The position numbers and the translations under genes are program-made. DNA of 64,000 nt, taken from positions 186,001 to 250,000 of the forward strand of contig JAIXUH010000007.1 of NCBI GenBank assembly GCA_027484145.1, written 5' to 3'. The notes beneath the pieces were generated by a model. The model ran no database searches and was not told where the DNA came from. It saw only the letters and a list, made by a program, of their open reading frames with translations. This document shows positions 1-64,000 of the stretch, in pieces. Every line of letters begins with the position of its first letter. The stretch's first letter is position 1. The stretch comes from Rhodobacter sp. (GTDB lineage: Bacteria; Pseudomonadota; Alphaproteobacteria; Rhodobacterales; Rhodobacteraceae).

Positions 1-1
1 C

Positions 2-1174
2 ACTTCAGAAACGGACAGCAGCACGCAAGAGGTTCAGATGAAGGTCATCGGGTCAGAAGCCGGGTTTGCAGACTGGCTGACAGGCTTTCGCCCCCGCGCG
101 CTTGCCGCAGGTGTGCCGCAGGGGGTGCTGGACAGCGCCCTGCAAGCCGCGCGTTTCAACGCCAAGATCGTGGAACGCGACCGCAACCAGAATGAATTCA
201 CCAAGACGATCTGGGACTACCTTGATACCGCCGTATCTGATGATCGCGTGGCCCTAGGCCTGAAAGCGCTCAAGAAAAACGCGGCCCTGCTGGAAAGGAT
301 CGAGGCCGAATACGGTGTTGACCGCCATGTCGTGGCCGCCATCTGGGGGCTGGAATCGGCTTATGGCACCTATCGTGGCGACATTCCCACCATCGAGGCC
401 TTGGCGACACTGGCCTATGACGCCCGCCGCGCCGCGTTCTTTGAGGCCCAGTTGATTGCCGCGCTGCGGATTCTGGCAAATGGCGACGTGACCCTTGCCG
501 ATATGAACGGCAGTTGGGCTGGGGCGATGGGGCACACGCAGTTCATGCCCACTTCGTGGTGGGAGTTTGCCGTGGATTTCACCGGCGACGGCAAGAAAGA
601 CCTCTGGTCCGACGATCCGACCGATGCACTTGCCTCGACCGCCGCCTATCTGCGCCACTGGGGCTGGACCAAGGGCGCCCTCTGGGGGCTGGAGGTGACG
701 CTGCCCTCGGGCTTTGACTATGACCAGACCACCGAACGCGTCCGCAAACCTGTGGCCGATTGGGCCGCCATTGGCGTGGCCCCCATGGCGGACGGGCCCT
801 TGCCCGATCATGGGGTCGCCTCGGTTCTGCTGCCTGGGGGCGCACGGGGGGCGGCCTTCCTGATCTTTTCGAACTTTCAGGTGATCGAGCGTTACAATAC
901 GGCCGATGCTTATGTCATTGCCGTGGGGCACCTCGCTGACCGCCTGCGCGGGGGGCCCGCAATTCAGGCCGCATGGCCGCGCGAATTGCGCGCGCTGACA
1001 CTGGACGAGCGGATGGATCTGCAGCGCCGGCTGACCGCAGCAGGGTTTGATGCAAAGGGCGTCGATGGCCGGATCGGGCCGAACACCATCGCCGCCGTCA
1101 AGGCCTATCAGACAGCGAACGGCCTGATTCCTGACGGCTATGCCAGCCTTGAGATTCTGGAGCGGTTGCGCTGA
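2..1174 (+). CDS. Lytic murein transglycosylase, MltB-like, with C-terminal peptidoglycan-binding domain (5' end outside window)
   Basis: Cleaves the glycan strands of peptidoglycan without water, leaving 1,6-anhydromuramic acid ends. The reading frame is open to the left edge of the window, so the signal peptide and true start are probably missing; the first Met inside the window is at base 38. Counting from that Met, residues 1-290 match the transglycosylase family 3 (MltB) catalytic domain, with the catalytic Glu in the WGLESAYG motif (E106) and the family motif GSWAGAMGHTQFMPTS. Residues about 315-375 form a PG_binding_1 domain (DLQRRLTAAGFDAKGVDGRIG and onward). The protein should act in the periplasm. 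There is no operon partner: about 107 bases separate it from the next gene. The family call is firm; only the start is unknown. Confidence 0.9.
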   Translation, partial: TSETDSSTQEVQMKVIGSEAGFADWLTGFRPRALAAGVPQGVLDSALQAARFNAKIVERDRNQNEFTKTIWDYLDTAVSDDRVALGLKALKKNAALLERIEAEYGVDRHVVAAIWGLESAYGTYRGDIPTIEALATLAYDARRAAFFEAQLIAALRILANGDVTLADMNGSWAGAMGHTQFMPTSWWEFAVDFTGDGKKDLWSDDPTDALASTAAYLRHWGWTKGALWGLEVTLPSGFDYDQTTERVRKPVADWAAIGVAPMADGPLPDHGVASVLLPGGARGAAFLIFSNFQVIERYNTADAYVIAVGHLADRLRGGPAIQAAWPRELRALTLDERMDLQRRLTAAGFDAKGVDGRIGPNTIAAVKAYQTANGLIPDGYASLEILERLR

Positions 1175-1281
1175 CTGCATGCCCGCACAGTTGATCTGCG
1201 CGCGGCCCCATTGCTCTGCCACTGCCCGCAGCCTAGGTTCAACGCAAAGGGCAACTTGCCCGGCAGCGGATGGGGATCAGG

Positions 1282-2127
1282 ATGACGGACAAGGTTTACG
1301 TGCCGCCAAAAGTGTGGACTTGGGACAAGGAAAACGGCGGCCAGTTCGCCAGCACCAACCGCCCGATCGCCGGGGCCACGCATGACAAGGAACTGCCGCG
1401 TGGCGCGCATCCGTTCCAGCTTTACTCGCTGGCCACGCCGAATGGCGTCAAGGTGACGATCCTGTTCGAGGAGTTGCTCGAAGCCGGGCACAGTGGCGCG
1501 GAATACGACGCTTGGCTGATCAAGATCGGGGACGGTGATCAGTTCGGCTCGGGCTTCGTCGGGGTAAACCCCAATTCCAAGATTCCCGCGCTGATGGATT
1601 TTTCCGGCCCCGAGCCGGTGCGGGTGTTTGAAAGCGGCTCCATCCTTGTGCATCTGGCCGAAAAGTTCGGGGCCTTTCTGCCCGCCTCCGGCCCCGCGCG
1701 GACTGAGGTGATGAACTGGCTGTTCTGGCAGATGGGTTCAGCCCCGTTTGTCGGTGGCGGCTTCGGGCATTTCTATGCTTATGCGCCGGAAAAGTATGAA
1801 TACCCGATCAACCGCTATGCCATGGAAGCCAAGCGTCAGCTTGATGTGCTGGATCGCCAGTTGGCCGAACACCCTTTCGTCGCGGGCAGCGACTATACGA
1901 TCGCCGATATGGCGATCTGGCCGTGGTATGGCGGGCTGGTGCTGGGTCGCGCCTATAACGCGGCCGAGTTTCTGGACGTACAAAGCTACACCCATGTCAT
2001 GGCATGGGCCAAGGCGATTGACGCCCGCCCCGCCGTGGCGCGTGGCCGCATGGTCAACAAGACATGGGGCGAGCCGCAGGAGCAACTGCCCGAACGCCAC
2101 GGTCCGGGCGATTTCGCCAAGGCGTGA
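1282..2127 (+). CDS. yghU: Glutathione S-transferase, YghU type (nu class)
   Basis: Nearly colinear with E. coli YghU, a cytosolic GST with disulfide-bond reductase and organic peroxidase activity on glutathione. The start MTDKVY is the same as in the family. Visible landmarks are the N-terminal extension KVWTWDKENGGQFAS, the thioredoxin-like domain with NPNSKIPAL and VFESGSILVHLAEKFG (the glutathione-binding E-S pair), and the helical C-terminal domain with FVAGSDYTIADMAIWPW. The length of 281 residues is normal for the family. An in-frame ATG lies 12 bases upstream, but the family alignment and a GGATGGGG-like ribosome site favour the start chosen. The gene stands alone, with a weak GCAAGGG/CCCTTGC inverted repeat just after the stop but no T tract. 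Confidence 0.92.
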   Translation: MTDKVYVPPKVWTWDKENGGQFASTNRPIAGATHDKELPRGAHPFQLYSLATPNGVKVTILFEELLEAGHSGAEYDAWLIKIGDGDQFGSGFVGVNPNSKIPALMDFSGPEPVRVFESGSILVHLAEKFGAFLPASGPARTEVMNWLFWQMGSAPFVGGGFGHFYAYAPEKYEYPINRYAMEAKRQLDVLDRQLAEHPFVAGSDYTIADMAIWPWYGGLVLGRAYNAAEFLDVQSYTHVMAWAKAIDARPAVARGRMVNKTWGEPQEQLPERHGPGDFAKA

Positions 2128-2328
2128 ATGCCCTGCGCAAGGGGCCGCCTGCGTGGCCGGTCCCTTGCCAAAACATCCGCGATTGGACATAGTCGCGCCA
2201 AGCCGTGGCGATGGCGTCGCCACAGGGGCCCATGCCCCCCGGCCCGCGGTTCCTGCCGCTGTCGTCCTGTACGCCGGGACCTTTTGGGGTTCCTTGGCGC
2301 AGCCAGACCCCTGTGATTGAGGTCTGAA

Positions 2329-3543
2329 ATGTCGCTGAACCGCCCCGAGATGTACCGTTTCCACAATGGTGGAAAGAAAGACACCCTGCCGTTTGCCGAT
2401 CAGGAATACCATGATCGCCTCGACGGTCTGCGCGAGATCATGGCGATGCATGACCTCGACGCTGTTGTCCTGACCTCCATGCACAACGTGGCCTATTACT
2501 CGGGCTTTCTGTATTGCACCTTTGGGCGGCCCTATGCCTGTGTGGTCACGAAAACCGAATGCGTGACCATCAGCGCCGGGATCGACGCGGGCCAGCCATG
2601 GCGGCGCAGCATTGCCGACAACATCACCTATACCGACTGGGCGCGCGACAACATGTGGCGCGCGGTGGCGTCGGTCACGGGTGAGGGCAAGGCAATTGGT
2701 TGCGAGGCGGACCATCTGACGATGGAGCGATCGGAAAAGCTGAACGCCTTCCTGAAACCCAAGCGCGGGGTGGATATCGCCCCCGCCACCATGCACCAGC
2801 GCATGACCAAATCCCCCGCCGAAATCGCTCTGATCAAGCACGGGTCGAACGTGGCCGATGTGGGCGGCTATGCGATCCGCGACGCGATCAAGGTGGGGGC
2901 CACGGAACTGGAGGTGTCCATCGCCGGCCGTGACGCGATGGAGCGCGAGATTGCCAAGCGCTTCCCCGATGCGGAATACCGCGACACATGGGTGTGGTTC
3001 CAGTCGGGGATCAACACCGATGGCGCGCATAACCCGGTCACAAACCGCAAGCTCCAGCATGGCGATATCCTGTCGCTCAACTGCTTTCCCATGATCAGCG
3101 GCTATTATACCGCGCTGGAACGGACGTTGTTTGTGGGTGAGGTGGATGACGCATCGATGCGGGTCTGGCAGACCAACATCGACAGCCATGAATTCGGGAT
3201 GAAACTGCTGCGGCCCGGCGCGTCATGTGCCGAGATCACGATGAAGATCAACGAATTCCTCGCCGAGCGGCAGATGCTGCAATACCGGACCTTCGGCTAT
3301 GGCCACAGCTTCGGCATCCTGTCGCACTATTATGGCCGCGAGGCGGCGCTGGAACTGCGCGAGGATATCGACACGGTGCTGGAACCCGGCATGGTGATCT
3401 CGATGGAGCCGATGCTGACCATCCCCGACGGGATGCCGGGGGCCGGCGGGTATCGGGAACACGATATCTTTGTGGTGACCGAGGACGAGCCCGAGGACAT
3501 CACCCACTACCCCTATGGCCCCGCCTTCAACGTGGTCGGCTAA
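2329..3543 (+). CDS. Creatinase (creatine amidinohydrolase)
   Basis: Hydrolyses creatine to sarcosine and urea. It belongs to the M24 pita-bread fold but is a hydrolase, not a metallopeptidase. The sequence tracks the Pseudomonas putida enzyme along its whole 404 residues: N-terminal YYSGFLYCTFGRPYA loop, GQPWRR, FQSGINTDGAHNPVT with the catalytic His (H234), TALERTLF (E264), YRTFGYGHSFG (H326), VISMEPM (E360) and GGYREHDI (H378). The start is at the ATG preceded by TGAGG six bases upstream; an in-frame TTG 12 bases earlier is less likely. The gene appears monocistronic and ends in a strong terminator. No creatininase, sarcosine oxidase or urease gene is in the window, so the downstream pathway must be encoded elsewhere. 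Confidence 0.93.
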   Translation: MSLNRPEMYRFHNGGKKDTLPFADQEYHDRLDGLREIMAMHDLDAVVLTSMHNVAYYSGFLYCTFGRPYACVVTKTECVTISAGIDAGQPWRRSIADNITYTDWARDNMWRAVASVTGEGKAIGCEADHLTMERSEKLNAFLKPKRGVDIAPATMHQRMTKSPAEIALIKHGSNVADVGGYAIRDAIKVGATELEVSIAGRDAMEREIAKRFPDAEYRDTWVWFQSGINTDGAHNPVTNRKLQHGDILSLNCFPMISGYYTALERTLFVGEVDDASMRVWQTNIDSHEFGMKLLRPGASCAEITMKINEFLAERQMLQYRTFGYGHSFGILSHYYGREAALELREDIDTVLEPGMVISMEPMLTIPDGMPGAGGYREHDIFVVTEDEPEDITHYPYGPAFNVVG

Positions 3544-3549
3544 CCCCCC

Positions 3550-3585
3550 CGCCCGCCCCTCACCGGGCGGGCGTTTTTCTTTTTG
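3550..3585 (+). terminator. Rho-independent terminator of the creatinase gene
   Basis: A perfect 9-bp GC-rich stem (CGCCCGCCC / GGGCGGGCG) with a 6-base loop, followed by TTTTTCTTTTT, lies 7 bases after the creatinase stop codon. Confidence 0.9.
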
Positions 3586-3907
3586 CTGGGGGTGTCCCTG
3601 CGTGGGACAGGCTATGGGTATAAGGAAATCAATGGGTTGGTGGAGAAAGTTAGGGATTTGTTAAGAAAAAGCGGCGTTTGGGCGGTTTGCAGACATGCAG
3701 CGGCGCGGAATTGCATCAGCAGCAATCTGAAACTAGCGGCCGTTCATGCACGTCGCAGAGAAGGATGCGACAGTCACAGGCCACTAGGCTCATAGCAGAT
3801 GTTTGCGACCCTCGAGAGCCGGGAGGAGCGGGATGGCTCCCACATATTGAAAAGGGATCAGCTACCACCTACGATATCTTGTGGACTAGCTTGCGTTAGG
3901 GTGCGGA
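3586..3907. other. Intergenic stretch, visibly less GC-rich, no recognised gene
   Basis: About 320 bases between the creatinase terminator and the next gene. Base composition falls clearly compared with the flanks (runs such as TTTGTTAAGAAAAAGC) and no reading frame has family-like content. It marks the left border of the lower-GC patch that carries the following gene, and must hold that gene's promoter. No tRNA, integrase or direct-repeat pair that would mark an attachment site was found. Confidence 0.5.
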
Positions 3908-5374
3908 ATGGCGAAGAAGATCGTGTCGATCGGAATGTTGCTCGCGGCAGACGAAGTCGACCATGTGGCATTAGCTACAAAGGCTTCTCTTCTCGACTGG
4001 GACATCATCATTTTTCGTCCAGATATCCGAGATTTCATGAGCCGTGACCATGAAATGAGCTTCTTTCAAGGGAAGCCATGTCTGGGTGATCACAAGTCTT
4101 TTGCACTCAAGGAGGCGTCTGCTCATTGGCGGAGGGAAATTAAGGAAGCTGTCGAAATTGGCAAGACCGTTATAGTGCACCTGTGCAAACCTGAAGAGAT
4201 TTTTGTCCAGACCGGAAAGAAGGAGTTCTCCGGGACGGGGAGAAATCAAAAGACCACGAATATCGTGGAACCTTTCTCGAACTATAAAACACTTCCGACC
4301 AGCGCAAAATGGACTGCTAGCCAAGGACGCGAAATCGTCTTTCGCCCCGAGTATCGAGAATTGCTTTCCTCCTACTGGGACAGGTTTGGCGCTTTCTCGA
4401 CTTACGAAGTTACATTCGCGGAAGCCGAGAAGAACGCATGTCTTCTGACGCAGCATGGTGGCAAAGCTGTTGGCTTGCACTTAGTGAGTGCAACAGGAGT
4501 AGGCGGAAGCCTTTTGCTGCTTCCCGATATGGAGTTCAATGCTGACCATTTCTTTGACGCTGAGACTGATCAAGACGACGATGACTACGAGCCGTTCACG
4601 GACGAAGCCCGCAAATTTGCAGCCTCCTACCTGACCGAGGTTGTCGCCCTAGATCGCGCGTTGCGGCAAAGCGCCGAACGGAGCGTCGAGCCAGAGTGGG
4701 CAAGGGACCAGCGCTATGTTTTTGCTGAAGAGGAACGCGTGCAAAAAGAATTGCTGTTCGCCGAGGAGGCCCTCGAGCGCGCCCAGAAAGAAAAGGATAA
4801 TCTCAAGGCTGAGTTGGCGGAAGCGGGGCACCTTCGTGGCTTGCTGTTCGAGACGGGCAAGCCGCTTGAGACGATGATATTAAAGGCTCTTCGGGCGCTT
4901 GGATTCGAGGCCGAGAATTTCCAAGACGACGCAAACGAGTTTGATGCAGTCTTCTTCTCTGCTGAAGGCCGTTTGCTGGGCGAAGCCGAAGGAAAAGACA
5001 ATAAGGCGATCAACATTACCAAGCTACGTCAGCTTACCATGAACATTGAAGAGGACTTCGGACGGGACGAGGTCACCCTTCGGGCGAAAGGCGTGCTGTT
5101 TGGCAATGCTTATCGCCTGACGGCCCCAGCGGATCGGGACGCACCCTTCACCGAAAAATGCATCACCTCAGCCACTGCGCAATCCATCGCGCTGGTTCAC
5201 ACTCCAGACCTGTTCGCTGTCACACGGCACGTTATCGAAAGTGGCGATGCGGATTTCGCCAAGCAGTGCCGCGAGGTGCTAGTAAGCAGCGTCGGAATGG
5301 TGAGCTTCCCGCCTGTGCCGGAAGCTGCCGACGAGATTGAGCAGAACGAGCTGGCAGAGGCCGCTCCCGCGTAG
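3908..5374 (+). CDS. Unrecognised protein with coiled coil and probable PD-(D/E)XK nuclease domain
   Basis: 488 residues, not assigned to a named family. Three parts are visible. Residues 1-230 are a globular region of unknown type ending in an acidic stretch (DQDDDDYE). Residues about 268-310 are charged and heptad-like (RVQKELLFAEEALERAQKEK), a likely coiled coil. Residues about 315-440 look like a restriction-endonuclease fold: a helix LETMILKALRALGFEAE, then D346 in EFDAVF, a beta strand, and GEAEGK giving E361-x-K363, followed by ITKLRQL and VLFGNAYRL. D...ExK is the PD-(D/E)XK metal-binding pattern. Codon use is less GC-rich than in neighbouring genes, suggesting transfer. It stands alone, with AGGGTGCGGA before the ATG. 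A role in defence or DNA/RNA cleavage is inference; the nuclease fold itself is moderately supported. Confidence 0.75.
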   Translation: MAKKIVSIGMLLAADEVDHVALATKASLLDWDIIIFRPDIRDFMSRDHEMSFFQGKPCLGDHKSFALKEASAHWRREIKEAVEIGKTVIVHLCKPEEIFVQTGKKEFSGTGRNQKTTNIVEPFSNYKTLPTSAKWTASQGREIVFRPEYRELLSSYWDRFGAFSTYEVTFAEAEKNACLLTQHGGKAVGLHLVSATGVGGSLLLLPDMEFNADHFFDAETDQDDDDYEPFTDEARKFAASYLTEVVALDRALRQSAERSVEPEWARDQRYVFAEEERVQKELLFAEEALERAQKEKDNLKAELAEAGHLRGLLFETGKPLETMILKALRALGFEAENFQDDANEFDAVFFSAEGRLLGEAEGKDNKAINITKLRQLTMNIEEDFGRDEVTLRAKGVLFGNAYRLTAPADRDAPFTEKCITSATAQSIALVHTPDLFAVTRHVIESGDADFAKQCREVLVSSVGMVSFPPVPEAADEIEQNELAEAAPA

Positions 5375-5582
5375 GGCTAACGCTGTGCTCGTGGTCCCGG
5401 ACCTTACACTATAGAAGCAGATTGTCGTGGCATATCCGATCAACAACCGCTTCGAAGAGCGCAGCTTTGCAGCATTTTCATTGGAGCACCGCCCACCAAG
5501 GGCCGGCAGCTGACCCTAAGTGGCCACAACAGCGCGGCAATCACTGTGCCGAGCCGTCTGATCTTCGCGCCGTTTGTTCCCT

Positions 5583-6443
5583 CTACCGTTTCCACATCGG
5601 CGGCAGCAGGTGGCCGCGGCGCATGGCGATGACGAGCATGATGATCCCGGCGCTGGTGCAGTAGATCAGCGCGAAGATGGATTCCTCCATCCCGAAGGTG
5701 CCGCCGGTCAGCATGTCTGGCCCTTCGATGACGGCCTGCAGCAGGCCCGGATCGCCCACGCCCCCCGACACGACGCCCGAGAACACGGCGGATTGCACAT
5801 AGTTCCAGCCCATGTGAAAGCCCATGCAGATCCAGAGGCGGCGGGTGAGCAGGTAGGCGGCAGACAGCAGCAGGCCCGCCTCGATGCTGATGTAGATGGC
5901 ACCCTTCAACTCGGCCGCCGGGTTGAGGAGGTGGATCAGGCCGAAGGCGGCGGATGAGGCGAGGATGCCTGCCCAACTGCCAAAGACCGCCTCGACCGAA
6001 CGGTGCAGGACACCGCGGAAGATCAGTTCCTCGAAGATGCCGGACTTGATGGCCAGGGCAATTGCGGGCAGCAGGAAGGAGACGGGGTTCAGCCCCTCGA
6101 CCTTGTAGATGCCAAGGATCATCAGGGTGACGGCGCAGACGGTATAGAGCCCCGCCCCGATGAGCAGGCCAAGGCCCCATTCGCGGGCGATCCCGGGTGT
6201 CGAAAGCTCGGCCACCTCACGACGCTCGACCAGTTTGCCCCAGCCGAAGTAGATCGCGATGGCGATGGCGCCAAGGCCAAGCTGGATGGCAATGCTGAGA
6301 AGGGGCCGGTCGTGGAACAGCTGGAGGCGGTAATCGGCCATCATCATGAAGTAGAACAGCCCACCGCCAAGAACAACGAGGGTCAGCAGGGGAAACAGCA
6401 GGCGCTGCCAGAGCGGCTGATCAGCGATGCTTGAATCTGTCAT
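5583..6443 (-). CDS. CPBP-family intramembrane metalloprotease
   Basis: A membrane protein of 286 residues with about eight hydrophobic segments and the abortive-infection/CAAX protease motifs. These are EELIFRG (E138, E139, R143) in one helix, FGLIHLLN (H171) in the next, and GFHMGWNY (H210, N214) near the end. These residues bind the metal and activate water in Rce1-like enzymes. Bacterial members process small peptides or act in immunity and regulation; the substrate here is unknown. The start is the ATG facing the divergent phytase-like gene. No partner gene lies downstream; about 200 bases of non-coding sequence separate its 3' end from the lower-GC gene. Confidence 0.88.
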   Translation of the reverse strand: MTDSSIADQPLWQRLLFPLLTLVVLGGGLFYFMMMADYRLQLFHDRPLLSIAIQLGLGAIAIAIYFGWGKLVERREVAELSTPGIAREWGLGLLIGAGLYTVCAVTLMILGIYKVEGLNPVSFLLPAIALAIKSGIFEELIFRGVLHRSVEAVFGSWAGILASSAAFGLIHLLNPAAELKGAIYISIEAGLLLSAAYLLTRRLWICMGFHMGWNYVQSAVFSGVVSGGVGDPGLLQAVIEGPDMLTGGTFGMEESIFALIYCTSAGIIMLVIAMRRGHLLPPMWKR

Positions 6444-6936
6444 GGGAACACCTTCTTTCTGCCAATGCGCGCCGCGCCGTGGTGGGCGACCAACTCTTAT
6501 CCGTTTTCGCGCCGATCTTTGGCCTGCCGCACAGGGGCATCAGCCAAAGGGGGCGCGCCTGCGCCGAATATCTGACCGCCTTTTGCTGTATCCGTGACCG
6601 GGCGGTGTGGGAAAGCTTGCCACGCCGCTGGTACCGATACGGGAACAAGGCCCGAGCCAAGTCTTCATTTGGTAGGAAAACCAAGGCAATGCCGCTATCC
6701 ACTTTGCGAAATCGGGCCGGGTTTTCTGCGGGCGTGCGGGGGGAAAAGACCCGGATTGGGCAGGCCCCGGCTGATCGGGCGGGCCTTGGCGGGGTGGCCG
6801 GTGGGTTGCCCGAGTGACGGGATGGCGGTGTTCGGCGATCTGACCGCTTTACCAAACTGTCACGCTTTTGTCGTCCGGCTGACATGCAAAAACGCCATCC
6901 CTCACGGGCACAACAACCCGCAAGAGGAATGGCCCC
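6444..6936. other. Divergent intergenic region upstream of the phytase-like gene
   Basis: 493 bases between the minus-strand CPBP protease and the plus-strand phytase-like gene, so it holds both promoters. The right-hand end contains a Pho box. Short reading frames here have no recognisable family content and no ribosome site. Nothing else was seen. Confidence 0.6.
6857..6885 (+). promoter_or_regulatory. Pho box (PhoB-binding direct repeats)
   Basis: Three heptamers CTGTCAC, TTGTCGT and CTGACAT start exactly 11 bases apart. The PhoB consensus is CTGTCAT repeated every 11 bases, so spacing and sequence both fit. The site lies about 50-80 bases before the start codon of a secreted phytase-like protein, a sensible phosphate-starvation target. 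Confidence 0.75.
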
Positions 6937-9108
6937 ATGCTGCTTCGTCACGTCTGCCTGACCTCGGTTCTGGCGCTTGCCACCGCAATGCCCGCCGCTG
7001 CCGAGATGGTGTTCAACCGTGTGTCGGTTTTCGCCACCCCTGACAACATGGCCGAGGGCGAGGATCGCGCGAGAGAGACAAGCGCAGAAATCATCGCGGC
7101 GACCGAGGATGGCAATACGCTGGTCTATTCCGACAGCCCGCTGGGCGTGCTGGGCCTGATTGACATCACCGACCCCAAAGCACCAAAGCCGCTGGGGAAT
7201 GTTGCTGTGGGCGGTGAGCCGACGACGACGCAGATCATCGGCGGGCTGGCCTTTACGGGCGTCAACACCTCGGCCGATTTCGTCAACACCTCGGGCAAGC
7301 TGGTGACGGTCGATCTGGCGACCAAGGCTGTGGTCGCGGAGTGCGAATTGGGCGGGCAGCCGGATTCGGTGGCCAAGGCCAAGGACGGGTCGTTCCTTGC
7401 CGTGGCGATTGAAAACGAGCGCGACGAAGACGTGAATGATGGCGCGATCCCCCAGATGCCGGCGGGTTTCGTGGTCAAGCTGCCGATCAAGGATGGCGCG
7501 GTGGACTGCGCGGGCCTGCAGAAGATCGAGGTGACGGGACTGGCCGCCGTGGCGGGTGATGACCCGGAGCCAGAGTTTCTGGACGTGAACGCGGCGGGCG
7601 AGATTGTCGTCACGCTGCAGGAAAACAACCACATCGTGGTGATTGGTGCCGATGGCGCAGTGGCCAGCCACTTCAGCGCAGGTGCGGTTGATCTGGAGGG
7701 CATCGACACCAAGCGCGATGGCAAGCTGGATTTCACTGGCAAGAAAGAGGGCGTCCTGCGTGAGCCGGATGCCGTGAAGTGGATCGACGCCGATCATTTT
7801 GTGGTGGCCAACGAGGGCGATTATGAGGGGGGTTCGCGCAGCTTTACCGTCTTCAAAAAGGACGGCACGGTGGTGTTTGAATCCGGCGCGTCGCTGGAGC
7901 GCGAGATTGCCGCGATTGGTCATTACCCCGAGCATCGTTCGGGATCGAAGGGCACGGAACTGGAATCTGTCGAAGTGGCCACGTTCAATGGCGTGCCGAT
8001 GCTGTTCGTGGCGTCCGAGCGCGGATCGATTGTGGCGGTCTATGACCTGACCAATCCGGCCGCACCCGTGCTGAAGCAACTGCTGCCCTCGGGCGTGTCG
8101 CCCGAAGGTCTGGTGGCCATTCCGGGCCGCAACCTGCTGGCGACGGCCAACGAAGTGGACCTGCGGGCCGATGGTTTGGCCCCTGCGCATGTGATGGTCT
8201 ACGAATTGGCCGAAGGCACCGCGCAGTATCCGATGATCACCAGCGCCGGGTCTGACCCGCTGATCGGCTGGGTGGCGCTGTCGGCGCTGGCCGCTGATCC
8301 GGCCACGCCGGGCATGCTGTATGCGGCCAATGACTCGGTTCTGGGCGCTGCCCCCACGATCTATACGATCGACGCCACACAGACCCCGGCCAAGATCACG
8401 GCGGCACTGACGGTGAAGCGTGGCAGCGATGCGGCCCAAAAGCTGGACATCGAAGGGATTGCGCTGGATGGCAAGGGCGGCTTCTGGCTGGCTTCCGAAG
8501 GGCGCAGCGACCGCCTGATCCCGCATGCGATTTACAACGTGAACGACAAGGGCGAGATCAAGACGGAAATCGCCCTGCCCGAAGGGTTGCTGACCAACGA
8601 AGTGCGCTTTGGCTTTGAAGGCATCACCGTGGCCGGAGACTGGCTGTGGATGGCCGTGCAGCGCGAGTGGAAGGATGACCCGAAGGGCATGGTCAAGCTG
8701 CTGGCCTATAACACCAAGGAAGAGACGTGGGGTGCCGTGCACTATCCGCTGGATGCCGCCGCCGAGGGCGCATGGATGGGCCTGTCCGAGATCACCCTGC
8801 ATGGCGATTGGGTCTATATCATCGAGCGTGACAATCAGATTGCGGGCGCTGCAGCCACGAAAAAGCTGTATCGCGTCAAGGCCGCCGAGATGGTTCCGGC
8901 GGAACTGGGTGGCGCGCTGCCGGTGGTGACCAAGGAACTGGTACGTGACTTCCTGCCCGACCTGAAGGTGCTGAACGGCTTTGTTCAGGACAAGATCGAA
9001 GGCTTTGCCATCGATGCGACGGGCACCGGTTGGGTCGTTACCGACAATGACGGTGTCAACGATGCCTCGGGCGAGACATTGTTCTGGTCGATCGGCACGA
9101 TGCAGTAA
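6937..9108 (+). CDS. Secreted esterase-like/phytase-like beta-propeller protein
   Basis: 723 residues with a clear Sec signal peptide (cleavage after AMPAAAE, about residue 23). The N-terminal half resembles beta-propeller proteins of the YncE / choice-of-anchor type (VLGLIDITDPKAPKPLG, LVTVDLATKAV). The C-terminal part, about residues 410-715, matches the esterase-like activity of phytase domain (LDIEGIALDGKGGFWLASEG, FGFEGITVAGDWLWMAVQRE, KIEGFAIDATGTGWVVTDNDG). The likely role is hydrolysis of organic phosphate esters in the periplasm or outside the cell, an inference strengthened by the Pho box upstream. The start is preceded by AAGAGGA at good spacing. The gene is monocistronic, with its own terminator. 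The exact substrate is unknown. Confidence 0.88.
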   Translation: MLLRHVCLTSVLALATAMPAAAEMVFNRVSVFATPDNMAEGEDRARETSAEIIAATEDGNTLVYSDSPLGVLGLIDITDPKAPKPLGNVAVGGEPTTTQIIGGLAFTGVNTSADFVNTSGKLVTVDLATKAVVAECELGGQPDSVAKAKDGSFLAVAIENERDEDVNDGAIPQMPAGFVVKLPIKDGAVDCAGLQKIEVTGLAAVAGDDPEPEFLDVNAAGEIVVTLQENNHIVVIGADGAVASHFSAGAVDLEGIDTKRDGKLDFTGKKEGVLREPDAVKWIDADHFVVANEGDYEGGSRSFTVFKKDGTVVFESGASLEREIAAIGHYPEHRSGSKGTELESVEVATFNGVPMLFVASERGSIVAVYDLTNPAAPVLKQLLPSGVSPEGLVAIPGRNLLATANEVDLRADGLAPAHVMVYELAEGTAQYPMITSAGSDPLIGWVALSALAADPATPGMLYAANDSVLGAAPTIYTIDATQTPAKITAALTVKRGSDAAQKLDIEGIALDGKGGFWLASEGRSDRLIPHAIYNVNDKGEIKTEIALPEGLLTNEVRFGFEGITVAGDWLWMAVQREWKDDPKGMVKLLAYNTKEETWGAVHYPLDAAAEGAWMGLSEITLHGDWVYIIERDNQIAGAAATKKLYRVKAAEMVPAELGGALPVVTKELVRDFLPDLKVLNGFVQDKIEGFAIDATGTGWVVTDNDGVNDASGETLFWSIGTMQ

Positions 9109-9132
9109 CCCCCGCATTTGCAAGCAATCAGG

Positions 9133-9167
9133 CCCCGTGTGCAACGCACGGGGTCTTTTCTTTTTCC
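9133..9167 (+). terminator. Rho-independent terminator of the phytase-like gene
   Basis: A 7-bp stem CCCCGTG / CACGGGG with a 7-base loop, followed by TCTTTTCTTTTT, shortly after the stop codon. Confidence 0.88.
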
Positions 9168-9241
9168 AACATTGGCATGGGGCTTGACGCCTGCCCCCCG
9201 GTGGGGCGCAAGGTGCGAAAAATACAACAAGCGAGTCTCAA

Positions 9242-10138
9242 GTGACGAATCTGCTAACACGGCTTGCCGCCCTTTTGCTGCTGACCACCCTTGCCGCCTG
9301 CGCCTCGGCGCCGAAAACCTCGGACCCACCGAAAGCGCTGCCCGGATATGAAGGCGTTCAGGACGGGGAGTTCTTTATTCAGCCCGTTGACGCCTTGCAT
9401 CTGACCGAACAGACCAAACGTACCGAGGTGGCCTATAACGGCGATGAAAAGCCGGGAAGCATTGTGGTCGATACCCATGCGCGCAAGCTGTATTACGTGT
9501 TGGAAGGCGGCCGCGCCATGCGCTATGGCATCGCCGTCGGGCGCGAAGGGCTGGCGTTCCGCGGCACCGGCAGCATCGGGCGCAAGCAGGAATGGCCAAG
9601 CTGGACGCCGACGCGCAACATGATCCGCACCCAGCCCGACACCTATGGCAAATATGCGGGTGGTCTGCCGGGCGGGTTGGACAACCCGTTGGGCGCGCGG
9701 GCGCTGTATCTCTATCGCGGCAGCCGTGACACGATGTTCCGTATTCACGGCACCATCGACAATGCCTCGATCGGGCGGGCGACCAGCGCGGGCTGTATCC
9801 GCCTGTTCAATCAGGATGCGATTGACCTGTATAATCGCGTGTCGATTGGCACCTTTGTGAAGGTGCGCACACTGGAGGAAAGCCTTGCGCTGGAAGGCCC
9901 CTATATGGATGACGCCTTTGGCCGTGCGGTCCCGGAATCGCCCGAGGCGATTGCCCAGAAAGAGCGCGATGCCAAAGAGTTGGAAGAGCGCCTTGCCGAC
10001 GAAGAGGCCGCGCGCGTGAAGGAAGAGGCGCGTCTGGCGAAAGAGGCCGAGAAGGCCGAACGCAAGCGCCTGTCGGCCTGCCGCCGCAAGGGCGTGGAAG
10101 AGGCCGATTGCCCGCCGCTGGAAGCGCCCGCCGCCTGA
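9242..10138 (+). CDS. L,D-transpeptidase lipoprotein (YkuD domain)
   Basis: 298 residues with a GTG start. Residues 1-20 are a lipoprotein signal with lipobox LAAC (C20 would be acylated). Residues about 70-215 form the YkuD catalytic domain with HGTIDNASIGRATSAGCIRL, the HGT...S-x-GC-x-R signature that carries the catalytic Cys. Such enzymes form 3-3 cross-links in peptidoglycan or attach proteins to it. The C-terminal tail, about residues 240-285, is very rich in Glu, Lys, Ala and Arg and probably forms a long helix. Only the start is open to question: GTG is the first codon giving a full signal sequence. The gene is monocistronic, with a strong terminator. Confidence 0.92.
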   Translation: MTNLLTRLAALLLLTTLAACASAPKTSDPPKALPGYEGVQDGEFFIQPVDALHLTEQTKRTEVAYNGDEKPGSIVVDTHARKLYYVLEGGRAMRYGIAVGREGLAFRGTGSIGRKQEWPSWTPTRNMIRTQPDTYGKYAGGLPGGLDNPLGARALYLYRGSRDTMFRIHGTIDNASIGRATSAGCIRLFNQDAIDLYNRVSIGTFVKVRTLEESLALEGPYMDDAFGRAVPESPEAIAQKERDAKELEERLADEEAARVKEEARLAKEAEKAERKRLSACRRKGVEEADCPPLEAPAA

Positions 10139-10159
10139 GGTTGGCCGAAGGGATGATGC

Positions 10160-10191
10160 GGGCCGTCCCCTTGGGGCGGCCCGTTTCTTTT
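10160..10191 (+). terminator. Rho-independent terminator of the L,D-transpeptidase gene
   Basis: A long stem built from GGGCCG-T-CCCC and GGGG-CGGCCC, with one unpaired base and a 2-base gap, followed by TTTCTTTT. Confidence 0.88.
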
Positions 10192-10248
10192 GCGCGCCTT
10201 TGCGGGTCATGGCATCATCGCTGCAATCTGCGGAAGAGGGGGTTCACC

Positions 10249-10797
10249 ATGGCAACGGGGCATGTCTTTATCGCAGCCAGCCTGGACGGGTTCATCGCGC
10301 GGCCCGATGGCGACATCGGCTGGCTGACCGGGCGCGATGCCCCGGATGAGGACCATGGCTATGACGCTTTCATCAAGGATATCGATGCCCTGATCATGGG
10401 GCGCGGCTGTTATGAGGCGGTCTGCGGCTTTGACCCATGGCCCTATGACAAGCCGGTTCTGGTGCTGTCGGCCACGCTGGTGCAGGACCGTTTGCCCGCG
10501 CGATTGCAGGGCAGCGTGCGCGTGGCCAACCTGTCGCCCCGCGCGGCGATGGAGATGTTGGCGGCTGAGGGTGCGCGGCGGGTCTATGTCGATGGCGGGC
10601 AGATCGTGCAGGCCTTTCTGCGCGAAGGGCTGATTGCTGACATGGTTGTGACGCACGTGCCGGTGCTGATCGGCGCTGGCCGCCCGCTGTTTGGCCCGAC
10701 GGATAGCGACATTGCGCTGACCCATGAGGGCACCACGACTTTCCCTTCGGGTCTGGTGCAATCGCGCTATCGGGTTCGCGCGCAAACCGCAGCCTGA
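10249..10797 (+). CDS. Dihydrofolate reductase-fold protein (RibD C-terminal family)
   Basis: 182 residues. The sequence starts GHVFIAASLDGFIARPDGDIGWL and has ALIMGRGCYE, KPVLVLSATL, RRVYVDGGQIVQAFLREGLI and VPVLIGAGRPLFG, the usual landmarks of the RibD_C / YyaP-YwjB family related to dihydrofolate reductase. These are NADPH-dependent reductases of mostly unknown substrate; a role in riboflavin or folate synthesis is not implied, since no rib genes are near. The start ATG has GAAGAGGGGG about 8 bases upstream. Upstream in-frame codons run into the previous terminator and are rejected. Confidence 0.88.
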   Translation: MATGHVFIAASLDGFIARPDGDIGWLTGRDAPDEDHGYDAFIKDIDALIMGRGCYEAVCGFDPWPYDKPVLVLSATLVQDRLPARLQGSVRVANLSPRAAMEMLAAEGARRVYVDGGQIVQAFLREGLIADMVVTHVPVLIGAGRPLFGPTDSDIALTHEGTTTFPSGLVQSRYRVRAQTAA

Positions 10798-10847
10798 GCG
10801 GCATTTCCGGCTTTCCTTTCCGGCCCTTGGCGGCAATAGTCTGGCCC

Positions 10848-11738
10848 ATGACAGCCCCCCGCCCCCTTTGGTTGATGGCCGCCCCTGCGGTGTTTCTGGT
10901 GCTGTGGTCGGCCGGTTTTGCCATTGCCAAGCTGGGCCTGAACCACGCGCAGCCGATCACGCTCTTGGCCCTGCGCTATTGCATCGTGCTGGTGGTGCTG
11001 GTGCCCTTTGCCCTTGTGATGCGCCCGCCCCTGCCCGCCACATGGCGCGGGTGGGTGGATGTGGCGGTGGTGGGGTTCCTGATTCAGGTGGCCTATTTCG
11101 GGCTGTGCTATCTGGCGTTCAAATCGGGGGTGTCGGCATCGGGCGTGGCGATCGTGGTCTGCCTGCAACCCATTCTGGTGGCGCTGGTGGCACCACGCTG
11201 GGTGGGCGAGGTGGTCAGCCCGCGCGCATGGGCGGGCCTTGCGCTGGGGCTGACGGGGGCTGTGGTGGTGATCCTGTCACGCGCCTCGGTTCAGGCGGAA
11301 AACCCTTGGGGGTTGGCCTTGGCGGTGGGGGGATTGCTGGGCATCACGGCGGGCACGCTTTATGAAAAACGCTTTGGCATCAGCCAGCATCCGGTGACAT
11401 CCAACCTGATCCAATATGCGGTGGGCGCGGTCTTTACCCTGCCGCTGGCGGTGCTGACTGAAGATCTGCATGTGACGTGGGATGCCGAACTGGTGGCGGT
11501 GATGGCCTATCTGGTGGTGGGCAATTCGCTGCTGGCCATGACACTGCTGCTGGCCATGATCCGCGCGGGCGAGGTGAGCCGCGTGTCGGCGCTGTTCTAT
11601 CTGGTGCCGGCGATGGCGGCGCTGTTTGCGTGGCCCTTGCTGGGCGAGGCGGTGCCACCACTGGCATGGGTGGGCATGGCACTGGCCGGGGCGGGTGTGG
11701 CCATGGTCAGCAAGCGCGCGGCGTCTAAACCAGAATGA
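10848..11738 (+). CDS. DMT-superfamily (EamA) transporter
   Basis: 296 residues with ten hydrophobic segments arranged as two EamA repeats (about residues 8-140 and 150-290). It starts MTAPRPLWLMAAPAVFLVLWSAGFAIAKLGL, contains the conserved GVSASGVAIVVCLQPILVAL of repeat one and SALFYLVPAMAALFAWPLLGE of repeat two. Such inner-membrane proteins export amino acids or other small metabolites; the substrate cannot be predicted. Its 3' end overlaps that of the convergent cupin gene by 14 bases. The ribosome site is weak. Confidence 0.9.
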   Translation: MTAPRPLWLMAAPAVFLVLWSAGFAIAKLGLNHAQPITLLALRYCIVLVVLVPFALVMRPPLPATWRGWVDVAVVGFLIQVAYFGLCYLAFKSGVSASGVAIVVCLQPILVALVAPRWVGEVVSPRAWAGLALGLTGAVVVILSRASVQAENPWGLALAVGGLLGITAGTLYEKRFGISQHPVTSNLIQYAVGAVFTLPLAVLTEDLHVTWDAELVAVMAYLVVGNSLLAMTLLLAMIRAGEVSRVSALFYLVPAMAALFAWPLLGEAVPPLAWVGMALAGAGVAMVSKRAASKPE

Positions 11739-12078
11739 CGTAATCTTTCAGCGTGGTTTCAACGACTTCCCAGATACCGCTGAACCCCGGACGGATGATC
11801 ACGCTGTCGCCTGCGCGCATGTGGGTGGCGGTGCCGTCCTCGGCGGTCAGGATCGAATGGCCTTCCAGAATCTTCACATATTCCCATTCGGCATAGCTGA
11901 CGCGCCATGCGCCGGGGGTGGATTGCCACAGCCCACAGTAAAGGCCATCGCGGTCTTCGATGTTCCATGTGGTGTGCACCGGATCGCCCGACACCAGTTT
12001 TCCCGGATCAGGGCGTTCAATGACGGCGGGTGCGGCATCGCGGGTGACGCGCTGGATCAGGGTCTGGGTCACGGTCAT
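11725..12078 (-). CDS. Small cupin-domain protein
   Basis: 117 residues with a single cupin barrel: [32 protein letters not shown] and [19 protein letters not shown] fit the (S)-ureidoglycine aminohydrolase-type cupin (cupin_3, DUF861) family. The usual metal-binding His residues are partly replaced, so catalytic activity is uncertain. The start is fixed by AGGAGG a few bases before the ATG; longer frames upstream are discarded. It is divergent from panB, and its 3' end overlaps the convergent transporter gene. Confidence 0.85.
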
Positions 12079-12248
12079 GGGGGCCTCCTGCATCGGGACA
12101 GTGGGCCTTGGGATGTGGACGGCGTCAAGGGGCGGTGTCTGCGCCGCGCTGCAGCGCAATAATCTTGCACCCGGCGCGGCATCGTGCACTTATTGCAGGC
12201 AGACTGCTGATCACAATCTGGCAACATCCCCGGCGCGAGGGCCACGAC

Positions 12249-13079
12249 ATGAGTGCAAGCACCCCCATCCGCCCCGTGCTTCCCCCCGATATCAAGGCCC
12301 GCAAGGGTGGTGTGCCGCTGGTCGTGCTGACCTCTTACACCACACCGATGGCGCGGCTGGTAGACCCGCATTGCGACATCGCGCTGGTGGGCGATTCCGT
12401 TGGCATGGTGTTGCATGGCCTGCCGTCGACCGTGGGCGTGACGATGGAGATGATGGTCTTGCATGGCCGCGCGGTTGTGCGCGGGCTGACCAAGGCGATG
12501 GCGGTGATCGACATGCCGTTTGGCAGCTATGAGGAAGGCCCGCAGCAGGCGTTTCGCAGCGCGGCACGGCTGATGGCGGAAACCGGGGCGCCGGCGGTAA
12601 AGCTGGAGGGTGGGGTGCATATGGCCGAAACGATTGCGTTCCTGACCGCGCGCGGCGTGCCGGTGATGGCGCATATTGGCCTGACGCCACAATCGGTGAA
12701 CACCTTAGGCGGATACAAGGTGGTGGGCCGCGATGACGAGGCCGCCAAGGTGATGGCCGATGCAAAGGCCGTGCAGGCGGCGGGGGCGTTTTCGGTGGTG
12801 CTGGAAAAAGTGCCCGAGGGGCTTTCCGGGCGGATCACGGCGGAATTGTCCATTCCCACCATCGGCATCGGTGCGGGCGTCGATTGCGACGGGCAGGTGC
12901 TGGTGATTGACGATATGCTGGGCCTGTTCACCGATTTCCGGCCCAAGTTCGTGAAGCGCTATGCCGAGTTGGGCAAGACCGCCGATGCCGCCATAGCCGA
13001 TTACGCAGCCGAGGTGCGGGCGCGAACCTTCCCCGCACCGGAACATGCGTTTCCCGATGTGTTGAAGGCCAAGCCATGA
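12249..13079 (+). CDS. panB: 3-methyl-2-oxobutanoate hydroxymethyltransferase
   Basis: First committed enzyme of pantothenate synthesis, transferring a hydroxymethyl group from methylene-tetrahydrofolate to ketoisovalerate. The 276-residue TIM barrel shows [56 protein letters not shown] and STIPT-like [18 protein letters not shown], all PanB signatures. The start is the ATG preceded by CGAGGGCC. Its stop overlaps the panC start (ATGA), so the two are translationally coupled. The enzyme acts in the cytoplasm. Some in-frame sequence extends upstream, but it carries no family homology. Confidence 0.96.
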
Positions 13080-13921
13080 CTATGCCTGTGATCCTGCGCA
13101 CCGTGGCCGAGTTGCGCGGCCATGTGCGGGCGTGGAAGGCGGCGGGTCAGACCGTTGGCGTGGTGCCGACGATGGGCGCGCTGCATGAGGGGCACCTTAG
13201 CCTTGCGCGGCGGGCGCGGGCGGAATGTGGCCGGGTCATCACCACGATTTTCGTGAACCCCAAGCAGTTCAACAACCCCGAAGACCTGAAGAAATACCCC
13301 CGCACCGAAGAGGCGGATGCCGCACTTTTGGCCACCGTGCCGGTGGATGTGATCTTTGCCCCTTCGCCCGAGGAGGTTTACCCTGAGGGGTATTCCACCA
13401 ATGTGACGGTGGCGGGCGTGTCGGAGCCCTTGGAAGGCAAGATGCGGCCGGGGCACTTCGATGGTGTGGCCACCGTGGTGACCAAGTTGTTTGGCATGAC
13501 GATGGCCGACCGTGGCTATTTCGGGCAAAAGGACTGGCAGCAGTTGCAGGTGGTACAGAAGCTGGTGCTAGACCTGAACCTGCCGGTGCAGGTGGTGGGG
13601 TGCGAAACCATCCGCGAAGCCGATGGTCTGGCGATGAGTTCGCGCAACATCCGGCTGGGAGAAGCGGCGCGGCAACAGGCGCCGGTGCTTTATGCGGCGA
13701 TCACGGCGGCGGCTGATGACATCCGCGCCGGACAGTCAGACCGCATGGCCATTCGCGAGGCGGCCGAGAAGATGCGCGCGGCGGGGTTTGAACGGGTGGA
13801 GTATATCGAGTTGCGCGATGCGGGCACGCTGTTGCCCTCGGACGACCCCACGCGCCCGCGCCGGATGCTGGCGGCGGCGTGGCTGGATGGCGTGCGACTG
13901 ATCGACAATATCCCCGTCTGA
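13076..13921 (+). CDS. panC: Pantothenate synthetase
   Basis: Joins pantoate and beta-alanine with ATP to give pantothenate. The 281 residues carry [15 protein letters not shown] (the HIGH-type nucleotide-binding motif), [46 protein letters not shown] and [10 protein letters not shown] (KMSKS-like loop). It overlaps panB by 4 bases, so the product of one gene feeds the next. No panD or panE is present in the window. Length and motifs are complete. Confidence 0.96.
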
Positions 13922-13939
13922 AGGGCAGGCCGGGCGGGT

Positions 13940-14206
13940 TTACCAGCCCTGCATGCCAAGGCCACGGGCGATCTGGGTCAGCCAGCGGCGGGGGCCAAAA
14001 CCGCGCGGTCGCGACAGGGGTTCTGACGTCACCTCACGCTCGGCCAGTTTCGATTCCAGCTTTTGCCACAGATCGTCATCGCCATCGCGGCGCAGCAGGG
14101 GGGCGGCGGCCGACAGCCCCCTGCGTGCCCGTTTCGCACCAGCCGGTTGGCCCGCACGCGGGGTTCGTGCCCGTTCGGACCCGGAAGTAAGATGCGTCGT
14201 GGCCAT
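13940..14206 (-). CDS. Small hypothetical protein (88 aa), basic
   Basis: Not recognised. The start is supported by GGAGG seven bases before the ATG, which reads MATTHLTSGSERARTPR. The product is rich in Arg, Ala and Gly, with a middle segment DDDLWQKLESKLAE that could be a short helix and a C-terminal GFGPRRWLTQIARGLGMQGW. No signal peptide or membrane segment is evident. It is convergent with panC (18 bases apart) and divergent from the FIST gene. It may be a lineage-specific small protein; coding status is moderately supported. Confidence 0.6.
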   Translation of the reverse strand: MATTHLTSGSERARTPRAGQPAGAKRARRGLSAAAPLLRRDGDDDLWQKLESKLAEREVTSEPLSRPRGFGPRRWLTQIARGLGMQGW

Positions 14207-14266
14207 GGACAGCCTCCGAATCTGGCTAAATTGTGTCGTTCTTATGTTTAGCGCGGAAAGCCGTCT

Positions 14267-14298
14267 GGGGGATGTCGCGCAAAGGAACGGCATCCCCC
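14267..14298. repeat. Inverted repeat upstream of the FIST signalling operon
   Basis: 8-bp arms GGGGGATG and CATCCCCC are separated by 16 bases, about 100 bases before the FIST start codon. There is no T tract. It could be an operator or an mRNA hairpin for the sensor operon. Confidence 0.4.
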
Positions 14299-14393
14299 GC
14301 AAACGCCAGTGAAACCTATCCCTTTGTATCGCAGCACTATACTTCCGAACAAGCGACCCGCCCGTCTGTCATGCCTATGGTTGGAAAGGGAGT

Positions 14394-15590
14394 ATGTTGA
14401 TGCAGATTGTGGTCGCTACGTCGAACGCGGGCAACCCCCGCGATGTTCTTCATGACCTGACGACGCGAATCGCAGTCGAGTCTGCGAGCAATACGACTCC
14501 AGACTTTGTGACCTTTCAGGGCGAAGCCGGACTGATCACCGCTGATTTCCATGCGCAGACCCAATCCCATTTCAGCGCGGCCGCACTGCATGGCGGCACA
14601 TCCTGCCGGGGTGTGATCGCGCATGACTGGCAGGACCGCACCCGCTTTGCCCGGTGCGGGGTTCTGGCGATCTTTGACCCGGAGGGCAGCTATGGCTCGG
14701 CCTCGTCCGGGGCGAGTGACACACCACGCCAATGCGCCGCCGACGCCACGCTGCGAGCCCTGTCATCGGCCGGGCGCCCGTCCGAGGCGCCGGACATGGT
14801 GTTTCTGACCGTCGCCCCGGGCAAGGAAGAGGCGGTGCTGGAAGGCATCCGGTCTGTGGTGGGGCCTGGCACACCGATCTTGGGGGGCAGTTCGTCGGAT
14901 AACACCTTTGCCGGGGCATGGGCGCAGTTTTCGGGCGATGCGTTTCATACCGATGGCTTTGTGATTTCGGTCCTGTTCCCGTCGCGCCCGTTGATGATGA
15001 CGGTGCAGAACGGTTGTGCGCCGACCGGGCGCAACGGCGTGGTTACGGCGGCTGATGGCCGGCGGCTGATCGAGATTGACGGCGAACCGGCGGCTCAGGT
15101 CTATGAACGCTGGACCAATGGCGCTATCGCCGCCCCGCAACCCGGCGACGGGGGCCGCATGATCATGGGCAGCACGAGTTTGTGGCCCTTGGGGCGGGTG
15201 CGGTCACATCTGGGCGACGTGCCGTATTACATGCTGATGCAACCGGCCTTTGTTCAGCCCGACGGGTCGCTGGACCTGCTGGCGAATGTGAAGGTGGGAG
15301 AGCGTCTGTGGCAGATGGAGGGCAAGCCCGAGCATCTGTTGTCCAGACCGGCGCGGATGACACGCCTTGCCCGGCGCAGCGAAGAAAAGCCGGTGGGCGG
15401 GCTTGTTGTTTACTGCGCCGGGTGCATGATGGTGGTGGAAGATCGGATGCACGAAGTGGCGGACAGCCTGATGGACGCCATGGATGGGGCACCTTTCATG
15501 TGCATGTTCACGTTCGGAGAGCAGGGCGCACACCCGAACGTTCCGGCCGAGCACGGTAACCTTATGTTTGCCTGCGCCGTTTTTGGATGA
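14394..15590 (+). CDS. FIST-domain sensory protein
   Basis: 398 residues matching FIST_N (about 25-215; ALHGGTSCRGV, LGGSSSDNTFAGAWAQF, ISVLFPS) and FIST_C (about 215-385; RRLIEIDGEPAAQVYERW, VKVGERLWQMEG, VVYCAGCMMVVEDRM, FTFGEQGAHPN). FIST proteins bind small ligands; the Pseudomonas member NosP binds heme and senses nitric oxide and controls the neighbouring kinase NahK. The gene starts an operon with a hybrid histidine kinase (4-base overlap) and a LuxR-type regulator, the same association. Whether this protein binds heme is not visible. The start ATG has GGAAAGGG upstream. Confidence 0.88.
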   Translation: MLMQIVVATSNAGNPRDVLHDLTTRIAVESASNTTPDFVTFQGEAGLITADFHAQTQSHFSAAALHGGTSCRGVIAHDWQDRTRFARCGVLAIFDPEGSYGSASSGASDTPRQCAADATLRALSSAGRPSEAPDMVFLTVAPGKEEAVLEGIRSVVGPGTPILGGSSSDNTFAGAWAQFSGDAFHTDGFVISVLFPSRPLMMTVQNGCAPTGRNGVVTAADGRRLIEIDGEPAAQVYERWTNGAIAAPQPGDGGRMIMGSTSLWPLGRVRSHLGDVPYYMLMQPAFVQPDGSLDLLANVKVGERLWQMEGKPEHLLSRPARMTRLARRSEEKPVGGLVVYCAGCMMVVEDRMHEVADSLMDAMDGAPFMCMFTFGEQGAHPNVPAEHGNLMFACAVFG

Positions 15591-18500
15591 TGCGTAAACG
15601 CGGCGCGATTTCAGACAGACGGGAAGATCACGGACTGATGCCGGAACATGAAAAACTGCGTGTCGCGCTGGAAGAGCTTGACCTGCTGCGCAGGCGGGAA
15701 GCCATGGCGTTGCGCGACAGTCAGGCTTATTTCCGGGTGCTGGACCGCATTGTTGGCAAACAGACCATTCAGGAAGCCCTTGGTGGCATGCTGGATGTGG
15801 TCAAGTTCGAATTCGGGGCCGACACGGTGTTGTTGTGCCGCAGTATGCCCAACGCCGATGCGGTTTCGGTCGAGTTGCAGCGGGGCCTTTTGTTTGCGTC
15901 TGACCGGCTGAGCGTGGAACAGGCCTTTATCGGGCGGTCCCGCCGCCTGCTGGACCCCAGCGTTCTGGCCCCCGATGGCCTTATGAACGGGGCCCGCGCG
16001 GCGATCATGGCACCGTTGACCATTACGGGCGAGCCGCAGATGGCCCTGATCTGCCTTTCGACGGATCGGGACCGTTTTCATCTGGAAGATCTGGGCCGTC
16101 TGACGCAGATGGCCAAGGTGGCGGCGCAACCGCTGGCCGCGCTGCGGCTGTCGCGGCGTGCCGCGGAACTGGCGGCACTGATCGACGGGCGCACGCCCAG
16201 CCTGTCGGATGACCTGCCCGAACCGATGGTCGACAAACCGTTCGAAGCGGTCAACCGCGCCTTTGACCGGCTGACGCAGACGCAGGGGCTTGTGGTGGGG
16301 CTGTTGAACGACCTGCTGGCCGCCCCAGCGGCCGAGTTGGACGCGACAATTGACGCCACGCTTGCACGGCTTGGGGTGCAATGCGGTCTGGACCGCAGCT
16401 ATATCTTTGCTGTGCACGACGGGCAGCATCTTGAGCGCATTCACGAATACGTCGGGCCGGGGGTTCAGCCACTTGGGCTGGGCCACACCGGCTATGACCT
16501 TGGGTGCATGGCCTCATGGGTGGATGATCTGCAGGCGGGGCGCGACATTCGCGTGCTGGACACCAAGCTGCTGCGCGACGACCAGCCTGAAAGGCAGTTC
16601 CTGCAACACTTTGGCGTGCAGTCGCTGCTGTTGATGCCCATGATCGAACATGGGCAGATCAAGGGTCTGGTCGCGTTCGAGGCCATTCACACCGCGCGGG
16701 TGTTTCTGCCGGGCGAGGTACATCTTTTGCGGTCGGTGACCAATGCGATGGGGTCCGTGCTGCGCCGCCGTCAGGTCGAGCGGATGAATGCCATTGCGCA
16801 AGAGGCGCTTGCCCTTGAACGCAGCCGTCTGCAGGCGACGCTGTCGGCCCTGCCCGATCTGGTGATCGAGTTGAATGAGGAAGGCCGGTTCACAGAGCAT
16901 TATTCCAACGCCAACACCGTCATGAGCAATGTCGCCAGCCGCCTGATGGGCCGCACCATGCGCGACAGCCTTGATCCGGACTTGGCGCAGATGGGCCATA
17001 AGATGCTGGCCGAACTTGCAACAACCGGGCGGACGGGGGAACAGACGTTCCAGTATGATCTGGGCAACAACGACCTGCGCTGGATCAAGGCCCATGCCGT
17101 GCGGCGCGAGGCCGGGCAAGAAGATGGCACGCCGGGTTTCCTGTTCGTGCTGCGCGACATCACGCATGAAATCAATCAGGCCGAAGAGATTGCGCGCCTT
17201 GGCCAGATGGTCAAACGGTCCAGCAACCTTGTCGTCGTGACCGATATCGAGCGGCGGATCAACTGGGTCAACGACTCGTTCGTGCGGCGCACCGGCTGGA
17301 CCATGGATGAGGTGGTGGGGCGCAAGCCATCCGATTTCCTGCAACCCCCCGACGTGGACCGCACCACGCTGAGCCGCATTCGCATGGCCCTTGATGCCGG
17401 CAGACCCTGCCATGAGGAACTGCTGAACATCAGCCGCGACGGCACGCGCTATTGGGTCGAGATCGACATTCAGCCGATCCGCAACGAGGCGGGTGAGTTG
17501 ACGGGGTTCATGTCGATTGAAACCGACATCACCCAGCGCAAAGAGCACGAAGCCGCCATTGCCGTGGCGGCGGCCGAAGCGCGTCTGGCGCAGGAACGGC
17601 TGGTGGCGGCGGTCGAGTCGCTGGAAGACGGGTTCGTGTTCTTCGACCGCAAAGGCAAGCTGGTGCTGTGCAACAGCCGCTATCGCGAAATGTCGCTGGG
17701 CATGGCGGCCGTCCTGAAGCCCGGCGTCTCGCGCGAGGATATCTATCGCTATGGGCTGAAGATCGGGCACTACCAGGATGCCATCGGGTCCGAGGATGCG
17801 TGGTTGCAGGCGCGGCTGGAATCGGCAGACCAATCTTCGGTGGAATCCGAGGTGCGGCTGTCAGACGGGCGGTGGCTACGGGTCTATGACAAGCGCACGC
17901 CGGATGGCGGTACGGTCGGCCTGCGGGTGGATATCACGGCGCTGAAAGAGGCCGAGGCGCGCGCCCTTTCTGACCGCGCGGCGGCGATGGACGCCTCGCA
18001 CGACGGGATGGCGATTTCGGCACCGGACGGGGCATTCCTTTTTGCCAACCCGGCCTTTATCGCGCTGTTTGCCGGCACGCGGCATACAACGCTGGTGGGC
18101 CGGGTCTGGTCCGAGGTGATGGGCACCGAGGCGACCTATCAGATTCTGGAACGCGCGGTGCCTGCCCTTGGTGTGTCGGGGCAGAACTGGCGCGGCGAGG
18201 TCACGCTGCCACGGCAAACTGGTGCCCCGGCAGAGATCGAGTTGTCGCTGACGCGGCGGGTGGATGGCGCGCTGGTCTGGGTGGCGCGCGATCTTGCCGA
18301 ACGGCGGCACAGTGAGCGCGAAAGCCACCGCCTGCGCGAAGAATTGCAACTGGCCCAGCGGCGGGAAGTGATCGGCCAGCTTGCCGCGGGTCTTGCGCAT
18401 GATTTCAACAACCTGATTGCGGCCATCTCGGGGTCGGCCACCCTGATCCTGAGCGATGAGGGTAAAGGGGCTGCCGAACGCGCCCGCGACCATGCCATCC

Positions 18501-19636
18501 GCATTCAGAAATCAGCCGAGCGGGCCGAGGCGATGGTGCGCCGTCTGCTGGCGCTTGGTGCGCGCCCGGCCAGCCACCGCACGACCGATCTGGTCCCCGT
18601 CCTGCGCGAAGCGGCCGATCTGCTGCGCCCCGGCCTTGGCCAATCGGTGCGGCTGATGCTGGATCTGCCGCAGACGCCGCTGATGACCACGCTGGAGCCG
18701 ACAGATGTGCTGCAGATTGTGCTTAATCTGGGGATCAACGCCCGCGACGCCATGGCCCATGCCGGGATCGCCCCGCAGGACCGGATCATTTCCCTGCGGC
18801 TGCGCGATGCCACGCTGAACGATATCGTGGGCAATTCGAATTTTCGCATGGGATCCGCCGACCCTGCCCGCGCCTATGCCTGCCTGACGGTCAGTGACAC
18901 CGGCCCCGGCATTCCCGAAGCGGTGATGGAGCGCATCTTTACCCCCTATTTCTCGACCAAGGGGGAAAAGGGCAGCGGGCTGGGGCTTGCCATCGTATCA
19001 GGCGTGATCAAGGCCGCCGAAGGGGCCATCTCGCTGGCCTCACGGCCCGGCGAAGGGGCCGAATTCACGGTGCTGTTGCCCTTGGCGGTTGAAGGTGCGG
19101 CCCAGGCGGCCGACCCGCTGAGCGCCTATGCGACCGAGCCGATGCTGGCGCGCCCGGCCCCCGGCCCGGCGCGGGTTCAGGCCCCTGCGGCCAAGCCTGC
19201 GCCAAAAGCGCCGGTGCCCTTTGCGCCACCGCTGCGGACCGGCGGGCAACTGAAGGGCAAATCCATTCTAATTGTCGATGACGCCGAAGATGTGCTGTCG
19301 GTTCTGGCCCATATGCTGGAACGCGAGGGGGCCGAAGTGGCCCCGACATCGGATGCCGAAGCCGCGTTCGAGGTGCTGGACGAGGACCCCGAAGCCTTTG
19401 ATCTGGTCATCACGGATTTTGACATGGGCGTTCTAACCGGGGCCGATCTGGCGCGTGAGGCGCACAAACTGCGCCCGGACTTGCCGGTCATCCTGATCAC
19501 CGCTTTGCCCGATTGGCGCGTGCGGGATGCCCGCGGTGGGGGAGATCCTTCATTTTTCACGGTTTTGGGCAAGCCAGTGGCTGTGGAAGCCCTTGTCGCG
19601 GCGGCTGTTGGCGCGCTAGACTCAGCCAAGAATTGA
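15587..19636 (+). CDS. Hybrid sensor histidine kinase with GAF and PAS domains and C-terminal receiver
   Basis: 1349 residues, no membrane segment, so cytosolic. Reading from the N-terminus there are two GAF-like regions (about 25-190 and 230-395), then about four PAS domains (about 405-530, 535-660, 670-795, 800-910; for example NLVVVTDIERRINWVNDSFV and SRDGTRYWVEIDIQPI). Next come the HisKA domain with GLAHDFNNL (phosphorylated His938), a HATPase domain with the N box NLGINARDAM and the G box KGEKGSGLGLAI, an Ala/Pro linker, and a receiver domain with D1277 in VITDFDMG. It overlaps the FIST gene by 4 bases and is followed 15 bases later by a response regulator. It resembles the NahK/ErcS'/FlhS group by layout. 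The signal is unknown but is probably relayed by the FIST protein. Confidence 0.92.
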   Translation: MMRKRGAISDRREDHGLMPEHEKLRVALEELDLLRRREAMALRDSQAYFRVLDRIVGKQTIQEALGGMLDVVKFEFGADTVLLCRSMPNADAVSVELQRGLLFASDRLSVEQAFIGRSRRLLDPSVLAPDGLMNGARAAIMAPLTITGEPQMALICLSTDRDRFHLEDLGRLTQMAKVAAQPLAALRLSRRAAELAALIDGRTPSLSDDLPEPMVDKPFEAVNRAFDRLTQTQGLVVGLLNDLLAAPAAELDATIDATLARLGVQCGLDRSYIFAVHDGQHLERIHEYVGPGVQPLGLGHTGYDLGCMASWVDDLQAGRDIRVLDTKLLRDDQPERQFLQHFGVQSLLLMPMIEHGQIKGLVAFEAIHTARVFLPGEVHLLRSVTNAMGSVLRRRQVERMNAIAQEALALERSRLQATLSALPDLVIELNEEGRFTEHYSNANTVMSNVASRLMGRTMRDSLDPDLAQMGHKMLAELATTGRTGEQTFQYDLGNNDLRWIKAHAVRREAGQEDGTPGFLFVLRDITHEINQAEEIARLGQMVKRSSNLVVVTDIERRINWVNDSFVRRTGWTMDEVVGRKPSDFLQPPDVDRTTLSRIRMALDAGRPCHEELLNISRDGTRYWVEIDIQPIRNEAGELTGFMSIETDITQRKEHEAAIAVAAAEARLAQERLVAAVESLEDGFVFFDRKGKLVLCNSRYREMSLGMAAVLKPGVSREDIYRYGLKIGHYQDAIGSEDAWLQARLESADQSSVESEVRLSDGRWLRVYDKRTPDGGTVGLRVDITALKEAEARALSDRAAAMDASHDGMAISAPDGAFLFANPAFIALFAGTRHTTLVGRVWSEVMGTEATYQILERAVPALGVSGQNWRGEVTLPRQTGAPAEIELSLTRRVDGALVWVARDLAERRHSERESHRLREELQLAQRREVIGQLAAGLAHDFNNLIAAISGSATLILSDEGKGAAERARDHAIRIQKSAERAEAMVRRLLALGARPASHRTTDLVPVLREAADLLRPGLGQSVRLMLDLPQTPLMTTLEPTDVLQIVLNLGINARDAMAHAGIAPQDRIISLRLRDATLNDIVGNSNFRMGSADPARAYACLTVSDTGPGIPEAVMERIFTPYFSTKGEKGSGLGLAIVSGVIKAAEGAISLASRPGEGAEFTVLLPLAVEGAAQAADPLSAYATEPMLARPAPGPARVQAPAAKPAPKAPVPFAPPLRTGGQLKGKSILIVDDAEDVLSVLAHMLEREGAEVAPTSDAEAAFEVLDEDPEAFDLVITDFDMGVLTGADLAREAHKLRPDLPVILITALPDWRVRDARGGGDPSFFTVLGKPVAVEALVAAAVGALDSAKN

Positions 19637-19651
19637 AAGGAACCGCGCAGA

Positions 19652-20266
19652 ATGCGTATTCTGATTGCCGACGACCACGATTTGCTGCGCGATACGTTGG
19701 TTTTGTTCCTGCAAAGTCAAAACATTGATGCCATGTCGGTCAAGGACTTGCCCTCAGCGCTGGACATGGTCCGCAGCGACGGGCCATTCGACCTTGTCTT
19801 GCTGGACTTTGGCATGCCGGGGATGAATGGCCTTGAGGGGCTGAAAAAGGCGCTGGCCGAAAAAGGTGCCACCCGGGTGGCGCTGATGTCGGGCATCGCG
19901 CCGCGCGATGTGGCCGAACAGGCGCTGACAGTGGGGGCGGCCGGGTTCCTGCCGAAAACCCTGCCTGCCAAGTCGTTGGCCAATGCCGTGCGGTTCATGG
20001 CCATGGGCGAGCAATATGCGCCCATCGATTTCATGACCGCAGCCCCCGATGAAACCGCGCAGAACGCGATGGCGGAAAAGCTGTCAAAGCGTGAGATGCA
20101 GGTGTTGCAGGGCCTGTGCGAAGGCAAGTCGAACAAAGAAATTGCCCGCGATCTGGAACTGATGGAGCCGACGGTCAAGCTGCATGTGAAAACGTTGTAT
20201 CGCAAGATCGGCGCGGCCAACCGCACGCAGGCGGCCATTCTGGCGAAAGAGGCCGGGCTGTTCTGA
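19652..20266 (+). CDS. LuxR/NarL-type response regulator
   Basis: 204 residues. The receiver domain (1-120) has the acidic pair in IADDHD and the phosphorylated D52 in LVLLDFGMPGMNG. The C-terminal HTH (about 138-200) reads LSKREMQVLQGLCEGKSNKEIA and EPTVKLHVKTLYRKIGAANRTQA, typical LuxR_C. It is the last gene of the FIST - kinase operon and is the expected phosphate acceptor and DNA-binding output. Related regulators in Pseudomonas (ErbR) and Paracoccus (FlhR) control alcohol and C1 oxidation, but the targets here are unknown. AAAGGAACC precedes the ATG. Confidence 0.92.
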   Translation: MRILIADDHDLLRDTLVLFLQSQNIDAMSVKDLPSALDMVRSDGPFDLVLLDFGMPGMNGLEGLKKALAEKGATRVALMSGIAPRDVAEQALTVGAAGFLPKTLPAKSLANAVRFMAMGEQYAPIDFMTAAPDETAQNAMAEKLSKREMQVLQGLCEGKSNKEIARDLELMEPTVKLHVKTLYRKIGAANRTQAAILAKEAGLF

Positions 20267-20326
20267 GGCTTTTCTTTCCGGCGTCAGGGTCGTAGCCATG
20301 GCGCAGGATTACAGGAAAGATTGCCC

Positions 20327-20914
20327 ATGACCGCGCCGTCGCAAGACCCGTTTGCCGCCCTGTTTGAGGCGGGCCATACTGCGCATGGCTGGCTTGACCG
20401 CCCGGTTGACCCCGGCCTGATTGACCGCGCCTATCGCAAGGCCGCTATGGCCCCCACCGCGTTCAACCAGCAGCCGATGCGACTGGTGCTGCTGGAAAGT
20501 GCCGAGGCCAAGGCGCGGTTGTCCCCTGCCCTGTCGGACGCGAACCGCGCCAAGACCCTTGCCGCGCCGGTGGCGGCGATTGTCTGCTATGATCTGGCGT
20601 TCTGGCAGCACCTGCCCACGCTGTGGCCGGCCAAGGATGTGCGCGGGTTTTACGACGGCAAGCCCGAGGCGGCGGCGGAAAGCGCCATCCGCAACGGCAC
20701 CCTGCAGGCAGGGTACTTTCTGCTGGCCTTGCGCGCCGAAGGGTTGGGAGCGGGGCCGATGTCAGGCTTTCACAAGGCCCGTGTGCAGGCCGAGTTTCTG
20801 CCCGACAGCCCGTGGCAGGTCAATTTCCTGATGACCATCGGCTGGGCCGATCCGGCGGCGTTTCGTCCGCGTGCCCCAAGGCTTGACCCGCTGACCGTGA
20901 TTCAGCGCCTTTAG
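20327..20914 (+). CDS. RutE/HadB-like nitroreductase-fold reductase (malonic semialdehyde reductase family)
   Basis: 195 residues of the nitroreductase fold. It begins with HGWLDRPVDPGLIDRAYRKA and has APTAFNQQPMRLVLLES, LSDANRAKTLAAPVAAIVCYD, AIRNGTLQAGYFLLALRAEGLGAGPMSGF and NFLMTIGWADP, which follow RutE (3-hydroxypropionate-forming enzyme of pyrimidine breakdown). No other rut genes except a RutF-like flavin reductase are adjacent, so the physiological role may be wider aldehyde or nitro reduction. The start ATG has AGGAAAGA upstream. Its stop codon overlaps that of the convergent flavin reductase gene. Confidence 0.87.
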   Translation: MTAPSQDPFAALFEAGHTAHGWLDRPVDPGLIDRAYRKAAMAPTAFNQQPMRLVLLESAEAKARLSPALSDANRAKTLAAPVAAIVCYDLAFWQHLPTLWPAKDVRGFYDGKPEAAAESAIRNGTLQAGYFLLALRAEGLGAGPMSGFHKARVQAEFLPDSPWQVNFLMTIGWADPAAFRPRAPRLDPLTVIQRL

Positions 20915-21435
20915 CCCGGGGTATAGGGCGTGAAGGCACCATAGGCACCTTGGCTGAACACCAAGGGCGTGCCCGTGCGATAGCTGGCGCGCAAGACGCG
21001 GCCCACCACGATCAGATGATCGCCACCATCATGCGTGGCATGCTGTTCGCAATCAAACCGCGCCAAAGCGCCGTGAATGGCAGGAATGCCTTCGGGCGTG
21101 ATCTCATGGCTCAGGCCATGGAACCCTTCGCCCGTGCGGGAAAAGCGGTTCAGCCACCCGGCATGCGCCTCATCCAGAACGTGAATGGAATAATGGCGCG
21201 CCCCTGCAAAGACCACGAACCGGCTAGAGGATTTTGCCGGCGACCACAGCACAAGCGGCGGGTCCAGCGACACGGCGGCAAAGCTGTTGGCCGTAAATCC
21301 CGCAGGACCATCGGCCCCGGCGCAGGTCACCACGGTGATGCCGGTGGCAAACCGCCCCAGCGCATCACGAAAGGCCCGTGCATTGTCTGCATCGGGGGTA
21401 AACGTCACATCCTGCATTGCGGGTCCATCTGCCAT
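20911..21435 (-). CDS. Flavin reductase (RutF/HpaC-like, FMN-binding split barrel)
   Basis: 174 residues of the flavin_reductase domain: FRDALGRFATGITVVTCAG, GFTANSFAAVSLDPPLVLWSPAKSS, YSIHVLDEAH and HLIVVGRVLRA are standard. It supplies reduced FMN, probably to a monooxygenase or to the neighbouring reductase. The start is the ATG with GAGGTGG just upstream, and it overlaps the stop of the preceding aldo/keto reductase gene (ATGA), so the two form an operon. The 3' end overlaps the convergent RutE-like gene by 4 bases. Confidence 0.9.
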   Translation of the reverse strand: MADGPAMQDVTFTPDADNARAFRDALGRFATGITVVTCAGADGPAGFTANSFAAVSLDPPLVLWSPAKSSSRFVVFAGARHYSIHVLDEAHAGWLNRFSRTGEGFHGLSHEITPEGIPAIHGALARFDCEQHATHDGGDHLIVVGRVLRASYRTGTPLVFSQGAYGAFTPYTPG

Positions 21436-22328
21436 CACGCCACCTCGTGCCCCAGCGCAAGAGTGTAGAGCGCAAACCACGTCTGACGATCCATCTTCAC
21501 CCGCAATGCATCAGAAATTTTCGCAATCCGTTCAAGGCTGTTGGTGCCCAGCACAGGAATGATGCGCGCGGGGTGCCGCAACAGCCACGCCACCGCCGCT
21601 GCCGACCAGTCGGTGCCCGCATCGGCCCCCACCTGAACCAGCAAGTCGCGCAGCGGGGCCGAGGCGGTGGACAAAAGCGTGCCCCCGGCCAAGGGGCTCC
21701 ACGCCATCAGGGGGATGCTGCGTTCCTGATGAAAGGCGACATCGCCGTTGGTCAGGGCGGAATGTGCCGACAGGCTAAGCTCGATCTGGTTGGTCGCCAG
21801 ACGGTTGGACATGGCCGATTGCAGCAGCGCCACATCCCATGGGCGAAAGTTCGACACGCCCACCGCGCGCACCTTGCCCGAGGCGACCAGCGCATCAAGG
21901 CAGCGCCCGGTTTCGTGATGATCCATCAGCGGATCGGGGCGGTGGAGCAGCAAAAGGTCAATCCAATCGGTCGCCATGTCGCGCAACGAGGCTTCGACGC
22001 TGGCGATGATATGATCGGCCGAGGTATCGTAATGCTTGACCCGTGCCGCCGCGTGGCGGCCGACCGGGGCCACGATATCGCATTTGGTGACGATCTCGAT
22101 CTGGTCGCGCAGGCCCGGTGCCGCGCGCAAGGCGGCCCCCAGCAGCGACTCGGCGGTATAGCCGCCATAGATATCGGCCTGATCCATGGTGCTGATGCCG
22201 CTGGCAAGGCAGGCCTCGACCTTGGCCTGCACATGCGCGGGCGAGGTATCGGGATCGTCGCCCAGCCGCCACATGCCATAGACCAGCCGCGATACAGCAA
22301 CGCCCGCCGCGATTTCGATCTTTTCCAT
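21435..22328 (-). CDS. Aldo/keto reductase (YdhF-like)
   Basis: 297-residue NADPH-dependent TIM barrel. Catalytic residues are visible: D49 in STMDQADIYGG, Y54, K82 in IEIVTKCDI and the His in DLLLLHRPDPL. The family motifs GKVRAVGVSNF and NQIELSL are present, and the C-terminal IIPVLGTNSLERI is the cofactor region. Overall it is closest to the E. coli YdhF group. The substrate is unknown. The start ATG is preceded by GGAG at eight bases. It is translationally coupled to the downstream flavin reductase and divergent from a second aldo/keto reductase. Confidence 0.9.
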   Translation of the reverse strand: MEKIEIAAGVAVSRLVYGMWRLGDDPDTSPAHVQAKVEACLASGISTMDQADIYGGYTAESLLGAALRAAPGLRDQIEIVTKCDIVAPVGRHAAARVKHYDTSADHIIASVEASLRDMATDWIDLLLLHRPDPLMDHHETGRCLDALVASGKVRAVGVSNFRPWDVALLQSAMSNRLATNQIELSLSAHSALTNGDVAFHQERSIPLMAWSPLAGGTLLSTASAPLRDLLVQVGADAGTDWSAAAVAWLLRHPARIIPVLGTNSLERIAKISDALRVKMDRQTWFALYTLALGHEVA

Positions 22329-22624
22329 GGTCAATACTCCGGGTTGGCGGGTGGCGCGGGTTGTGCGCACCTTGGCCTTCAATTCTGGGACAACGTCAAG
22401 AGTGTGCAGGGCAAAGATGCATATGAGCGCTGTTCATTGCGGCCATGGGTTTTCGCCGGCTGCCCGTTACGTGCCCTCAATCACGCAAATGGCCAGATAG
22501 ACTGGCACATCACGGGCAAGGCTGTTATGGCGACCGACCTATCCTAATGAGGCAGGGTGCTGATCCTTCTTGCATCGTGGGTCGATCCCTTGTTCCCTGC
22601 TGCCGACGTTGACCGGAGACGCAC

Positions 22625-23437
22625 ATGCCCATGCTCAAGCTGAATGACGGGAACCGGATTCCCTGCCTTGGCCTTGGCATCTGGCAGATTCCAGCAGCGG
22701 ATACGGCTGGCATTGTCGCGCAGGCCATCGGCTTGGGCTATACTTTGGTGGATGGCGCGGCGATCTATGGCAACGAGGGCGGTCTGGGCGATGGGGTGCG
22801 CGACTCGGGCGTGCCGCGCGAGCAGGTGTTCGTGACCACGAAAATCTGGAACGACCACCATGGCCATGACGAAACCCTGCGCGCCTTTGACGACAGCGTG
22901 GCGCGCCTTGGGCTGACGCCCGACCTTGTGCTGATCCATTGGCCTTGTCCCGCACGCGGGCAATACGTCAATTCGTGGCGCGCGCTGATCCGCCTGCGTG
23001 ATGAAGGGCGGGTGCGGTCCATCGGCGTGTCGAATTTCCACGGCGACCATCTGGAACGGATCATCGGCGAAACCGGGGTGACCCCGGTGGTGAACCAGAT
23101 CGAGCTGCATCCGCAGTTTCAGCAGGCTGATCTGCGCGCCCTGCATGACAGGCTGGGCATTGCCACCCAAAGCTGGACTCCGCTAGGCCATGGCAGAAGT
23201 TTCGATGCCGCCCCGGTGCGTGATGTGGTGGCCCGCACCGGCAAGACCCCGGCGCAGGTGATCTTGCGCTGGCATGTGCAGTTGGGCTGTTCGGTCATTC
23301 CGCGCAGCACCAATCCCGCGCGACTGGCCGAGAACTTTGATCTCTTCGATTTTGACCTGACCGAAGCCGAGATGGCCGCCATGGCGGGGCTGGATACCGG
23401 CGTGCGGACCGGGCCAGACCCGGCGCACCTCGGCTAA
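22625..23437 (+). CDS. Aldo/keto reductase (2,5-diketo-D-gluconate reductase-like)
   Basis: 270 residues, a compact AKR5-type enzyme. The catalytic tetrad is D43 and Y48 in LVDGAAIYGNE, K73 in VTTKIWND and H105 in LVLIHWPCPA. RVRSIGVSNFHGDHLERII, VNQIELHPQFQQADL and VIPRSTNPARLAEN complete the family pattern. It reduces ketones or aldehydes with NADPH; 2,5-diketogluconate and methylglyoxal are known substrates of relatives. It is monocistronic and separated by about 300 bases from the divergent aldo/keto reductase; nothing else was seen in that gap. The start has GGAGACGC upstream. Confidence 0.9.
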   Translation: MPMLKLNDGNRIPCLGLGIWQIPAADTAGIVAQAIGLGYTLVDGAAIYGNEGGLGDGVRDSGVPREQVFVTTKIWNDHHGHDETLRAFDDSVARLGLTPDLVLIHWPCPARGQYVNSWRALIRLRDEGRVRSIGVSNFHGDHLERIIGETGVTPVVNQIELHPQFQQADLRALHDRLGIATQSWTPLGHGRSFDAAPVRDVVARTGKTPAQVILRWHVQLGCSVIPRSTNPARLAENFDLFDFDLTEAEMAAMAGLDTGVRTGPDPAHLG

Positions 23438-23516
23438 GGCTGCATTGTCTGCAATACAAGAATGGGTTTGACCTTGGCACGGGCGCGTCCCACGCTTGGG
23501 GCGACAGGAGCATACC

Positions 23517-24752
23517 ATGGCCAAAACCCCGATCATCACCCCCGTCCTGATTGCCGGCTGCATCATCCTGATGCTGGGCTTTGCCGTTCGGGCCAGTTTT
23601 GGCGTGTTCCAGATTCCCATTGCATCGGAATTTGGCTGGGCTCGGGCCGAGTTTTCGCTGGCCATCGCCATCCAGAATCTGGCCTGGGGCATCGGTCAGC
23701 CGTTGTTTGGCGCCGTGGCGGAACGGTTCGGGGATCGCAAAGCGATTGTCGCGGGCGCGCTGACCTATGCGGCGGGGCTGGTGCTGTCATCCTTTGCGGT
23801 GACACCGGGGCAGCATCAGTTGCTGGAGATTCTGGTGGGCTTTGGCATTGCGGGCACCGGCTTTGGCGTGGTGCTGGCGGTGGTGGGGCGGGCAGCGGCG
23901 CCCGAGCATCGGTCGATGACGCTTGGCATTGCCACGGCGGCAGGGTCGATGGGGCAGGTTATCGGCGCGCCGACGGCCGAGTTTCTGCTGCAGTCCTTTC
24001 CATGGCAGACCGTGTTCCTGATCTTTGCGGGCGTCGTGCTGTCGGGCCTGTTTGCGCTGCCCTTTATCCGCTCGCCCCGCGTGGCGACGCGGGTGGAGTT
24101 GGAGGAGAGCATGGGCACCGTGCTGATCCGCGCCTTCAAGGACCCGTCCTATAGCCTGATATTCCTTGGCTTTTTCAGCTGTGGTTATCAGCTTGCCTTT
24201 ATCACCGCGCATTTTCCGGCCTTTGTGACCGAGTTGTGCGGCCCGATTGACCCGGCAGGCATGTTGGCGGGCATGGGAATCACCACCACATCGGCGCTGG
24301 GGGCGGTGTCGATTTCGGTGATTGGCCTTGCCAATATCGTGGGCACGCTGACGGCGGGCTGGCTGGGCAAGCGCTATACCAAGAAATACCTGTTGGCCGG
24401 GATTTACGTGGGCCGCACCATTGCGGCGGCGGTGTTCATCCTGCTGCCGATCACCCCCGAAAGCGTGCTGATTTTTTCCGGCGTGATGGGGGCCCTGTGG
24501 CTGGCCACGGTGCCGCTGACCAGTGGGCTGGTCGCGCATATCTATGGCCTGCGCTATATGGGGACGCTCTATGGCTTTGTGTTCCTGTCGCACCAGATTG
24601 GCGGGTTTCTGGGCGTCTGGCTGGGCGGCAAGATGTATGACATCACCGGCGACTACACGCTGGTCTGGTGGATCGGCGTGGGCGTGGGGGCGTTTTCGGC
24701 CATCGTTCATCTGCCAGTGCGGGAAAGACCCCTGATGGCGCAAGCGGCCTGA
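23517..24752 (+). CDS. MFS transporter (oxalate/formate antiporter-like)
   Basis: 411 residues with twelve hydrophobic segments. Motif A-like loops occur after helix 2 (GAVAERFGDRKAIVAGAL) and helix 8 (AGWLGKRYTKKYLLAG). FGVFQIPIASEFGW near the start and LTSGLVAHIYGLRYMGTLYG late in the protein are typical of the monocarboxylate/oxalate-formate type MFS group. Substrate unknown, likely an organic anion. The start ATG has AGGAG at seven bases. A second, unrelated MFS gene follows about 130 bases downstream on the same strand. Confidence 0.88.
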   Translation: MAKTPIITPVLIAGCIILMLGFAVRASFGVFQIPIASEFGWARAEFSLAIAIQNLAWGIGQPLFGAVAERFGDRKAIVAGALTYAAGLVLSSFAVTPGQHQLLEILVGFGIAGTGFGVVLAVVGRAAAPEHRSMTLGIATAAGSMGQVIGAPTAEFLLQSFPWQTVFLIFAGVVLSGLFALPFIRSPRVATRVELEESMGTVLIRAFKDPSYSLIFLGFFSCGYQLAFITAHFPAFVTELCGPIDPAGMLAGMGITTTSALGAVSISVIGLANIVGTLTAGWLGKRYTKKYLLAGIYVGRTIAAAVFILLPITPESVLIFSGVMGALWLATVPLTSGLVAHIYGLRYMGTLYGFVFLSHQIGGFLGVWLGGKMYDITGDYTLVWWIGVGVGAFSAIVHLPVRERPLMAQAA

Positions 24753-24881
24753 CACCAAGGGTCGCACGCGGGCCATGCGGCCACCCGCCATCTGTTATGC
24801 CTTGAACATGACCCCGGATCGGGTGCAAAGGGCTGCTTCGGGCGGTTCGCCCAAAAAACAAGCAGTTTGTGGAGACGCCCT

Positions 24882-26048
24882 GTGCGGGTTGGAATCGCCG
24901 CCCTGATCCTTGCCTATGTGCTGAGCCAGTTCTACCGCGCCTTTCTGGCCGTGCTGACCCCTGCCTTGCAGGCGGATCTGGGGGCCGGGGCCGATGATCT
25001 GGCGGCGGCGTCGGGCTATTGGTTTCTGGCCTTTGCGCTGATGCAGCCGCCTGTTGGCTGGGCGCTGGACAAGATCGGCCCGCGCCTGACCACGGCGGTG
25101 CTGCTGGCGGTGGGGGCCGCAGGCGTGGCGCTGTTTGCCATGGCGCAAAGCGTGGCGGCGGTGCATGTGGCCATGGCCCTGATCGGGGCAGGCTGTGCGC
25201 CGGTGCTGATGGCCGCCTATTACATCTTTGCGCGCATCTATGCGCCGCAGGTGTTCGGCACGCTGGCAGGTGTGACCATCGGCATTGGCAGCCTTGGCAA
25301 TATCGGGGCGTCCCTGCCACTGACCCTTGCGACCGAGGCCTTTGGCTGGCGCCCCACGCTGCTGGCGCTGGCGGGGCTGACGCTGGTGGTGGCGGGGCTG
25401 ATCCTGCTGCTGGTACGTGATCCGGCCAAGGTTGAAGGCGGGCCACAGGGCAGCCTGCTGGACCTGCTGAAGATGCGCGCGCTGTGGCCCATTTTGGTGA
25501 TGATGGCCGTGTGCTATGCGCCTGCCGCCGGGTTGCGGGGCCTGTGGATCGGGCCATACCTGCGCGATGTGTTCGGGGCCGATGCGGCAGGGATTGGTCA
25601 GGCAAGCCTGATCATGGGGCTGGCCATGGTGGCGGGCAACTTTGCCTATGGCCCGATGGACCGTGTGCTGGGCACGCGCAAGGGGCTGATCCTTGGCGGC
25701 AACATCATCGTGCTGGGGCTGCTGAGCGCGTTGTGGTTGCAACCCGGTTCAGCCGTGGTGGCGGTGGTGCTGATGGCGGGCATCGGCTTTTTCGGCGCGT
25801 CCTTTCCGATGGTCGTGGCGCATGGCCGCGCCTTTTGCCCGCCACATCTGATGGGCCGGGGTGTGACACTGCTGAACCTTGCCGGCATTGGCGCGACGGG
25901 GCTATTGCAACTGATGACCGCGCGCCTGCACGCGGGCGCACCGACCGACCCTGCCGCAGCGCCCTATACGGCCGTGTTCGGCCTGCTGGCGCTGGTTCTG
26001 GCAGCGGGCCTTGTTGTTTACGCGATGTCGCGCGACCGCACGGACTGA
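24882..26048 (+). CDS. MFS transporter
   Basis: 388 residues, twelve hydrophobic segments. It starts MRVGIAALILAYVLSQFYRAFLAVL; early motif VGWALDKIGPRLTTAVLL is a degenerate motif A, and the second half has YGPMDRVLGTRKGLIL. A GTG start is chosen because GGAG lies seven bases upstream of it; an in-frame TTG 15 bases earlier would include that ribosome site. Substrate not predictable. It lies downstream of another MFS gene, and asd follows after about 140 bases. Confidence 0.85.
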   Translation: MRVGIAALILAYVLSQFYRAFLAVLTPALQADLGAGADDLAAASGYWFLAFALMQPPVGWALDKIGPRLTTAVLLAVGAAGVALFAMAQSVAAVHVAMALIGAGCAPVLMAAYYIFARIYAPQVFGTLAGVTIGIGSLGNIGASLPLTLATEAFGWRPTLLALAGLTLVVAGLILLLVRDPAKVEGGPQGSLLDLLKMRALWPILVMMAVCYAPAAGLRGLWIGPYLRDVFGADAAGIGQASLIMGLAMVAGNFAYGPMDRVLGTRKGLILGGNIIVLGLLSALWLQPGSAVVAVVLMAGIGFFGASFPMVVAHGRAFCPPHLMGRGVTLLNLAGIGATGLLQLMTARLHAGAPTDPAAAPYTAVFGLLALVLAAGLVVYAMSRDRTD

Positions 26049-26191
26049 TGGCCCGGACAGGCGACACCCGGCGAATATGCGACACCTATGCGTGACCTGT
26101 GGCCGCAATGCGGTGCCGGGGCAGGCAACCCCTTTCCCCCGGTCCCCCATTGCGATATGGGGCACCGTCTTTTGACAACAGGAGGGCCATG

Positions 26192-27214
26192 ATGGGCTAC
26201 AAAGTCGTCGTCGCGGGCGCCACGGGTAATGTGGGCCGCGAAATGCTGAACATCCTCGCCGAGCGCGAGTTCCCGGTGGACGAAATCGCGGCACTGGCGT
26301 CGCGCAAATCCATGGGCACTGAGATCAGCTTTGGCGACAAGACCGTCAAGACTAAGGACCTCGACACTTTTGACTTCACCGGATGGGACATCGCGTTATT
26401 TGCCGTCGGGTCGGAAGCCACCAAGATTTACGCCCCCAAGGCGGCGGCGGCGGGCTGCGTCGTCATCGATAACTCATCGCTGTATCGCTATGACCCCGCG
26501 ATCCCGCTGATCGTGCCCGAGGTGAACGCCGACGCGATCGAGATGTACAAAAACAAGATGATCATCGCGAACCCCAACTGCTCGACCGCGCAGATGGTGG
26601 TGGCGCTGAAGCCGCTGCATGACCGCGCGCGCATCAAGCGGGTGGTCGTGGCCACCTATCAATCCGTGTCGGGTGCCGGCAAGGAAGGCATTGATGAGCT
26701 GTGGGACCAGACCAAGGGCCTTTACGTCCCCGGTCAGGAAGTGGCGCCGAAGAAGTTCCAAAAGCAGATCGCGTTCAACGTGATTCCGCAGATCGACGTT
26801 TTCCTTGATGACGGGTCCACCAAGGAAGAGTGGAAGATGGTGGCCGAGACGAAGAAGATTCTGGACAAGAACATCAAGGTCACCGCGACCTGCGTGCGCG
26901 TCCCGGTCTTTGTCGGCCATTCCGAGGCCATCAACATCGAATTCGAGGATTTCCTCGATTGGGAAGAGGCGACCGATATCCTGCGCGAAGCGCCGGGCAT
27001 TCTGGTGATCGATAAGCGCGAACCCGGTGGCTATATCACCCCCATCGAATGTGTGGGCGAATATGCCACCTATATCAGCCGCATCCGTCAGGACAGCACC
27101 GTGGAAAACGGCCTGAGCCTGTGGTGCGTGTCAGATAACCTGCGCAAGGGGGCCGCACTGAACGCCGTGCAGATCGCCGAAGTGCTGGGCAACCGCTGCC
27201 TGAAAAAGGGCTGA
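26192..27214 (+). CDS. asd: Aspartate-semialdehyde dehydrogenase
   Basis: Reduces beta-aspartyl phosphate to aspartate semialdehyde for lysine/diaminopimelate, methionine and threonine synthesis. 340 residues with the NADP-binding VVVAGATGNVGREMLNIL, IDNSSLYR, and the catalytic Cys in IIANPNCSTAQM (C130). The C-terminal VRVPVFVGHSEAINIEFE holds the conserved substrate-binding region. Two ATG codons sit side by side; the second is preferred because GGAGGG lies five bases upstream and the family begins there. The gene is alone and ends with a strong terminator. Confidence 0.96.
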   Translation: MGYKVVVAGATGNVGREMLNILAEREFPVDEIAALASRKSMGTEISFGDKTVKTKDLDTFDFTGWDIALFAVGSEATKIYAPKAAAAGCVVIDNSSLYRYDPAIPLIVPEVNADAIEMYKNKMIIANPNCSTAQMVVALKPLHDRARIKRVVVATYQSVSGAGKEGIDELWDQTKGLYVPGQEVAPKKFQKQIAFNVIPQIDVFLDDGSTKEEWKMVAETKKILDKNIKVTATCVRVPVFVGHSEAINIEFEDFLDWEEATDILREAPGILVIDKREPGGYITPIECVGEYATYISRIRQDSTVENGLSLWCVSDNLRKGAALNAVQIAEVLGNRCLKKG

Positions 27215-27240
27215 CCGCGCCCTACATGACTACTGCAAGA

Positions 27241-27265
27241 AACCCGCCGCTTGGCGGGTTTTTTC
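27241..27265 (+). terminator. Rho-independent terminator of asd
   Basis: Perfect 8-bp stem AACCCGCC / GGCGGGTT with a GCTT tetraloop and a run of T, 26 bases after the asd stop. Confidence 0.92.
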
Positions 27266-27620
27266 ATGGGTTCCCCCGCATGTGGTGGGAATCGGCGCCT
27301 GCACAGCCACAGATTGCGGTGGGTGGTCTGATTGGGGTGGCCGCTGCGGGACAGAATCGCTGGCAGCGGCGGCCAGCAGGGGCACCGACAGAATCACATG
27401 GGCACCAGACAGGCGGCCATGGCAACGGTCCCGCAACCGAGGCGGAATGCGTTTACCCTATTTTAGCTGTCCGTCTCTTTCATTTTGCGTGCCATTGGTC
27501 GGGGAACATATCCCTTGGGATACCTTCGCTACCCAATGTCGGGCCCCGGCCATTACTTCGCGCAAATGCAGCCGCCGGTGGCTTGGGGTACATTGATCTC
27601 ACAGCAGAAGGAGCCACACC
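27266..27620. other. Intergenic region upstream of a small gene, with a short palindrome
   Basis: About 355 bases between the asd terminator and a 57-codon gene. The segment around 27450-27500 is AT-richer than its surroundings and may hold the promoter of the small gene. A palindrome TATCCC-TT-GGGATA lies at 27509-27522. No other gene-like content was seen. Confidence 0.4.
27509..27522. repeat. Short palindrome, possible operator
   Basis: TATCCC and GGGATA with a 2-base spacer, about 100 bases before the start codon of the 57-residue protein gene. It could be a repressor site; no regulator can be named. Confidence 0.3.
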
Positions 27621-27794
27621 ATGACACAGCAAGCCAATGCCCTGATCTACTCGCTCACCGAGATGTTCTCGTCATCGTCCCAGCGTTACATGGATACTCT
27701 GGCTCCTCTCATGCCAAAGCGCGACGCATCGGAAACCGCGTCCAAGACCTCGGCTGCACACCGGGTCCGCGTGTTCCACCGCGCCGCCGCCTGA
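27621..27794 (+). CDS. Small hypothetical protein (57 aa)
   Basis: A 57-codon frame beginning MTQQANALIYSLTEMFSSSS and ending HRVRVFHRAAA. An AGGAG ribosome site lies eight bases before the ATG and a 10-bp hairpin follows the stop by 27 bases, so the unit has start and end signals of its own. The N-terminal half is mildly amphipathic; the C-terminal half is basic. There is no signal peptide, membrane helix or Cys. Not recognised; it may be a lineage-specific or stress-related small protein. Confidence 0.65.
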   Translation: MTQQANALIYSLTEMFSSSSQRYMDTLAPLMPKRDASETASKTSAAHRVRVFHRAAA

Positions 27795-27821
27795 ACGTTC
27801 CTCGACCTTCCTCTGCATGCC

Positions 27822-27857
27822 AAAGGCAGCCCAAGTGGCTGCCTTTGTGCGTTTTCG
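27822..27857 (+). terminator. Probable terminator after the 57-residue protein gene
   Basis: Perfect 10-bp stem AAAGGCAGCC / GGCTGCCTTT with a 5-base loop. The following tract (GTGCGTTTTC) is only weakly T-rich. It could also serve the minus-strand PII-like gene that ends nearby. Confidence 0.65.
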
Positions 27858-27901
27858 GGCCCGTGCGGAAGCGCCGTCTGAAGGCACGGCAAGGCGGCGC
27901 G

Positions 27902-28210
27902 TCAGAACCGTTCGGCGCGCAGAACCTCGCAATCCGTGATCGTCACAACGCCGATATGCCGCTCGACCACGGCAAAGGCAGCGTCCAGCAGGGTATCCAG
28001 CCGTTCCGGGCGGATGATGCAGATGACGGCCATCATCCCCGACCGTCCGACCTGCCCTTCGCGCGTCCATTGCCCGGCGCGGCCCGACCCGCCCAGCACC
28101 GGCAAGATGCTGAACCCCGTGACCCCGGCCTTCATCAGGGCCGTCGTCAGGCGCCCTTCCATCGGGGCTTCGATGATGATTTCGACCCGTTTTGCCTTGT
28201 GCGTCTGCAT
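27902..28210 (-). CDS. PII-like protein paired with SbtA (SbtB-like)
   Basis: 102 residues. The ferredoxin-like fold KRVEIIIEAPMEGRLTTALMKAGVTGFSILPVLGGSG, the loop region QWTREGQVGRSGMMAVICII and the ending VVTITDCEVLRAERF resemble GlnB/SbtB proteins. The T-loop region is short and lacks the uridylylated Tyr motif of classical GlnB. In cyanobacteria SbtB binds adenine nucleotides and cyclic AMP and gates the bicarbonate transporter SbtA. Here the gene starts one base after the sbtA stop with GGAG in the sbtA end, so the two proteins are co-translated, which supports the same role. Confidence 0.85.
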   Translation of the reverse strand: MQTHKAKRVEIIIEAPMEGRLTTALMKAGVTGFSILPVLGGSGRAGQWTREGQVGRSGMMAVICIIRPERLDTLLDAAFAVVERHIGVVTITDCEVLRAERF

Positions 28211-28211
28211 C

Positions 28212-29189
28212 TTACGCTCCTGTCATGGCCTGGGCGATGGCGACATAGGCCGGAATGCCAACAATCAGATTGAACGGAAAGGTAATGCCCAAGGACAGCG
28301 TCAGATAGACCGAGGGGTTCGCCTCGGGCATGGCGACGCGCATGGCGGCGGGCACCGCGATGTAGGAGGCCGAGGCGGCCAGCGTCATGAAGAGCGCGAC
28401 CCCGCCTGCCGATTGACCCAACAGCAGCCCCATGGCCAGCCCCGATGCCGCCCCCATGACAGGCATCAAAAGGCCAAAGGCCAGAACGCCAAGGCTGATG
28501 ACACCGCGGGACCCGCGAAGCCCGCGCCCGGCCACAAGGCCCATGTCCAAGAGGAACAGGCACAACACCCCCTGGAAGGGCGAGATGATGAAGCTTTCAA
28601 TCCGCGCCATGCCCTCGGCCCCGGTGATCAGGCCAATCAGGAAAGACCCCACCAGCAGCACGATGGACCCGTTCAGCAGGATTTCGCGCCACAGCGTTGC
28701 ATCCACCTTGCTGCCCGACCCAAAGCGCGCCGCCAGCCACAGCGCCGAGATGATGGCGGGCGCCTCCATCGCAGCGGCGACGGCCACCATATAGCCTTCG
28801 GCCGCGATGCCACTGGCCGACAGGACGGAGGTCGCGGTCACAAAGGTCACGATCGAGATCGAGCCGTAATGTGCCGATGTGGCTGCCGCATCGGTGACCG
28901 AAAGCCGGGTCATCACGCGCAAAAGGGCAAAAGCGACAAAGGGCAGCGCAAAGGACAGCACCACCCCCGCCGCCAGCGCCGAGATCAGTGTGCCATCCAC
29001 CCCGTGATCAGCGACGGCGACCCCGCCCTTGAAGCCGATGGCGAACAGAAGATAGATCGACAATGCCTTGGCCGCTGCCTCGGGCACTGTCAGTTCCGAT
29101 CGCGCCAAAGCGGCGAACAGGCCCAGTGCAAAGCACAAGATCATGGGTGACAGCACGTTGTCGGCCGCCAGCGCGAGTATATCCTGCAT
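28212..29189 (-). CDS. sbtA: SbtA-type sodium-dependent bicarbonate permease
   Basis: 325 residues with about ten membrane segments in two inverted halves, matching the SbtA (Pfam PF05982) family. Landmarks are LSIYLLFAIGFKGGVA, DAAATSAHYGSISIVTFVTA in the first half, and FLLDMGLVAGRGLR, FMTLAASASYIAVPAAMR, LTLSLGITFPFNLIVGIP in the second. SbtA imports bicarbonate with sodium in cyanobacteria; alphaproteobacterial members probably do likewise, or serve pH and CO2 supply for carboxylases. It lies between a beta-carbonic anhydrase gene (52 bases upstream) and a PII-like gene (1 base downstream), all in one direction. Confidence 0.9.
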   Translation of the reverse strand: MQDILALAADNVLSPMILCFALGLFAALARSELTVPEAAAKALSIYLLFAIGFKGGVAVADHGVDGTLISALAAGVVLSFALPFVAFALLRVMTRLSVTDAAATSAHYGSISIVTFVTATSVLSASGIAAEGYMVAVAAAMEAPAIISALWLAARFGSGSKVDATLWREILLNGSIVLLVGSFLIGLITGAEGMARIESFIISPFQGVLCLFLLDMGLVAGRGLRGSRGVISLGVLAFGLLMPVMGAASGLAMGLLLGQSAGGVALFMTLAASASYIAVPAAMRVAMPEANPSVYLTLSLGITFPFNLIVGIPAYVAIAQAMTGA

Positions 29190-29241
29190 GTAATCCCCCG
29201 GATTTCAGGCGATATGGGACAATAAGCTCAGCGCCGCAAGG

Positions 29242-29886
29242 TCAGACCGGCACGAATCCGCGTGCCGGATCAAAGCTTTCCAGAGCGCCTTCTCCGGTAT
29301 CGTTCCACAACCCGTGCAGCGTCAGCCGGTCATCGGCCACCGCGTCGCGCACAAAGGGAAAGGTCATCAGGTTCTCAAGACTGACCAGAACCGCCTCTTT
29401 TTCCAGCGCGCGCGGGCGCAGATCATCAGGAAGGTCGCGCACACGGTCAAAACCGGGGCGCAGGATATCCATCCAGCGGCCCACGAAGGATGACTTCTTT
29501 TCCAGTTCCGGGGCAAGGCCACAGCACATGTCATGGCAGCCCTTTACCCCGCCGCAGTTCGAATGGCCCAAGACCACAATATGCGCCACGCCAAGCGAGG
29601 TGACGGCATATTCCACCGCCGCCGAGGTACCGTGATATTCGCCATCCGGGTTATAGGGCGGCACAAGGTTTGCAACGTTGCGGTGGATGAAGAACTCTCC
29701 CTCATCGGCCCCAAAGATCGACGTTACATGCACGCGGCTGTCACAGCAGGAAATCACCATGGCACGCGGGTGCTGGCCGCTGCTGGCCAGCCTGCGGAAC
29801 CAGGCCTTGTTGTCCTGATAGGACGTGGCGCGCCAGCCATGGAACCGTTGAACCAGATAGGCCGGAAGGGGGCGGGCGGCATCCAT
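29242..29886 (-). CDS. Beta-carbonic anhydrase
   Basis: 214 residues. The zinc ligands are visible: C47 with D49 and R51 in ISCCDSRV (C-x-D-x-R), H108 and C111 in LGHSNCGG. FIHRNVANLVPPY and YHGTSAAVEYAV are also family signatures. It interconverts CO2 and bicarbonate in the cytoplasm. As first gene of the anhydrase - sbtA - PII-like operon it would hydrate or release the carbon brought in by SbtA. The promoter must lie in the 140-base gap to the divergent gene. Confidence 0.95.
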   Translation of the reverse strand: MDAARPLPAYLVQRFHGWRATSYQDNKAWFRRLASSGQHPRAMVISCCDSRVHVTSIFGADEGEFFIHRNVANLVPPYNPDGEYHGTSAAVEYAVTSLGVAHIVVLGHSNCGGVKGCHDMCCGLAPELEKKSSFVGRWMDILRPGFDRVRDLPDDLRPRALEKEAVLVSLENLMTFPFVRDAVADDRLTLHGLWNDTGEGALESFDPARGFVPV

Positions 29887-30028
29887 CTAAACAGTCCTGC
29901 GTTTTGGTCGTTGGTTCAGTTATGTGCCATTCGGCAAAAATTCGAGAGAAAAAATGCTGCACCTGCAACGTTTTCTTCAGCTTGAACCGCGCAGACTGGC
30001 ATCGGGTGTGTAACGAAAGGTGTGGGCC

Positions 30029-30418
30029 ATGCTGGCTGACAATGTGGTTGTGCTGCGTCTGGTGGAACGGGTGCGGCAGGATGCCGAGCCAATTGCCACG
30101 ATCTATCGGTCTTTGGGCACAGCGTCCGCCGAACAGGTGGTCACGCGCGCCTTGGGCGAACTGGCGCTGACAATGGCCGGGTTGGCCAGTCAGGTCAGGT
30201 CTCATGACATGGCTGACCTGTCGCGGCAATTGCGAAGGTTGCAGCGGATGGCCGAGAATCTGGGCATGGTCAGCCTTGGCACGGTGGCGGCCGATGTGCG
30301 GGCCTGCCTTGAGCGGGGCGATTCGACCTCCTTCGCATCGGTCTGGGCGCGGCTGATCCGGATTGCCGAACGCTCGCTGGCGTCGGACAAGGACCTGTTG
30401 GACCAGTCGCTGTCGTAA
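30029..30418 (+). CDS. Small helical protein resembling a degenerate Hpt domain
   Basis: 129 residues, predicted almost all helical, no signal peptide. The segment DLSRQLRRLQRMAENLGM, then VAADVRACLERGD and a final helix, resembles the four-helix histidine phosphotransfer (Hpt) fold, where LKG-x(3)-NLG follows the phosphorylated His. Here that position is Gln or Arg, so no phosphotransfer is expected. It may be a phosphorelay inhibitor or an unrelated helical bundle. The start ATG has AAAGG eight bases upstream; an in-frame GTG nine bases earlier is possible. Leucyl aminopeptidase follows after 64 bases. The family assignment is tentative. Confidence 0.6.
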   Translation: MLADNVVVLRLVERVRQDAEPIATIYRSLGTASAEQVVTRALGELALTMAGLASQVRSHDMADLSRQLRRLQRMAENLGMVSLGTVAADVRACLERGDSTSFASVWARLIRIAERSLASDKDLLDQSLS

Positions 30419-30482
30419 CGCGCAGACCTTGCAGGTGGCGGCGGAACGGTTAGGGTTTGCCCGAACCGTGAAGGAGCCTGCC

Positions 30483-31874
30483 ATGTCTGATGCCCCCGCC
30501 TTTGCCCCCGACGCCGCGGCGTCGCTGCCGCTCTATGTGGTGCCGTCTGCGGATCTGGCAGCATGGCTGGCCGGGCCAGGTGCAGCATGGGCGGTGTGGC
30601 TGACCGCCAGCGGGTTCGAGGCCGGTCTGGGCGAAATGCGTCTGTTGCCCGGCCCGGAAGGTGTAGCGGGGGCCGTTGTCGGCCTTGGCACCGCGCGGGC
30701 ACAGGGGCGGGTGCGATTTGGCGTCGCCAAATCGGCGGCCACCCTGCCGACGGGCGACTGGCATCTTGAGGGCGACCTGTCCCCGACGCAGGCCAAGGAA
30801 GCGGCCTTGGGCTGGCTTTTGTCGGCCTATCGTTTTGACTATTATCGGCCCGGCAAGGTGACGGCGCCGCTGCCGCGCCTGAAATGCCCGGCGGGGGTGG
30901 ATGGCGAAACCCTGCTTGCCATGGCGGAAGGCGAGTTTCTGACCCGCGACCTGATCAATACCCCGTCGTCCGATATGGGCCCCGAGGAATTGCAGGCGGC
31001 CTTTGCGGCGCTGGCGCAAGAGTTTGGGGCAAGTGTCACGGCCATTATGGGTGATGACCTCTTGTCGCAGAACTTTCCGATGATCCATGCCGTTGGCCGC
31101 GCCTCGCCGCGCGCGCCGCGCCTGTTGGACATGCGCTGGGGCAGCGAAGGCCCGCAGTTGACGCTGGTGGGCAAGGGCGTGTGCTTTGACACCGGGGGGC
31201 TGGATATCAAGCCGTCCGCAGGCATGCTGTTGATGAAAAAGGACATGGGCGGTGCGGCCACCGTGATGGGGCTGGCACTGATGATCATGCGTCTGGGCTT
31301 GCCCATCCGGTTGCGGGTGCTGGTGGCGGCGGTGGAAAACAGCATTGCCGGCAACGCCATGCGCCCGCGTGATATCCTGACCTCGCGCAAGGGGCTGACG
31401 GTCGAGGTGAACAACACCGATGCCGAGGGGCGGCTGATCCTTGGCGATGCGCTGGCCTATGCCTGTGAGGAGGACAGCGCCGCCGTGATCTCGATGGCAA
31501 CGCTGACGGGCGCGGCGCGGGTGGCGGTGGGGCCGGACCTTGCGCCCTATTTCACCGATGATGCCACCATGGCGCAGGCGCTGGAGGCGGGCGCATTGGC
31601 CGGGTTTGACCCGGTCTGGCGGCTGCCGTTCTGGGATGCCTACGAGACGATGATCGAACCGGGCATCGCCGATCTGGACAATGCGCCATCGGGTGGGTTT
31701 GCTGGGGCGGTGACGGCAGCGCTGTTCCTGCGCCGCTTTGTCAACACGCCGCATTACATGCACTTTGACCTTTATGGCCACACGCCATCCGACGCGCCGG
31801 GGCGGCCCAAAGGCGGCGTGGGTCAGGGTGCGCGCGCGCTGCTGCATGCGTTGCCCGAGATTCTGGGTCTTTAA
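30483..31874 (+). CDS. Leucyl aminopeptidase (M17 family)
   Basis: 463 residues, cytosolic dizinc/manganese exopeptidase removing N-terminal residues from peptides. The N-terminal domain is divergent. The C-terminal catalytic domain shows LVGKGVCFDTGGLDIKPS, MLLMKKDMGGAATVMG and NNTDAEGRLILGDALAYA, which hold the metal ligands and the NTDAEGRL signature. The family C-terminal GFAGAVTAALFLRRFV and YMHFDLYGHTPSDAPGRPKGG are complete. GAAGGAG precedes the ATG. Its stop overlaps the start of the NlpC/P60 gene by one base, so the two are coupled. Confidence 0.94.
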   Translation: MSDAPAFAPDAAASLPLYVVPSADLAAWLAGPGAAWAVWLTASGFEAGLGEMRLLPGPEGVAGAVVGLGTARAQGRVRFGVAKSAATLPTGDWHLEGDLSPTQAKEAALGWLLSAYRFDYYRPGKVTAPLPRLKCPAGVDGETLLAMAEGEFLTRDLINTPSSDMGPEELQAAFAALAQEFGASVTAIMGDDLLSQNFPMIHAVGRASPRAPRLLDMRWGSEGPQLTLVGKGVCFDTGGLDIKPSAGMLLMKKDMGGAATVMGLALMIMRLGLPIRLRVLVAAVENSIAGNAMRPRDILTSRKGLTVEVNNTDAEGRLILGDALAYACEEDSAAVISMATLTGAARVAVGPDLAPYFTDDATMAQALEAGALAGFDPVWRLPFWDAYETMIEPGIADLDNAPSGGFAGAVTAALFLRRFVNTPHYMHFDLYGHTPSDAPGRPKGGVGQGARALLHALPEILGL

Positions 31875-32689
31875 TGGACCGGCGGTTCTGGCCTGCCACG
31901 GAACGGGTGGCGCATGTGTCGCTGCAGGGCCGGATTGAGGGAGTGGCGTTTACCGAAGGCACGCGCTTTGCGGTAGGCTCGCCGCTGGTGGATCTGCAGC
32001 GCAAACCGGATGGTACACGCGAGCGGCAATTGCCACGCGGCACCGGTTTCACGCTGATCGAGGATGTCGGCGGCTGGGCCTTCGGCTTTGTTGAGCGGGA
32101 CGGCTATTGTGGCTGGATGCGGGCCGGGTCTTTGATCGCGCCGCGCGCGGCCAGCCATTGGGTGGCGTCGGTTGGCACGCATATCTATGCGGGTCCGGCG
32201 GTGCAGGCATTCTGCGACGTGATGCCGATGGGCGCACGGCTGAAGGTGACGGGTCAGGTTGGCAACTTTGCCGAGGTCGAGGGTAGCTATGTGCCCGCGT
32301 CGCACCTGCGCGCCCTTGGTGACTGGTTAATTGACCCCGTGGCGGTGGCCGAGGGGTTTCTGGGCACGCCTTACCTCTGGGGCGGCAACAGCCGGGCGGG
32401 GCTGGATTGTTCGGGGCTGGTGCAACTGGCCTTTCACGCCTGTGGCCTGCTCTGCCCTGCCGACAGCGACCTGCAACAGGCGGTCGGTAGGGACCTGCCG
32501 GATGACGCACCGTTGCAGCGCGGCGATCTGGTGTTCTGGAAGGGCCATGTGGCGCTGATGGTCGATGACCAGCGCATGATCCACGCCAACGGGCATACGA
32601 TGTCGGTCGCTTATGAACAGTTCGATGCGGCCGTGGCGCGCATTCTGGCCCAAGCTGGTGGCCCGGTGACGGCGCGCCGCCGCCCCTGA
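31874..32689 (+). CDS. NlpC/P60 cell-wall hydrolase with SH3-like domains
   Basis: 271 residues. Residues about 10-150 look like two bacterial SH3 repeats (for example RGTGFTLIEDVGGWAFGFVE and MGARLKVTGQVGNFAEVEG). Residues about 155-262 are the NlpC/P60 papain-like domain: LGTPYLWGGNSRAGLDCSG with catalytic C179, GDLVFWKGHVALMV with H225, and MIHANG as third polar residue. It probably cuts gamma-D-glutamyl-diaminopimelate bonds of wall peptides, and pairs with the upstream leucyl aminopeptidase in peptide recycling, as similar gene pairs suggest. There is no obvious signal peptide, so it may act in the cytoplasm. Confidence 0.92.
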   Translation: MDRRFWPATERVAHVSLQGRIEGVAFTEGTRFAVGSPLVDLQRKPDGTRERQLPRGTGFTLIEDVGGWAFGFVERDGYCGWMRAGSLIAPRAASHWVASVGTHIYAGPAVQAFCDVMPMGARLKVTGQVGNFAEVEGSYVPASHLRALGDWLIDPVAVAEGFLGTPYLWGGNSRAGLDCSGLVQLAFHACGLLCPADSDLQQAVGRDLPDDAPLQRGDLVFWKGHVALMVDDQRMIHANGHTMSVAYEQFDAAVARILAQAGGPVTARRRP

Positions 32690-32693
32690 ACGG

Positions 32694-33041
32694 CTATTCG
32701 ACCGGGCGGATCAGCTTTCGCTCCAGCACGCGCAGCACCTGCGCCAGATCGGCGCCGCGCCGCAAAATCTGCCCATCCATCGCCACCACCGCATACATCC
32801 CCTGCCGCGCCCGCAGCTTTGGCCGCTTTTCGATGCGGTACAGCGGATGTTCGGCCGTGCGGCGAAAGACGGAAAACACCGCCAGTTCGCGCAGTGACGA
32901 AATCCCGTAATCGCGCCATTCGCCCATGGCCACCATGCGGCCATACAGCGTCAGGATCAGCGAAAGTTCCTGCCGGTTGAAGCTGACCTGTTCAGGCAAG
33001 CCCGCGGCAAAGGGAATGGGGGATGGCGTCTGAACCGTCAT
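32694..33041 (-). CDS. DUF2794 family protein
   Basis: 115 residues matching DUF2794, a family found in alphaproteobacteria. The conserved core is LPEQVSFNRQELSLILTLYG, GEWRDYGISSLRELAVFSVF and EHPLYRIEKRPKLRARQG, ending LRVLERKLIRPVE. Function unknown; no signal peptide or membrane segment. The frame extends far upstream, but homology begins only at this ATG. It is convergent with the NlpC/P60 gene (4 bases apart). Confidence 0.88.
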   Translation of the reverse strand: MTVQTPSPIPFAAGLPEQVSFNRQELSLILTLYGRMVAMGEWRDYGISSLRELAVFSVFRRTAEHPLYRIEKRPKLRARQGMYAVVAMDGQILRRGADLAQVLRVLERKLIRPVE

Positions 33042-33266
33042 CCGCAAATGATGACCTTGTGCCCATCGCAAATCAAGCCCGTTGCAACAGTTTCGTGACG
33101 AACACAAACCCGACATTGAAACACCGCGCCTTGGGCCAGATCGCACCTGATTGGCGCCATGATCCGTCGCCATACAAGGATCACGTTGTGAAGGCGCGCC
33201 CGGTTGGCGGCATTTTGCCCCCACCCAGCTCCGCCCGCTGGGCGTGTCCCACAACGCAAACATCGG

Positions 33267-33299
33267 CCCCTGTCAGAACGACAGGGGTCTTTGCTTTTG
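33267..33299 (+). terminator. Orphan terminator-like hairpin
   Basis: Perfect 8-bp stem CCCCTGTC / GACAGGGG with a 5-base loop and TCTTTGCTTTTG after it, reading rightward. No plus-strand gene lies just upstream, so it could end a short untranslated transcript. The minus-strand reading has no T tract, so it fits the asparaginase end poorly. Confidence 0.55.
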
Positions 33300-33327
33300 T
33301 GGCCTTAGCCTTTGCATCTCTGGCAGG

Positions 33328-34320
33328 TCAGACAAACCCGGCCGAAAGCCGCAACTCGCCCGTCGTCAGGCCACGGCAGTTCTTCTGCACGGCGGGCAGG
33401 CGCTTTTGCGCGGCCGGGTGGGCGGCGTCCAGCACACCGATCCGGGCCAGAAGGGCGGTGATCGCCGCCTCGGAGGCGCGGCTGCTGCCATCGGTGATCT
33501 TCAGTGCGATGCCAACTTTGCGTTCAGGCACAATGGCCACGAACACCGCCTCGGCCCCGGTCTTGATGGCCACCTTGTGGTCCATCGCGCGCATGAGTTC
33601 GGTGCAGGCGCGGCCCTCGCCCGCCACCAGTTCGGGGTGGGCAGCCATGGCGCGGGTCAGGCGGTGCATCGCACGGTCACGGGCACTGCCCCCTGCCGGC
33701 GCGGCGGCAAAGGCGGCCATGGCGCGGGCAAGGCCACCCAATGACATCGCGAAATTGGGCGCAGAACAGCCGTCGATCCCGTATCCGGCCACGGTTTCGC
33801 CCGCCACCTCTTCGGTGGCCTGCCGGATGGCGGTTTGCAGCGGGTGGTCCAGTTCCACATATTCCGGACCCGCCTTCAGATGCTGCGTCGTGGTCAGAAA
33901 GCCGCAATGCTTGCCCGAGCAATTGTTGTGCAACTGGCACGGCCCTTCCTGCGCCGAAATCAGGCGGTCCCGTTCCTCGCGGTCATAGGGTTCGTGCGCG
34001 CCACAGCGCAGGTCCGGCTCTGCCAGCCCCAGATCAGCCAGCCAGCGCCCCGTCATGCCCACATGCAGCGCCGCACCCTGATGGCTGGCGCAAGACAGGG
34101 CAATGTGACGGTCAGTCAGGCCAACCGCATCGGCGGCACCGGTTTCCAGCAAGGGCAGCGCCTGAATCATCTTGCACGATGACCGCGGGAAGATGATCGC
34201 CGCCGGGTCGCCCCATGACTCGACGATACCGCCCTCTCCCCAGATCACGGCATGGCCCAGATGGCTGCTTTCCCGCATGCCACCGCGCCACAGTTCAACC
34301 ATCGGAACCGGATTTCCCAT
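33328..34320 (-). CDS. L-asparaginase, class 3 (Rhizobium etli AnsA type)
   Basis: 330 residues of the asparaginase_II family (PF06089), which hydrolyses asparagine to aspartate and ammonia. Catalytic Ser-Lys pairs and the zinc site known from the R. etli enzyme can be placed: FPRSSCKM (S47, K50), CQLHNNCSGKHCGFL (C134, K137) and GIDGCSAPNFAMS (C185). No signal peptide, so cytosolic. The length is normal. It is monocistronic and faces the IalB-like gene divergently across about 175 bases in which nothing else was seen. Confidence 0.92.
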   Translation of the reverse strand: MGNPVPMVELWRGGMRESSHLGHAVIWGEGGIVESWGDPAAIIFPRSSCKMIQALPLLETGAADAVGLTDRHIALSCASHQGAALHVGMTGRWLADLGLAEPDLRCGAHEPYDREERDRLISAQEGPCQLHNNCSGKHCGFLTTTQHLKAGPEYVELDHPLQTAIRQATEEVAGETVAGYGIDGCSAPNFAMSLGGLARAMAAFAAAPAGGSARDRAMHRLTRAMAAHPELVAGEGRACTELMRAMDHKVAIKTGAEAVFVAIVPERKVGIALKITDGSSRASEAAITALLARIGVLDAAHPAAQKRLPAVQKNCRGLTTGELRLSAGFV

Positions 34321-34495
34321 TACGTTTCCTCGTCACGGATGCGCGATTTCTTGCCCATGGGGCTTTCGCGGATTGGTCTTTTTGCGTTATGGATGGGATA
34401 TCGAGTTGATCACCCCGATGCCATAGGAAAAGGCCGTGACTGAAAGCGGCGGCAATCGGGCAGAGGCAGAGGACAGCTTGGAGGCTGTGAACGAC

Positions 34496-35020
34496 ATGAC
34501 ATTCCCCTTTGTGCGTGCTGCGATGGCAGCCGTCGTGGCCGTAGCCGCATTCCCCGCCCTGGCACAGGAATCCACCAACCGTGTGGCCACCAAAACGGAT
34601 TGGAGCGTGTTCACCGAAGAGAATCCGAAGGAATGCTGGGGTGTCTCCAGCCCCAAGGAATCGGTGAACAGCCGCGATGGCCAGCCCGTTTCCGTTCGCC
34701 GTGGCGACATCCTCTTGTTCGTGACCTTCCGCCCCGGTTCGGGTGCGCGGGGCGAGGTGTCGTTTACCGGCGGCTATCCTTTTGCCGATGGGTCGATCGT
34801 CAAGGTCGATATCGACGGCACCAGCTATGACCTGTTCAGCGATGGCGAATGGGCATGGCCCGCCAGCGCCGAGGCCGATGCCGCGCTGCTCGCTGGCATG
34901 AAAAAGGGCACCACCGCCACGCTGAGCGCAGCGTCGGGCCGTGGCACCCAGACCAAGGATACCTTCAGCCTGCGCGGCTTTACCGCCGCGATGGAAGAGG
35001 CCGAAAAGCGCTGCCAGTAA
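34496..35020 (+). CDS. IalB-like secreted protein (invasion-associated locus B family)
   Basis: 174 residues with a signal peptide (MTFPFVRAAMAAVVAVAAFP, cleavage after ALA-Q). The mature part has KECWGVSSPKESVN, RRGDILLFVTFRPG, GEVSFTGGYPFADGS, VKVDIDGTSYDLFSDGEWAW and FSLRGFTAAMEEAEKRC, which fit the IalB family. The Bartonella protein is linked to erythrocyte entry, but free-living Rhodobacterales carry many homologues whose function is unknown, so no virulence role is implied. Two Cys residues may form a disulfide. GGAGG lies 11 bases upstream of the ATG. The gene has its own terminator. Confidence 0.87.
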   Translation: MTFPFVRAAMAAVVAVAAFPALAQESTNRVATKTDWSVFTEENPKECWGVSSPKESVNSRDGQPVSVRRGDILLFVTFRPGSGARGEVSFTGGYPFADGSIVKVDIDGTSYDLFSDGEWAWPASAEADAALLAGMKKGTTATLSAASGRGTQTKDTFSLRGFTAAMEEAEKRCQ

Positions 35021-35042
35021 CGGCGCGACGCAGCGTAAGTGG

Positions 35043-35070
35043 CGCCCCGGTTCCTGCCGGGGCGTTTTTC
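35043..35070 (+). terminator. Rho-independent terminator of the IalB-like gene
   Basis: Perfect 8-bp stem CGCCCCGG / CCGGGGCG with a 6-base loop and TTTTTC after it. Confidence 0.9.
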
Positions 35071-35139
35071 GTTGCACTGGTTCCGTTTCGTCAAGAAATC
35101 ACCTATATCAGTGCTTGATCCAATATATCGGACCCCGTC

Positions 35140-36333
35140 ATGATCTCGCCTTCCGCGCCCATCACCCAAGATGTGCTGACCATACCGCGCAAACTGCCCG
35201 AAGGCGGCAAGACCAACATCGTTGGCCTGACGCGCGACCAGTTGCGTGAAGCCCTTGTGGCGGCGGGCACCCCGGACCGGCAGGCCAAGATGCGGCTGGG
35301 CCAGATCTGGCAATGGGTCTATCACTGGGGCGTGCGCGACTTTGCCCAGATGACCAACCTTGCCAAGGATTACCGCACGCTTCTGGATGACCATTTCCAC
35401 ATCACCTTGCCCGAAGTGGTCAGCCGCCAGATCAGCGCCGATGGCACGCGCAAGTATCTGGTTCGTATCGCGGGCGGGCATGAGGTGGAAACCGTCTACA
35501 TCCCCGAAGAAACCCGTGGCACCCTGTGCATCTCAAGCCAAGTAGGCTGCACGCTGACCTGTTCGTTCTGCCATACCGGCACGCAAAAGCTGGTCCGCAA
35601 CCTGACCGCGGGCGAGATTGTGGGGCAGGTCATGCTGGCGCGCGACGATCTGGGCGAATGGCCCACGCCCGGCGCGCCCAAGGATGAGACGCGGCTGGTG
35701 TCGAACGTCGTGCTGATGGGCATGGGCGAGCCCCTGTATAACTTCGACAACGTGCGCGACGCCATGAAAGTGGTGATGGACAACGAAGGGCTGACCATCT
35801 CGCGCCGCCGCATCACCCTGTCGACCAGTGGGATCGTGCCCGAGATTGCCCGCGCGGCCGAAGAAATCGGCTGCCTGCTGGCGGTTTCGTTCCACGCCAC
35901 CACCGATGAGGTGCGCGACCGTCTGGTTCCGGTGAACAAGAAATGGAACATCGAAACGCTGCTGAACACGCTGCGCGACTATCCGCGCCTGTCCAACAGC
36001 GAACGCATCACCTTTGAATATGTCATGCTGAAAGGCGTGAACGACAGCGACGCCGATGCCAAGCGTCTGGTCAAGCTGATCCAAGGGATTCCGGCCAAGA
36101 TCAACCTGATCCCTTTTAACGAATGGCCCGGCGCGCCTTATGAGCGGTCAGACTGGGAACGGATCGAGGCCTTTGCCGACATCGTCTACAAGGCAGGCTA
36201 TGCCAGCCCGATCCGCACCCCGCGGGGCGAGGATATCATGGCCGCCTGCGGGCAGTTGAAATCTGCCACCGAACGCGCGCGCAAATCATCGCGCGAGATT
36301 GCCGCCGAAGCCGGCCTGAGCCTGCCGTCATGA
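35140..36333 (+). CDS. rlmN: 23S rRNA (adenine2503-C2)-methyltransferase
   Basis: Radical-SAM enzyme that methylates C2 of A2503 in 23S rRNA and A37 of some tRNAs. 397 residues. The iron-sulfur Cys triad is C137, C141, C144 in [63 protein letters not shown] and the C-terminal [15 protein letters not shown] with the methyl-carrying Cys are all RlmN signatures. The gene is monocistronic and cytosolic; its promoter must lie between the IalB terminator and the start. Confidence 0.97.
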
Positions 36334-36459
36334 CCAAGTGACCTTGGCCCTATCCATTCGAACCGTAGCATCACAGCTTGTCACGGCATATGCACACCGT
36401 GGCCGCCTTTGTGATGCCGTCTTGCCTTCTGACTTCACACCCCGCACGAAAGCCCCAAG

Positions 36460-37506
36460 ATGACGCAGACCAAAGACGACCTGGCCAAGGCCGCCGCCGC
36501 AAGCGCAAAGCTGTGGGTGCCGCTGCTGGCCAAGTATCGCGACCCTTCGGTGCAGCGATCCAGCTTTGAACTGGCCGTCACCCTTGGTGCCTTTGTGGCG
36601 CTGTGGGGCATGGCTTGGCTGGCGCTGTCGGTCAGCTGGGTGCTGGCCCTGCTGCTGGCCATGGCGAATGGCCTGTTTCTGGTGCGGCTGTTCCTGATCC
36701 AGCACGATTGCGGGCATCAGGCATTCTGGCACACCCGCTGGCTGAACGATTGGGTGGGCCGCGCCATCGGGGTGCTGACGCTGACACCCTATGATGTCTG
36801 GCGGCGCACCCATTCCATTCACCACGCCCAAGCAGGCAACCTTGACCGCCGTGGCATTGGCGATGTGATCACCCTGACGGTCGAAGAATATCAGGCCCGG
36901 TCATGGTTCGGGCGGCTGAAGTATCGCGCCTACCGGCACCCGCTGGTGCTGTTTGGTCTTGGGCCGACATGGCTGTTCATGCTGGAATATCGTCTGCCCT
37001 TGGGGCTGATGAACGCGGGCTGGCGCTATTGGGTGTCGGCCATGGGCACCAACCTGATGATCGCCCTGTTCCTGACGCTGATCTATCTTGCGGGCGGGCT
37101 TGCGCCGATTTTCCTGATCTTTGTGCCCACCACCATTGTTGCGGGCACCATCGGGGTCTGGCTGTTCTTTGTGCAGCACCAGTTCGAGGAAACCTATTGG
37201 GACCACGAGGCAGAGTGGCAAATGCATGACGCGGCGCTGTTGGGCAGTTCGCACTATCGCCTGCCGCAGCCCTTGCGGTGGCTGACCGCGAATATCGGCC
37301 TGCATCATGTGCACCACCTGTATAGCCGGGTGCCCTTTTACCGCCTGTCCGAGATTCTGCGCGACTACCCGACGCTGGCCGAAGCACAGGTGCTGACGCT
37401 GCGCGAAAGCCTGAAGTGCGCGCGGCTGCACCTGTGGGATGAAACCGGGCGGCGGTTGCTGTCCTTCCGCGAAGCGCGCGCCATGCGGGCCATGGCCGCC
37501 GCCTGA
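36460..37506 (+). CDS. Fatty acid desaturase
   Basis: 348 residues, integral membrane di-iron enzyme. The three His boxes are HDCGH (H82-H86), HSIHH (H118-H122) and GLHHVHH near residue 288. Hydrophobic segments lie at about 38-80, 170-190 and 200-240. It introduces a double bond into acyl chains; regioselectivity cannot be judged, though its closeness to bacterial desaturases that act on lipid acyl chains suggests membrane fluidity control. It is convergent with the antiporter gene (4 bases between stops). Confidence 0.93.
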   Translation: MTQTKDDLAKAAAASAKLWVPLLAKYRDPSVQRSSFELAVTLGAFVALWGMAWLALSVSWVLALLLAMANGLFLVRLFLIQHDCGHQAFWHTRWLNDWVGRAIGVLTLTPYDVWRRTHSIHHAQAGNLDRRGIGDVITLTVEEYQARSWFGRLKYRAYRHPLVLFGLGPTWLFMLEYRLPLGLMNAGWRYWVSAMGTNLMIALFLTLIYLAGGLAPIFLIFVPTTIVAGTIGVWLFFVQHQFEETYWDHEAEWQMHDAALLGSSHYRLPQPLRWLTANIGLHHVHHLYSRVPFYRLSEILRDYPTLAEAQVLTLRESLKCARLHLWDETGRRLLSFREARAMRAMAAA

Positions 37507-37510
37507 CCCT

Positions 37511-38752
37511 CTATTCGGCGGCGGTGGCGGGCTGGGCTGCGGGGTGGGCCCTGTCCAGCAGATGAAACAGCAGCGGGTTGAGCAGGATCGAGATCATCGC
37601 CCCCGCCACCACAAGATCACGCGCCTCTGCGGGCACGATATCCAGCGTGACGCCCATCACGATCAGAATGAACGAAAACTCGCCGATCTGCGCCAGACTG
37701 GCCGCAATGGTCAGGGCCTGCGCCTTGTCATGGCCAAAGGCGCGCACGATGGCATAGGCCGCCAGCGACTTGACCCCGATGATGATGCCCACCGTAGCCA
37801 GCAGGGCCAAGGGGGCGGTCACAATGACCATCGGGTTGAACAGCATCCCCACCGACACAAAGAACAGCACGGCAAAGGCATCGCGCAGCGGCAGCGTATC
37901 TTTCAGCGCCTGACTCGACAGGGTTGACCCAGCCATCACCAGCCCCGCAAAGAACGCGCCAAGCGCGAACGATACCCCGAAAATGGCCGATGACCCAAAG
38001 GCCACGCCAAGCGCGATGGCGAGGACAGACAGGCGGAACAACTCGCGGTTCCCGGTCATTGCGACATGGTCCAGCAGCCACGGAATCGCCCGCCGCCCCA
38101 CCACCAGCATCAGCGCCACAAAGGCCGACACCTTGGCCAGCGTCAGCAGCAACGTGGCCGCCACCGGGCCAAGGCCAATCTGCGCGGCCTCTTCGGCCAC
38201 ACCGTCGGCGGCCACCGGATCACCGCCCAACAGGCCGGACAGGGGCGGAATCATCACCAGCGCCAGCACCATCACCAGATCTTCGACAATCAGCCAGCCC
38301 ACGGCGATGCGGCCCCGGTCGGTGGTCACGAGATGGCGTTCCTGCATCGCGCGCAGCAGCACAACGGTCGAGGCAACCGACAGCGACAGCCCGAAGATCA
38401 GCCCCGCGCCAAGGCCCCAGCCCATCAGCCAGCCCAAAAGGCAACCCGCCGCCGTGGCCACAGCAATCTGGCCGATTGCCCCCGGAATGGCGATGCGGCG
38501 GACCGACATCAGGTCCTTGACCGAAAAGTGCAGCCCCACCCCGAACATCAGCAGGATCACCCCCATTTCCGCCAATTCGTTGGCAATGGCCTGATCCGCC
38601 ACATAGCCCGGCGTGAACGGCCCGATGGCAACGCCCGCCAGCAGATAGCCCGCAATCAGCGGCAGACGCAGGCGGTTGGCCAAAAGGCCCAGCACAAAGG
38701 CAAGGCACAGTCCGGCAACCATGGTAGCGATCAGGGGGGTGTGATGGGGCAA
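37511..38752 (-). CDS. Cation:proton antiporter, YbaL/KefB type, without RCK domain
   Basis: 413 residues, CPA2-family membrane protein with about twelve segments. It follows E. coli YbaL closely: PHHTPLIATMVAGLCLAF at the start, LAEMGVILLMFGVGLHFSVK, SVASTVVLLRAMQER, GWLIVEDLVMVLALV with the ion-site Asp, and LPLRDAFAVLFFVSVGMLF. YbaL is about 558 residues, with a C-terminal TrkA-N (RCK) NAD-binding domain; this protein stops right after the membrane domain (LLFHLLDRAHPAAQPATAAE), so that regulatory domain is absent. A TTG start is chosen because AGGAGGG lies upstream and the family begins with this PHHTPL stretch. Confidence 0.9.
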   Translation of the reverse strand: MPHHTPLIATMVAGLCLAFVLGLLANRLRLPLIAGYLLAGVAIGPFTPGYVADQAIANELAEMGVILLMFGVGLHFSVKDLMSVRRIAIPGAIGQIAVATAAGCLLGWLMGWGLGAGLIFGLSLSVASTVVLLRAMQERHLVTTDRGRIAVGWLIVEDLVMVLALVMIPPLSGLLGGDPVAADGVAEEAAQIGLGPVAATLLLTLAKVSAFVALMLVVGRRAIPWLLDHVAMTGNRELFRLSVLAIALGVAFGSSAIFGVSFALGAFFAGLVMAGSTLSSQALKDTLPLRDAFAVLFFVSVGMLFNPMVIVTAPLALLATVGIIIGVKSLAAYAIVRAFGHDKAQALTIAASLAQIGEFSFILIVMGVTLDIVPAEARDLVVAGAMISILLNPLLFHLLDRAHPAAQPATAAE

Positions 38753-39003
38753 ACGGCCCTCCTTTTGGCAAATGGGTGATGTGGTCGGCGTGCAAAAGGC
38801 CATCGTCTGCGGCAAATACCTGCGGCAAGGCATCCGGCAAGATCGCACGATTTTGAATATGGTTTAATGTTAAACCATTTTCCCGCCCCGGCAACCATGC
38901 GCCTGTGCCCGGAGCTTCACAATTTCGCCGTCAACCTTTCAGACTGTTACGGAAACTGACGTTCGGCGTTGGCGCAACGATGTTGGGCTGCTACCACTGG
39001 GTC

Positions 39004-40209
39004 ATGACCCACGCCGTGCCGCTGGCAAATTCTGCCGCCCGCCATCTGTTTCTGCACCACCACGCGCTGACCGAAGCCCCGGTCGGCCCATCGCGTGGGG
39101 CCGCCCTGTCCGATGTGATTGACCGCATCGGTTTTGTGCAGGTCGACAGCATCAACACGGTCGAACGGGCGCATCACATGATCCTGTGGGCGCGGCGCCA
39201 AACCTATCGGCCCGCGGCGCTGAAACCCCTGCTGGAACGCGACCGCGCGCTGTTTGAACACTGGACGCATGATGCCTCGATCCTGCCGATGGCGCTGTTT
39301 CCCTATTGGAAGCACCGCTTTGCCCGCGATGAGGACCGCCTGCACCAAAACTGGCGCAAATGGTTCCGCGATGGCTATGAGGCGCAGTTCGACACGATCC
39401 TGAACCGCATCGCCAAGGATGGCCCCGTCAGCTCCTCCGACGTGGGCGAGGGCGAGGCGCGCGGCAAGGGCGGCTGGTGGGATTGGCACCCGTCGAAAAC
39501 CGCACTCGAATGGTTGTGGCGCACCGGGCAGATCTCGGTCACCCGCCGCGACGGCTTTCGCAAGGTCTATGACCTGACCGAGAATGTGGTGCCCGCCCCG
39601 CTGCGCGCCACCGAGATTGCGCCCGACGCGCTGGTGGATTGGGCCTGCGCTTCGGCATTGGATCGACTGGGCTTTGCCACCGTGTCCGAACTCTGGCGCT
39701 ATTGGAACGCCATCAGCAAAGAGGAGGTGGCCGGATGGGCGACCGCAGCCTTGCGCACGGGGCACCTGATCGAAGTGAGGGTCGAAGAAGCGGATGGCAC
39801 CGTCAAACCTGCCCTGATGCGCCCCGCCACGCTGGACACCCTCGCCCACCTGCCACAGCCCCCCGCACGCCTGCGCATCCTGTCGCCGTTTGACCCGGCG
39901 CTGCGCGACCGGGCGCGGGTCGAACGGCTGTTCGGCTTTCACTACCGGATCGAGGTCTTTGTGCCCGAACCGCAGCGCCGCTATGGCTATTACGTCTTTC
40001 CCGTACTGGAGGGGACGCGGCTGATTGGACGACTGGATGCCAAGGCGCACCGCGCCCAGGGCGTGCTGCGCGTCCGCGCCTTTTGGCCCGAGGTGGGCGT
40101 TACCCTGCCAAAGGCGCGGCTGGCACGGCTGGAGGCGGAACTGGCGCGGCTGGCCTATTTTTCCGGCTGCGCACAGGTCGAGATGCAGGAAGGCTGGCTG
40201 CGCGCCTAA
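39004..40209 (+). CDS. YcaQ/AlkX-like DNA glycosylase (winged-helix domain protein)
   Basis: 401 residues of the HTH_42 / YcaQ family. The E. coli member unhooks interstrand cross-links in DNA. The catalytic Q-x-D motif is visible as QVD (Q46, D48) in [38 protein letters not shown], the winged-helix tail and [27 protein letters not shown] are also present. The start is placed at MTHAVPLAN because homology begins there; earlier in-frame ATGs at 38980 and beyond cannot be excluded and ribosome sites are poor for all. It converges on uvrC with a 4-base overlap of stops; both are DNA repair genes. Confidence 0.88.
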
Positions 40210-42080
40210 CCGCGCGCATTGAAGAAGTCATAGATCGTCTGGGCCATCGCCTCGGATATGCCGCTGACGGCGGTCAGATCGCTGACACCTGCCCGCGACA
40301 CCGCCTTGGCGCTGCCGAAATGCGCCAGCAGCGCGCGCTTGCGGGTGGCCCCCACGCCCGGAATATCATCCAGCGGGGTGGCGCTGACCGCTTTCGCCCG
40401 CTTGTCCCGGTGCGCGCCAATTGCCCAACGGTGCGCCTCGTCCCGCAGGCGCTGCACGAAATAGAGCACGGGGTCATTGCGTTGCAGGGCAAAGGGCGGC
40501 TCGCCGGGGCGGTAGAATTCTTCCTTGCCCTGATCGCGGTCGATCCCCTTGGCCACGCCAATAAAGGGCACGTCATCCACCCCCAGCATCGCCATGATCT
40601 CGGCCACCGCCGACACCTGCCCCGCGCCACCGTCGATCAGCAACAGATCAGGCCATGCGTCTGACTTGCGCTCGGGGTCTTCCTTCAGCAGGCGTTCAAA
40701 GCGGCGGGTCAGCACCTCTTTCATCATGCCAAAGTCATCCGAATTGGCCCCGGCGTCAGACTTGATGTTGAACTTGCGGTATTGGCTTTTCAAAAAGCCT
40801 TCCGGCCCCGCCACAATCATCCCGCCGACGGCATTGGTGCCCTGAATGTGGCTGTTGTCATAAACCTCAATCCGCAGCGGCGGGCGTTCCAGTTCAAACG
40901 CCTCGGCCAGACCAGCCAGCAGTTTGTTCTGGGTCGAGCTTTCGGCCATCTTGCGGGCAAGACTTTCGCGGGCGTTGCGCGCTGCGTTTTCCACCAGTTC
41001 CGCCTTTTCGCCCCGTTGCGGCACCGCCAGTTCCACCTTGCGCCCGGCGCGGTCGGACAGGGCCTGCGTCACCAGATCCTCATTCTCTACCCCATGCGAC
41101 AGCAGAATCAGGCGCGGCGGGTCTTTGTCATCATAGAACTGCGTCAGAAACGCCTCCATGATTTCCGGCTCTTCCGCGCCCGAACCGGTGCGGGGGTAGA
41201 AATCGCGGTTGCCCCATGATTGGTTCGCGCGGATGAAGAACACCTGCACGCAAGCCTGCCCGCCCTCGACATGCAGGGCGATCACATCCGCCTCGGGCAC
41301 CCCGCGCGGGTTGATGCCTTGGGTCTGCTGCACCTGCGTCAGCGCACGGATACGGTCACGCAAGGCGGCAGCACGTTCAAACTCCATCGCTTCGGACGCG
41401 GCGGCCATTTCGGCGGCAAGGTCGGCCTGCACATTGGTTGTCTTGCCCTGCAAAAACCGCTCGGCATCGGCCACCAGCGTGGCATACCCCTGCGGCGACA
41501 CCTTGCCCACGCAGGGCGCGGCGCAACGCTTGATCTGATACTGCAGGCAAGGCCGGGTGCGCGATTCAAACATCGAATCCGCGCAGTTGCGCAGCAAGAA
41601 CACCTTCTGCAACTGGTTCAGCGTGCGGTTCACCGCCCCGGCCGAGGCGAAGGGGCCAAAATAGCTGCCCTTTTCCGATTTGCGCCCCCGATGCTTTTTC
41701 AGTTGCGGATAGGGATGGTCCTTGGCGATCAGGATATTGGGAAAACTCTTGTCGTCCCGCATCAGCACGTTGTAGCGCGGCTTTAGCTGCTTGATCAGGT
41801 TCTGCTCCAACAGCAGCGCCTCCACCTCGGTCCGGGTGGTCAGGAACATCATGCTGGCGGTTTCAAAGATCATCCGCGCGATGCGCGCCGAATGGCCCGA
41901 GGGGCGGGCATAGTTCGACACCCGCGCCTTCAGGTTCCGCGCCTTGCCGACATAGAGCACCTCGCCCTTGGTGTTCAGCATGCGGTACACGCCGGGCGAG
42001 CCGTCGATGGTCTTCAGATAGCCCTGAATGACGGCGTGGCCGGTTTCAACAGGGCCTTTTTCAGCGGTTTCTTCGGTCAC
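40206..42080 (-). CDS. uvrC: Excinuclease ABC subunit C
   Basis: Makes both incisions in nucleotide excision repair with UvrA and UvrB. 624 residues from a GTG start with GAGGG five bases upstream. Domains in order: GIY-YIG nuclease ([20 protein letters not shown], residues about 25-110), Cys-rich region ([15 protein letters not shown]), UvrB-binding UVR motif ([24 protein letters not shown]), RNase H-like nuclease ([12 protein letters not shown] and [12 protein letters not shown] with catalytic Asp residues) and a tandem helix-hairpin-helix end ([18 protein letters not shown]). The frame runs further upstream, but that part has no homology and passes into AT-rich sequence. Confidence 0.96.
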
Positions 42081-42388
42081 AAAAACCCTCGTCTGACAGA
42101 CATCGATTCTGCTGTCTCGCTGCAATGATAAGGCCCGAAGGGCAAGAGGGAAGACATCCACCGTTTCTGTGGATAAGTCTGTAGAGAAACTTTCCGCAGG
42201 GCAAAATTTCCCTTGTTTTATTACATGTTCTTTAGGTTGCCTATTTTTTAGGCAAATTAGCAACTATTTGATTTTGCTTGAAAGATTTTTCAGCAATCGC
42301 CAAATACTTGAGAACACAAGGATTTTGTAACAAGGGCGTGAACCATTCGCGCAAAGTGGACAACTTTCGCGCAACCCAAACGCGACCC
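42081..42388. other. AT-rich intergenic region upstream of uvrC with inverted repeat
   Basis: 308 bases. The stretch about 42170-42330 is far richer in A and T than the rest of the window. It contains the inverted repeat TTGCCTA-N5-TAGGCAA (42237-42255). It presumably holds the uvrC promoter. No alphaproteobacterial SOS box (GTTC-N7-GTTC) was found, and no convincing gene. Confidence 0.5.
42237..42255. repeat. Inverted repeat in AT-rich region
   Basis: Perfect 7-bp arms TTGCCTA and TAGGCAA around TTTTT. Possible operator for uvrC, or a weak terminator after the SDR gene, which ends about 130 bases away. Confidence 0.4.
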
Positions 42389-43162
42389 CTATTCCACACC
42401 CAGAACGTCAGGGGTTTGCCATGCCAGATGCTGCCCGCCATCGACCGCAATCATCTGCCCGGTGACGCCCGGAGAATCGAGGAAAAAGCCCAAGGCCGCC
42501 GTGATGTCGGCCACATTGGCCCCGCGCCCCAGAACCGTGGCCGCGCGCTGCCGGGCAAAGTGATCTTCGGTCTGCCGCCCGCCGCGCAAGGTGGGGCCAG
42601 GGCCGATACCGTTGACCCGGATTTGCGGCGCAAGGCCCTGCGCCGCCGTCTGCGTCAGCGCCCAAAGGCCCATCTTGGCGATGGTATAGCTGGAAAACTC
42701 GGGCGTCAGCTTGTGGATGCGCTGGTCCAGCATGTTGATGATCAGACCCTGCGCCATCGGTTCGCCCTGCGCATCCATGATCGCGGGGGGGCATTGCCGG
42801 GCAAAGCCTTGGGTCAGCACAAAAGGCGCGCGCAGGTTGGATTCGATATGCCGGTCCCAACTGGTGCGGGTTGCCGTATCGATGCGGTCATATTCAAAGA
42901 TCGAGGCATTGTTTATCAGCACCGTCAACGGCCCAAGGGCCGCCACCGCACGCGGGATCAGGGTCGCAACCTCGTCCTCGACCAGAAGATCAGCCTGCAG
43001 GGTCACGGCACGGCGCCCCATGGCGCGAACCTCATCTGCCGTCGCCTCGGCCTCGGCCCCGGATGACGCATAATGCACCGCGACATCATGGCCGCGCGCC
43101 GCCAGATACAGCGCCATCGCGCGCCCAAGCCGTTTGCCCGCGCCCGTTACCAAAGCCGTCAT
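42389..43162 (-). CDS. SDR oxidoreductase, pteridine reductase/FolM-like
   Basis: 257 residues. The cofactor motif is TGAGKRLGRAMA, that is TG-x3-R-x-G; the Arg in place of the usual Gly is characteristic of pteridine reductases and FolM (dihydromonapterin reductase). LINNASIFEYD, the Y-x3-K pair in SSYTIAKMGLWALT and RVNGIGPGPTL follow. It would reduce dihydropteridines or a related carbonyl with NADPH. It is the last gene of a minus-strand operon after sppA and a zinc-ribbon mini-protein; only four bases separate it from the latter's stop codon, and GGGGAT lies before the ATG. Confidence 0.88.
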   Translation of the reverse strand: MTALVTGAGKRLGRAMALYLAARGHDVAVHYASSGAEAEATADEVRAMGRRAVTLQADLLVEDEVATLIPRAVAALGPLTVLINNASIFEYDRIDTATRTSWDRHIESNLRAPFVLTQGFARQCPPAIMDAQGEPMAQGLIINMLDQRIHKLTPEFSSYTIAKMGLWALTQTAAQGLAPQIRVNGIGPGPTLRGGRQTEDHFARQRAATVLGRGANVADITAALGFFLDSPGVTGQMIAVDGGQHLAWQTPDVLGVE

Positions 43163-43166
43163 GCGT

Positions 43167-43337
43167 TCATCCCCGTTTGTCGCAGCCACACGTCCTGCCA
43201 ACGACATAGCGCCCGCATTTGCGGCAGACAGGGGCCTTTGGCATGACCTTGCGCATGGCACCGGGGAACAGCGCCTTGCCGATCAGCCCGACCAGCGCCA
43301 TCACCAGCAAGAACACCAAGATGGTCTTGACCAGCAT
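43167..43337 (-). CDS. Small membrane-anchored zinc-ribbon protein (56 aa)
   Basis: A 56-codon frame that starts one base after the sppA stop and ends four bases before the SDR start. Residues 1-25 (MLVKTILVFLLVMALVGLIG) are a membrane helix. The C-terminal part has C38, C41, C50 and C52 in VCRKCGRY and RTCGC, a C-x2-C...C-x-C metal-binding pattern. The exact fit between two genes supports that it is real. It is probably an inner-membrane protein with its zinc ribbon in the cytoplasm. Function unknown; a partner role for SppA is a guess from position. Confidence 0.8.
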   Translation of the reverse strand: MLVKTILVFLLVMALVGLIGKALFPGAMRKVMPKAPVCRKCGRYVVGRTCGCDKRG

Positions 43338-43338
43338 C

Positions 43339-44133
43339 CTACAGCCCGTATCGCGCCCACAGCGCGCGTTCCTCGACAGCGGCCACCGCCGTGTCGGTCA
43401 TGGCAAGGCCAAAGCGCTGCAGCAGGCTGCGGCGCTGCCCCATCGGCGCAAGGCGCACCTTGTCGCCGTAAAGCGCCTTCATCTTTGGCACCAGATGGCC
43501 GATGCCATCGGTCAGGCCCACATCGACCGACGCCTTGCCCACCCAGATATCGGCGTTGAACAGGTCAGCCTCGGCCTTCAGCTTTGCCCCGCGGCGTGCT
43601 TTGACATGGGCGATGAAATTGTCATGCAAGGGCGACAGCAACGCGCGGATGCGTTCCACATCTTCGGGCGTTTCCGCCTTGAACGGGTCGGCAAAGGATT
43701 TCGACCGCCCCGCCGTATGCACGCGCCGTTCTACCCCCTGCCGCTGCATCAGTTCGGAAAAACCGAAGCTGGCAAAGATCACCCCGATCGACCCCACGAT
43801 GGAGCTGTCATCCACCCAGATATCATCGGCGGCACAGGCCAGCCAATAGCCGCCCGATGCGGCCACATCCTCGACAAAGGCGTGCACCGGAACTTTCTTC
43901 TCGGCGGCCAGCCTGCGGATGCGCGCGGCAATCAGCGACGATTGCACCGCCGATCCGCCCGGCGAATTGATGACCAGCGCCACGGCGGCCGGCTTGCCGC
44001 GCGAAAACGCGCGTTCGATCAGCGGCGCAAGGGCCGCATCTGAAAGGTTGCGCGGCCCGGACCCGATGGCCCCTTGCAGGCGGATCACAGGAACCAGCGG
44101 CGGTTTCTTCAGGAATGGGATGAAATTTCTCAT
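43339..44133 (-). CDS. sppA: Signal peptide peptidase SppA-like protease (S49 family)
   Basis: 264 residues, the short single-domain form. The nucleophile Ser lies in VEDVAASGGYWLACAADD (S93) and the general-base Lys in AGRSKSFADPF (K145). INSPGGSAVQSS gives the oxyanion loop and VGSIGVIFASFGF the following strand. It degrades signal peptides left after protein export. An N-terminal hydrophobic anchor is weak (FIPFLKKPPLVPVIRL), so it may be only peripherally bound. It leads the operon with the zinc-ribbon mini-protein and the SDR gene. Confidence 0.92.
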   Translation of the reverse strand: MRNFIPFLKKPPLVPVIRLQGAIGSGPRNLSDAALAPLIERAFSRGKPAAVALVINSPGGSAVQSSLIAARIRRLAAEKKVPVHAFVEDVAASGGYWLACAADDIWVDDSSIVGSIGVIFASFGFSELMQRQGVERRVHTAGRSKSFADPFKAETPEDVERIRALLSPLHDNFIAHVKARRGAKLKAEADLFNADIWVGKASVDVGLTDGIGHLVPKMKALYGDKVRLAPMGQRRSLLQRFGLAMTDTAVAAVEERALWARYGL

Positions 44134-44187
44134 GGCAATGAGGTAAGCCGCAACATGCCACGGAACAAGGGGATTTGCAGCGAAGGG

Positions 44188-44397
44188 TCAGCCTTGCTGC
44201 ACGCGGACGTAATTCACATGCTGGTGATGCGACAACCGCAGGTAGGTAAAGATGCCCGTCAGGAAGCCAACCGCCGCCAGAACGGCTGCCACGGTGATCT
44301 GCGACTGGTCCTGAATATCGGCCGACAGGGCCAGATAGCCAAAGGCCCAAAAGCCAGACCAGCTTACCACGCAAGCAATGGCGACAAGTTTATTCAT
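44188..44397 (-). CDS. Small hypothetical membrane protein (69 aa)
   Basis: 69 residues with two hydrophobic helices: MNKLVAIACVVSWSGFWAFG and TVAAVLAAVGFLTGIFTY, followed by a polar tail rich in His (RLSHHQHVNYVRVQQG). GAGGAGGA six bases before the ATG is an excellent ribosome site and fixes the start. It resembles uncharacterised two-helix proteins of the group; no family named. It lies upstream of sppA on the same strand with a 54-base gap. Confidence 0.75.
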   Translation of the reverse strand: MNKLVAIACVVSWSGFWAFGYLALSADIQDQSQITVAAVLAAVGFLTGIFTYLRLSHHQHVNYVRVQQG

Positions 44398-44586
44398 GGC
44401 ATCCTCCTCGTCCCACCCTCCCCGGCGGGTCGTCAGACAGCCAGAATACCGCAAAAACGCACAGAGTCTCGCATATTCGTCGCCGCAGTGCGGCAGTGCA
44501 AGCGCAGCATGACCCCGCGACAAGCGTCACGATAGGCGCATTGGCCCGCAGGAAAGGGCCTTGCGCCGCAGCACCCGCTATTGCGG

Positions 44587-47500
44587 TCAGGCATCAACGC
44601 CCGACCGCCCCGCCCGCATCGCCCTGCGCCGCGCCATCGCATCGGCCCGCGCATCGGCCTGCGTGGCGATTGCGGGTTGGAACGGCTGCGGCGCGGTCGC
44701 GGTGATGGCAGGCTTGGGCCGGTCATCCAGATGCGCGGCCAGCGCCTGCAGCGTGGGAAAGCGGAAGATATCGGTGATCGACAGTTTCGTCGCGCCAAGG
44801 CGTTCGCGGATCTCGCGGTGCGCCTGAACGGCCAGCAAGGAATGGCCGCCCAGCGCAAAGAAGTTGTCCTTTGCGCCCACCTTCGGCACGCCCAAAACCC
44901 GCGCCCAGATGGCGGCAATCTGCGATTCCACATCCGATTCCGGGGCCACGAACACCGCAGGCTCGGCCACCGTGGCCGATGGCGCGGGCAGGGCCTTGCG
45001 GTCCACCTTGCGGTTCGGCGTCAGGGGGAAGTGATCCAGCGCCACGAAATGCGACGGAACCATATGCTCGGGCAGCGCCGCAGCGAGTTCGGCCCGCAAC
45101 CCCGCCTCATGCGCCGTGCCGGTGACATAGGCCACCAGTCGCACATCACCGGGGCTGTCCTCGCGCGCCAGCACGACCGCTTGGCGCACGCAGGGTTGCG
45201 CCTCAAGCACAGCCTCGATCTCGCCCAACTCTATCCGGTAGCCGCGCAGTTTGACCTGATGGTCGGTGCGGCCAAGGAAATCGACCTTGCCATCGGCGCG
45301 GCGGCGCACAAGATCGCCCGTCCGATACATCCGCGCACCCCATGGCGTGGCACGGTCTTGCGTCACGAAAGGATCGGCCTTGAACCGGTCCTCGGTCAGG
45401 TCAGGGCGCTGCCAATAGCCGCGCGTCACGCCATCGCCGCCAATCCACAACTCGCCCGGCGTGCCCACCGGCACCGGGTTCATCGCCTCATCCAGCACGT
45501 AAAGCTGCTGATTGGCCAAGGGCGTGCCGATGTTGCTGACTGGCTCTGCCACACCAACCTCTTCGACCGACGACCAGATCGTGGTTTCCGTCGGGCCATA
45601 CATGTTCAGGATGCGCGCTGAACTGGCGCGCCGCAGATCGGCCACCAGCGCACCCGGCAAGGCCTCGCCCCCCACCATGATCGTGCGAACCCCCGCCAGC
45701 GCGTGGCGCGACTCGTCGTTCATCGCGATCATCCGCGCCATCGATGGCGTGCATTGCAGATGCGTCACCTCATGCCGGATCAGTTGTGCGGCAATCGACC
45801 AGTCGTCCGCAGCAACCCCGCCGCCCGCATTGGCGCGCTTGACCACCTCGGCCAGCGGATACAGCCCCTCCATCACCTGTTCCGGCGCGATGCCATAGTC
45901 GATCAGGCAGGCCACCTCGCCCACGCCGATCCGCTTGAGTTGTTCCACCCGCGCAATCGCATCATCCACCGTACCAAACAGGCCCGACTCCTCGAAATAT
46001 CGCTGGAAGGCAAAGTCGAGGATGCCTTCCAGTTCGTCCGGGCTCAGCGTCTGAATGTCGATGTCCATCGGCTTTGCCACGCCCTGCGGCTTTTTGAACG
46101 CCGGAAAGGCCCAAGCATATTGCTTGATCAGGGCGGCGGCCGAGCGCAGGTAATCCTTCATCGGGCCGCGTGCGACTTCGCGCGCATGGTCGCGGTCACG
46201 CGCGATAAAGGTGTGCAGCATCAAGGTCACGGTGTGGTTGGCCGGATCATGCCCCGCCGCACGCAAGGCTGCGTGATAGAGTTTGATCTTGTCGGCCACC
46301 TCATCGACCGATTGGCCCAGAAGATGGGTCAGCACATTTGCGCCCAGCGCGCCCGCTTCCTTCCATGTCTCGGGGTTGCCGGCGGTGGTGACCCACAGTG
46401 GCAGTTCCTTTGACACAGGCCGCGGCTGGCTGTGCACGGTGAATGTGCCGCCATTGGCAGTGGGAAACTCCACCCCCTCACCGCGCCACAGGCGGCGCAC
46501 CTGATCCGCTGCCGCGAACATCGCGGCCTTGTTGGCGGGAGGCGCGTTTTCCGGGCGCAGCACGAAATCATCCGGGTGCCAGCCGCTGGCAATCGCAATC
46601 GCGGCGCGCCCGTTTGTCAGGTTGTCGATCACCGCCCATTCTTCGGCAATCCGCGCCGGATGGTGCAAGGGCACCACGCAAGACCCCGCCCGCACGCCGA
46701 TGTTCTTGGTCACCGCTGCCACGGCAGCGCCAGTCACCGAGGGGTTCGGGTAAGGCCCGCCAAAGGCGTGGAAGTGCCGCTCGGGCGTCCATACGGCGAC
46801 GAACCCATGGCTGTCGGCAAACTTGGCCCCTTCCAGCAGCAGCTCATACTTCTTCGGCCCCGCCCCATCATCATTGCCCCAGTAATACAGCGAGAAATCC
46901 ATCTTCCGCGCGCTGGTGATGCGCCCCGAAGAGACCAGCGCCCGGTTCTCATCCGACGAAATGACGATCTTGAACCCGCGTGCCAGCGTCCAGAACAACT
47001 CCAGCACAGAAATGTCGAAGGACAACGAGGTGACGGCCAGCCATGTGCCCGGCTGCGGACCAATGCGCTGATCCATCCCGGTGAAGAAGTTGATGACGTT
47101 GCGGTGTTCCACCATCACGCCCTTGGGCCGCCCGGTCGATCCGCTGGTATAGATCATATAGGCCAGATCCGCGGGGGTGGCCCCCGACACAGGGTTCGCG
47201 TCAGAGGCCGCGCCAAGACGGCCATCGTTGTCAAGGCACAGCGTCGCCACGGTGTTCGGCAGCCCCGCCGCCAGATCAAGCTGCGTCACGATCACCGGGC
47301 AGGCGCTGTCCTCGATGTAAAGCGCGGTGCGGTCGGCCGGATAGGCCGGGTCCATCGGCACATAGGCCCCGCCCGCCTTATGAATGGCCAAGGCCCCCAC
47401 CAGCATGTCAAGGCTGCGGCGGATGTGCAGGCCCACCAGCGTGCCGGGGCGCACGCCCATGGCGATCAAAACATGCGCCGCCCGGTTGGCGCGGGCGTTC

Positions 47501-49161
47501 AGTTGGGCATAGCTCAGCGTCGTGCCTTCAAAGCTGACGGCGGGCGCATCGGGCGTGCGGGCCACCTGCGCCTCGAACGCGTGGTGCACGCACAGGTCAT
47601 GGCGCGGTGCCAGCGTCTGGTTCGCGTCATGCAAGGCCGCCCGCGCCTCATCCGGGTTCAGCGTGGCGGCATCGGCGGGGCTGGCATCGGCAGGCAGCGC
47701 ATCGAGTGCCCGCACGACAAAGGCAATCCGGTTGGCAAGGGCTTGCGCCGCCTCCAGCGGCAGGCGCGACAGATCGGCGTGCAGCGCATTGGCCGACAGC
47801 GTGATCACGGTGCCCGGGATCGCCGCCCTTGTGGCTGACAGGCCCACCTGCGGTGTGGGCAGCGCGGCAAGGGCCACGTCGCGAGTCATCAGGTCCAGCG
47901 GAAAGGCCGGGGTGGCGCGCCCCTCGGCCAGTGCCGCATCCAACGCGGCCACGGCCTTCGCCATAGGCGGCGTCGCATCGGCGCGCAGCGGTACCCACGC
48001 GCTGTTGTAACCGGGCAGGCCGGGGCCAGTGCTGAAGGCAAGGTCCCCAGCGCCTTGCCCGCTGATCCGCGCGGCGGCCAGCGCCAGCAGCGCCAGTGCG
48101 CGCCCTTTGTCCATCGCAGGCAAGGCCAGAGGTAGCGTGGCCCACTCTGCCGCGCCATCGCCCTGAACCGGGACCAGCGCCAAGGGCTGCATTGCCCCCA
48201 GACGGCGGCGCAAACGGCCATCGGCAGGCGCAAGCGCGGCAAGGGCTGCGGTCAGCGCATCAGCATCACTCAGGGCAGGCAGCACGTCATCGGAAATGCT
48301 TGCCGGGCTGACCGGCAGGCCCTTGACCTGACAGGTCAGACGGTTGAGCCGCACCGCACCCGTGGCGCAGGCGACCACCAGCCCTTCATCCGACACCGAC
48401 AGCACCGCGCCCGGCGCGCCCGCACCGGCGGCAACCTCGGCGCTGCCCACGTTCAGCACGCCCTTCCCTGTAGCGATCTTGGCCGTTGTCAGCGGGTTCC
48501 AGTAACGCCCATGATCCAGCGCCCGCACCATCCGCGCGACCGCTTCGGCGCTATCACTGAAGTCCAGCCGCCCAAAGGCACGCGGGCGGTCGGCACGCAA
48601 ATACAGGCTGCGGCGCGACAGATCCTGCGGCACCGGGCGCAAGCCGGTTTCCAACTGCCCCATCAACGCGGGGAAACTGTCCAGCGCCGCCTCATAGGCC
48701 TTGGTGTTCAGCGTCAGCGCCGTGTCGGTGGCGGCAATGTCGAACATGCGCTGTTCCAGCACATCGCCCTCATCCACCCCGCCGCGGATCAGGTGCCACG
48801 AGATTCCATGCCGCACCTCGCCGTTCAACAGCGCCCAAACCGGGGCATTCAACCCGGCATAGGCGGGCAAGGGGCCATCGTGAAAGTTCACCGCCCCCTT
48901 GTCGGCCAAGGCCAATACCGCCGCCGGAATGACCGTCAGGTTCGCCACCGACAACAGCCAATCCACCCGCATCCCAGCCAGACGCAAGGCAAGGTCGGCC
49001 CCCGGCACCTCGACCCGCAGGCCGCGCGCCATCGCCCAGTCGCCCACCGCCGCATTCCGGGTTGCAACGGCAGCCACCGCATGACCCCGCGCCAGCCACA
49101 GATCAACGCAGTGTTGCGTCAGGGATTCATTGCCGATGAACAGGGCGGTGTGACGGGTCAT
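44587..49161 (-). CDS. NRPS: formyltransferase - truncated C-like - A domain with inserted luciferase-like monooxygenase - carrier protein
   Basis: 1524 residues. (1) 1-250: formyltransferase of the methionyl-tRNA formyltransferase type, with N92, H94 (VNFHDGPLPAYAGLN) and D130 (GGVDEGD). (2) about 320-505: looks like the C-terminal half of a condensation domain; HHxxxDG is absent. (3) adenylation domain from about 520: A3 YTSGSTGRPKG (671-681), A4 LSFDISVLELF (713-723). Directly after A4, residues about 740-1110 are an FMN-dependent luciferase-like monooxygenase of the MupA/Atu3671 family (DFSLYYWGNDDG, ERHFHAFGG, IASGWHPDDFV). The A domain resumes with MYGPTETTIWSS, YRTGDLVRR and NRKVDRKALP (catalytic K1385). 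(4) carrier protein DNFFALGGHSLLA (S1441 phosphopantetheinylated). It would activate an amino acid, oxygenate and possibly formylate it. Last gene of the PKS operon. Confidence 0.93.
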   Translation of the reverse strand: MTRHTALFIGNESLTQHCVDLWLARGHAVAAVATRNAAVGDWAMARGLRVEVPGADLALRLAGMRVDWLLSVANLTVIPAAVLALADKGAVNFHDGPLPAYAGLNAPVWALLNGEVRHGISWHLIRGGVDEGDVLEQRMFDIAATDTALTLNTKAYEAALDSFPALMGQLETGLRPVPQDLSRRSLYLRADRPRAFGRLDFSDSAEAVARMVRALDHGRYWNPLTTAKIATGKGVLNVGSAEVAAGAGAPGAVLSVSDEGLVVACATGAVRLNRLTCQVKGLPVSPASISDDVLPALSDADALTAALAALAPADGRLRRRLGAMQPLALVPVQGDGAAEWATLPLALPAMDKGRALALLALAAARISGQGAGDLAFSTGPGLPGYNSAWVPLRADATPPMAKAVAALDAALAEGRATPAFPLDLMTRDVALAALPTPQVGLSATRAAIPGTVITLSANALHADLSRLPLEAAQALANRIAFVVRALDALPADASPADAATLNPDEARAALHDANQTLAPRHDLCVHHAFEAQVARTPDAPAVSFEGTTLSYAQLNARANRAAHVLIAMGVRPGTLVGLHIRRSLDMLVGALAIHKAGGAYVPMDPAYPADRTALYIEDSACPVIVTQLDLAAGLPNTVATLCLDNDGRLGAASDANPVSGATPADLAYMIYTSGSTGRPKGVMVEHRNVINFFTGMDQRIGPQPGTWLAVTSLSFDISVLELFWTLARGFKIVISSDENRALVSSGRITSARKMDFSLYYWGNDDGAGPKKYELLLEGAKFADSHGFVAVWTPERHFHAFGGPYPNPSVTGAAVAAVTKNIGVRAGSCVVPLHHPARIAEEWAVIDNLTNGRAAIAIASGWHPDDFVLRPENAPPANKAAMFAAADQVRRLWRGEGVEFPTANGGTFTVHSQPRPVSKELPLWVTTAGNPETWKEAGALGANVLTHLLGQSVDEVADKIKLYHAALRAAGHDPANHTVTLMLHTFIARDRDHAREVARGPMKDYLRSAAALIKQYAWAFPAFKKPQGVAKPMDIDIQTLSPDELEGILDFAFQRYFEESGLFGTVDDAIARVEQLKRIGVGEVACLIDYGIAPEQVMEGLYPLAEVVKRANAGGGVAADDWSIAAQLIRHEVTHLQCTPSMARMIAMNDESRHALAGVRTIMVGGEALPGALVADLRRASSARILNMYGPTETTIWSSVEEVGVAEPVSNIGTPLANQQLYVLDEAMNPVPVGTPGELWIGGDGVTRGYWQRPDLTEDRFKADPFVTQDRATPWGARMYRTGDLVRRRADGKVDFLGRTDHQVKLRGYRIELGEIEAVLEAQPCVRQAVVLAREDSPGDVRLVAYVTGTAHEAGLRAELAAALPEHMVPSHFVALDHFPLTPNRKVDRKALPAPSATVAEPAVFVAPESDVESQIAAIWARVLGVPKVGAKDNFFALGGHSLLAVQAHREIRERLGATKLSITDIFRFPTLQALAAHLDDRPKPAITATAPQPFQPAIATQADARADAMARRRAMRAGRSGVDA

Positions 49162-49180
49162 CTTCTTCTCCTTCCCGCGG

Positions 49181-50182
49181 TCAGCGGGCGGGTTTGGGGT
49201 TGACCGCACGGTCGGCGCGCGGCCAAAGCGACCGCACCGCCGAAGCAAGGGCATGCGCGGCCATGTCAGTCAGATAATGCGGCGGGTCGATGAAATCCTT
49301 GCGCTGGATCAAGGCCCTGATCCGCCAGATCACCCCGCCCGCCAGATGGGCCAGCGTGGCCGCAGCGGCATAGCCCGGCCCCCGCGTCTTGGTGTAGAAA
49401 TAGAGCCGCGAGTCGAGCCAAAAGCGCGGAATGCGCTCCCATGTCTTCATGCCGGTCGAAACCGAGCCAATATGCGCCACGCGGCTTTCCACCACATAAT
49501 CCGTGGGCCAGCCCGCACGCGCGGCCCGCAGGCACAGCTCGGTTTCCTCGAAATACAAAAAGAACCGCTCGTCAAACAAGCCGATCCGGTCCAGCACCGA
49601 TTGGCGCATCATCAGGCTGGCCCCTGCCAACCAATCCACCCGTTGCGTCGTCACAGGCAAGGGCGGCGCGACGATTGCCTTGCGCAACAACCGGCTGACC
49701 GGGCCGAACCGCGCCGCCTGCTCCAACTCGCCAGCGATAGAGGGGAAGCGAAAGGCGGTATGGTGCGGATCGCCCTCGGGGCCGTGAATATGGCTTCCGG
49801 CAAAACCGGTGGCGGGGTGGCTTTCCAGATGCACCAGAAGCGCACGAATGGCATCAGGCGCGGGGAAGGCATCCGAGTTCAGGATATAGGCATAGTCGGG
49901 CTTGGCCCCCCCCGGCAGGCCCGCCCGAATACCCACGTTGTTGCCCGCGCCAAAGCCGCCGTTGCGCCCCGACTGGATCACCCGCACCCGGTGCGGCCCC
50001 ACATCCCAGCCGCGCGACACCACGGCGGCAGAAAGCACCTCGAAACTGCCGTCGCCCGAGTCATTGTCGACGATGGTCAGCGCGCCGTCGATGCCGTCCA
50101 TGGCGATCAGCGCTGCCTCGGCCGCGCGCAAGGTCATCTCGGCCGTGCGCCAGTTCAGGATCACCGTCAGCACCGTTGCCAT
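49181..50182 (-). CDS. Glycosyltransferase family 2 (rhamnosyltransferase-like)
   Basis: 333 residues. GT-A fold with VLTVILNWRTAEMTLRA at the start, IVDNDSGDGS, NGGFGAGNNVGIRAG, ILNSDAFPAPDAI (metal-binding N-S-D in place of DXD) and WLAGASLMMRQSVLDRIGLFDERFFLYFEETELCLR (acceptor region), which are typical of WcaA/RfbF-like enzymes that add rhamnose or similar sugars. It sits two bases after the PKS stop and 19 bases before the NRPS start, so it belongs to the same transcript as the assembly-line genes. It is likely to glycosylate the PKS/NRPS product or a lipid-linked repeat unit. Confidence 0.9.
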   Translation of the reverse strand: MATVLTVILNWRTAEMTLRAAEAALIAMDGIDGALTIVDNDSGDGSFEVLSAAVVSRGWDVGPHRVRVIQSGRNGGFGAGNNVGIRAGLPGGAKPDYAYILNSDAFPAPDAIRALLVHLESHPATGFAGSHIHGPEGDPHHTAFRFPSIAGELEQAARFGPVSRLLRKAIVAPPLPVTTQRVDWLAGASLMMRQSVLDRIGLFDERFFLYFEETELCLRAARAGWPTDYVVESRVAHIGSVSTGMKTWERIPRFWLDSRLYFYTKTRGPGYAAAATLAHLAGGVIWRIRALIQRKDFIDPPHYLTDMAAHALASAVRSLWPRADRAVNPKPAR

Positions 50183-50184
50183 GG

Positions 50185-53100
50185 CTATTCCGCCGCCGTG
50201 GCAAGGGGTTGCGGTTCCGGTGCCGCCTCGGCCGCCGCGACAAAGCGCTTCATCTGCGCCGCCAGAACGCGGACATTCGGCTCCAACACCATGCTGTCAT
50301 GATCCCCCGGTACCTCGATCACCTGCAAGGCGGGGGCAAAGCGTGTCAGGTCGTTGTCGGGGAACACGAACTCGCGCGCGGCACTGACCCAGCGCCCCCC
50401 CGTCACCTGCCAGCAAAGGTCCAGCGGCGGGCGGAACAGTACCGTGGCCCCCGTGCGCGGCTGCATGTCATAGCGCGGCAAGGCGCTGCGGAATGCGGCC
50501 TCGATGGCGGCGTTGTTGAATTGCGCCGCATCAACCTGCCCTGCCCCTTCGCGCAACGTCGCCTTGTACGCCTGCTTGTCACGCCACCAGCGCGCCACAA
50601 AGGCCGGGCCGCCTTCGCGCAGTTCCGCCATGCGGATCATCAACTTGTCCAGCTTTGACAGCGTGGGCCGCATCGGAATAGGCGTATCCAGCAACACCAC
50701 CAGCGGCACAGCCTCGCCCGCCGCTTCCAGTTGCCGGGCAATTTCCCACGCGATCAGCCCGCCGCCCGAGAAGCCGCCCAACAGATAGGGGCCGTGCGGC
50801 TGCACTTGCCGCATTTCGGCAATGTAATCCCGCGCCGCATCGACAAAACTGTCGTGCGGGGCGGCGTCGCCATAAAGGCCGCGGGCCTGCAACCCATAGA
50901 ACGGGCGATCCCCGCCCAAAAGCTGCGCCAGATGGCGCAGGTTCAGCACATTGCCGAACATCCCCGCGACAAGGAAGAACGGCGTCCGCGCGCCCCCCTC
51001 GCCCCGGTGCATCGGCACGATATGGGTAAAGCGCCGCTGCGGCGCGCGCGGGGCGGCATCGGGCTTGGCCACTTCATCCGGCAGGCCGATCTGGTCGATG
51101 ATCAGCGCGGCACAGGCGGCCACCGTCGGCGCCTCGAACAGGATCGAGATCGGGAAATCAACGCGATACGCCTTTTTCACCATGGCAAACAGGCGCACGG
51201 CAATCAGGCTGTGGCCGCCAAGGTCAAAGAAACTGTCCTCGACCCCCACCTTGCCCACGCCCAGCAGGTCCTGCCAGAACCCGGTCAGCGTGCGTTCCAC
51301 ATCATTGCGCGGTTCCACATATTCGCTGTCCAGATCGGGGCGTTCAAAGCTGGTGCCTTCGGCCTTGGACTCAAGGCTGGCCGCCGTCTGGCGCACCAGC
51401 GCGGGCAGGTCCAATGACGACACGATGATCTGCGACAGCCCCATTCCGGCGGCACGGGCAAAGGCTGCCGCCCCTTCTTCCGGCCGGATCCCCTGGCTGA
51501 ACGCATGCATCAGCCGTTCTTCGGCAGGCGACATCGGCTTGGCCGCCACATCGTCAAACACAAGGCTGCGCGGGTCGGGCGCGCTCAGCATCAGCCCGCC
51601 TTCCAGCCGGTGCATGGTAAAGCCGCTGACCTCGATACAGACCTCACCCTCGGGCGTGGCAAGGGTTACGTCAAAACTGGCGGTCGTGCGTGTGGCACTG
51701 ACAGGCCCCGCCAGCCGTACATGGCTGACAATGCGCGCGGGCAAGGGGCGGTAGACGCGCAGCCGGGCATAGGACACCGGCACCCAAAGATGCGTCGGCT
51801 GATAGCCCGCGATCAGGTCCATCGCCCAGCCCGTCGCAAGGTCCATCAGCGCCGGGTGGATCAGCCATTCCCCCGCTTCGGCCGCAAAGGGCGCGGGCAG
51901 GTGCAGCGCCGCCAACCCCTCGCCCGACCCCGTCGTGCGGCTGCCGAGCACACGCCAGCGCGGACCAAAGGCCAGATGCGCCTCTTGCGGGCTTTCCAAT
52001 CCCTCGCCCACCTCGGGCGCAGGCAGGCGTGCGGCAATTGCCGCAGGGTCAATACGCGGGGCCACGGCCTGCAAGGGCAGCAGGCGGGCGGTGGCATGCT
52101 GCAGCCACCCCGTGCGCCCCTTGACCACATGCGCCGATTGCAGGTCAAAGCCGTAACCTTCGTCGCTGCGCGTCAGGCGGGCGCGGATCGGGCGCGCAGC
52201 GCCATCATCCACATCCAGCGCACGAAAGAACGTCAGATCGCGAATCTCGAACGACGTGCCTTCGCCCATGGCCTGCATCGCCTCGGCCATCACCTCCAGA
52301 TAGCCGGTGCCGGGCACCAGCGCCTGTCCGGCCTTGGTGCGGTGGCCATCCAGAACCCAGCGGTCGGTGCCATACTGCGCCGTGAAGATACGGTTGCCCG
52401 CCTTGTCAAACCCGGCCTCATCCAGCAGGGCTGCGCGGATCGGCAGGCGCGGCGCCTCGGGGCGACCCGTCCGGTCAGCCAAAGCTTCGGCGGCCATGCC
52501 CACGCCTTGCCAGATGCCCCAGTTCAGCGCGATCACCCGCGTCTTGCCGCCCGCGCGATGCTTGGCATAGGCGTTGAGGTATTCGTTGGCGGCCACATAG
52601 TCGATCTGCCCCGCCGGCCCCGTCACCGTGGAGGTGGACGAAAACAGCACCAGCAGCGCAAGCGTGCCATCGGGGAACAACCGTTCCAACACCTGCGTAC
52701 CGTGCAGCTTTGGCGCGAAAACCTCTTCCACCTCGGCGGGGGATTTGGTCAGGATCGGGCCGTCATCCACCACACCGGCGGCATGGATCACCGCATGAAC
52801 CGGGCCAAAGCGCGCCTCGCCCGCCCGCTTTGCTGCCTCCATCTCGACCACATTCGCCACATCGGCCTGCGCCACCAGCACCTCGGCCCCCAAAGCCTCC
52901 AGCCGCTGCAGGGCAAGGATGCGCCGGGCCATCGGGTCATCCGGGCCCGAACCCGCCACAAGCTGCGCCCATTTCGCCCGGTCTGGCAGCGCACGCCGGG
53001 CAATCAGCGTGATACGCACAGCAAAGCGGCGGATCAGATCCTCGGCCACTGTCAGGCCGATGCCGCCAAAGCCGCCGGTGATCAGCACATGCGCGCCCTG

Positions 53101-56100
53101 CGGCAGCGTCAGCGCCGCATCCGGCAGGCGCGCGGGTTTCAGCCCGGCCTCATAACGCCGCGCGCCGCGCAGCGCGGCCAGCACCGGGGAGGCTGACAGC
53201 AATTCCTCAATCACCGCCGTGGCCTCCGGGGCCTTGCCTGGGGCCGGAATATCCAACAGCCCCACCGTCACCCCCGGAAATTCGCGCGCAATCACGCGGG
53301 CGGGGCCAAGCACCATCGCCTTTTCCGGATAGGGCAACGCCTCGTCCCGCACCTGCGCGGCCCCGGTTGTGACCACACTGATGTGGATCGGTCGCGGCAG
53401 GTTTTCCTCGGCCATCGCCTGCGCCAGAAACATCAGGGAATAGAACCCCTGTTCAATGTTGCGGTGCAGGAAGCTGGAGCCGGGGCGGAAGGTTTCCCGC
53501 GCCGTCACCAGCCAGAAATGCGCGATCCGGTTCGGGGCCTGCCCATGGGCCACCAGATCACGGATCAGCGCGTCATACCCTTCGCGCCCGCGTTCGGGCG
53601 ACAGGACATACTGCCCCCGGTCATCGCGCGCGAAACTGTCGCCCGCGCGCACGATTGTCACCCGGTGCCCGGCGCGGGCCAGCACATCGGCCGCCGCCTG
53701 CCCCACACCGGCGTCATCCACAAAGATCAGCCAGTTCTGCGCCGCTGCATCGGCCAGATCGTCGATCTCCTGCCCGGCGGCCACCGTGCGCCAATGCGGC
53801 TTCCATCCCCAATCGGCCAGATCGGCGGCCCGTGCGGGCAGCGCCTCGGCCTCGGCCTGCGCATGGGTGCCGGGGGCGATGAAATAGGGTTTGCGCTGAA
53901 AGGCATAGGTCGGCAGCGGCACGCGGTTGCGCCGCGCCTCGCCCCAGATCGGTTCCCAATCCACCGGCACGCCGCAGGCCCAAAGCCGCGCGATCGTCGC
54001 CATATGCCACGCATCATCGGCCATGGCCTGTTCCGGATGGCGCAGCGCCGCGATCACCTGCCCCGACGCCACACCATTGGCCTGCGCCAGCGACGACAGC
54101 GCCCGCCCCGGCCCCATCTCCAGATAGACGCGCCCCGGCACCGCCATCAGCGTTTCCATGCAGGTCTTGAAATCGACCGTGCCGCGCAGATGGGCCACCC
54201 AGTATTCAGGATCAGTCGCCTGTGCCGCCGTCAGTTCTTGCCCGGTGCGGTTCGAAAGGATGGGCACGCGCGGCGCATGCAGGGGAATCGAGCGCAGATA
54301 ATCACCAAACCGCGACAGGATCGGCGCCAGCATCCGCGAATGGGCCGCGATGTCGATGGCGATGCGGGTGGTCTCGACGTCTGAACTGGAAAGCCACAGC
54401 GCGAAACGATCGAGCAGATCATCAGGGCCGGACACGACGCAAAGCTTGGGCGCATTGACCGACGCCAGATCAAGCTGTGCAGTCGGATCGGGGGCCAGCC
54501 CCCGAGCCCCCGGGATATTTTCGGACAGAAAATGGTTGAAACGGTCAAGGTCGGCGCGCAGATCGGCCTCGGCCATCGGCACCGACAGCATGCCGCCGGG
54601 GGGGATCGTATCGAACAACTGGCCGCGCAAGTGGACAAGGCCAATGCAATCCTCAAAACTCATCACCCCGGCCAAGGCGGCGGCAGTGTTTTCGCCCATC
54701 GAATGGCCGACAAAGGCGGTGGGTTTGACGCCCCAGCTTTGGAACAGCATGGCCAGCGCATATTCCGTGATCATGATCAGCGGCAATTGCACCGACGGCT
54801 TTTTCAGCGTGGCGTTTGCGGCAGCCTCGGCCCCCGGTTCGGGCAGCCACAGGGCACGGATATTATAGTCAAGCTTTGGTTCCAGCACGGCGAGGCCACG
54901 GTCCATCCAATCGGCAAAGACGGGTTCAGTCTCATAAAGGTCGCGCGCCATGCCGGCATATTGCGCGCCCCCGCCGGGGAACATGAACACCACCTCGGGG
55001 TCGTCACCCAGCCAGTCGTGCGTGAATACCCGGCGGCTGTCGGCGCCTTCCAGCAGGCGCGCGGCCTCGTCATGGCTGGCGGCCACCAGAACACGGCGCT
55101 TTTCAAACGCACGGCGGCCGTGTTTCAGCGCCCAGGCGATATCGGGCAGGGGATCATCGGTCTGGCGCAGATGGGCGGCAAGCCGGGCACTGGCCCCATC
55201 CAGCGCAGCCTTGGACCTGGCTGAGAGCACGATGGGCTGAAATGGCCAGTCGCTTTGCCCCGACTCGGCCCGCATCGGCGCCTCTTCCAACACGGCATGG
55301 GCATTGGTGCCACCTACGCCCAGCGAGTTGACCCCGGCGCGCCGGGGGGTATCGCTGACCCAGTCGGTCAGCCGGTCGTTGACCCGAAAGGGGCTGCTGT
55401 CGAAATCGATGGCGGGGTTCGGCGCCTCATAGCCCAGGCTGGGGGGCAGTTGGCGATGGTGCAGCGACAGCGCCACCTTGATCAGGCTGGCCACGCCCGC
55501 CGCCGTATCCAGATGGCCGATGTTGGTTTTCACGCTGCCAATCCGGCAGGTTCCCACCGCATCGGTGGTGTCGCGGAAGGCCGCCGTCAGGGCCGCCACC
55601 TCGATCGGGTCACCCAAATAGGTGCCGGTGCCATGGCATTCCACATAGCTCACGCTGTCGGCGGTCACACCCGCCATCGCTTGCGCCTCGGCAATGCAGC
55701 GGGCCTGCCCATCGACCGACGGGGCGAGATACCCCGCCTTGGCCGCGCCGTCGTTGTTGACGGCAGAGCCCTTGATGATCGCCCAGATATGGTCGCCGTC
55801 GCGGATCGCATCGCGCAACCGCCGCAGCACCACGCAGCCCGCGCCCGAGCCAAACACCGTGCCTTGCGCGCGGTGGTCAAAGGCATGGCAATGGCCATCG
55901 GGCGACAAAATCTCGCCTTCGGTGAACAGATAGCCCCGCGCATGCGGCAACTCGATGGTCACCCCACCGGCCAGCGCCATGTCACATTCGCCATTCAGCA
56001 GCGCCTGAGTGGCATAATGCACGGCCACCAGCGAGGTGGAACATGCCGTCTGCACGTTGATGCTGGGGCCTTTCAGATCAAAGATATGGCTGGCGCGGGT

Positions 56101-56631
56101 GGCCAGAAAATCCTTGTCATTGCCGGTATGGCGCAACAGGAACATGCCCGTCTGTTCCACCAGATCCGGGTTGGAACAGAGGTTGAAGTAGAAATAGCTG
56201 CCCATCCCGCAGCCCGCCCAGACGCCGATCTGGCCCGCGAACCCCTCGGGCGGGTGGCCCGCGTTTTCCAGCGCCTCCCATGCCACCTCAAGGAACTGGC
56301 GGTGCTGCGGGTCAAGAATGGCCGCCTCTTTCGGCGAAAAGCCAAAGAAATCGGCGTCGAACTGTTCGAACCCGTCCAGCACGGCAGCGGCAGGCACGTA
56401 ATTCGCCCGCGCCATCCGCGCCGGGGATTCGCCTGCTGCCAAAAGCTCGGCCTCGGTCAGCACGCGGATCGATTCCACACCGCCCTTGAGGTTGTTCCAA
56501 TAGGCCGCAATGTCACCCGCGCCCGGCAAATGCGCAGCCATCCCGACAATCGCGATGTCGGTTTCCGAGGCATCCTCGGGCAAAAGGGGTGCGGACCGGT
56601 CAGAGCGCGACATGGGGGCGGAACTTTGCAA
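50185..56631 (-). CDS. Type I polyketide synthase, KS-AT-KR-DH-ACP-TE
   Basis: 2148 residues. KS 22-450 with C197 (VQTACSTSL), H333 (ECHGTGTYLGD) and H373 (KTNIGHLDTAAG). AT about 545-865 with S644 in GHSMG. A structural segment 930-1170, then KR with LITGGFGGIGL (about 1183) and the S-Y-N triad ending Y1345, N1349 (IDYVAANEYLN). DH-type hot-dog domain about 1415-1680 with H1430 in HRTKAGQALVPG and D1597. ACP about 1775-1845 with S1808 (FFDLGGHSLIA). Thioesterase about 1880-2130 with S1955 in GGFSGGG and H2111. KR precedes DH, the reverse of the usual order. No ER or methyltransferase. The product would be one reduced extension unit; starter unknown. First assembly-line gene after the GT4 gene, 63 bases downstream. 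An in-frame ATG 18 bases further in is also possible. Confidence 0.93.
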   Translation of the reverse strand: MQSSAPMSRSDRSAPLLPEDASETDIAIVGMAAHLPGAGDIAAYWNNLKGGVESIRVLTEAELLAAGESPARMARANYVPAAAVLDGFEQFDADFFGFSPKEAAILDPQHRQFLEVAWEALENAGHPPEGFAGQIGVWAGCGMGSYFYFNLCSNPDLVEQTGMFLLRHTGNDKDFLATRASHIFDLKGPSINVQTACSTSLVAVHYATQALLNGECDMALAGGVTIELPHARGYLFTEGEILSPDGHCHAFDHRAQGTVFGSGAGCVVLRRLRDAIRDGDHIWAIIKGSAVNNDGAAKAGYLAPSVDGQARCIAEAQAMAGVTADSVSYVECHGTGTYLGDPIEVAALTAAFRDTTDAVGTCRIGSVKTNIGHLDTAAGVASLIKVALSLHHRQLPPSLGYEAPNPAIDFDSSPFRVNDRLTDWVSDTPRRAGVNSLGVGGTNAHAVLEEAPMRAESGQSDWPFQPIVLSARSKAALDGASARLAAHLRQTDDPLPDIAWALKHGRRAFEKRRVLVAASHDEAARLLEGADSRRVFTHDWLGDDPEVVFMFPGGGAQYAGMARDLYETEPVFADWMDRGLAVLEPKLDYNIRALWLPEPGAEAAANATLKKPSVQLPLIMITEYALAMLFQSWGVKPTAFVGHSMGENTAAALAGVMSFEDCIGLVHLRGQLFDTIPPGGMLSVPMAEADLRADLDRFNHFLSENIPGARGLAPDPTAQLDLASVNAPKLCVVSGPDDLLDRFALWLSSSDVETTRIAIDIAAHSRMLAPILSRFGDYLRSIPLHAPRVPILSNRTGQELTAAQATDPEYWVAHLRGTVDFKTCMETLMAVPGRVYLEMGPGRALSSLAQANGVASGQVIAALRHPEQAMADDAWHMATIARLWACGVPVDWEPIWGEARRNRVPLPTYAFQRKPYFIAPGTHAQAEAEALPARAADLADWGWKPHWRTVAAGQEIDDLADAAAQNWLIFVDDAGVGQAAADVLARAGHRVTIVRAGDSFARDDRGQYVLSPERGREGYDALIRDLVAHGQAPNRIAHFWLVTARETFRPGSSFLHRNIEQGFYSLMFLAQAMAEENLPRPIHISVVTTGAAQVRDEALPYPEKAMVLGPARVIAREFPGVTVGLLDIPAPGKAPEATAVIEELLSASPVLAALRGARRYEAGLKPARLPDAALTLPQGAHVLITGGFGGIGLTVAEDLIRRFAVRITLIARRALPDRAKWAQLVAGSGPDDPMARRILALQRLEALGAEVLVAQADVANVVEMEAAKRAGEARFGPVHAVIHAAGVVDDGPILTKSPAEVEEVFAPKLHGTQVLERLFPDGTLALLVLFSSTSTVTGPAGQIDYVAANEYLNAYAKHRAGGKTRVIALNWGIWQGVGMAAEALADRTGRPEAPRLPIRAALLDEAGFDKAGNRIFTAQYGTDRWVLDGHRTKAGQALVPGTGYLEVMAEAMQAMGEGTSFEIRDLTFFRALDVDDGAARPIRARLTRSDEGYGFDLQSAHVVKGRTGWLQHATARLLPLQAVAPRIDPAAIAARLPAPEVGEGLESPQEAHLAFGPRWRVLGSRTTGSGEGLAALHLPAPFAAEAGEWLIHPALMDLATGWAMDLIAGYQPTHLWVPVSYARLRVYRPLPARIVSHVRLAGPVSATRTTASFDVTLATPEGEVCIEVSGFTMHRLEGGLMLSAPDPRSLVFDDVAAKPMSPAEERLMHAFSQGIRPEEGAAAFARAAGMGLSQIIVSSLDLPALVRQTAASLESKAEGTSFERPDLDSEYVEPRNDVERTLTGFWQDLLGVGKVGVEDSFFDLGGHSLIAVRLFAMVKKAYRVDFPISILFEAPTVAACAALIIDQIGLPDEVAKPDAAPRAPQRRFTHIVPMHRGEGGARTPFFLVAGMFGNVLNLRHLAQLLGGDRPFYGLQARGLYGDAAPHDSFVDAARDYIAEMRQVQPHGPYLLGGFSGGGLIAWEIARQLEAAGEAVPLVVLLDTPIPMRPTLSKLDKLMIRMAELREGGPAFVARWWRDKQAYKATLREGAGQVDAAQFNNAAIEAAFRSALPRYDMQPRTGATVLFRPPLDLCWQVTGGRWVSAAREFVFPDNDLTRFAPALQVIEVPGDHDSMVLEPNVRVLAAQMKRFVAAAEAAPEPQPLATAAE

Positions 56632-56694
56632 GCAGGGGCATCCTTTTGGCTACTTACCAAACTTGACGAAAATAAGGAATGAACGCCGGGGTGA

Positions 56695-58026
56695 TCACGC
56701 CGCGCGCGAGGCACCTTGGGCGGTCGATACGCCAAAGAAGTCGGGCTTTTTCGTGGTTCTGCCCAAGACCCAGTCATAGACTGCGGCAATTTGCTCGGCC
56801 TTGCGCGCCCATGTGAACAGCGCCTCGACCCTCAGGCGGGCGGCATCGCCCTTGGCCGCAACTTCGGCCGGGTGGTCCACCGCATGCTCCAACGCGGCGC
56901 GCAGGCCCGCAATCACCGCACCGCGCGGGCCGATGGGCACCTTGAAGCCGGTCGTGTCTGTCACCAACTCGGCCGGGCCGGCATAATCGATAACCATGGG
57001 GCACAGGCCCAGCGCCATCGCCTCCAGCACCACCCCGCCGCCGAATTCGCGGATCGACGGAAAGGTCAACATGGTGCAGCCAGCGGCAATATCCTGCACC
57101 GCCTCATGCTTTTGCCAGCCGTGAAAGCGCACGGCCCCGCCCAAGGTGGATGCCTGCGCCTGCAAGGCGGGGCGCACCGGGCCATCACCGATGATATCCA
57201 GCGTAATGCGGCCCTGTGCCAGCAGGGGGCCTGCCGCCTCGATCAGCATGTCCACGCCTTTCAGTGGCACCAGACGCCCGATGAAACAGGCGCGCAGCGG
57301 CCCGCCCGCAACCGCAGGGCCATGGTCTGCGCGGCGCCAAAACCGGGCGGGGTCAATGGCATTTTCCGGCAGATAGACGCAGCGAGCCAGATGCTGGTCG
57401 GGAATATCGGCCAGCGTTTGCCGCGCCCCCACCAGAATGGCATCGGCGCGCAAGGTGGCACGGCGCGCGGGCAACAGCCGATAAAGCCCCCGCAGACGCG
57501 ACAGCCATTCGTTTTCCTGCCGCATCTCGGCCTCGAACCCCTTCGGCCATGGCACGCCACCATTGATCGGGCCCAGCACGAAAGGCACGCCCGCCCGGCG
57601 GCATTTGGCGGCAATCGGGCTTTGCTGCACCGGCGACAGCGGTGTGATGCGGTGCACCAGATCATACTCCCCTGCCCGGATCGCCGCGCCAAACTTTTTC
57701 CAGACCTGATGTTCGAACCACGGATAGGCGATGGTGTTCACCGCTTGCTGGATGGTCCAGCCGCGCCCTTCGCCGCCGCCCAGAAGGCTTCCCAGTTTCC
57801 ACAGCGGGCGGGCCACGGCTTCGGAATCAATCGCCGTGAAATCGCGCCCCTCGACCATGCCCGCACGCAAAAAGGCCTCGCGGTTGCGGATCTGTGTCAC
57901 CACATGCACATCGGCCACCCCCGCCAGCGCCCGCGCCATCGACCAGCCCACCAGTGGCACCGAAACCCATTCGGGGTTCGCAGCCTCGGCCATGATCAGA
58001 ACGCGCGTGCGGCGGGTGTCAGTCAC
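56695..58026 (-). CDS. Glycosyltransferase family 4
   Basis: 443 residues with a GT-B fold. The C-terminal donor domain has CFIGRLVPLKGVDMLIEA, DIIGDGPVR and the E-x7-E motif in SIREFGGGVVLEAMALG. The N-terminal half begins TDTRRTRVLIMAEAANPEW and has YDLVHRITPLSPVQQSPIA. It is probably a retaining enzyme using a nucleotide sugar. A GTG start is chosen: it overlaps the stop of the upstream ligase gene by four bases (GTGA) and has AAAGGA upstream. It is followed 63 bases later by the PKS gene on the same strand. Confidence 0.92.
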   Translation of the reverse strand: MTDTRRTRVLIMAEAANPEWVSVPLVGWSMARALAGVADVHVVTQIRNREAFLRAGMVEGRDFTAIDSEAVARPLWKLGSLLGGGEGRGWTIQQAVNTIAYPWFEHQVWKKFGAAIRAGEYDLVHRITPLSPVQQSPIAAKCRRAGVPFVLGPINGGVPWPKGFEAEMRQENEWLSRLRGLYRLLPARRATLRADAILVGARQTLADIPDQHLARCVYLPENAIDPARFWRRADHGPAVAGGPLRACFIGRLVPLKGVDMLIEAAGPLLAQGRITLDIIGDGPVRPALQAQASTLGGAVRFHGWQKHEAVQDIAAGCTMLTFPSIREFGGGVVLEAMALGLCPMVIDYAGPAELVTDTTGFKVPIGPRGAVIAGLRAALEHAVDHPAEVAAKGDAARLRVEALFTWARKAEQIAAVYDWVLGRTTKKPDFFGVSTAQGASRAA

Positions 58027-59480
58027 AAAATGGTCCTTTGCGGTTTGTATTGCCGGGCAAAGGCGGCCTGCAATGCCGTGCGCCGGTCGCGGGCCAAAGC
58101 CTCGGCATGGCCCATCACCGCCCCCGCCATCAACCATGTAAAGGGAATCAGCGTGTCATTGGGCAGCAAGTCAAACAGGTTCGCCGCCAAAATCAGCGTG
58201 ACCGCACAGGCGAAGGGCGACAGAGCCGCCGCGGGTTGGCGCAACGCCTCGCGCCCCATCAGGAACACCGGCAGCGCCAGCAGCCCGAATTCGCCCACAT
58301 AGCCAACCCAGCCCGCCGTGCCCAGCGCGATGATCCAGCCACCGTCGGCAATGATGTTGATCTGCCCCGTCACCGGATCATGCAGCAGACTGCGCCCATA
58401 GCCGCCCCAGCCAAACCATGGCCGCTCTTCCGCCCGGGCCAGCAGCAATTCCTCGTTGCGAATGCGGAATTCCAGCGACAGGCCCCGTTCGGCATTCAGG
58501 TCTGACGCAAAGCGCAGGATATCGTCCAGCGGCACCACATGAAGGCCACGCAGCAGCGGATAGGTCACCACAACGGTCACCATCGCCACCGCCAGCAAAA
58601 GCTGGATGCGGCGCGGCAGGATCAGAACCGCCGGGGCCAGCAGCATCGCATAAACGATCGGCCCGGCACTGCGGCAAAACATCAGGACCACCGCCAGATA
58701 GGCCGCCACCAGCAAGAACCGCGGCCGCACCATGGCCGGCCCCACCCGCAACAGCGTGATCGCGGCAATCAGGCACATCATGCCAAAGAACGCGACCCAC
58801 AGCCCATGCGGCATGAACACAAAGGGGCGAAAGCCGCCAAAGCGGATGGCCTGCGAAAAATCATGCTGGAAGAAGCCGTAAACCTTGAGGTTCAGTTGCG
58901 GCGAGATGCGCGATTCCAGCAGCATCGGCAGGGAATAGATCAGCCCCGCCAGCACCAGCGCCACGATGATGGCCCGCATTCCCTCGGCAGTGGCCAGATA
59001 CTTGCGCGCCATGAAGAACGGCAACAGCACGATGAACTGGTTCGCCACCTCGGCCAGTGAATCGTAAATGCGCGTGCCCGGCAGCATGGACTGCTCAAAC
59101 ACGATCGGGTCATCGTTCAGCAGCACCGTGCCGAAGGGCCCCAGCACATAAAGCACGATCAACGCCCGCCCCAGCGGCGCATCGGGCCACAGGCTGAAGC
59201 GGTCCTTCAGCAAGAACACCACCGCCGCCGCCGCGGCCAGATTGGCAATCGTGTATTTGTTGAAATCGGGCACCATCGGCAGATCAATCGCAATCACCGG
59301 CGGCAAAAGCATATAGGCCCCCAGCACCGTCCAGATCAGCGCGCGTGCCGGATCAAGCTTCGTGAAGAATATCCACGCAACCACAGGCCAGACAGCCAGC
59401 ATAAGATAGGCAAATGTGTTGGCGATGGGCATCAGCTTTGGGGTTTCGGCTCGGTTTTCCGGATCGGGGCCTTTGGGCAT
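58023..59480 (-). CDS. O-antigen ligase/polymerase-like membrane protein
   Basis: 485 residues with about 11-12 hydrophobic segments and one larger periplasmic loop near residues 330-400 (LRFASDLNAERGLSLEFRIRNEELLLARAEERP, here the RxxxE-type Wzy_C region, followed by WFGWGGYGRS). This pattern fits the O-antigen ligase/Wzy family, which joins or polymerises undecaprenyl-linked glycans on the periplasmic side. First gene of the minus-strand operon; it overlaps the GT4 gene by four bases. The start is unclear: the ATG used begins MPKGPDPENR, and a second ATG 48 bases further in (MPIANTFAYL) is equally plausible. Whether it is ligase or polymerase cannot be told. Confidence 0.82.
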   Translation of the reverse strand: MPKGPDPENRAETPKLMPIANTFAYLMLAVWPVVAWIFFTKLDPARALIWTVLGAYMLLPPVIAIDLPMVPDFNKYTIANLAAAAAVVFLLKDRFSLWPDAPLGRALIVLYVLGPFGTVLLNDDPIVFEQSMLPGTRIYDSLAEVANQFIVLLPFFMARKYLATAEGMRAIIVALVLAGLIYSLPMLLESRISPQLNLKVYGFFQHDFSQAIRFGGFRPFVFMPHGLWVAFFGMMCLIAAITLLRVGPAMVRPRFLLVAAYLAVVLMFCRSAGPIVYAMLLAPAVLILPRRIQLLLAVAMVTVVVTYPLLRGLHVVPLDDILRFASDLNAERGLSLEFRIRNEELLLARAEERPWFGWGGYGRSLLHDPVTGQINIIADGGWIIALGTAGWVGYVGEFGLLALPVFLMGREALRQPAAALSPFACAVTLILAANLFDLLPNDTLIPFTWLMAGAVMGHAEALARDRRTALQAAFARQYKPQRTIL

Positions 59481-59643
59481 ACCATGGTTCTGCCCCAATG
59501 TCGTGGCATGCCAAAGCGACTCTGCCATGCCGGAAAGGTGGCAGCACCATGGCGAACGGCAGGCCAGCCCCAAGGGGGCGGCTTTTCGCGTCGCCCTTGG
59601 GCGCGGCCATGCTATCACGCGGCACACCAAACCCGAGGCTGCC
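59481..59643. promoter_or_regulatory. Divergent promoter region of the glycan/assembly-line locus
   Basis: About 160 bases between the minus-strand five-gene operon and the plus-strand WecG-like gene. It must carry both promoters. No regulator site was recognised. Confidence 0.4.
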
Positions 59644-60399
59644 TTGCACTTCCGCTTTCCAGATCAGACCATCACCGTGAACGTGCCCAACCGCGCCAGC
59701 CTGCTGGATCAGGTGCGCGCGCGTTTCCGCGCCGGGCAGGGCTTTGCCTTGGCCACCCTCAACCTGGACCATCTGGTAAAGCTGCAACGCTCGCCCAGTT
59801 ATCGCGCCGCCTATGCCGCGCAGGATCTGGTGGTGGCCGATGGCAACCCCATCGTCTGGCTGTCGCGTCTGGCAAGGCAGCAAGTGTCGCTGGTCACCGG
59901 GTCTGACCTGTTGCGCCCGATGCTGGCGCTTGCCGCAGACGAAGGCATGCCCGTCGGCTTTTTCGGCTCATCCCCCGATGTGCTGGACGCGGCCGCAGAC
60001 CGCCTGCGCGCGGCCTATCCGGCGTTGAACGTGGTCTGGTCGCAGTCGCCTGCCATGGGGTTCGAGCCGGATGGCGCCGCCGCGCGCCAAGCCATCGCCG
60101 CCATGCGGCAGGCGGGCGTGCGGCTATGCATCCTGTCGCTGTCCGCCCCCCGGCAAGAGGTCTTTGCCGCCTTTGCCCGCCACCTTGCGCCCGAGATCGG
60201 CTTTTGCGGCTTTGGCGCGGGGTTGGATTTCGTGGCCGGGCGTCAGGTGCGCGCCCCTCGTTGGGTGCAGGTGCTGGCGCTGGAATGGCTGTGGCGCGCG
60301 CTGTCGGCCCCGCGCCGCCTGATCCCGCGCTATGCGGCCTGCGCCGCCATCCTGCCCGGTCAGGCATGGGCGGCGCTGCGTCAGCGCGGCAATCCCTGA
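59644..60399 (+). CDS. WecG/TagA/CpsF-family glycosyltransferase (GT26)
   Basis: 251 residues. Residues line up with the TagA family: ALATLNLDHLVKL with T38, DLVVADGNPIVWLSRL with D66, FFGSSPDVLDAAADRLR, LSLSAPRQEVFAA and GFCGFGAGLDFVAGRQVRAPRWVQ. These enzymes add N-acetylmannosaminuronic acid, N-acetylmannosamine or another sugar to undecaprenyl-linked acceptors at the membrane, through the Arg-rich C-terminal tail seen here (LWRALSAPRRLIPRYA). A TTG start is used because GAGG lies five bases upstream and the family begins HFRF; upstream in-frame ATGs have no homology. It converges with the next GT2 gene with no gap. Confidence 0.9.
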   Translation: MHFRFPDQTITVNVPNRASLLDQVRARFRAGQGFALATLNLDHLVKLQRSPSYRAAYAAQDLVVADGNPIVWLSRLARQQVSLVTGSDLLRPMLALAADEGMPVGFFGSSPDVLDAAADRLRAAYPALNVVWSQSPAMGFEPDGAAARQAIAAMRQAGVRLCILSLSAPRQEVFAAFARHLAPEIGFCGFGAGLDFVAGRQVRAPRWVQVLALEWLWRALSAPRRLIPRYAACAAILPGQAWAALRQRGNP

Positions 60400-61386
60400 T
60401 CACTTGTATTCGATCAGACCGCGCCGCCGCCCGCGCCAACGCGCCAGCCAATAGGCCATCACCCCGCGCCCCTCGGCCAGTTTGGCAAGCGTTGTGAACC
60501 CGGCCCAGACCCAGGCGTTGCGGCCAAAGCCATCGCGCCGCGCCAACCTGACCACCTGTGCCGGATAGGCCAGCAGCAGCACGAGCATCCCCGGATGCGC
60601 CAAGGCGCCCAAGACCGCCACCCCCGGCAGAACCACCCCCCACAGCACCGCGCGCCGTGTCTCGGCCACCCAATGCCGCTCGGGCGCCGCCCCATGCAGG
60701 GCCGCCCCTTCGGCAAAGGCATGGCCCGCCCGCACCGAGCGCCGCCACCACTGGCCAAAGCGCGTCATCGCGGCATCATGCAGGGTCATCTCGGCATCAA
60801 TCCGCCAGACCTGCCCCCCTGCCTGCCGCAACCGCACACATAACTCCGGCTCTTCGCCCGCGATCAGATCGTCGCGATAGCCGCCCACCGCCATCAGCGC
60901 CTCATACCGCATCAGCGCATCGCCGCCACAGGCACGGGCACGGCCCACCGGCGTGTTCCACTCCCGGTCCGCCAGCGCGTTATAGATCGATGCCTCGGGA
61001 AACCGCTCGCGCCGCCGCCCGCAGACCACCACCGCTTCCGGATGCACGTCAAATGCAGCAACCGCCGCCGCCAGCCACCCCGCCGCCATGCTGCAATCAC
61101 CGTCCAGCAATTGCACAAACGCAGGCGGGTCACCCTGCAACACTGCCAGCCCTTCGTTGCGGGCCCGCGCCGCCGTGAACGGGCGCGACAGGTCCAGTTG
61201 CACCACCTGCGCCCCCGCCGCCGCCGCAGCCTGCACAGACCCGTCGGTAGAGCCACTGTCGACATAGACGATCCGCCGCACCTGCCCCGCCAGCGATTGC
61301 AGACAAGCGACCAGACGCGCGCCTTCATTGCGCCCGATCACCACGGCATCTATGATGGCAAGGGGCTGGGCCACGGGTTGGGGCAA
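60400..61386 (-). CDS. Glycosyltransferase family 2
   Basis: 328 residues. GT-A signature: AVVIGRNEGARLVACLQS, IVYVDSGSTDGSV, FTAARARNEGLAVL, FVQLLDGDCSM (DXD-like DGD) and GGYRDDLIAGEEPELCVRLR as acceptor/base region. Two hydrophobic segments follow near residues 245-285 (VVLPGVAVLGALAHPGMLVLLL), so it is membrane bound. It starts at TTG with no strong ribosome site; a GTG 12 bases further in is an alternative. It lies between the WecG-like gene (convergent) and the CpsD-like gene (divergent), within the glycan locus. Confidence 0.88.
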   Translation of the reverse strand: MPQPVAQPLAIIDAVVIGRNEGARLVACLQSLAGQVRRIVYVDSGSTDGSVQAAAAAGAQVVQLDLSRPFTAARARNEGLAVLQGDPPAFVQLLDGDCSMAAGWLAAAVAAFDVHPEAVVVCGRRRERFPEASIYNALADREWNTPVGRARACGGDALMRYEALMAVGGYRDDLIAGEEPELCVRLRQAGGQVWRIDAEMTLHDAAMTRFGQWWRRSVRAGHAFAEGAALHGAAPERHWVAETRRAVLWGVVLPGVAVLGALAHPGMLVLLLAYPAQVVRLARRDGFGRNAWVWAGFTTLAKLAEGRGVMAYWLARWRGRRRGLIEYK

Positions 61387-61717
61387 GCGCAGATATCCGG
61401 ATGAATGGGCGTCAGGTCATGCAAGCTGGGCCACAGGCGCGCTCACACCGCCAAAGGCTAGCGCCACGCCCATCCAAACGCCAGTCAGGATACATCCATT
61501 GGCACGGGCCTCAGCCTTCCATTTCCGATGCTTATCTGATATTTGTGGCAACAACTGGGCGGGGGCCCGGCGATTCCGGCAAGATCATGGCCAGCTTGTG
61601 CAACAGCATTTGCCCCTTGTATCTGACGGATGACCCTGGGTCGCGGCCTGCTGCATTGCGGGTGAAGTGAAACCTTTTGCAGCTTTGCGGCTGCGCTGTG
61701 CAGGAGCGTTCGGCCCC
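61387..61717. other. Divergent intergenic region between GT2 and CpsD-like genes
   Basis: 331 bases that must hold the promoters of the GT2 gene (left) and of the CpsD-Wzz pair (right). An in-frame extension of the kinase gene back to a GTG at 61667 is possible. No other gene, repeat or hairpin was seen. Confidence 0.45.
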
Positions 61718-62653
61718 ATGGCCCGACACCAGACCTTGGCGTTTACCCCAGAACCCGAGCCAGATATTGGAATTTTTGCCATGGCCGAGGATGACGCACC
61801 GCGATCACGCCGCGACAGACATACCCCTGTGTCGGTCTTCCGTCCGGGCCATGCGCCCGAACATGACCTGTCCGCCTTTGATCTGAAAACCGGGCGAGAC
61901 ATCTTTACCGACCCCTATCCTTTGGCCCTGTTCAACCCGGCACGGGTGTGGGAATCGCTGAACGGCGCCACGCTGGATGGCGATCATCTGGCTGGAAACG
62001 GACTGTTTACAAAGCCGGATGAAAGCCCCGCTGGCACCGCGTTCGACATTTTGCGCACCCGCGTGTCGCAGGCCATGGCCGAACGCGGCTGGCGCCGGAT
62101 CGGCATCACCTCGCCTACCCATGGCTGCGGCAAATCCTTTACGGCGGCCAACCTTGCCCTGTCCCTCGCCCGACGCCCCGGCAGCCGCACCGTGCTGATC
62201 GACCTTGATCTGCGCCGTCCCAATCTGCACAGCCTTCTGGGCCTGTCGCCCACCGGCGCCCTGCGCGATTTTCTCGAAGGCACCCAGCCGATGGAATCGC
62301 TCTTCGTGCGCGTGGGGCGCAGCCTTGCCATCGGCCTGAATGCCGAAGCCGTCGCCGATGCGGGCGATGTGCTGCACGCCGCCGACACCGCGCAGGCGCT
62401 GGAAGCGATGGAGGTGCAGCTTGACCCCGAACTGGTGATCCTTGATCTGCCGCCCGCGCTGGTGTCAGACGATGTCATCGCCATGGCGGGCAAGCTGGAT
62501 GCCGTGCTGATCGTCGCCGACGGCACCCGCACCACCGCCAAGGACATCCGCGCCTGCGAAACCCTGTTCGAAGGGCGGATTCCTGTGATGGGCGTGGTTC
62601 TGAACCGCGCCCAAGACCGCGGCCTTGGCCGCTACCGCTATGGCAAAGGCTGA
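61718..62653 (+). CDS. CpsD/CapB-like polysaccharide co-polymerase kinase (BY-kinase P-loop domain)
   Basis: 311 residues. An N-terminal low-homology part (1-105), then a P-loop ATPase: ITSPTHGCGKSF with Walker A K139, Walker A' LIDLDLRRPNL and Walker B LVILDLPPAL. FDILRTRVSQAM before it and TRTTAKDIRACETLFEGRIPVMGVVLNRAQD after it are typical of Wzc/CpsD tyrosine kinases. The C-terminal tail has only RYRYGKG, not a real Tyr cluster. It would work with the following Wzz-like protein to control chain length and export of exopolysaccharide. The start is uncertain (GTG at 61667, ATG at 61718 or 61781); AGGAG upstream favours the one given. Confidence 0.87.
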   Translation: MARHQTLAFTPEPEPDIGIFAMAEDDAPRSRRDRHTPVSVFRPGHAPEHDLSAFDLKTGRDIFTDPYPLALFNPARVWESLNGATLDGDHLAGNGLFTKPDESPAGTAFDILRTRVSQAMAERGWRRIGITSPTHGCGKSFTAANLALSLARRPGSRTVLIDLDLRRPNLHSLLGLSPTGALRDFLEGTQPMESLFVRVGRSLAIGLNAEAVADAGDVLHAADTAQALEAMEVQLDPELVILDLPPALVSDDVIAMAGKLDAVLIVADGTRTTAKDIRACETLFEGRIPVMGVVLNRAQDRGLGRYRYGKG

Positions 62654-62656
62654 CCC

Positions 62657-63997
62657 ATGGGCCCCATTCAAACCCTCGAAGACGTGATCGGCCTGTTGCT
62701 GCGCCGCCGCTGGCTGATCCTTGCGGTCACCATCCTCGGCACGCTGCTGGCGGCATGGTATGCCAAATCGCGGCCCGACACCTTTGAAACGGCGGCGGTC
62801 ATTCAGGTGGAAACGCCCATGGTGTCTGATCCGCTGCGAACCACCACCGGGCAGGCCAACGTGCAACAGGTGCTGCAATCCATCGAACAGCGCCTGACCA
62901 CGCGCGACAACATGATCGCGCTGATCGACCGTCACAGCCTGTTTGCCGATATGCCCGGCCTGTCGCTGGAAGATAAGGTCGCCGCCATGCGCGCCTCGGT
63001 CCGGTTCCAAAGCGTCTCGTCCGCCTCGGGCAGTGGTCTGTCGGCCATCATCATCTCGGCGCAGGCCGGCACAGCCGAAAATGCCGCGCGCGTAGCCAAT
63101 GATCTGGCGCAAAGCGTTCTGGACCTTGGCGCCGAAGGCAAACGCGCCACCGCCGATGCCAGCACCGCCTTTTTCAAAGAGGAAGAGGCCCGCACGTGGC
63201 AGGCCCTGACCGCGCTTGAGGCCGAGATGACCGCCTATCGCGAGGCGAACCGCGACAACCTGCCCACCGCACGCACCGCCATTCAGGACGAGGTGGCACA
63301 GGTGGAAACCGCCCTGCGCACAATTGACCAGCAACTGGCCGGGTTGCAGGGCGAAGAGGCCCGCATCCGCGCCGCCGAAACCCTGCGCGCGACCGACCGG
63401 CGCAGGCTCGAAGATATCGCCGCTCAACTTGATGTTCTGGCCGCCCAGCGCACCCCGCTTTCCGAACGCAAGGCCACGCTCGATGCCTCGCTGCGCAACG
63501 CGCCCGAGGTGGACAGCGTGATGGCCACTTATGACCGCCAACTGCGCCAGTTGCAGGACCAATACACCGTCATCTCGCAGCGCCTCGCCGAGGCCGAGAC
63601 GAACCAGCGCCTTGCCGACCGTCAGCAGACCGAACGCTTTTCCATGCTGGAACGCGCGATCACCCCGGAATATCCCATGGGCTCCGGCGGCAAAAAGCTG
63701 GCCATCGCCGGGGCCATCGGCAGCGCCATTCTGTCCTTGGTACTGGCCTTTGCGCTGGACCTTCTGTTCCCCGCCATCCGCTCCAGCGCCCAATTGGAGC
63801 GCGAGTTGAACCTGCGCCCCATCGTGGCCATCCCTGATGTGCCAAAACGCGCGCGGGTCAGCCGCGGCCGCAAGGCCATCACCTCGCTGATCGAAAGCGA
63901 AATGGGGCGGCTGCCGATGTCGGGCTTTGCCGGAAACATGGCCATTCTGGCAGGAACCGCCATTGTGCTGATGGTGGCCCTTGCCACGCTGACCTGA
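62657..63997 (+). CDS. Wzz/polysaccharide co-polymerase protein (chain-length determinant)
   Basis: 446 residues. Wzz domain at the N-terminus with membrane helix about 20-36 (LILAVTILGTLLAAWYA) and PDTFETAAVIQVETPMV. A long helical periplasmic part runs to about residue 335, with coiled-coil-like stretches (LEAEMTAYREANRD, LRTIDQQLAGLQGEEARIR). The second membrane helix is about 347-375 (KKLAIAGAIGSAILSLVLAFAL), and an additional hydrophobic helix closes the protein (about 428-446). Such proteins span the inner membrane and set polymer length together with the kinase, whose gene ends 3 bases upstream. The stop lies just inside the window end. Confidence 0.91.
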   Translation: MGPIQTLEDVIGLLLRRRWLILAVTILGTLLAAWYAKSRPDTFETAAVIQVETPMVSDPLRTTTGQANVQQVLQSIEQRLTTRDNMIALIDRHSLFADMPGLSLEDKVAAMRASVRFQSVSSASGSGLSAIIISAQAGTAENAARVANDLAQSVLDLGAEGKRATADASTAFFKEEEARTWQALTALEAEMTAYREANRDNLPTARTAIQDEVAQVETALRTIDQQLAGLQGEEARIRAAETLRATDRRRLEDIAAQLDVLAAQRTPLSERKATLDASLRNAPEVDSVMATYDRQLRQLQDQYTVISQRLAEAETNQRLADRQQTERFSMLERAITPEYPMGSGGKKLAIAGAIGSAILSLVLAFALDLLFPAIRSSAQLERELNLRPIVAIPDVPKRARVSRGRKAITSLIESEMGRLPMSGFAGNMAILAGTAIVLMVALATLT

Positions 63998-64000
63998 CAG

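Follow-up and report, generated by a model that had tools for sequence, protein, structure and literature searches.

Wzx/Wzy exopolysaccharide loci, such as the eps locus of Myxococcus, encode a sugar transferase, glycosyltransferases (GTs), Wzz and CpsD proteins, and a ligase-like polymerase. Type I PKS genes in capsular polysaccharide clusters (wcbR and rkpA) were also known earlier, as stated in the available part of PMC3908369. Hybrid NRPS-PKS systems initiated with formylglycine are represented by conglobatin CongA and oxazolomycin (PMC4504003, available in part), and modules with a monooxygenase (MOX) inside a glycine-activating A domain occur in the myxothiazol/melithiazol and crz-like clusters (PMC11342130 and PMC12283262, both available in part). 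According to these portions of the two papers, hydroxylation by the myxothiazol/crz-type MOX breaks the N-C bond and a terminating TE releases carrier-bound glyoxylate; the hydroxylation is placed at C-alpha in PMC11342130, which we follow here, and described as beta-hydroxylation in one passage of PMC12283262. A search of titles and abstract openings in the open PMC literature found no description of an NRPS-PKS hybrid in polysaccharide clusters.

Such a hybrid is present in a 64,000-nucleotide stretch of Rhodobacter sp. DNA (the window), for which domain calls were made using Pfam and NCBIfam. The genes at this locus are:

44587-49161, minus strand: predicted NRPS initiation module, 1524 aa, with an ATG start and AAGGAG upstream (Pfam, NCBIfam, AlphaFold model and fold searches, hhalign, specificity code).
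49181-50182, minus strand: GT2a, a family 2 glycosyltransferase between the PKS and NRPS genes (Pfam Glyco_tranf_2_3, 7.7e-11; tblastn).
50185-56613, minus strand: type I PKS of one module, KS-AT-KR-DH-ACP-TE, 2142 aa (Pfam; catalytic residues kept).
56695-58026, minus strand: GT4 glycosyltransferase, EpsH-like (EpsH model, 475 of 800 bits, below cut-off).
58023-59480, minus strand: O-antigen ligase/polymerase-like membrane protein, 485 aa (sub-threshold Wzy_C match of an orthologue; hydrophobic segments).
59416-60399, plus strand: WecG/TagA/CpsF-family glycosyltransferase, divergent from the five-gene run (TIGR00696, 111.5 bits, cut-off 69; the gene caller prefers a start at 59527).
60400-61374, minus strand: GT2b glycosyltransferase (Pfam Glycos_transf_2, 5.9e-17).
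61667-62653, plus strand: CpsD/BY-kinase-like ATPase (ParA/CbiA over cut-off; eps_fam 58 bits, below the cut-off of 108; the gene caller prefers a start at 61829).
62657-63997, plus strand: Wzz-type chain-length determinant (PF02706, 39.7 bits, cut-off 25.5; TIGR03007, 103.5 bits, below its cut-off).

The five packed minus-strand genes of the original prediction are all open frames. With gene starts picked by conservation and a ribosome-binding site, the spacings along the run are 19 nt (NRPS/GT2), 2 nt (GT2/PKS) and 81 nt (PKS/GT4), the last being 63 nt with the alternative PKS start, a TTG at 56631. The GT4 and ligase-like genes overlap by 4 nt. HMM matches and gene calls show that the WecG-type, GT2, CpsD-like and Wzz-like neighbors named with them are also real, with the WecG gene lying on the plus strand.

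Judged from its domains, the NRPS represents an unusual type of initiation module, in which an Fmt/ArnA-type formyltransferase is followed by the C-terminal half of a condensation (C) domain, an A domain with an inserted luciferase-like monooxygenase, and a PCP. Pfam finds neither a full C domain nor a TE in this protein, PF00668 giving no match at E 0.01; with hhalign, its middle region covers positions 183-443 of 458 in a single C-domain template (96.0%, E 4e-9), which is the C-terminal half alone. The half-C assignment depends on this alignment because the fold-search rows spanned residues 1-296 only. The monooxygenase lies between two AMP-binding halves (residues 787-1137 of the longer ORF; TIGR04020, 477 bits, cut-off 244) and matches the solved PuwE domain (6ket, 342 bits). 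Neither this domain nor the formyltransferase had been noticed in the original prediction. The A-domain code, DILQMGMIWK, points to glycine as the predicted substrate and differs by one residue from DILQLGMIWK, which is exact in 16 of 107 orthologues and is common to four published MOX-bearing glycine A domains (PMC12283262, available part). Moreover, the catalytic N/H/D residues of the formyltransferase are present in the window protein and kept in 105 of the 107 orthologues, a set from which, as from the tree described below, two genomes (G009 and G097) with NRPS frames shorter than 1300 aa were left out.

A formyltransferase with N/H/D together with a predicted glycine A domain is what characterizes F-A-PCP modules of the CongA/OzmO/LgrA type, and, as in CongA and oxazolomycin, formyltransferase, glycine A domain and carrier protein form a loading module that would feed a PKS. 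Unlike those systems, the window has a half C domain and a monooxygenase, a single-module PKS and a polysaccharide-cluster setting. The luciferase-like monooxygenase inside the glycine A domain and the nearly identical specificity code are shared with the myxothiazol/melithiazol and crz-like modules, but the full upstream C domain that delivers an acyl chain to such modules is absent from the window NRPS, and whereas a terminating TE releases glyoxylate in the myxothiazol/crz-type systems, the window module would start the chain, after N-formylation. Atu3671, which forms part of the family name, is known from a siderophore cluster; a siderophore reading was dropped when no additional constant family appeared in the clustering of 81 loci described below.

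The PKS has no ER among its single-module domains by Pfam. All 95 glycan-side PKSs retain the residues checked in the KS, AT, KR (K, Y), DH (H, D) and ACP domains, and 94 of the 95 retain the TE triad. The KR catalytic serine, as taken here, is kept in at least 95% of 73 aligned rows, and the residue adjoining it is S in 75 and A in 20 of the 95 PKSs. KR stereochemistry may vary among these enzymes, because the KR D tested is kept in only 68 of 95. In G009 and G097 the PKS reading frame is broken into several pieces and that of the NRPS is either short or broken; three further loci (L033, L043 and L049) have one split each. Decay or sequencing errors would account for these frames. Like wcbR and rkpA, the window gene is a type I PKS gene within a polysaccharide biosynthesis/export cluster; unlike them, it accompanies a formyltransferase/monooxygenase NRPS, which is unmentioned in the available part of PMC3908369, the two being set apart by description rather than by comparison of PKS sequences.

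The surrounding genes resemble Myxococcus eps in including a sugar transferase, several GTs, Wzz/CpsD and a ligase-like gene, and in the likeness of GT4 to EpsH. They differ in that the assembly-line genes lie mid-cluster and in that the EpsH, EpsA and EpsD scores all fall below cut-offs; on the score listed above, membership of GT4 in the EpsH family was rejected. The initiating sugar transferase (Bac_transf, PF02397, 191 bits) is encoded directly beyond the window (L089 2091-2795), so that it occurs with Wzz and CpsD in one locus, a combination that marks the Wzx/Wzy pathway. This gene, and a GT4 gene also immediately beyond the window edge, had escaped the original prediction. No HMM match to Wzx was obtained within the 100 kb searched around the locus, and contig C3 yielded nothing in genome searches for PF13440 (flippase) and PF02563 (export). 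The same genome encodes an EPS-type Wzx on contig C9 (689 bits) and has three Poly_export matches over cut-off outside contig C3. Neither Pfam nor NCBIfam matches the ligase-like protein, and a profile search of PDB sequences gave nothing, but it may be a Wzy polymerase, as weakly indicated by the Wzy_C score of an orthologue in locus L013 (25.7 bits, under the cut-off of 31.7) and by seven hydrophobic segments in a crude scan (range 4-10 across 32 aligned sequences). The WecG, GT2, Wzz and CpsD genes together resemble the holdfast set of Caulobacter; a holdfast or unipolar polysaccharide reading was dropped after a literature search of paper titles showed no PKS/NRPS link.

Comparison of related loci shows which of these genes stay together. 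Among the best-scoring 80 of 278 loci, hence close relatives, 78 hold PKS, GT2a and NRPS and 77 hold them in that order, the exceptions being a re-ordered locus (L014), one without GT2a (L076) and a 4-kb contig without the PKS (L055); by tblastn, GT2a is present in 79. A PPTase gene is found in 67 of these 80 loci and at least one further glycan gene in 75 (the other five are contigs of 4-19 kb), both counts scoring their own training set, as the HMMs were built from the same loci. No PPTase gene adjoins the NRPS in the window. Beside the triplet, GT4 and the ligase vary from locus to locus, and when 81 loci were clustered only the NRPS, PKS, GT2a and PPTase families occurred in more than 42, with the ligase-like gene in 42. 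That clustering, in which not every cluster is annotated, contains no constant exporter or resistance gene. The conserved unit is therefore PKS-GT2a-NRPS, mostly with a PPTase, rather than the five-gene run that the original prediction treated as one set. The Aminobacter, Rhizobium, G549 and G440 clusters gave no match to GT2a.

Within the family of the window (Rhodobacteraceae), 105 of 295 sampled genomes, including the genome of the window itself, carry the formyltransferase-type NRPS (148 genomes matched, minus 43 whose best E exceeds 1e-30, at about 4e-17 or weaker), so that a combination first described as unusual is not rare. Twenty of these 105 matches were hand-picked, favoring long contigs over random choice, and 19 of the 20 loci lie in Wzx/Wzy-type polysaccharide clusters with at least five glycan genes per 40 kb, compared with none of 20 control regions at chosen offsets within the same contigs, one of which had a single glycan gene (Fisher p 3e-10; HMMs built from the related-locus set). 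The family sample and the related-locus set overlap (G285 is L076, with an identical tree row, and G034 is close to L049) and are not independent. In broader samples, 15 of 398 genomes of the phylum matched, 10 of them family genomes, as did 10 of 385 genomes of the class, five of them family genomes. Nine non-family genomes matched; G549, G440, G590, G322 and G983 were used in the context count and the tree, and G488, G886, G900 and G951 were dropped from both (NRPS identity 28-39%, mostly short contigs). G549 and G440 have five glycan HMM matches each, some weak. In addition, annotated plasmid records of Ruegeria, Paracoccus and Aminobacter show linkage to glycan genes; of the 28 records that matched, four were examined, and the fourth, from Rhizobium, is unannotated and has three glycan HMM matches. 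The link between PKS/NRPS and glycan genes, originally drawn from one locus, thus gains a neighborhood conserved beyond it. In a tree of 58 of the 107 NRPS sequences, with SH-aLRT support only, Hydrogenophaga (Comamonadaceae) nests among rhodobacteral sequences, which suggests transfer. A sister branch contains four loci (G144, G322, G590 and G983) in which the PKS and NRPS genes are paired but no convincing glycan genes accompany them, a 58-bit GT4b match being the only glycan signal in G322. As a result, glycans are no inherent requirement of the assembly-line chemistry, and these loci fit the gene part of the contrary case named in the original prediction, namely PKS/NRPS genes that occur without glycan genes and make a free metabolite.

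We consider it rather probable that the PKS-GT2a-NRPS unit is dedicated to making a small, non-sugar acyl constituent of a Wzx/Wzy-type exopolysaccharide. This best explanation draws on the domain content, the kept catalytic residues and the conserved linkage to polysaccharide genes; from these we infer the reaction order, the structure of the acyl group, its attachment and the role of GT2a. The acyl group would be derived from N-formylglycine and malonate. Glycine would be loaded onto the PCP by the A domain, N-formylated by the formyltransferase domain, as in linear gramicidin and conglobatin, and hydroxylated at its alpha carbon by the inserted monooxygenase. The KS of the PKS would then accept either N-formyl-(hydroxy)glycyl or, should the N-C bond be cleaved as it is in myxothiazol, a glyoxylyl unit; one malonate-type unit would be added, and reduction and dehydration by KR and DH would give a C4 acyl group. 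The TE and GT2a would couple this group to a repeat-unit sugar, and assembly of the polymer would fall to the glycosyltransferases nearby together with the ligase-like polymerase, Wzz and CpsD. The glycosyltransferases around the triplet do vary, and linkage alone is no proof of covalent attachment.

The sister branch, together with a PKS whose terminal TE retains its triad and could release a free acid, is also consistent with a line that makes a free small molecule, secreted and possibly glycosylated, with the polysaccharide genes as neighbors that share an ecological role (surface life) but have a separate product. Nevertheless, this seems unlikely, since Wzz, CpsD, ligase and sugar transferase linkage holds in 19 of the 20 family loci and in none of the controls, across differing layouts, and the clustered loci, as far as annotated, share no exporter or resistance family. 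A primer or anchor role has been proposed for RkpA-type PKSs, and the PKS product might similarly be a lipid-like primer or anchor of the polysaccharide with a head group from the NRPS. Support for this idea comes from the ligase-like gene in about half of the clustered loci and from capsule clusters already known to include PKS genes (PMC3908369, available part). We regard it as quite unlikely, however, because the NRPS is of the initiation type, opening with a formyltransferase and lacking a full C domain, and because a single-module PKS without an ER should not give a long saturated chain except by iterating; moreover, a standard sugar transferase gene (Bac_transf) is present in the same cluster. 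Opportunistic co-localization of a mobile NRPS/PKS island landing in polysaccharide regions would fit the plasmid records, the nested Comamonadaceae and the differing layouts, but is very improbable given the placement of GT2a within 2 and 19 nt of its neighbors in the window, the retained gene order and a contrast with controls that would not arise from chance placement.

By analogy with the myxothiazol-type reaction, a further version of the acyl-group reading can be imagined, to which we give little credence, in which formyl is a disposable N-acyl handle: the monooxygenase would require an N-acylglycine as substrate, the hydroxylated N-acylglycine would yield formamide and glyoxylyl-S-PCP, and the PKS would make an aldehyde-bearing 4-oxo-crotonyl-type acyl group, placed on the exopolysaccharide by the TE and GT2a. 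If so, the exopolysaccharide would have built-in reactive cross-linking groups, and such adhesive or gel chemistry would occur in roughly one in three of the family's sampled genera.

Returning to the acyl-group reading in its general form, a small assembly line of the kind known from antibiotics accompanies the exopolysaccharide genes of many aquatic bacteria, and its product is probably a non-sugar group attached to the polymer. If this is true, the polymer would carry a substituent that sugar analysis alone would overlook, and the orphan NRPS/PKS cluster of many such genomes would gain a role. NRPS-PKS enzymes would then serve a secreted polysaccharide, rather than antibiotics or siderophores, as a common trait in a major aquatic group.

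Of the window's five tandem minus-strand genes, Pfam and NCBIfam searches assign four, to an NRPS, a type I PKS and glycosyltransferases of the GT2 and GT4 families. The window sits in contig C3 of a 4.97-Mb genome.

44587-59480, minus strand: five tandem genes (by coordinate NRPS, GT2, PKS, GT4 and ligase-like), the first four separated by 19, 2 and 81 nt and the last two overlapping by 4 nt
Adjoining the run, plus strand: WecG-family gene (Pfam/NCBIfam)
Also adjoining the run: GT2, CpsD and Wzz genes (Pfam/NCBIfam)
Directly past the window end: Bac_transf sugar transferase and GT4

The original prediction described the tandem genes and all four types of neighbour correctly; the 81-nt spacing becomes 63 nt if the PKS starts at the TTG at 56631. 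The fifth gene of the run encodes a membrane protein that gave no match in a Pfam search, and one of its orthologues has a sub-threshold Wzy_C match. The PKS is a single module (KS-AT-KR-DH-ACP-TE), with no ER match in the Pfam scan.

Association of this assembly line with glycan genes, as had been proposed, is borne out at the level of gene neighborhood. In a family sample of 295 genomes from 294 genera, we count 105 with an NRPS-type formyltransferase, below which lies a wide E-value gap (6.6e-36 versus 3.9e-17), the next matches being mostly short frames of Fmt size. When 40 kb was considered for each of 20 of these genomes, at least five glycan genes were present in 19 loci but in none of 20 control regions from the same genomes, one of which contained a single glycan gene. 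Annotated records for plasmids from Ruegeria, Paracoccus and Aminobacter show this linkage too. In Ruegeria conchae (L101, 18-5104), the cluster adjoins a VPLPA-CTERM exosortase gene, XrtD, and the rhamnose genes rfbC, rfbB, rfbD and rfbA.

PKS/NRPS pairs lacking convincing glycan genes, one part of the contrary case named beforehand, do occur in a sister branch of four genomes (G144, G322, G590, G983), two of them with a longer PKS. A tree of 58 sequences places these four on one side of a branch and the other 54 opposite (SH-aLRT 100); four more distant non-family genomes (G488, G886, G900, G951) were left out of the tree and the glycan counts. This chemistry is thus also found away from polysaccharide clusters, to which the window's branch has become tied. 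Outside the sister branch, the tested KS, AT, KR (K, Y), DH (H, D) and ACP residues are intact in 95 of 95 PKSs, and the TE triad in 94 of 95. Hydrogenophaga sequences are nested among rhodobacteral ones, which points to transfer. In G983 (L135 and L136), the glycan-free pair sits a few genes after what appears by sequence to be a Zur/Znu zinc-uptake set, making a metal link possible for the sister branch.

From a named-genome scan, the 80 best of 278 related loci were retained. Among these 80, PKS, NRPS and the intervening GT2 (GT2a) are all found in 78, in the order PKS-GT2a-NRPS in 77, with a PPTase gene in 67 and at least one further glycan gene in 75, the remaining five being contigs of 4-19 kb. 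Of the five tandem genes, these three form the constant unit, whereas flanking genes fall, on reading the loci, into three main layouts, each with polysaccharide genes. No PPTase gene adjoins the NRPS in the window; the genome has a PPTase match, probably Sfp-type, in a 252-aa frame at C36:53840, near a large modular PKS (C36:18034-45944; nine ketosynthase matches, frames of 3005 and 7194 aa). L014 (REAW01000010.1), from a Curvibacter MAG, is re-ordered GT2a-PKS-NRPS and nests with Tabrizicola, reflecting transfer or a binning error, and L049 (CP059262.1), titled Exiguobacterium profundum, a Bacillota name, is clearly rhodobacteral, lies near G034 in the tree and is probably a mislabelled MAG.

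Modules with formyltransferase, A(Gly) and PCP domains are a proposed source of N-formylglycyl-S-PCP for PKS extension (PMC4504003). Luciferase-like monooxygenases (MOX) inserted in glycine A domains hydroxylate the alpha-carbon; cleavage of the N-C bond may follow, giving carrier-bound glyoxylate (PMC11342130). The 2-hydroxy group of puwainaphycins is credited to the PuwE monooxygenase domain (PMC4219810). A single PKS round would then give a C4 acyl group in a 4-oxo form or a 4-formamido form, the latter hydroxylated or not, and TE and GT2a would hand it to a repeat-unit sugar. We infer every chemical step of this route from domain families, and consider covalent incorporation of the product into the polymer more likely than not. 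A family of GHSL-motif proteins that look SGNH-like on visual inspection, some of them with a lipoprotein-like signal, occurs in 30 of the best 80 of the 278 loci, for example:

L035, 24108-25049: GHSL-motif protein
L087, 24897-25835: GHSL-motif protein
L042, 17060-19626: GHSL-motif protein

Two members scanned gave no Pfam match, and 100 kb around the window held no strong match to the family (best 37 bits). These proteins are candidate acyl-handling enzymes.

PKS genes within capsule clusters are already known (wcbR/rkpA; PMC3908369), as are formylglycine loading, MOX-Gly modules and Wzx/Wzy loci. Among the open PMC papers listed by our searches, we found no description of a formyltransferase fused to half a condensation domain, of that fusion combined with MOX, or of a constant GT2 accompanying such an assembly line in a polysaccharide locus.

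A second NRPS is encoded elsewhere in the genome.

C9:57806-63207 (L235, 5806-11207): NRPS (C-A-PCP-TE, 1321 aa) and the frame of an EPS-type Wzx (689 bits) that it overlaps

Of the 295 family genomes, 8, this one included, hold relatives of the C domain of this NRPS at E up to 1e-60, and all 8 are among the 105 with the formyltransferase NRPS (hypergeometric 2.2e-4). Hydrogenophaga loci also carry an extra NRPS beside the PKS-GT2a-NRPS unit (L087, 18913-24855; similar by clustering in L035, L038 and L043), and the L087 protein (1981 aa) combines C and TE with two copies each of the AMP-binding and carrier domains. No strong glycan-HMM match was seen in the 20-kb stretches around the C9-type genes at G200, G038, G222 C44, G178 and G075. 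The C9-type NRPS adjoins the main NRPS in G126, Wzx in G135, and glycan-cluster genes at one of two loci in G222. The distribution and neighbors of the C9-type NRPS suggest that groups made by NRPSs may be a more general feature of this polymer.
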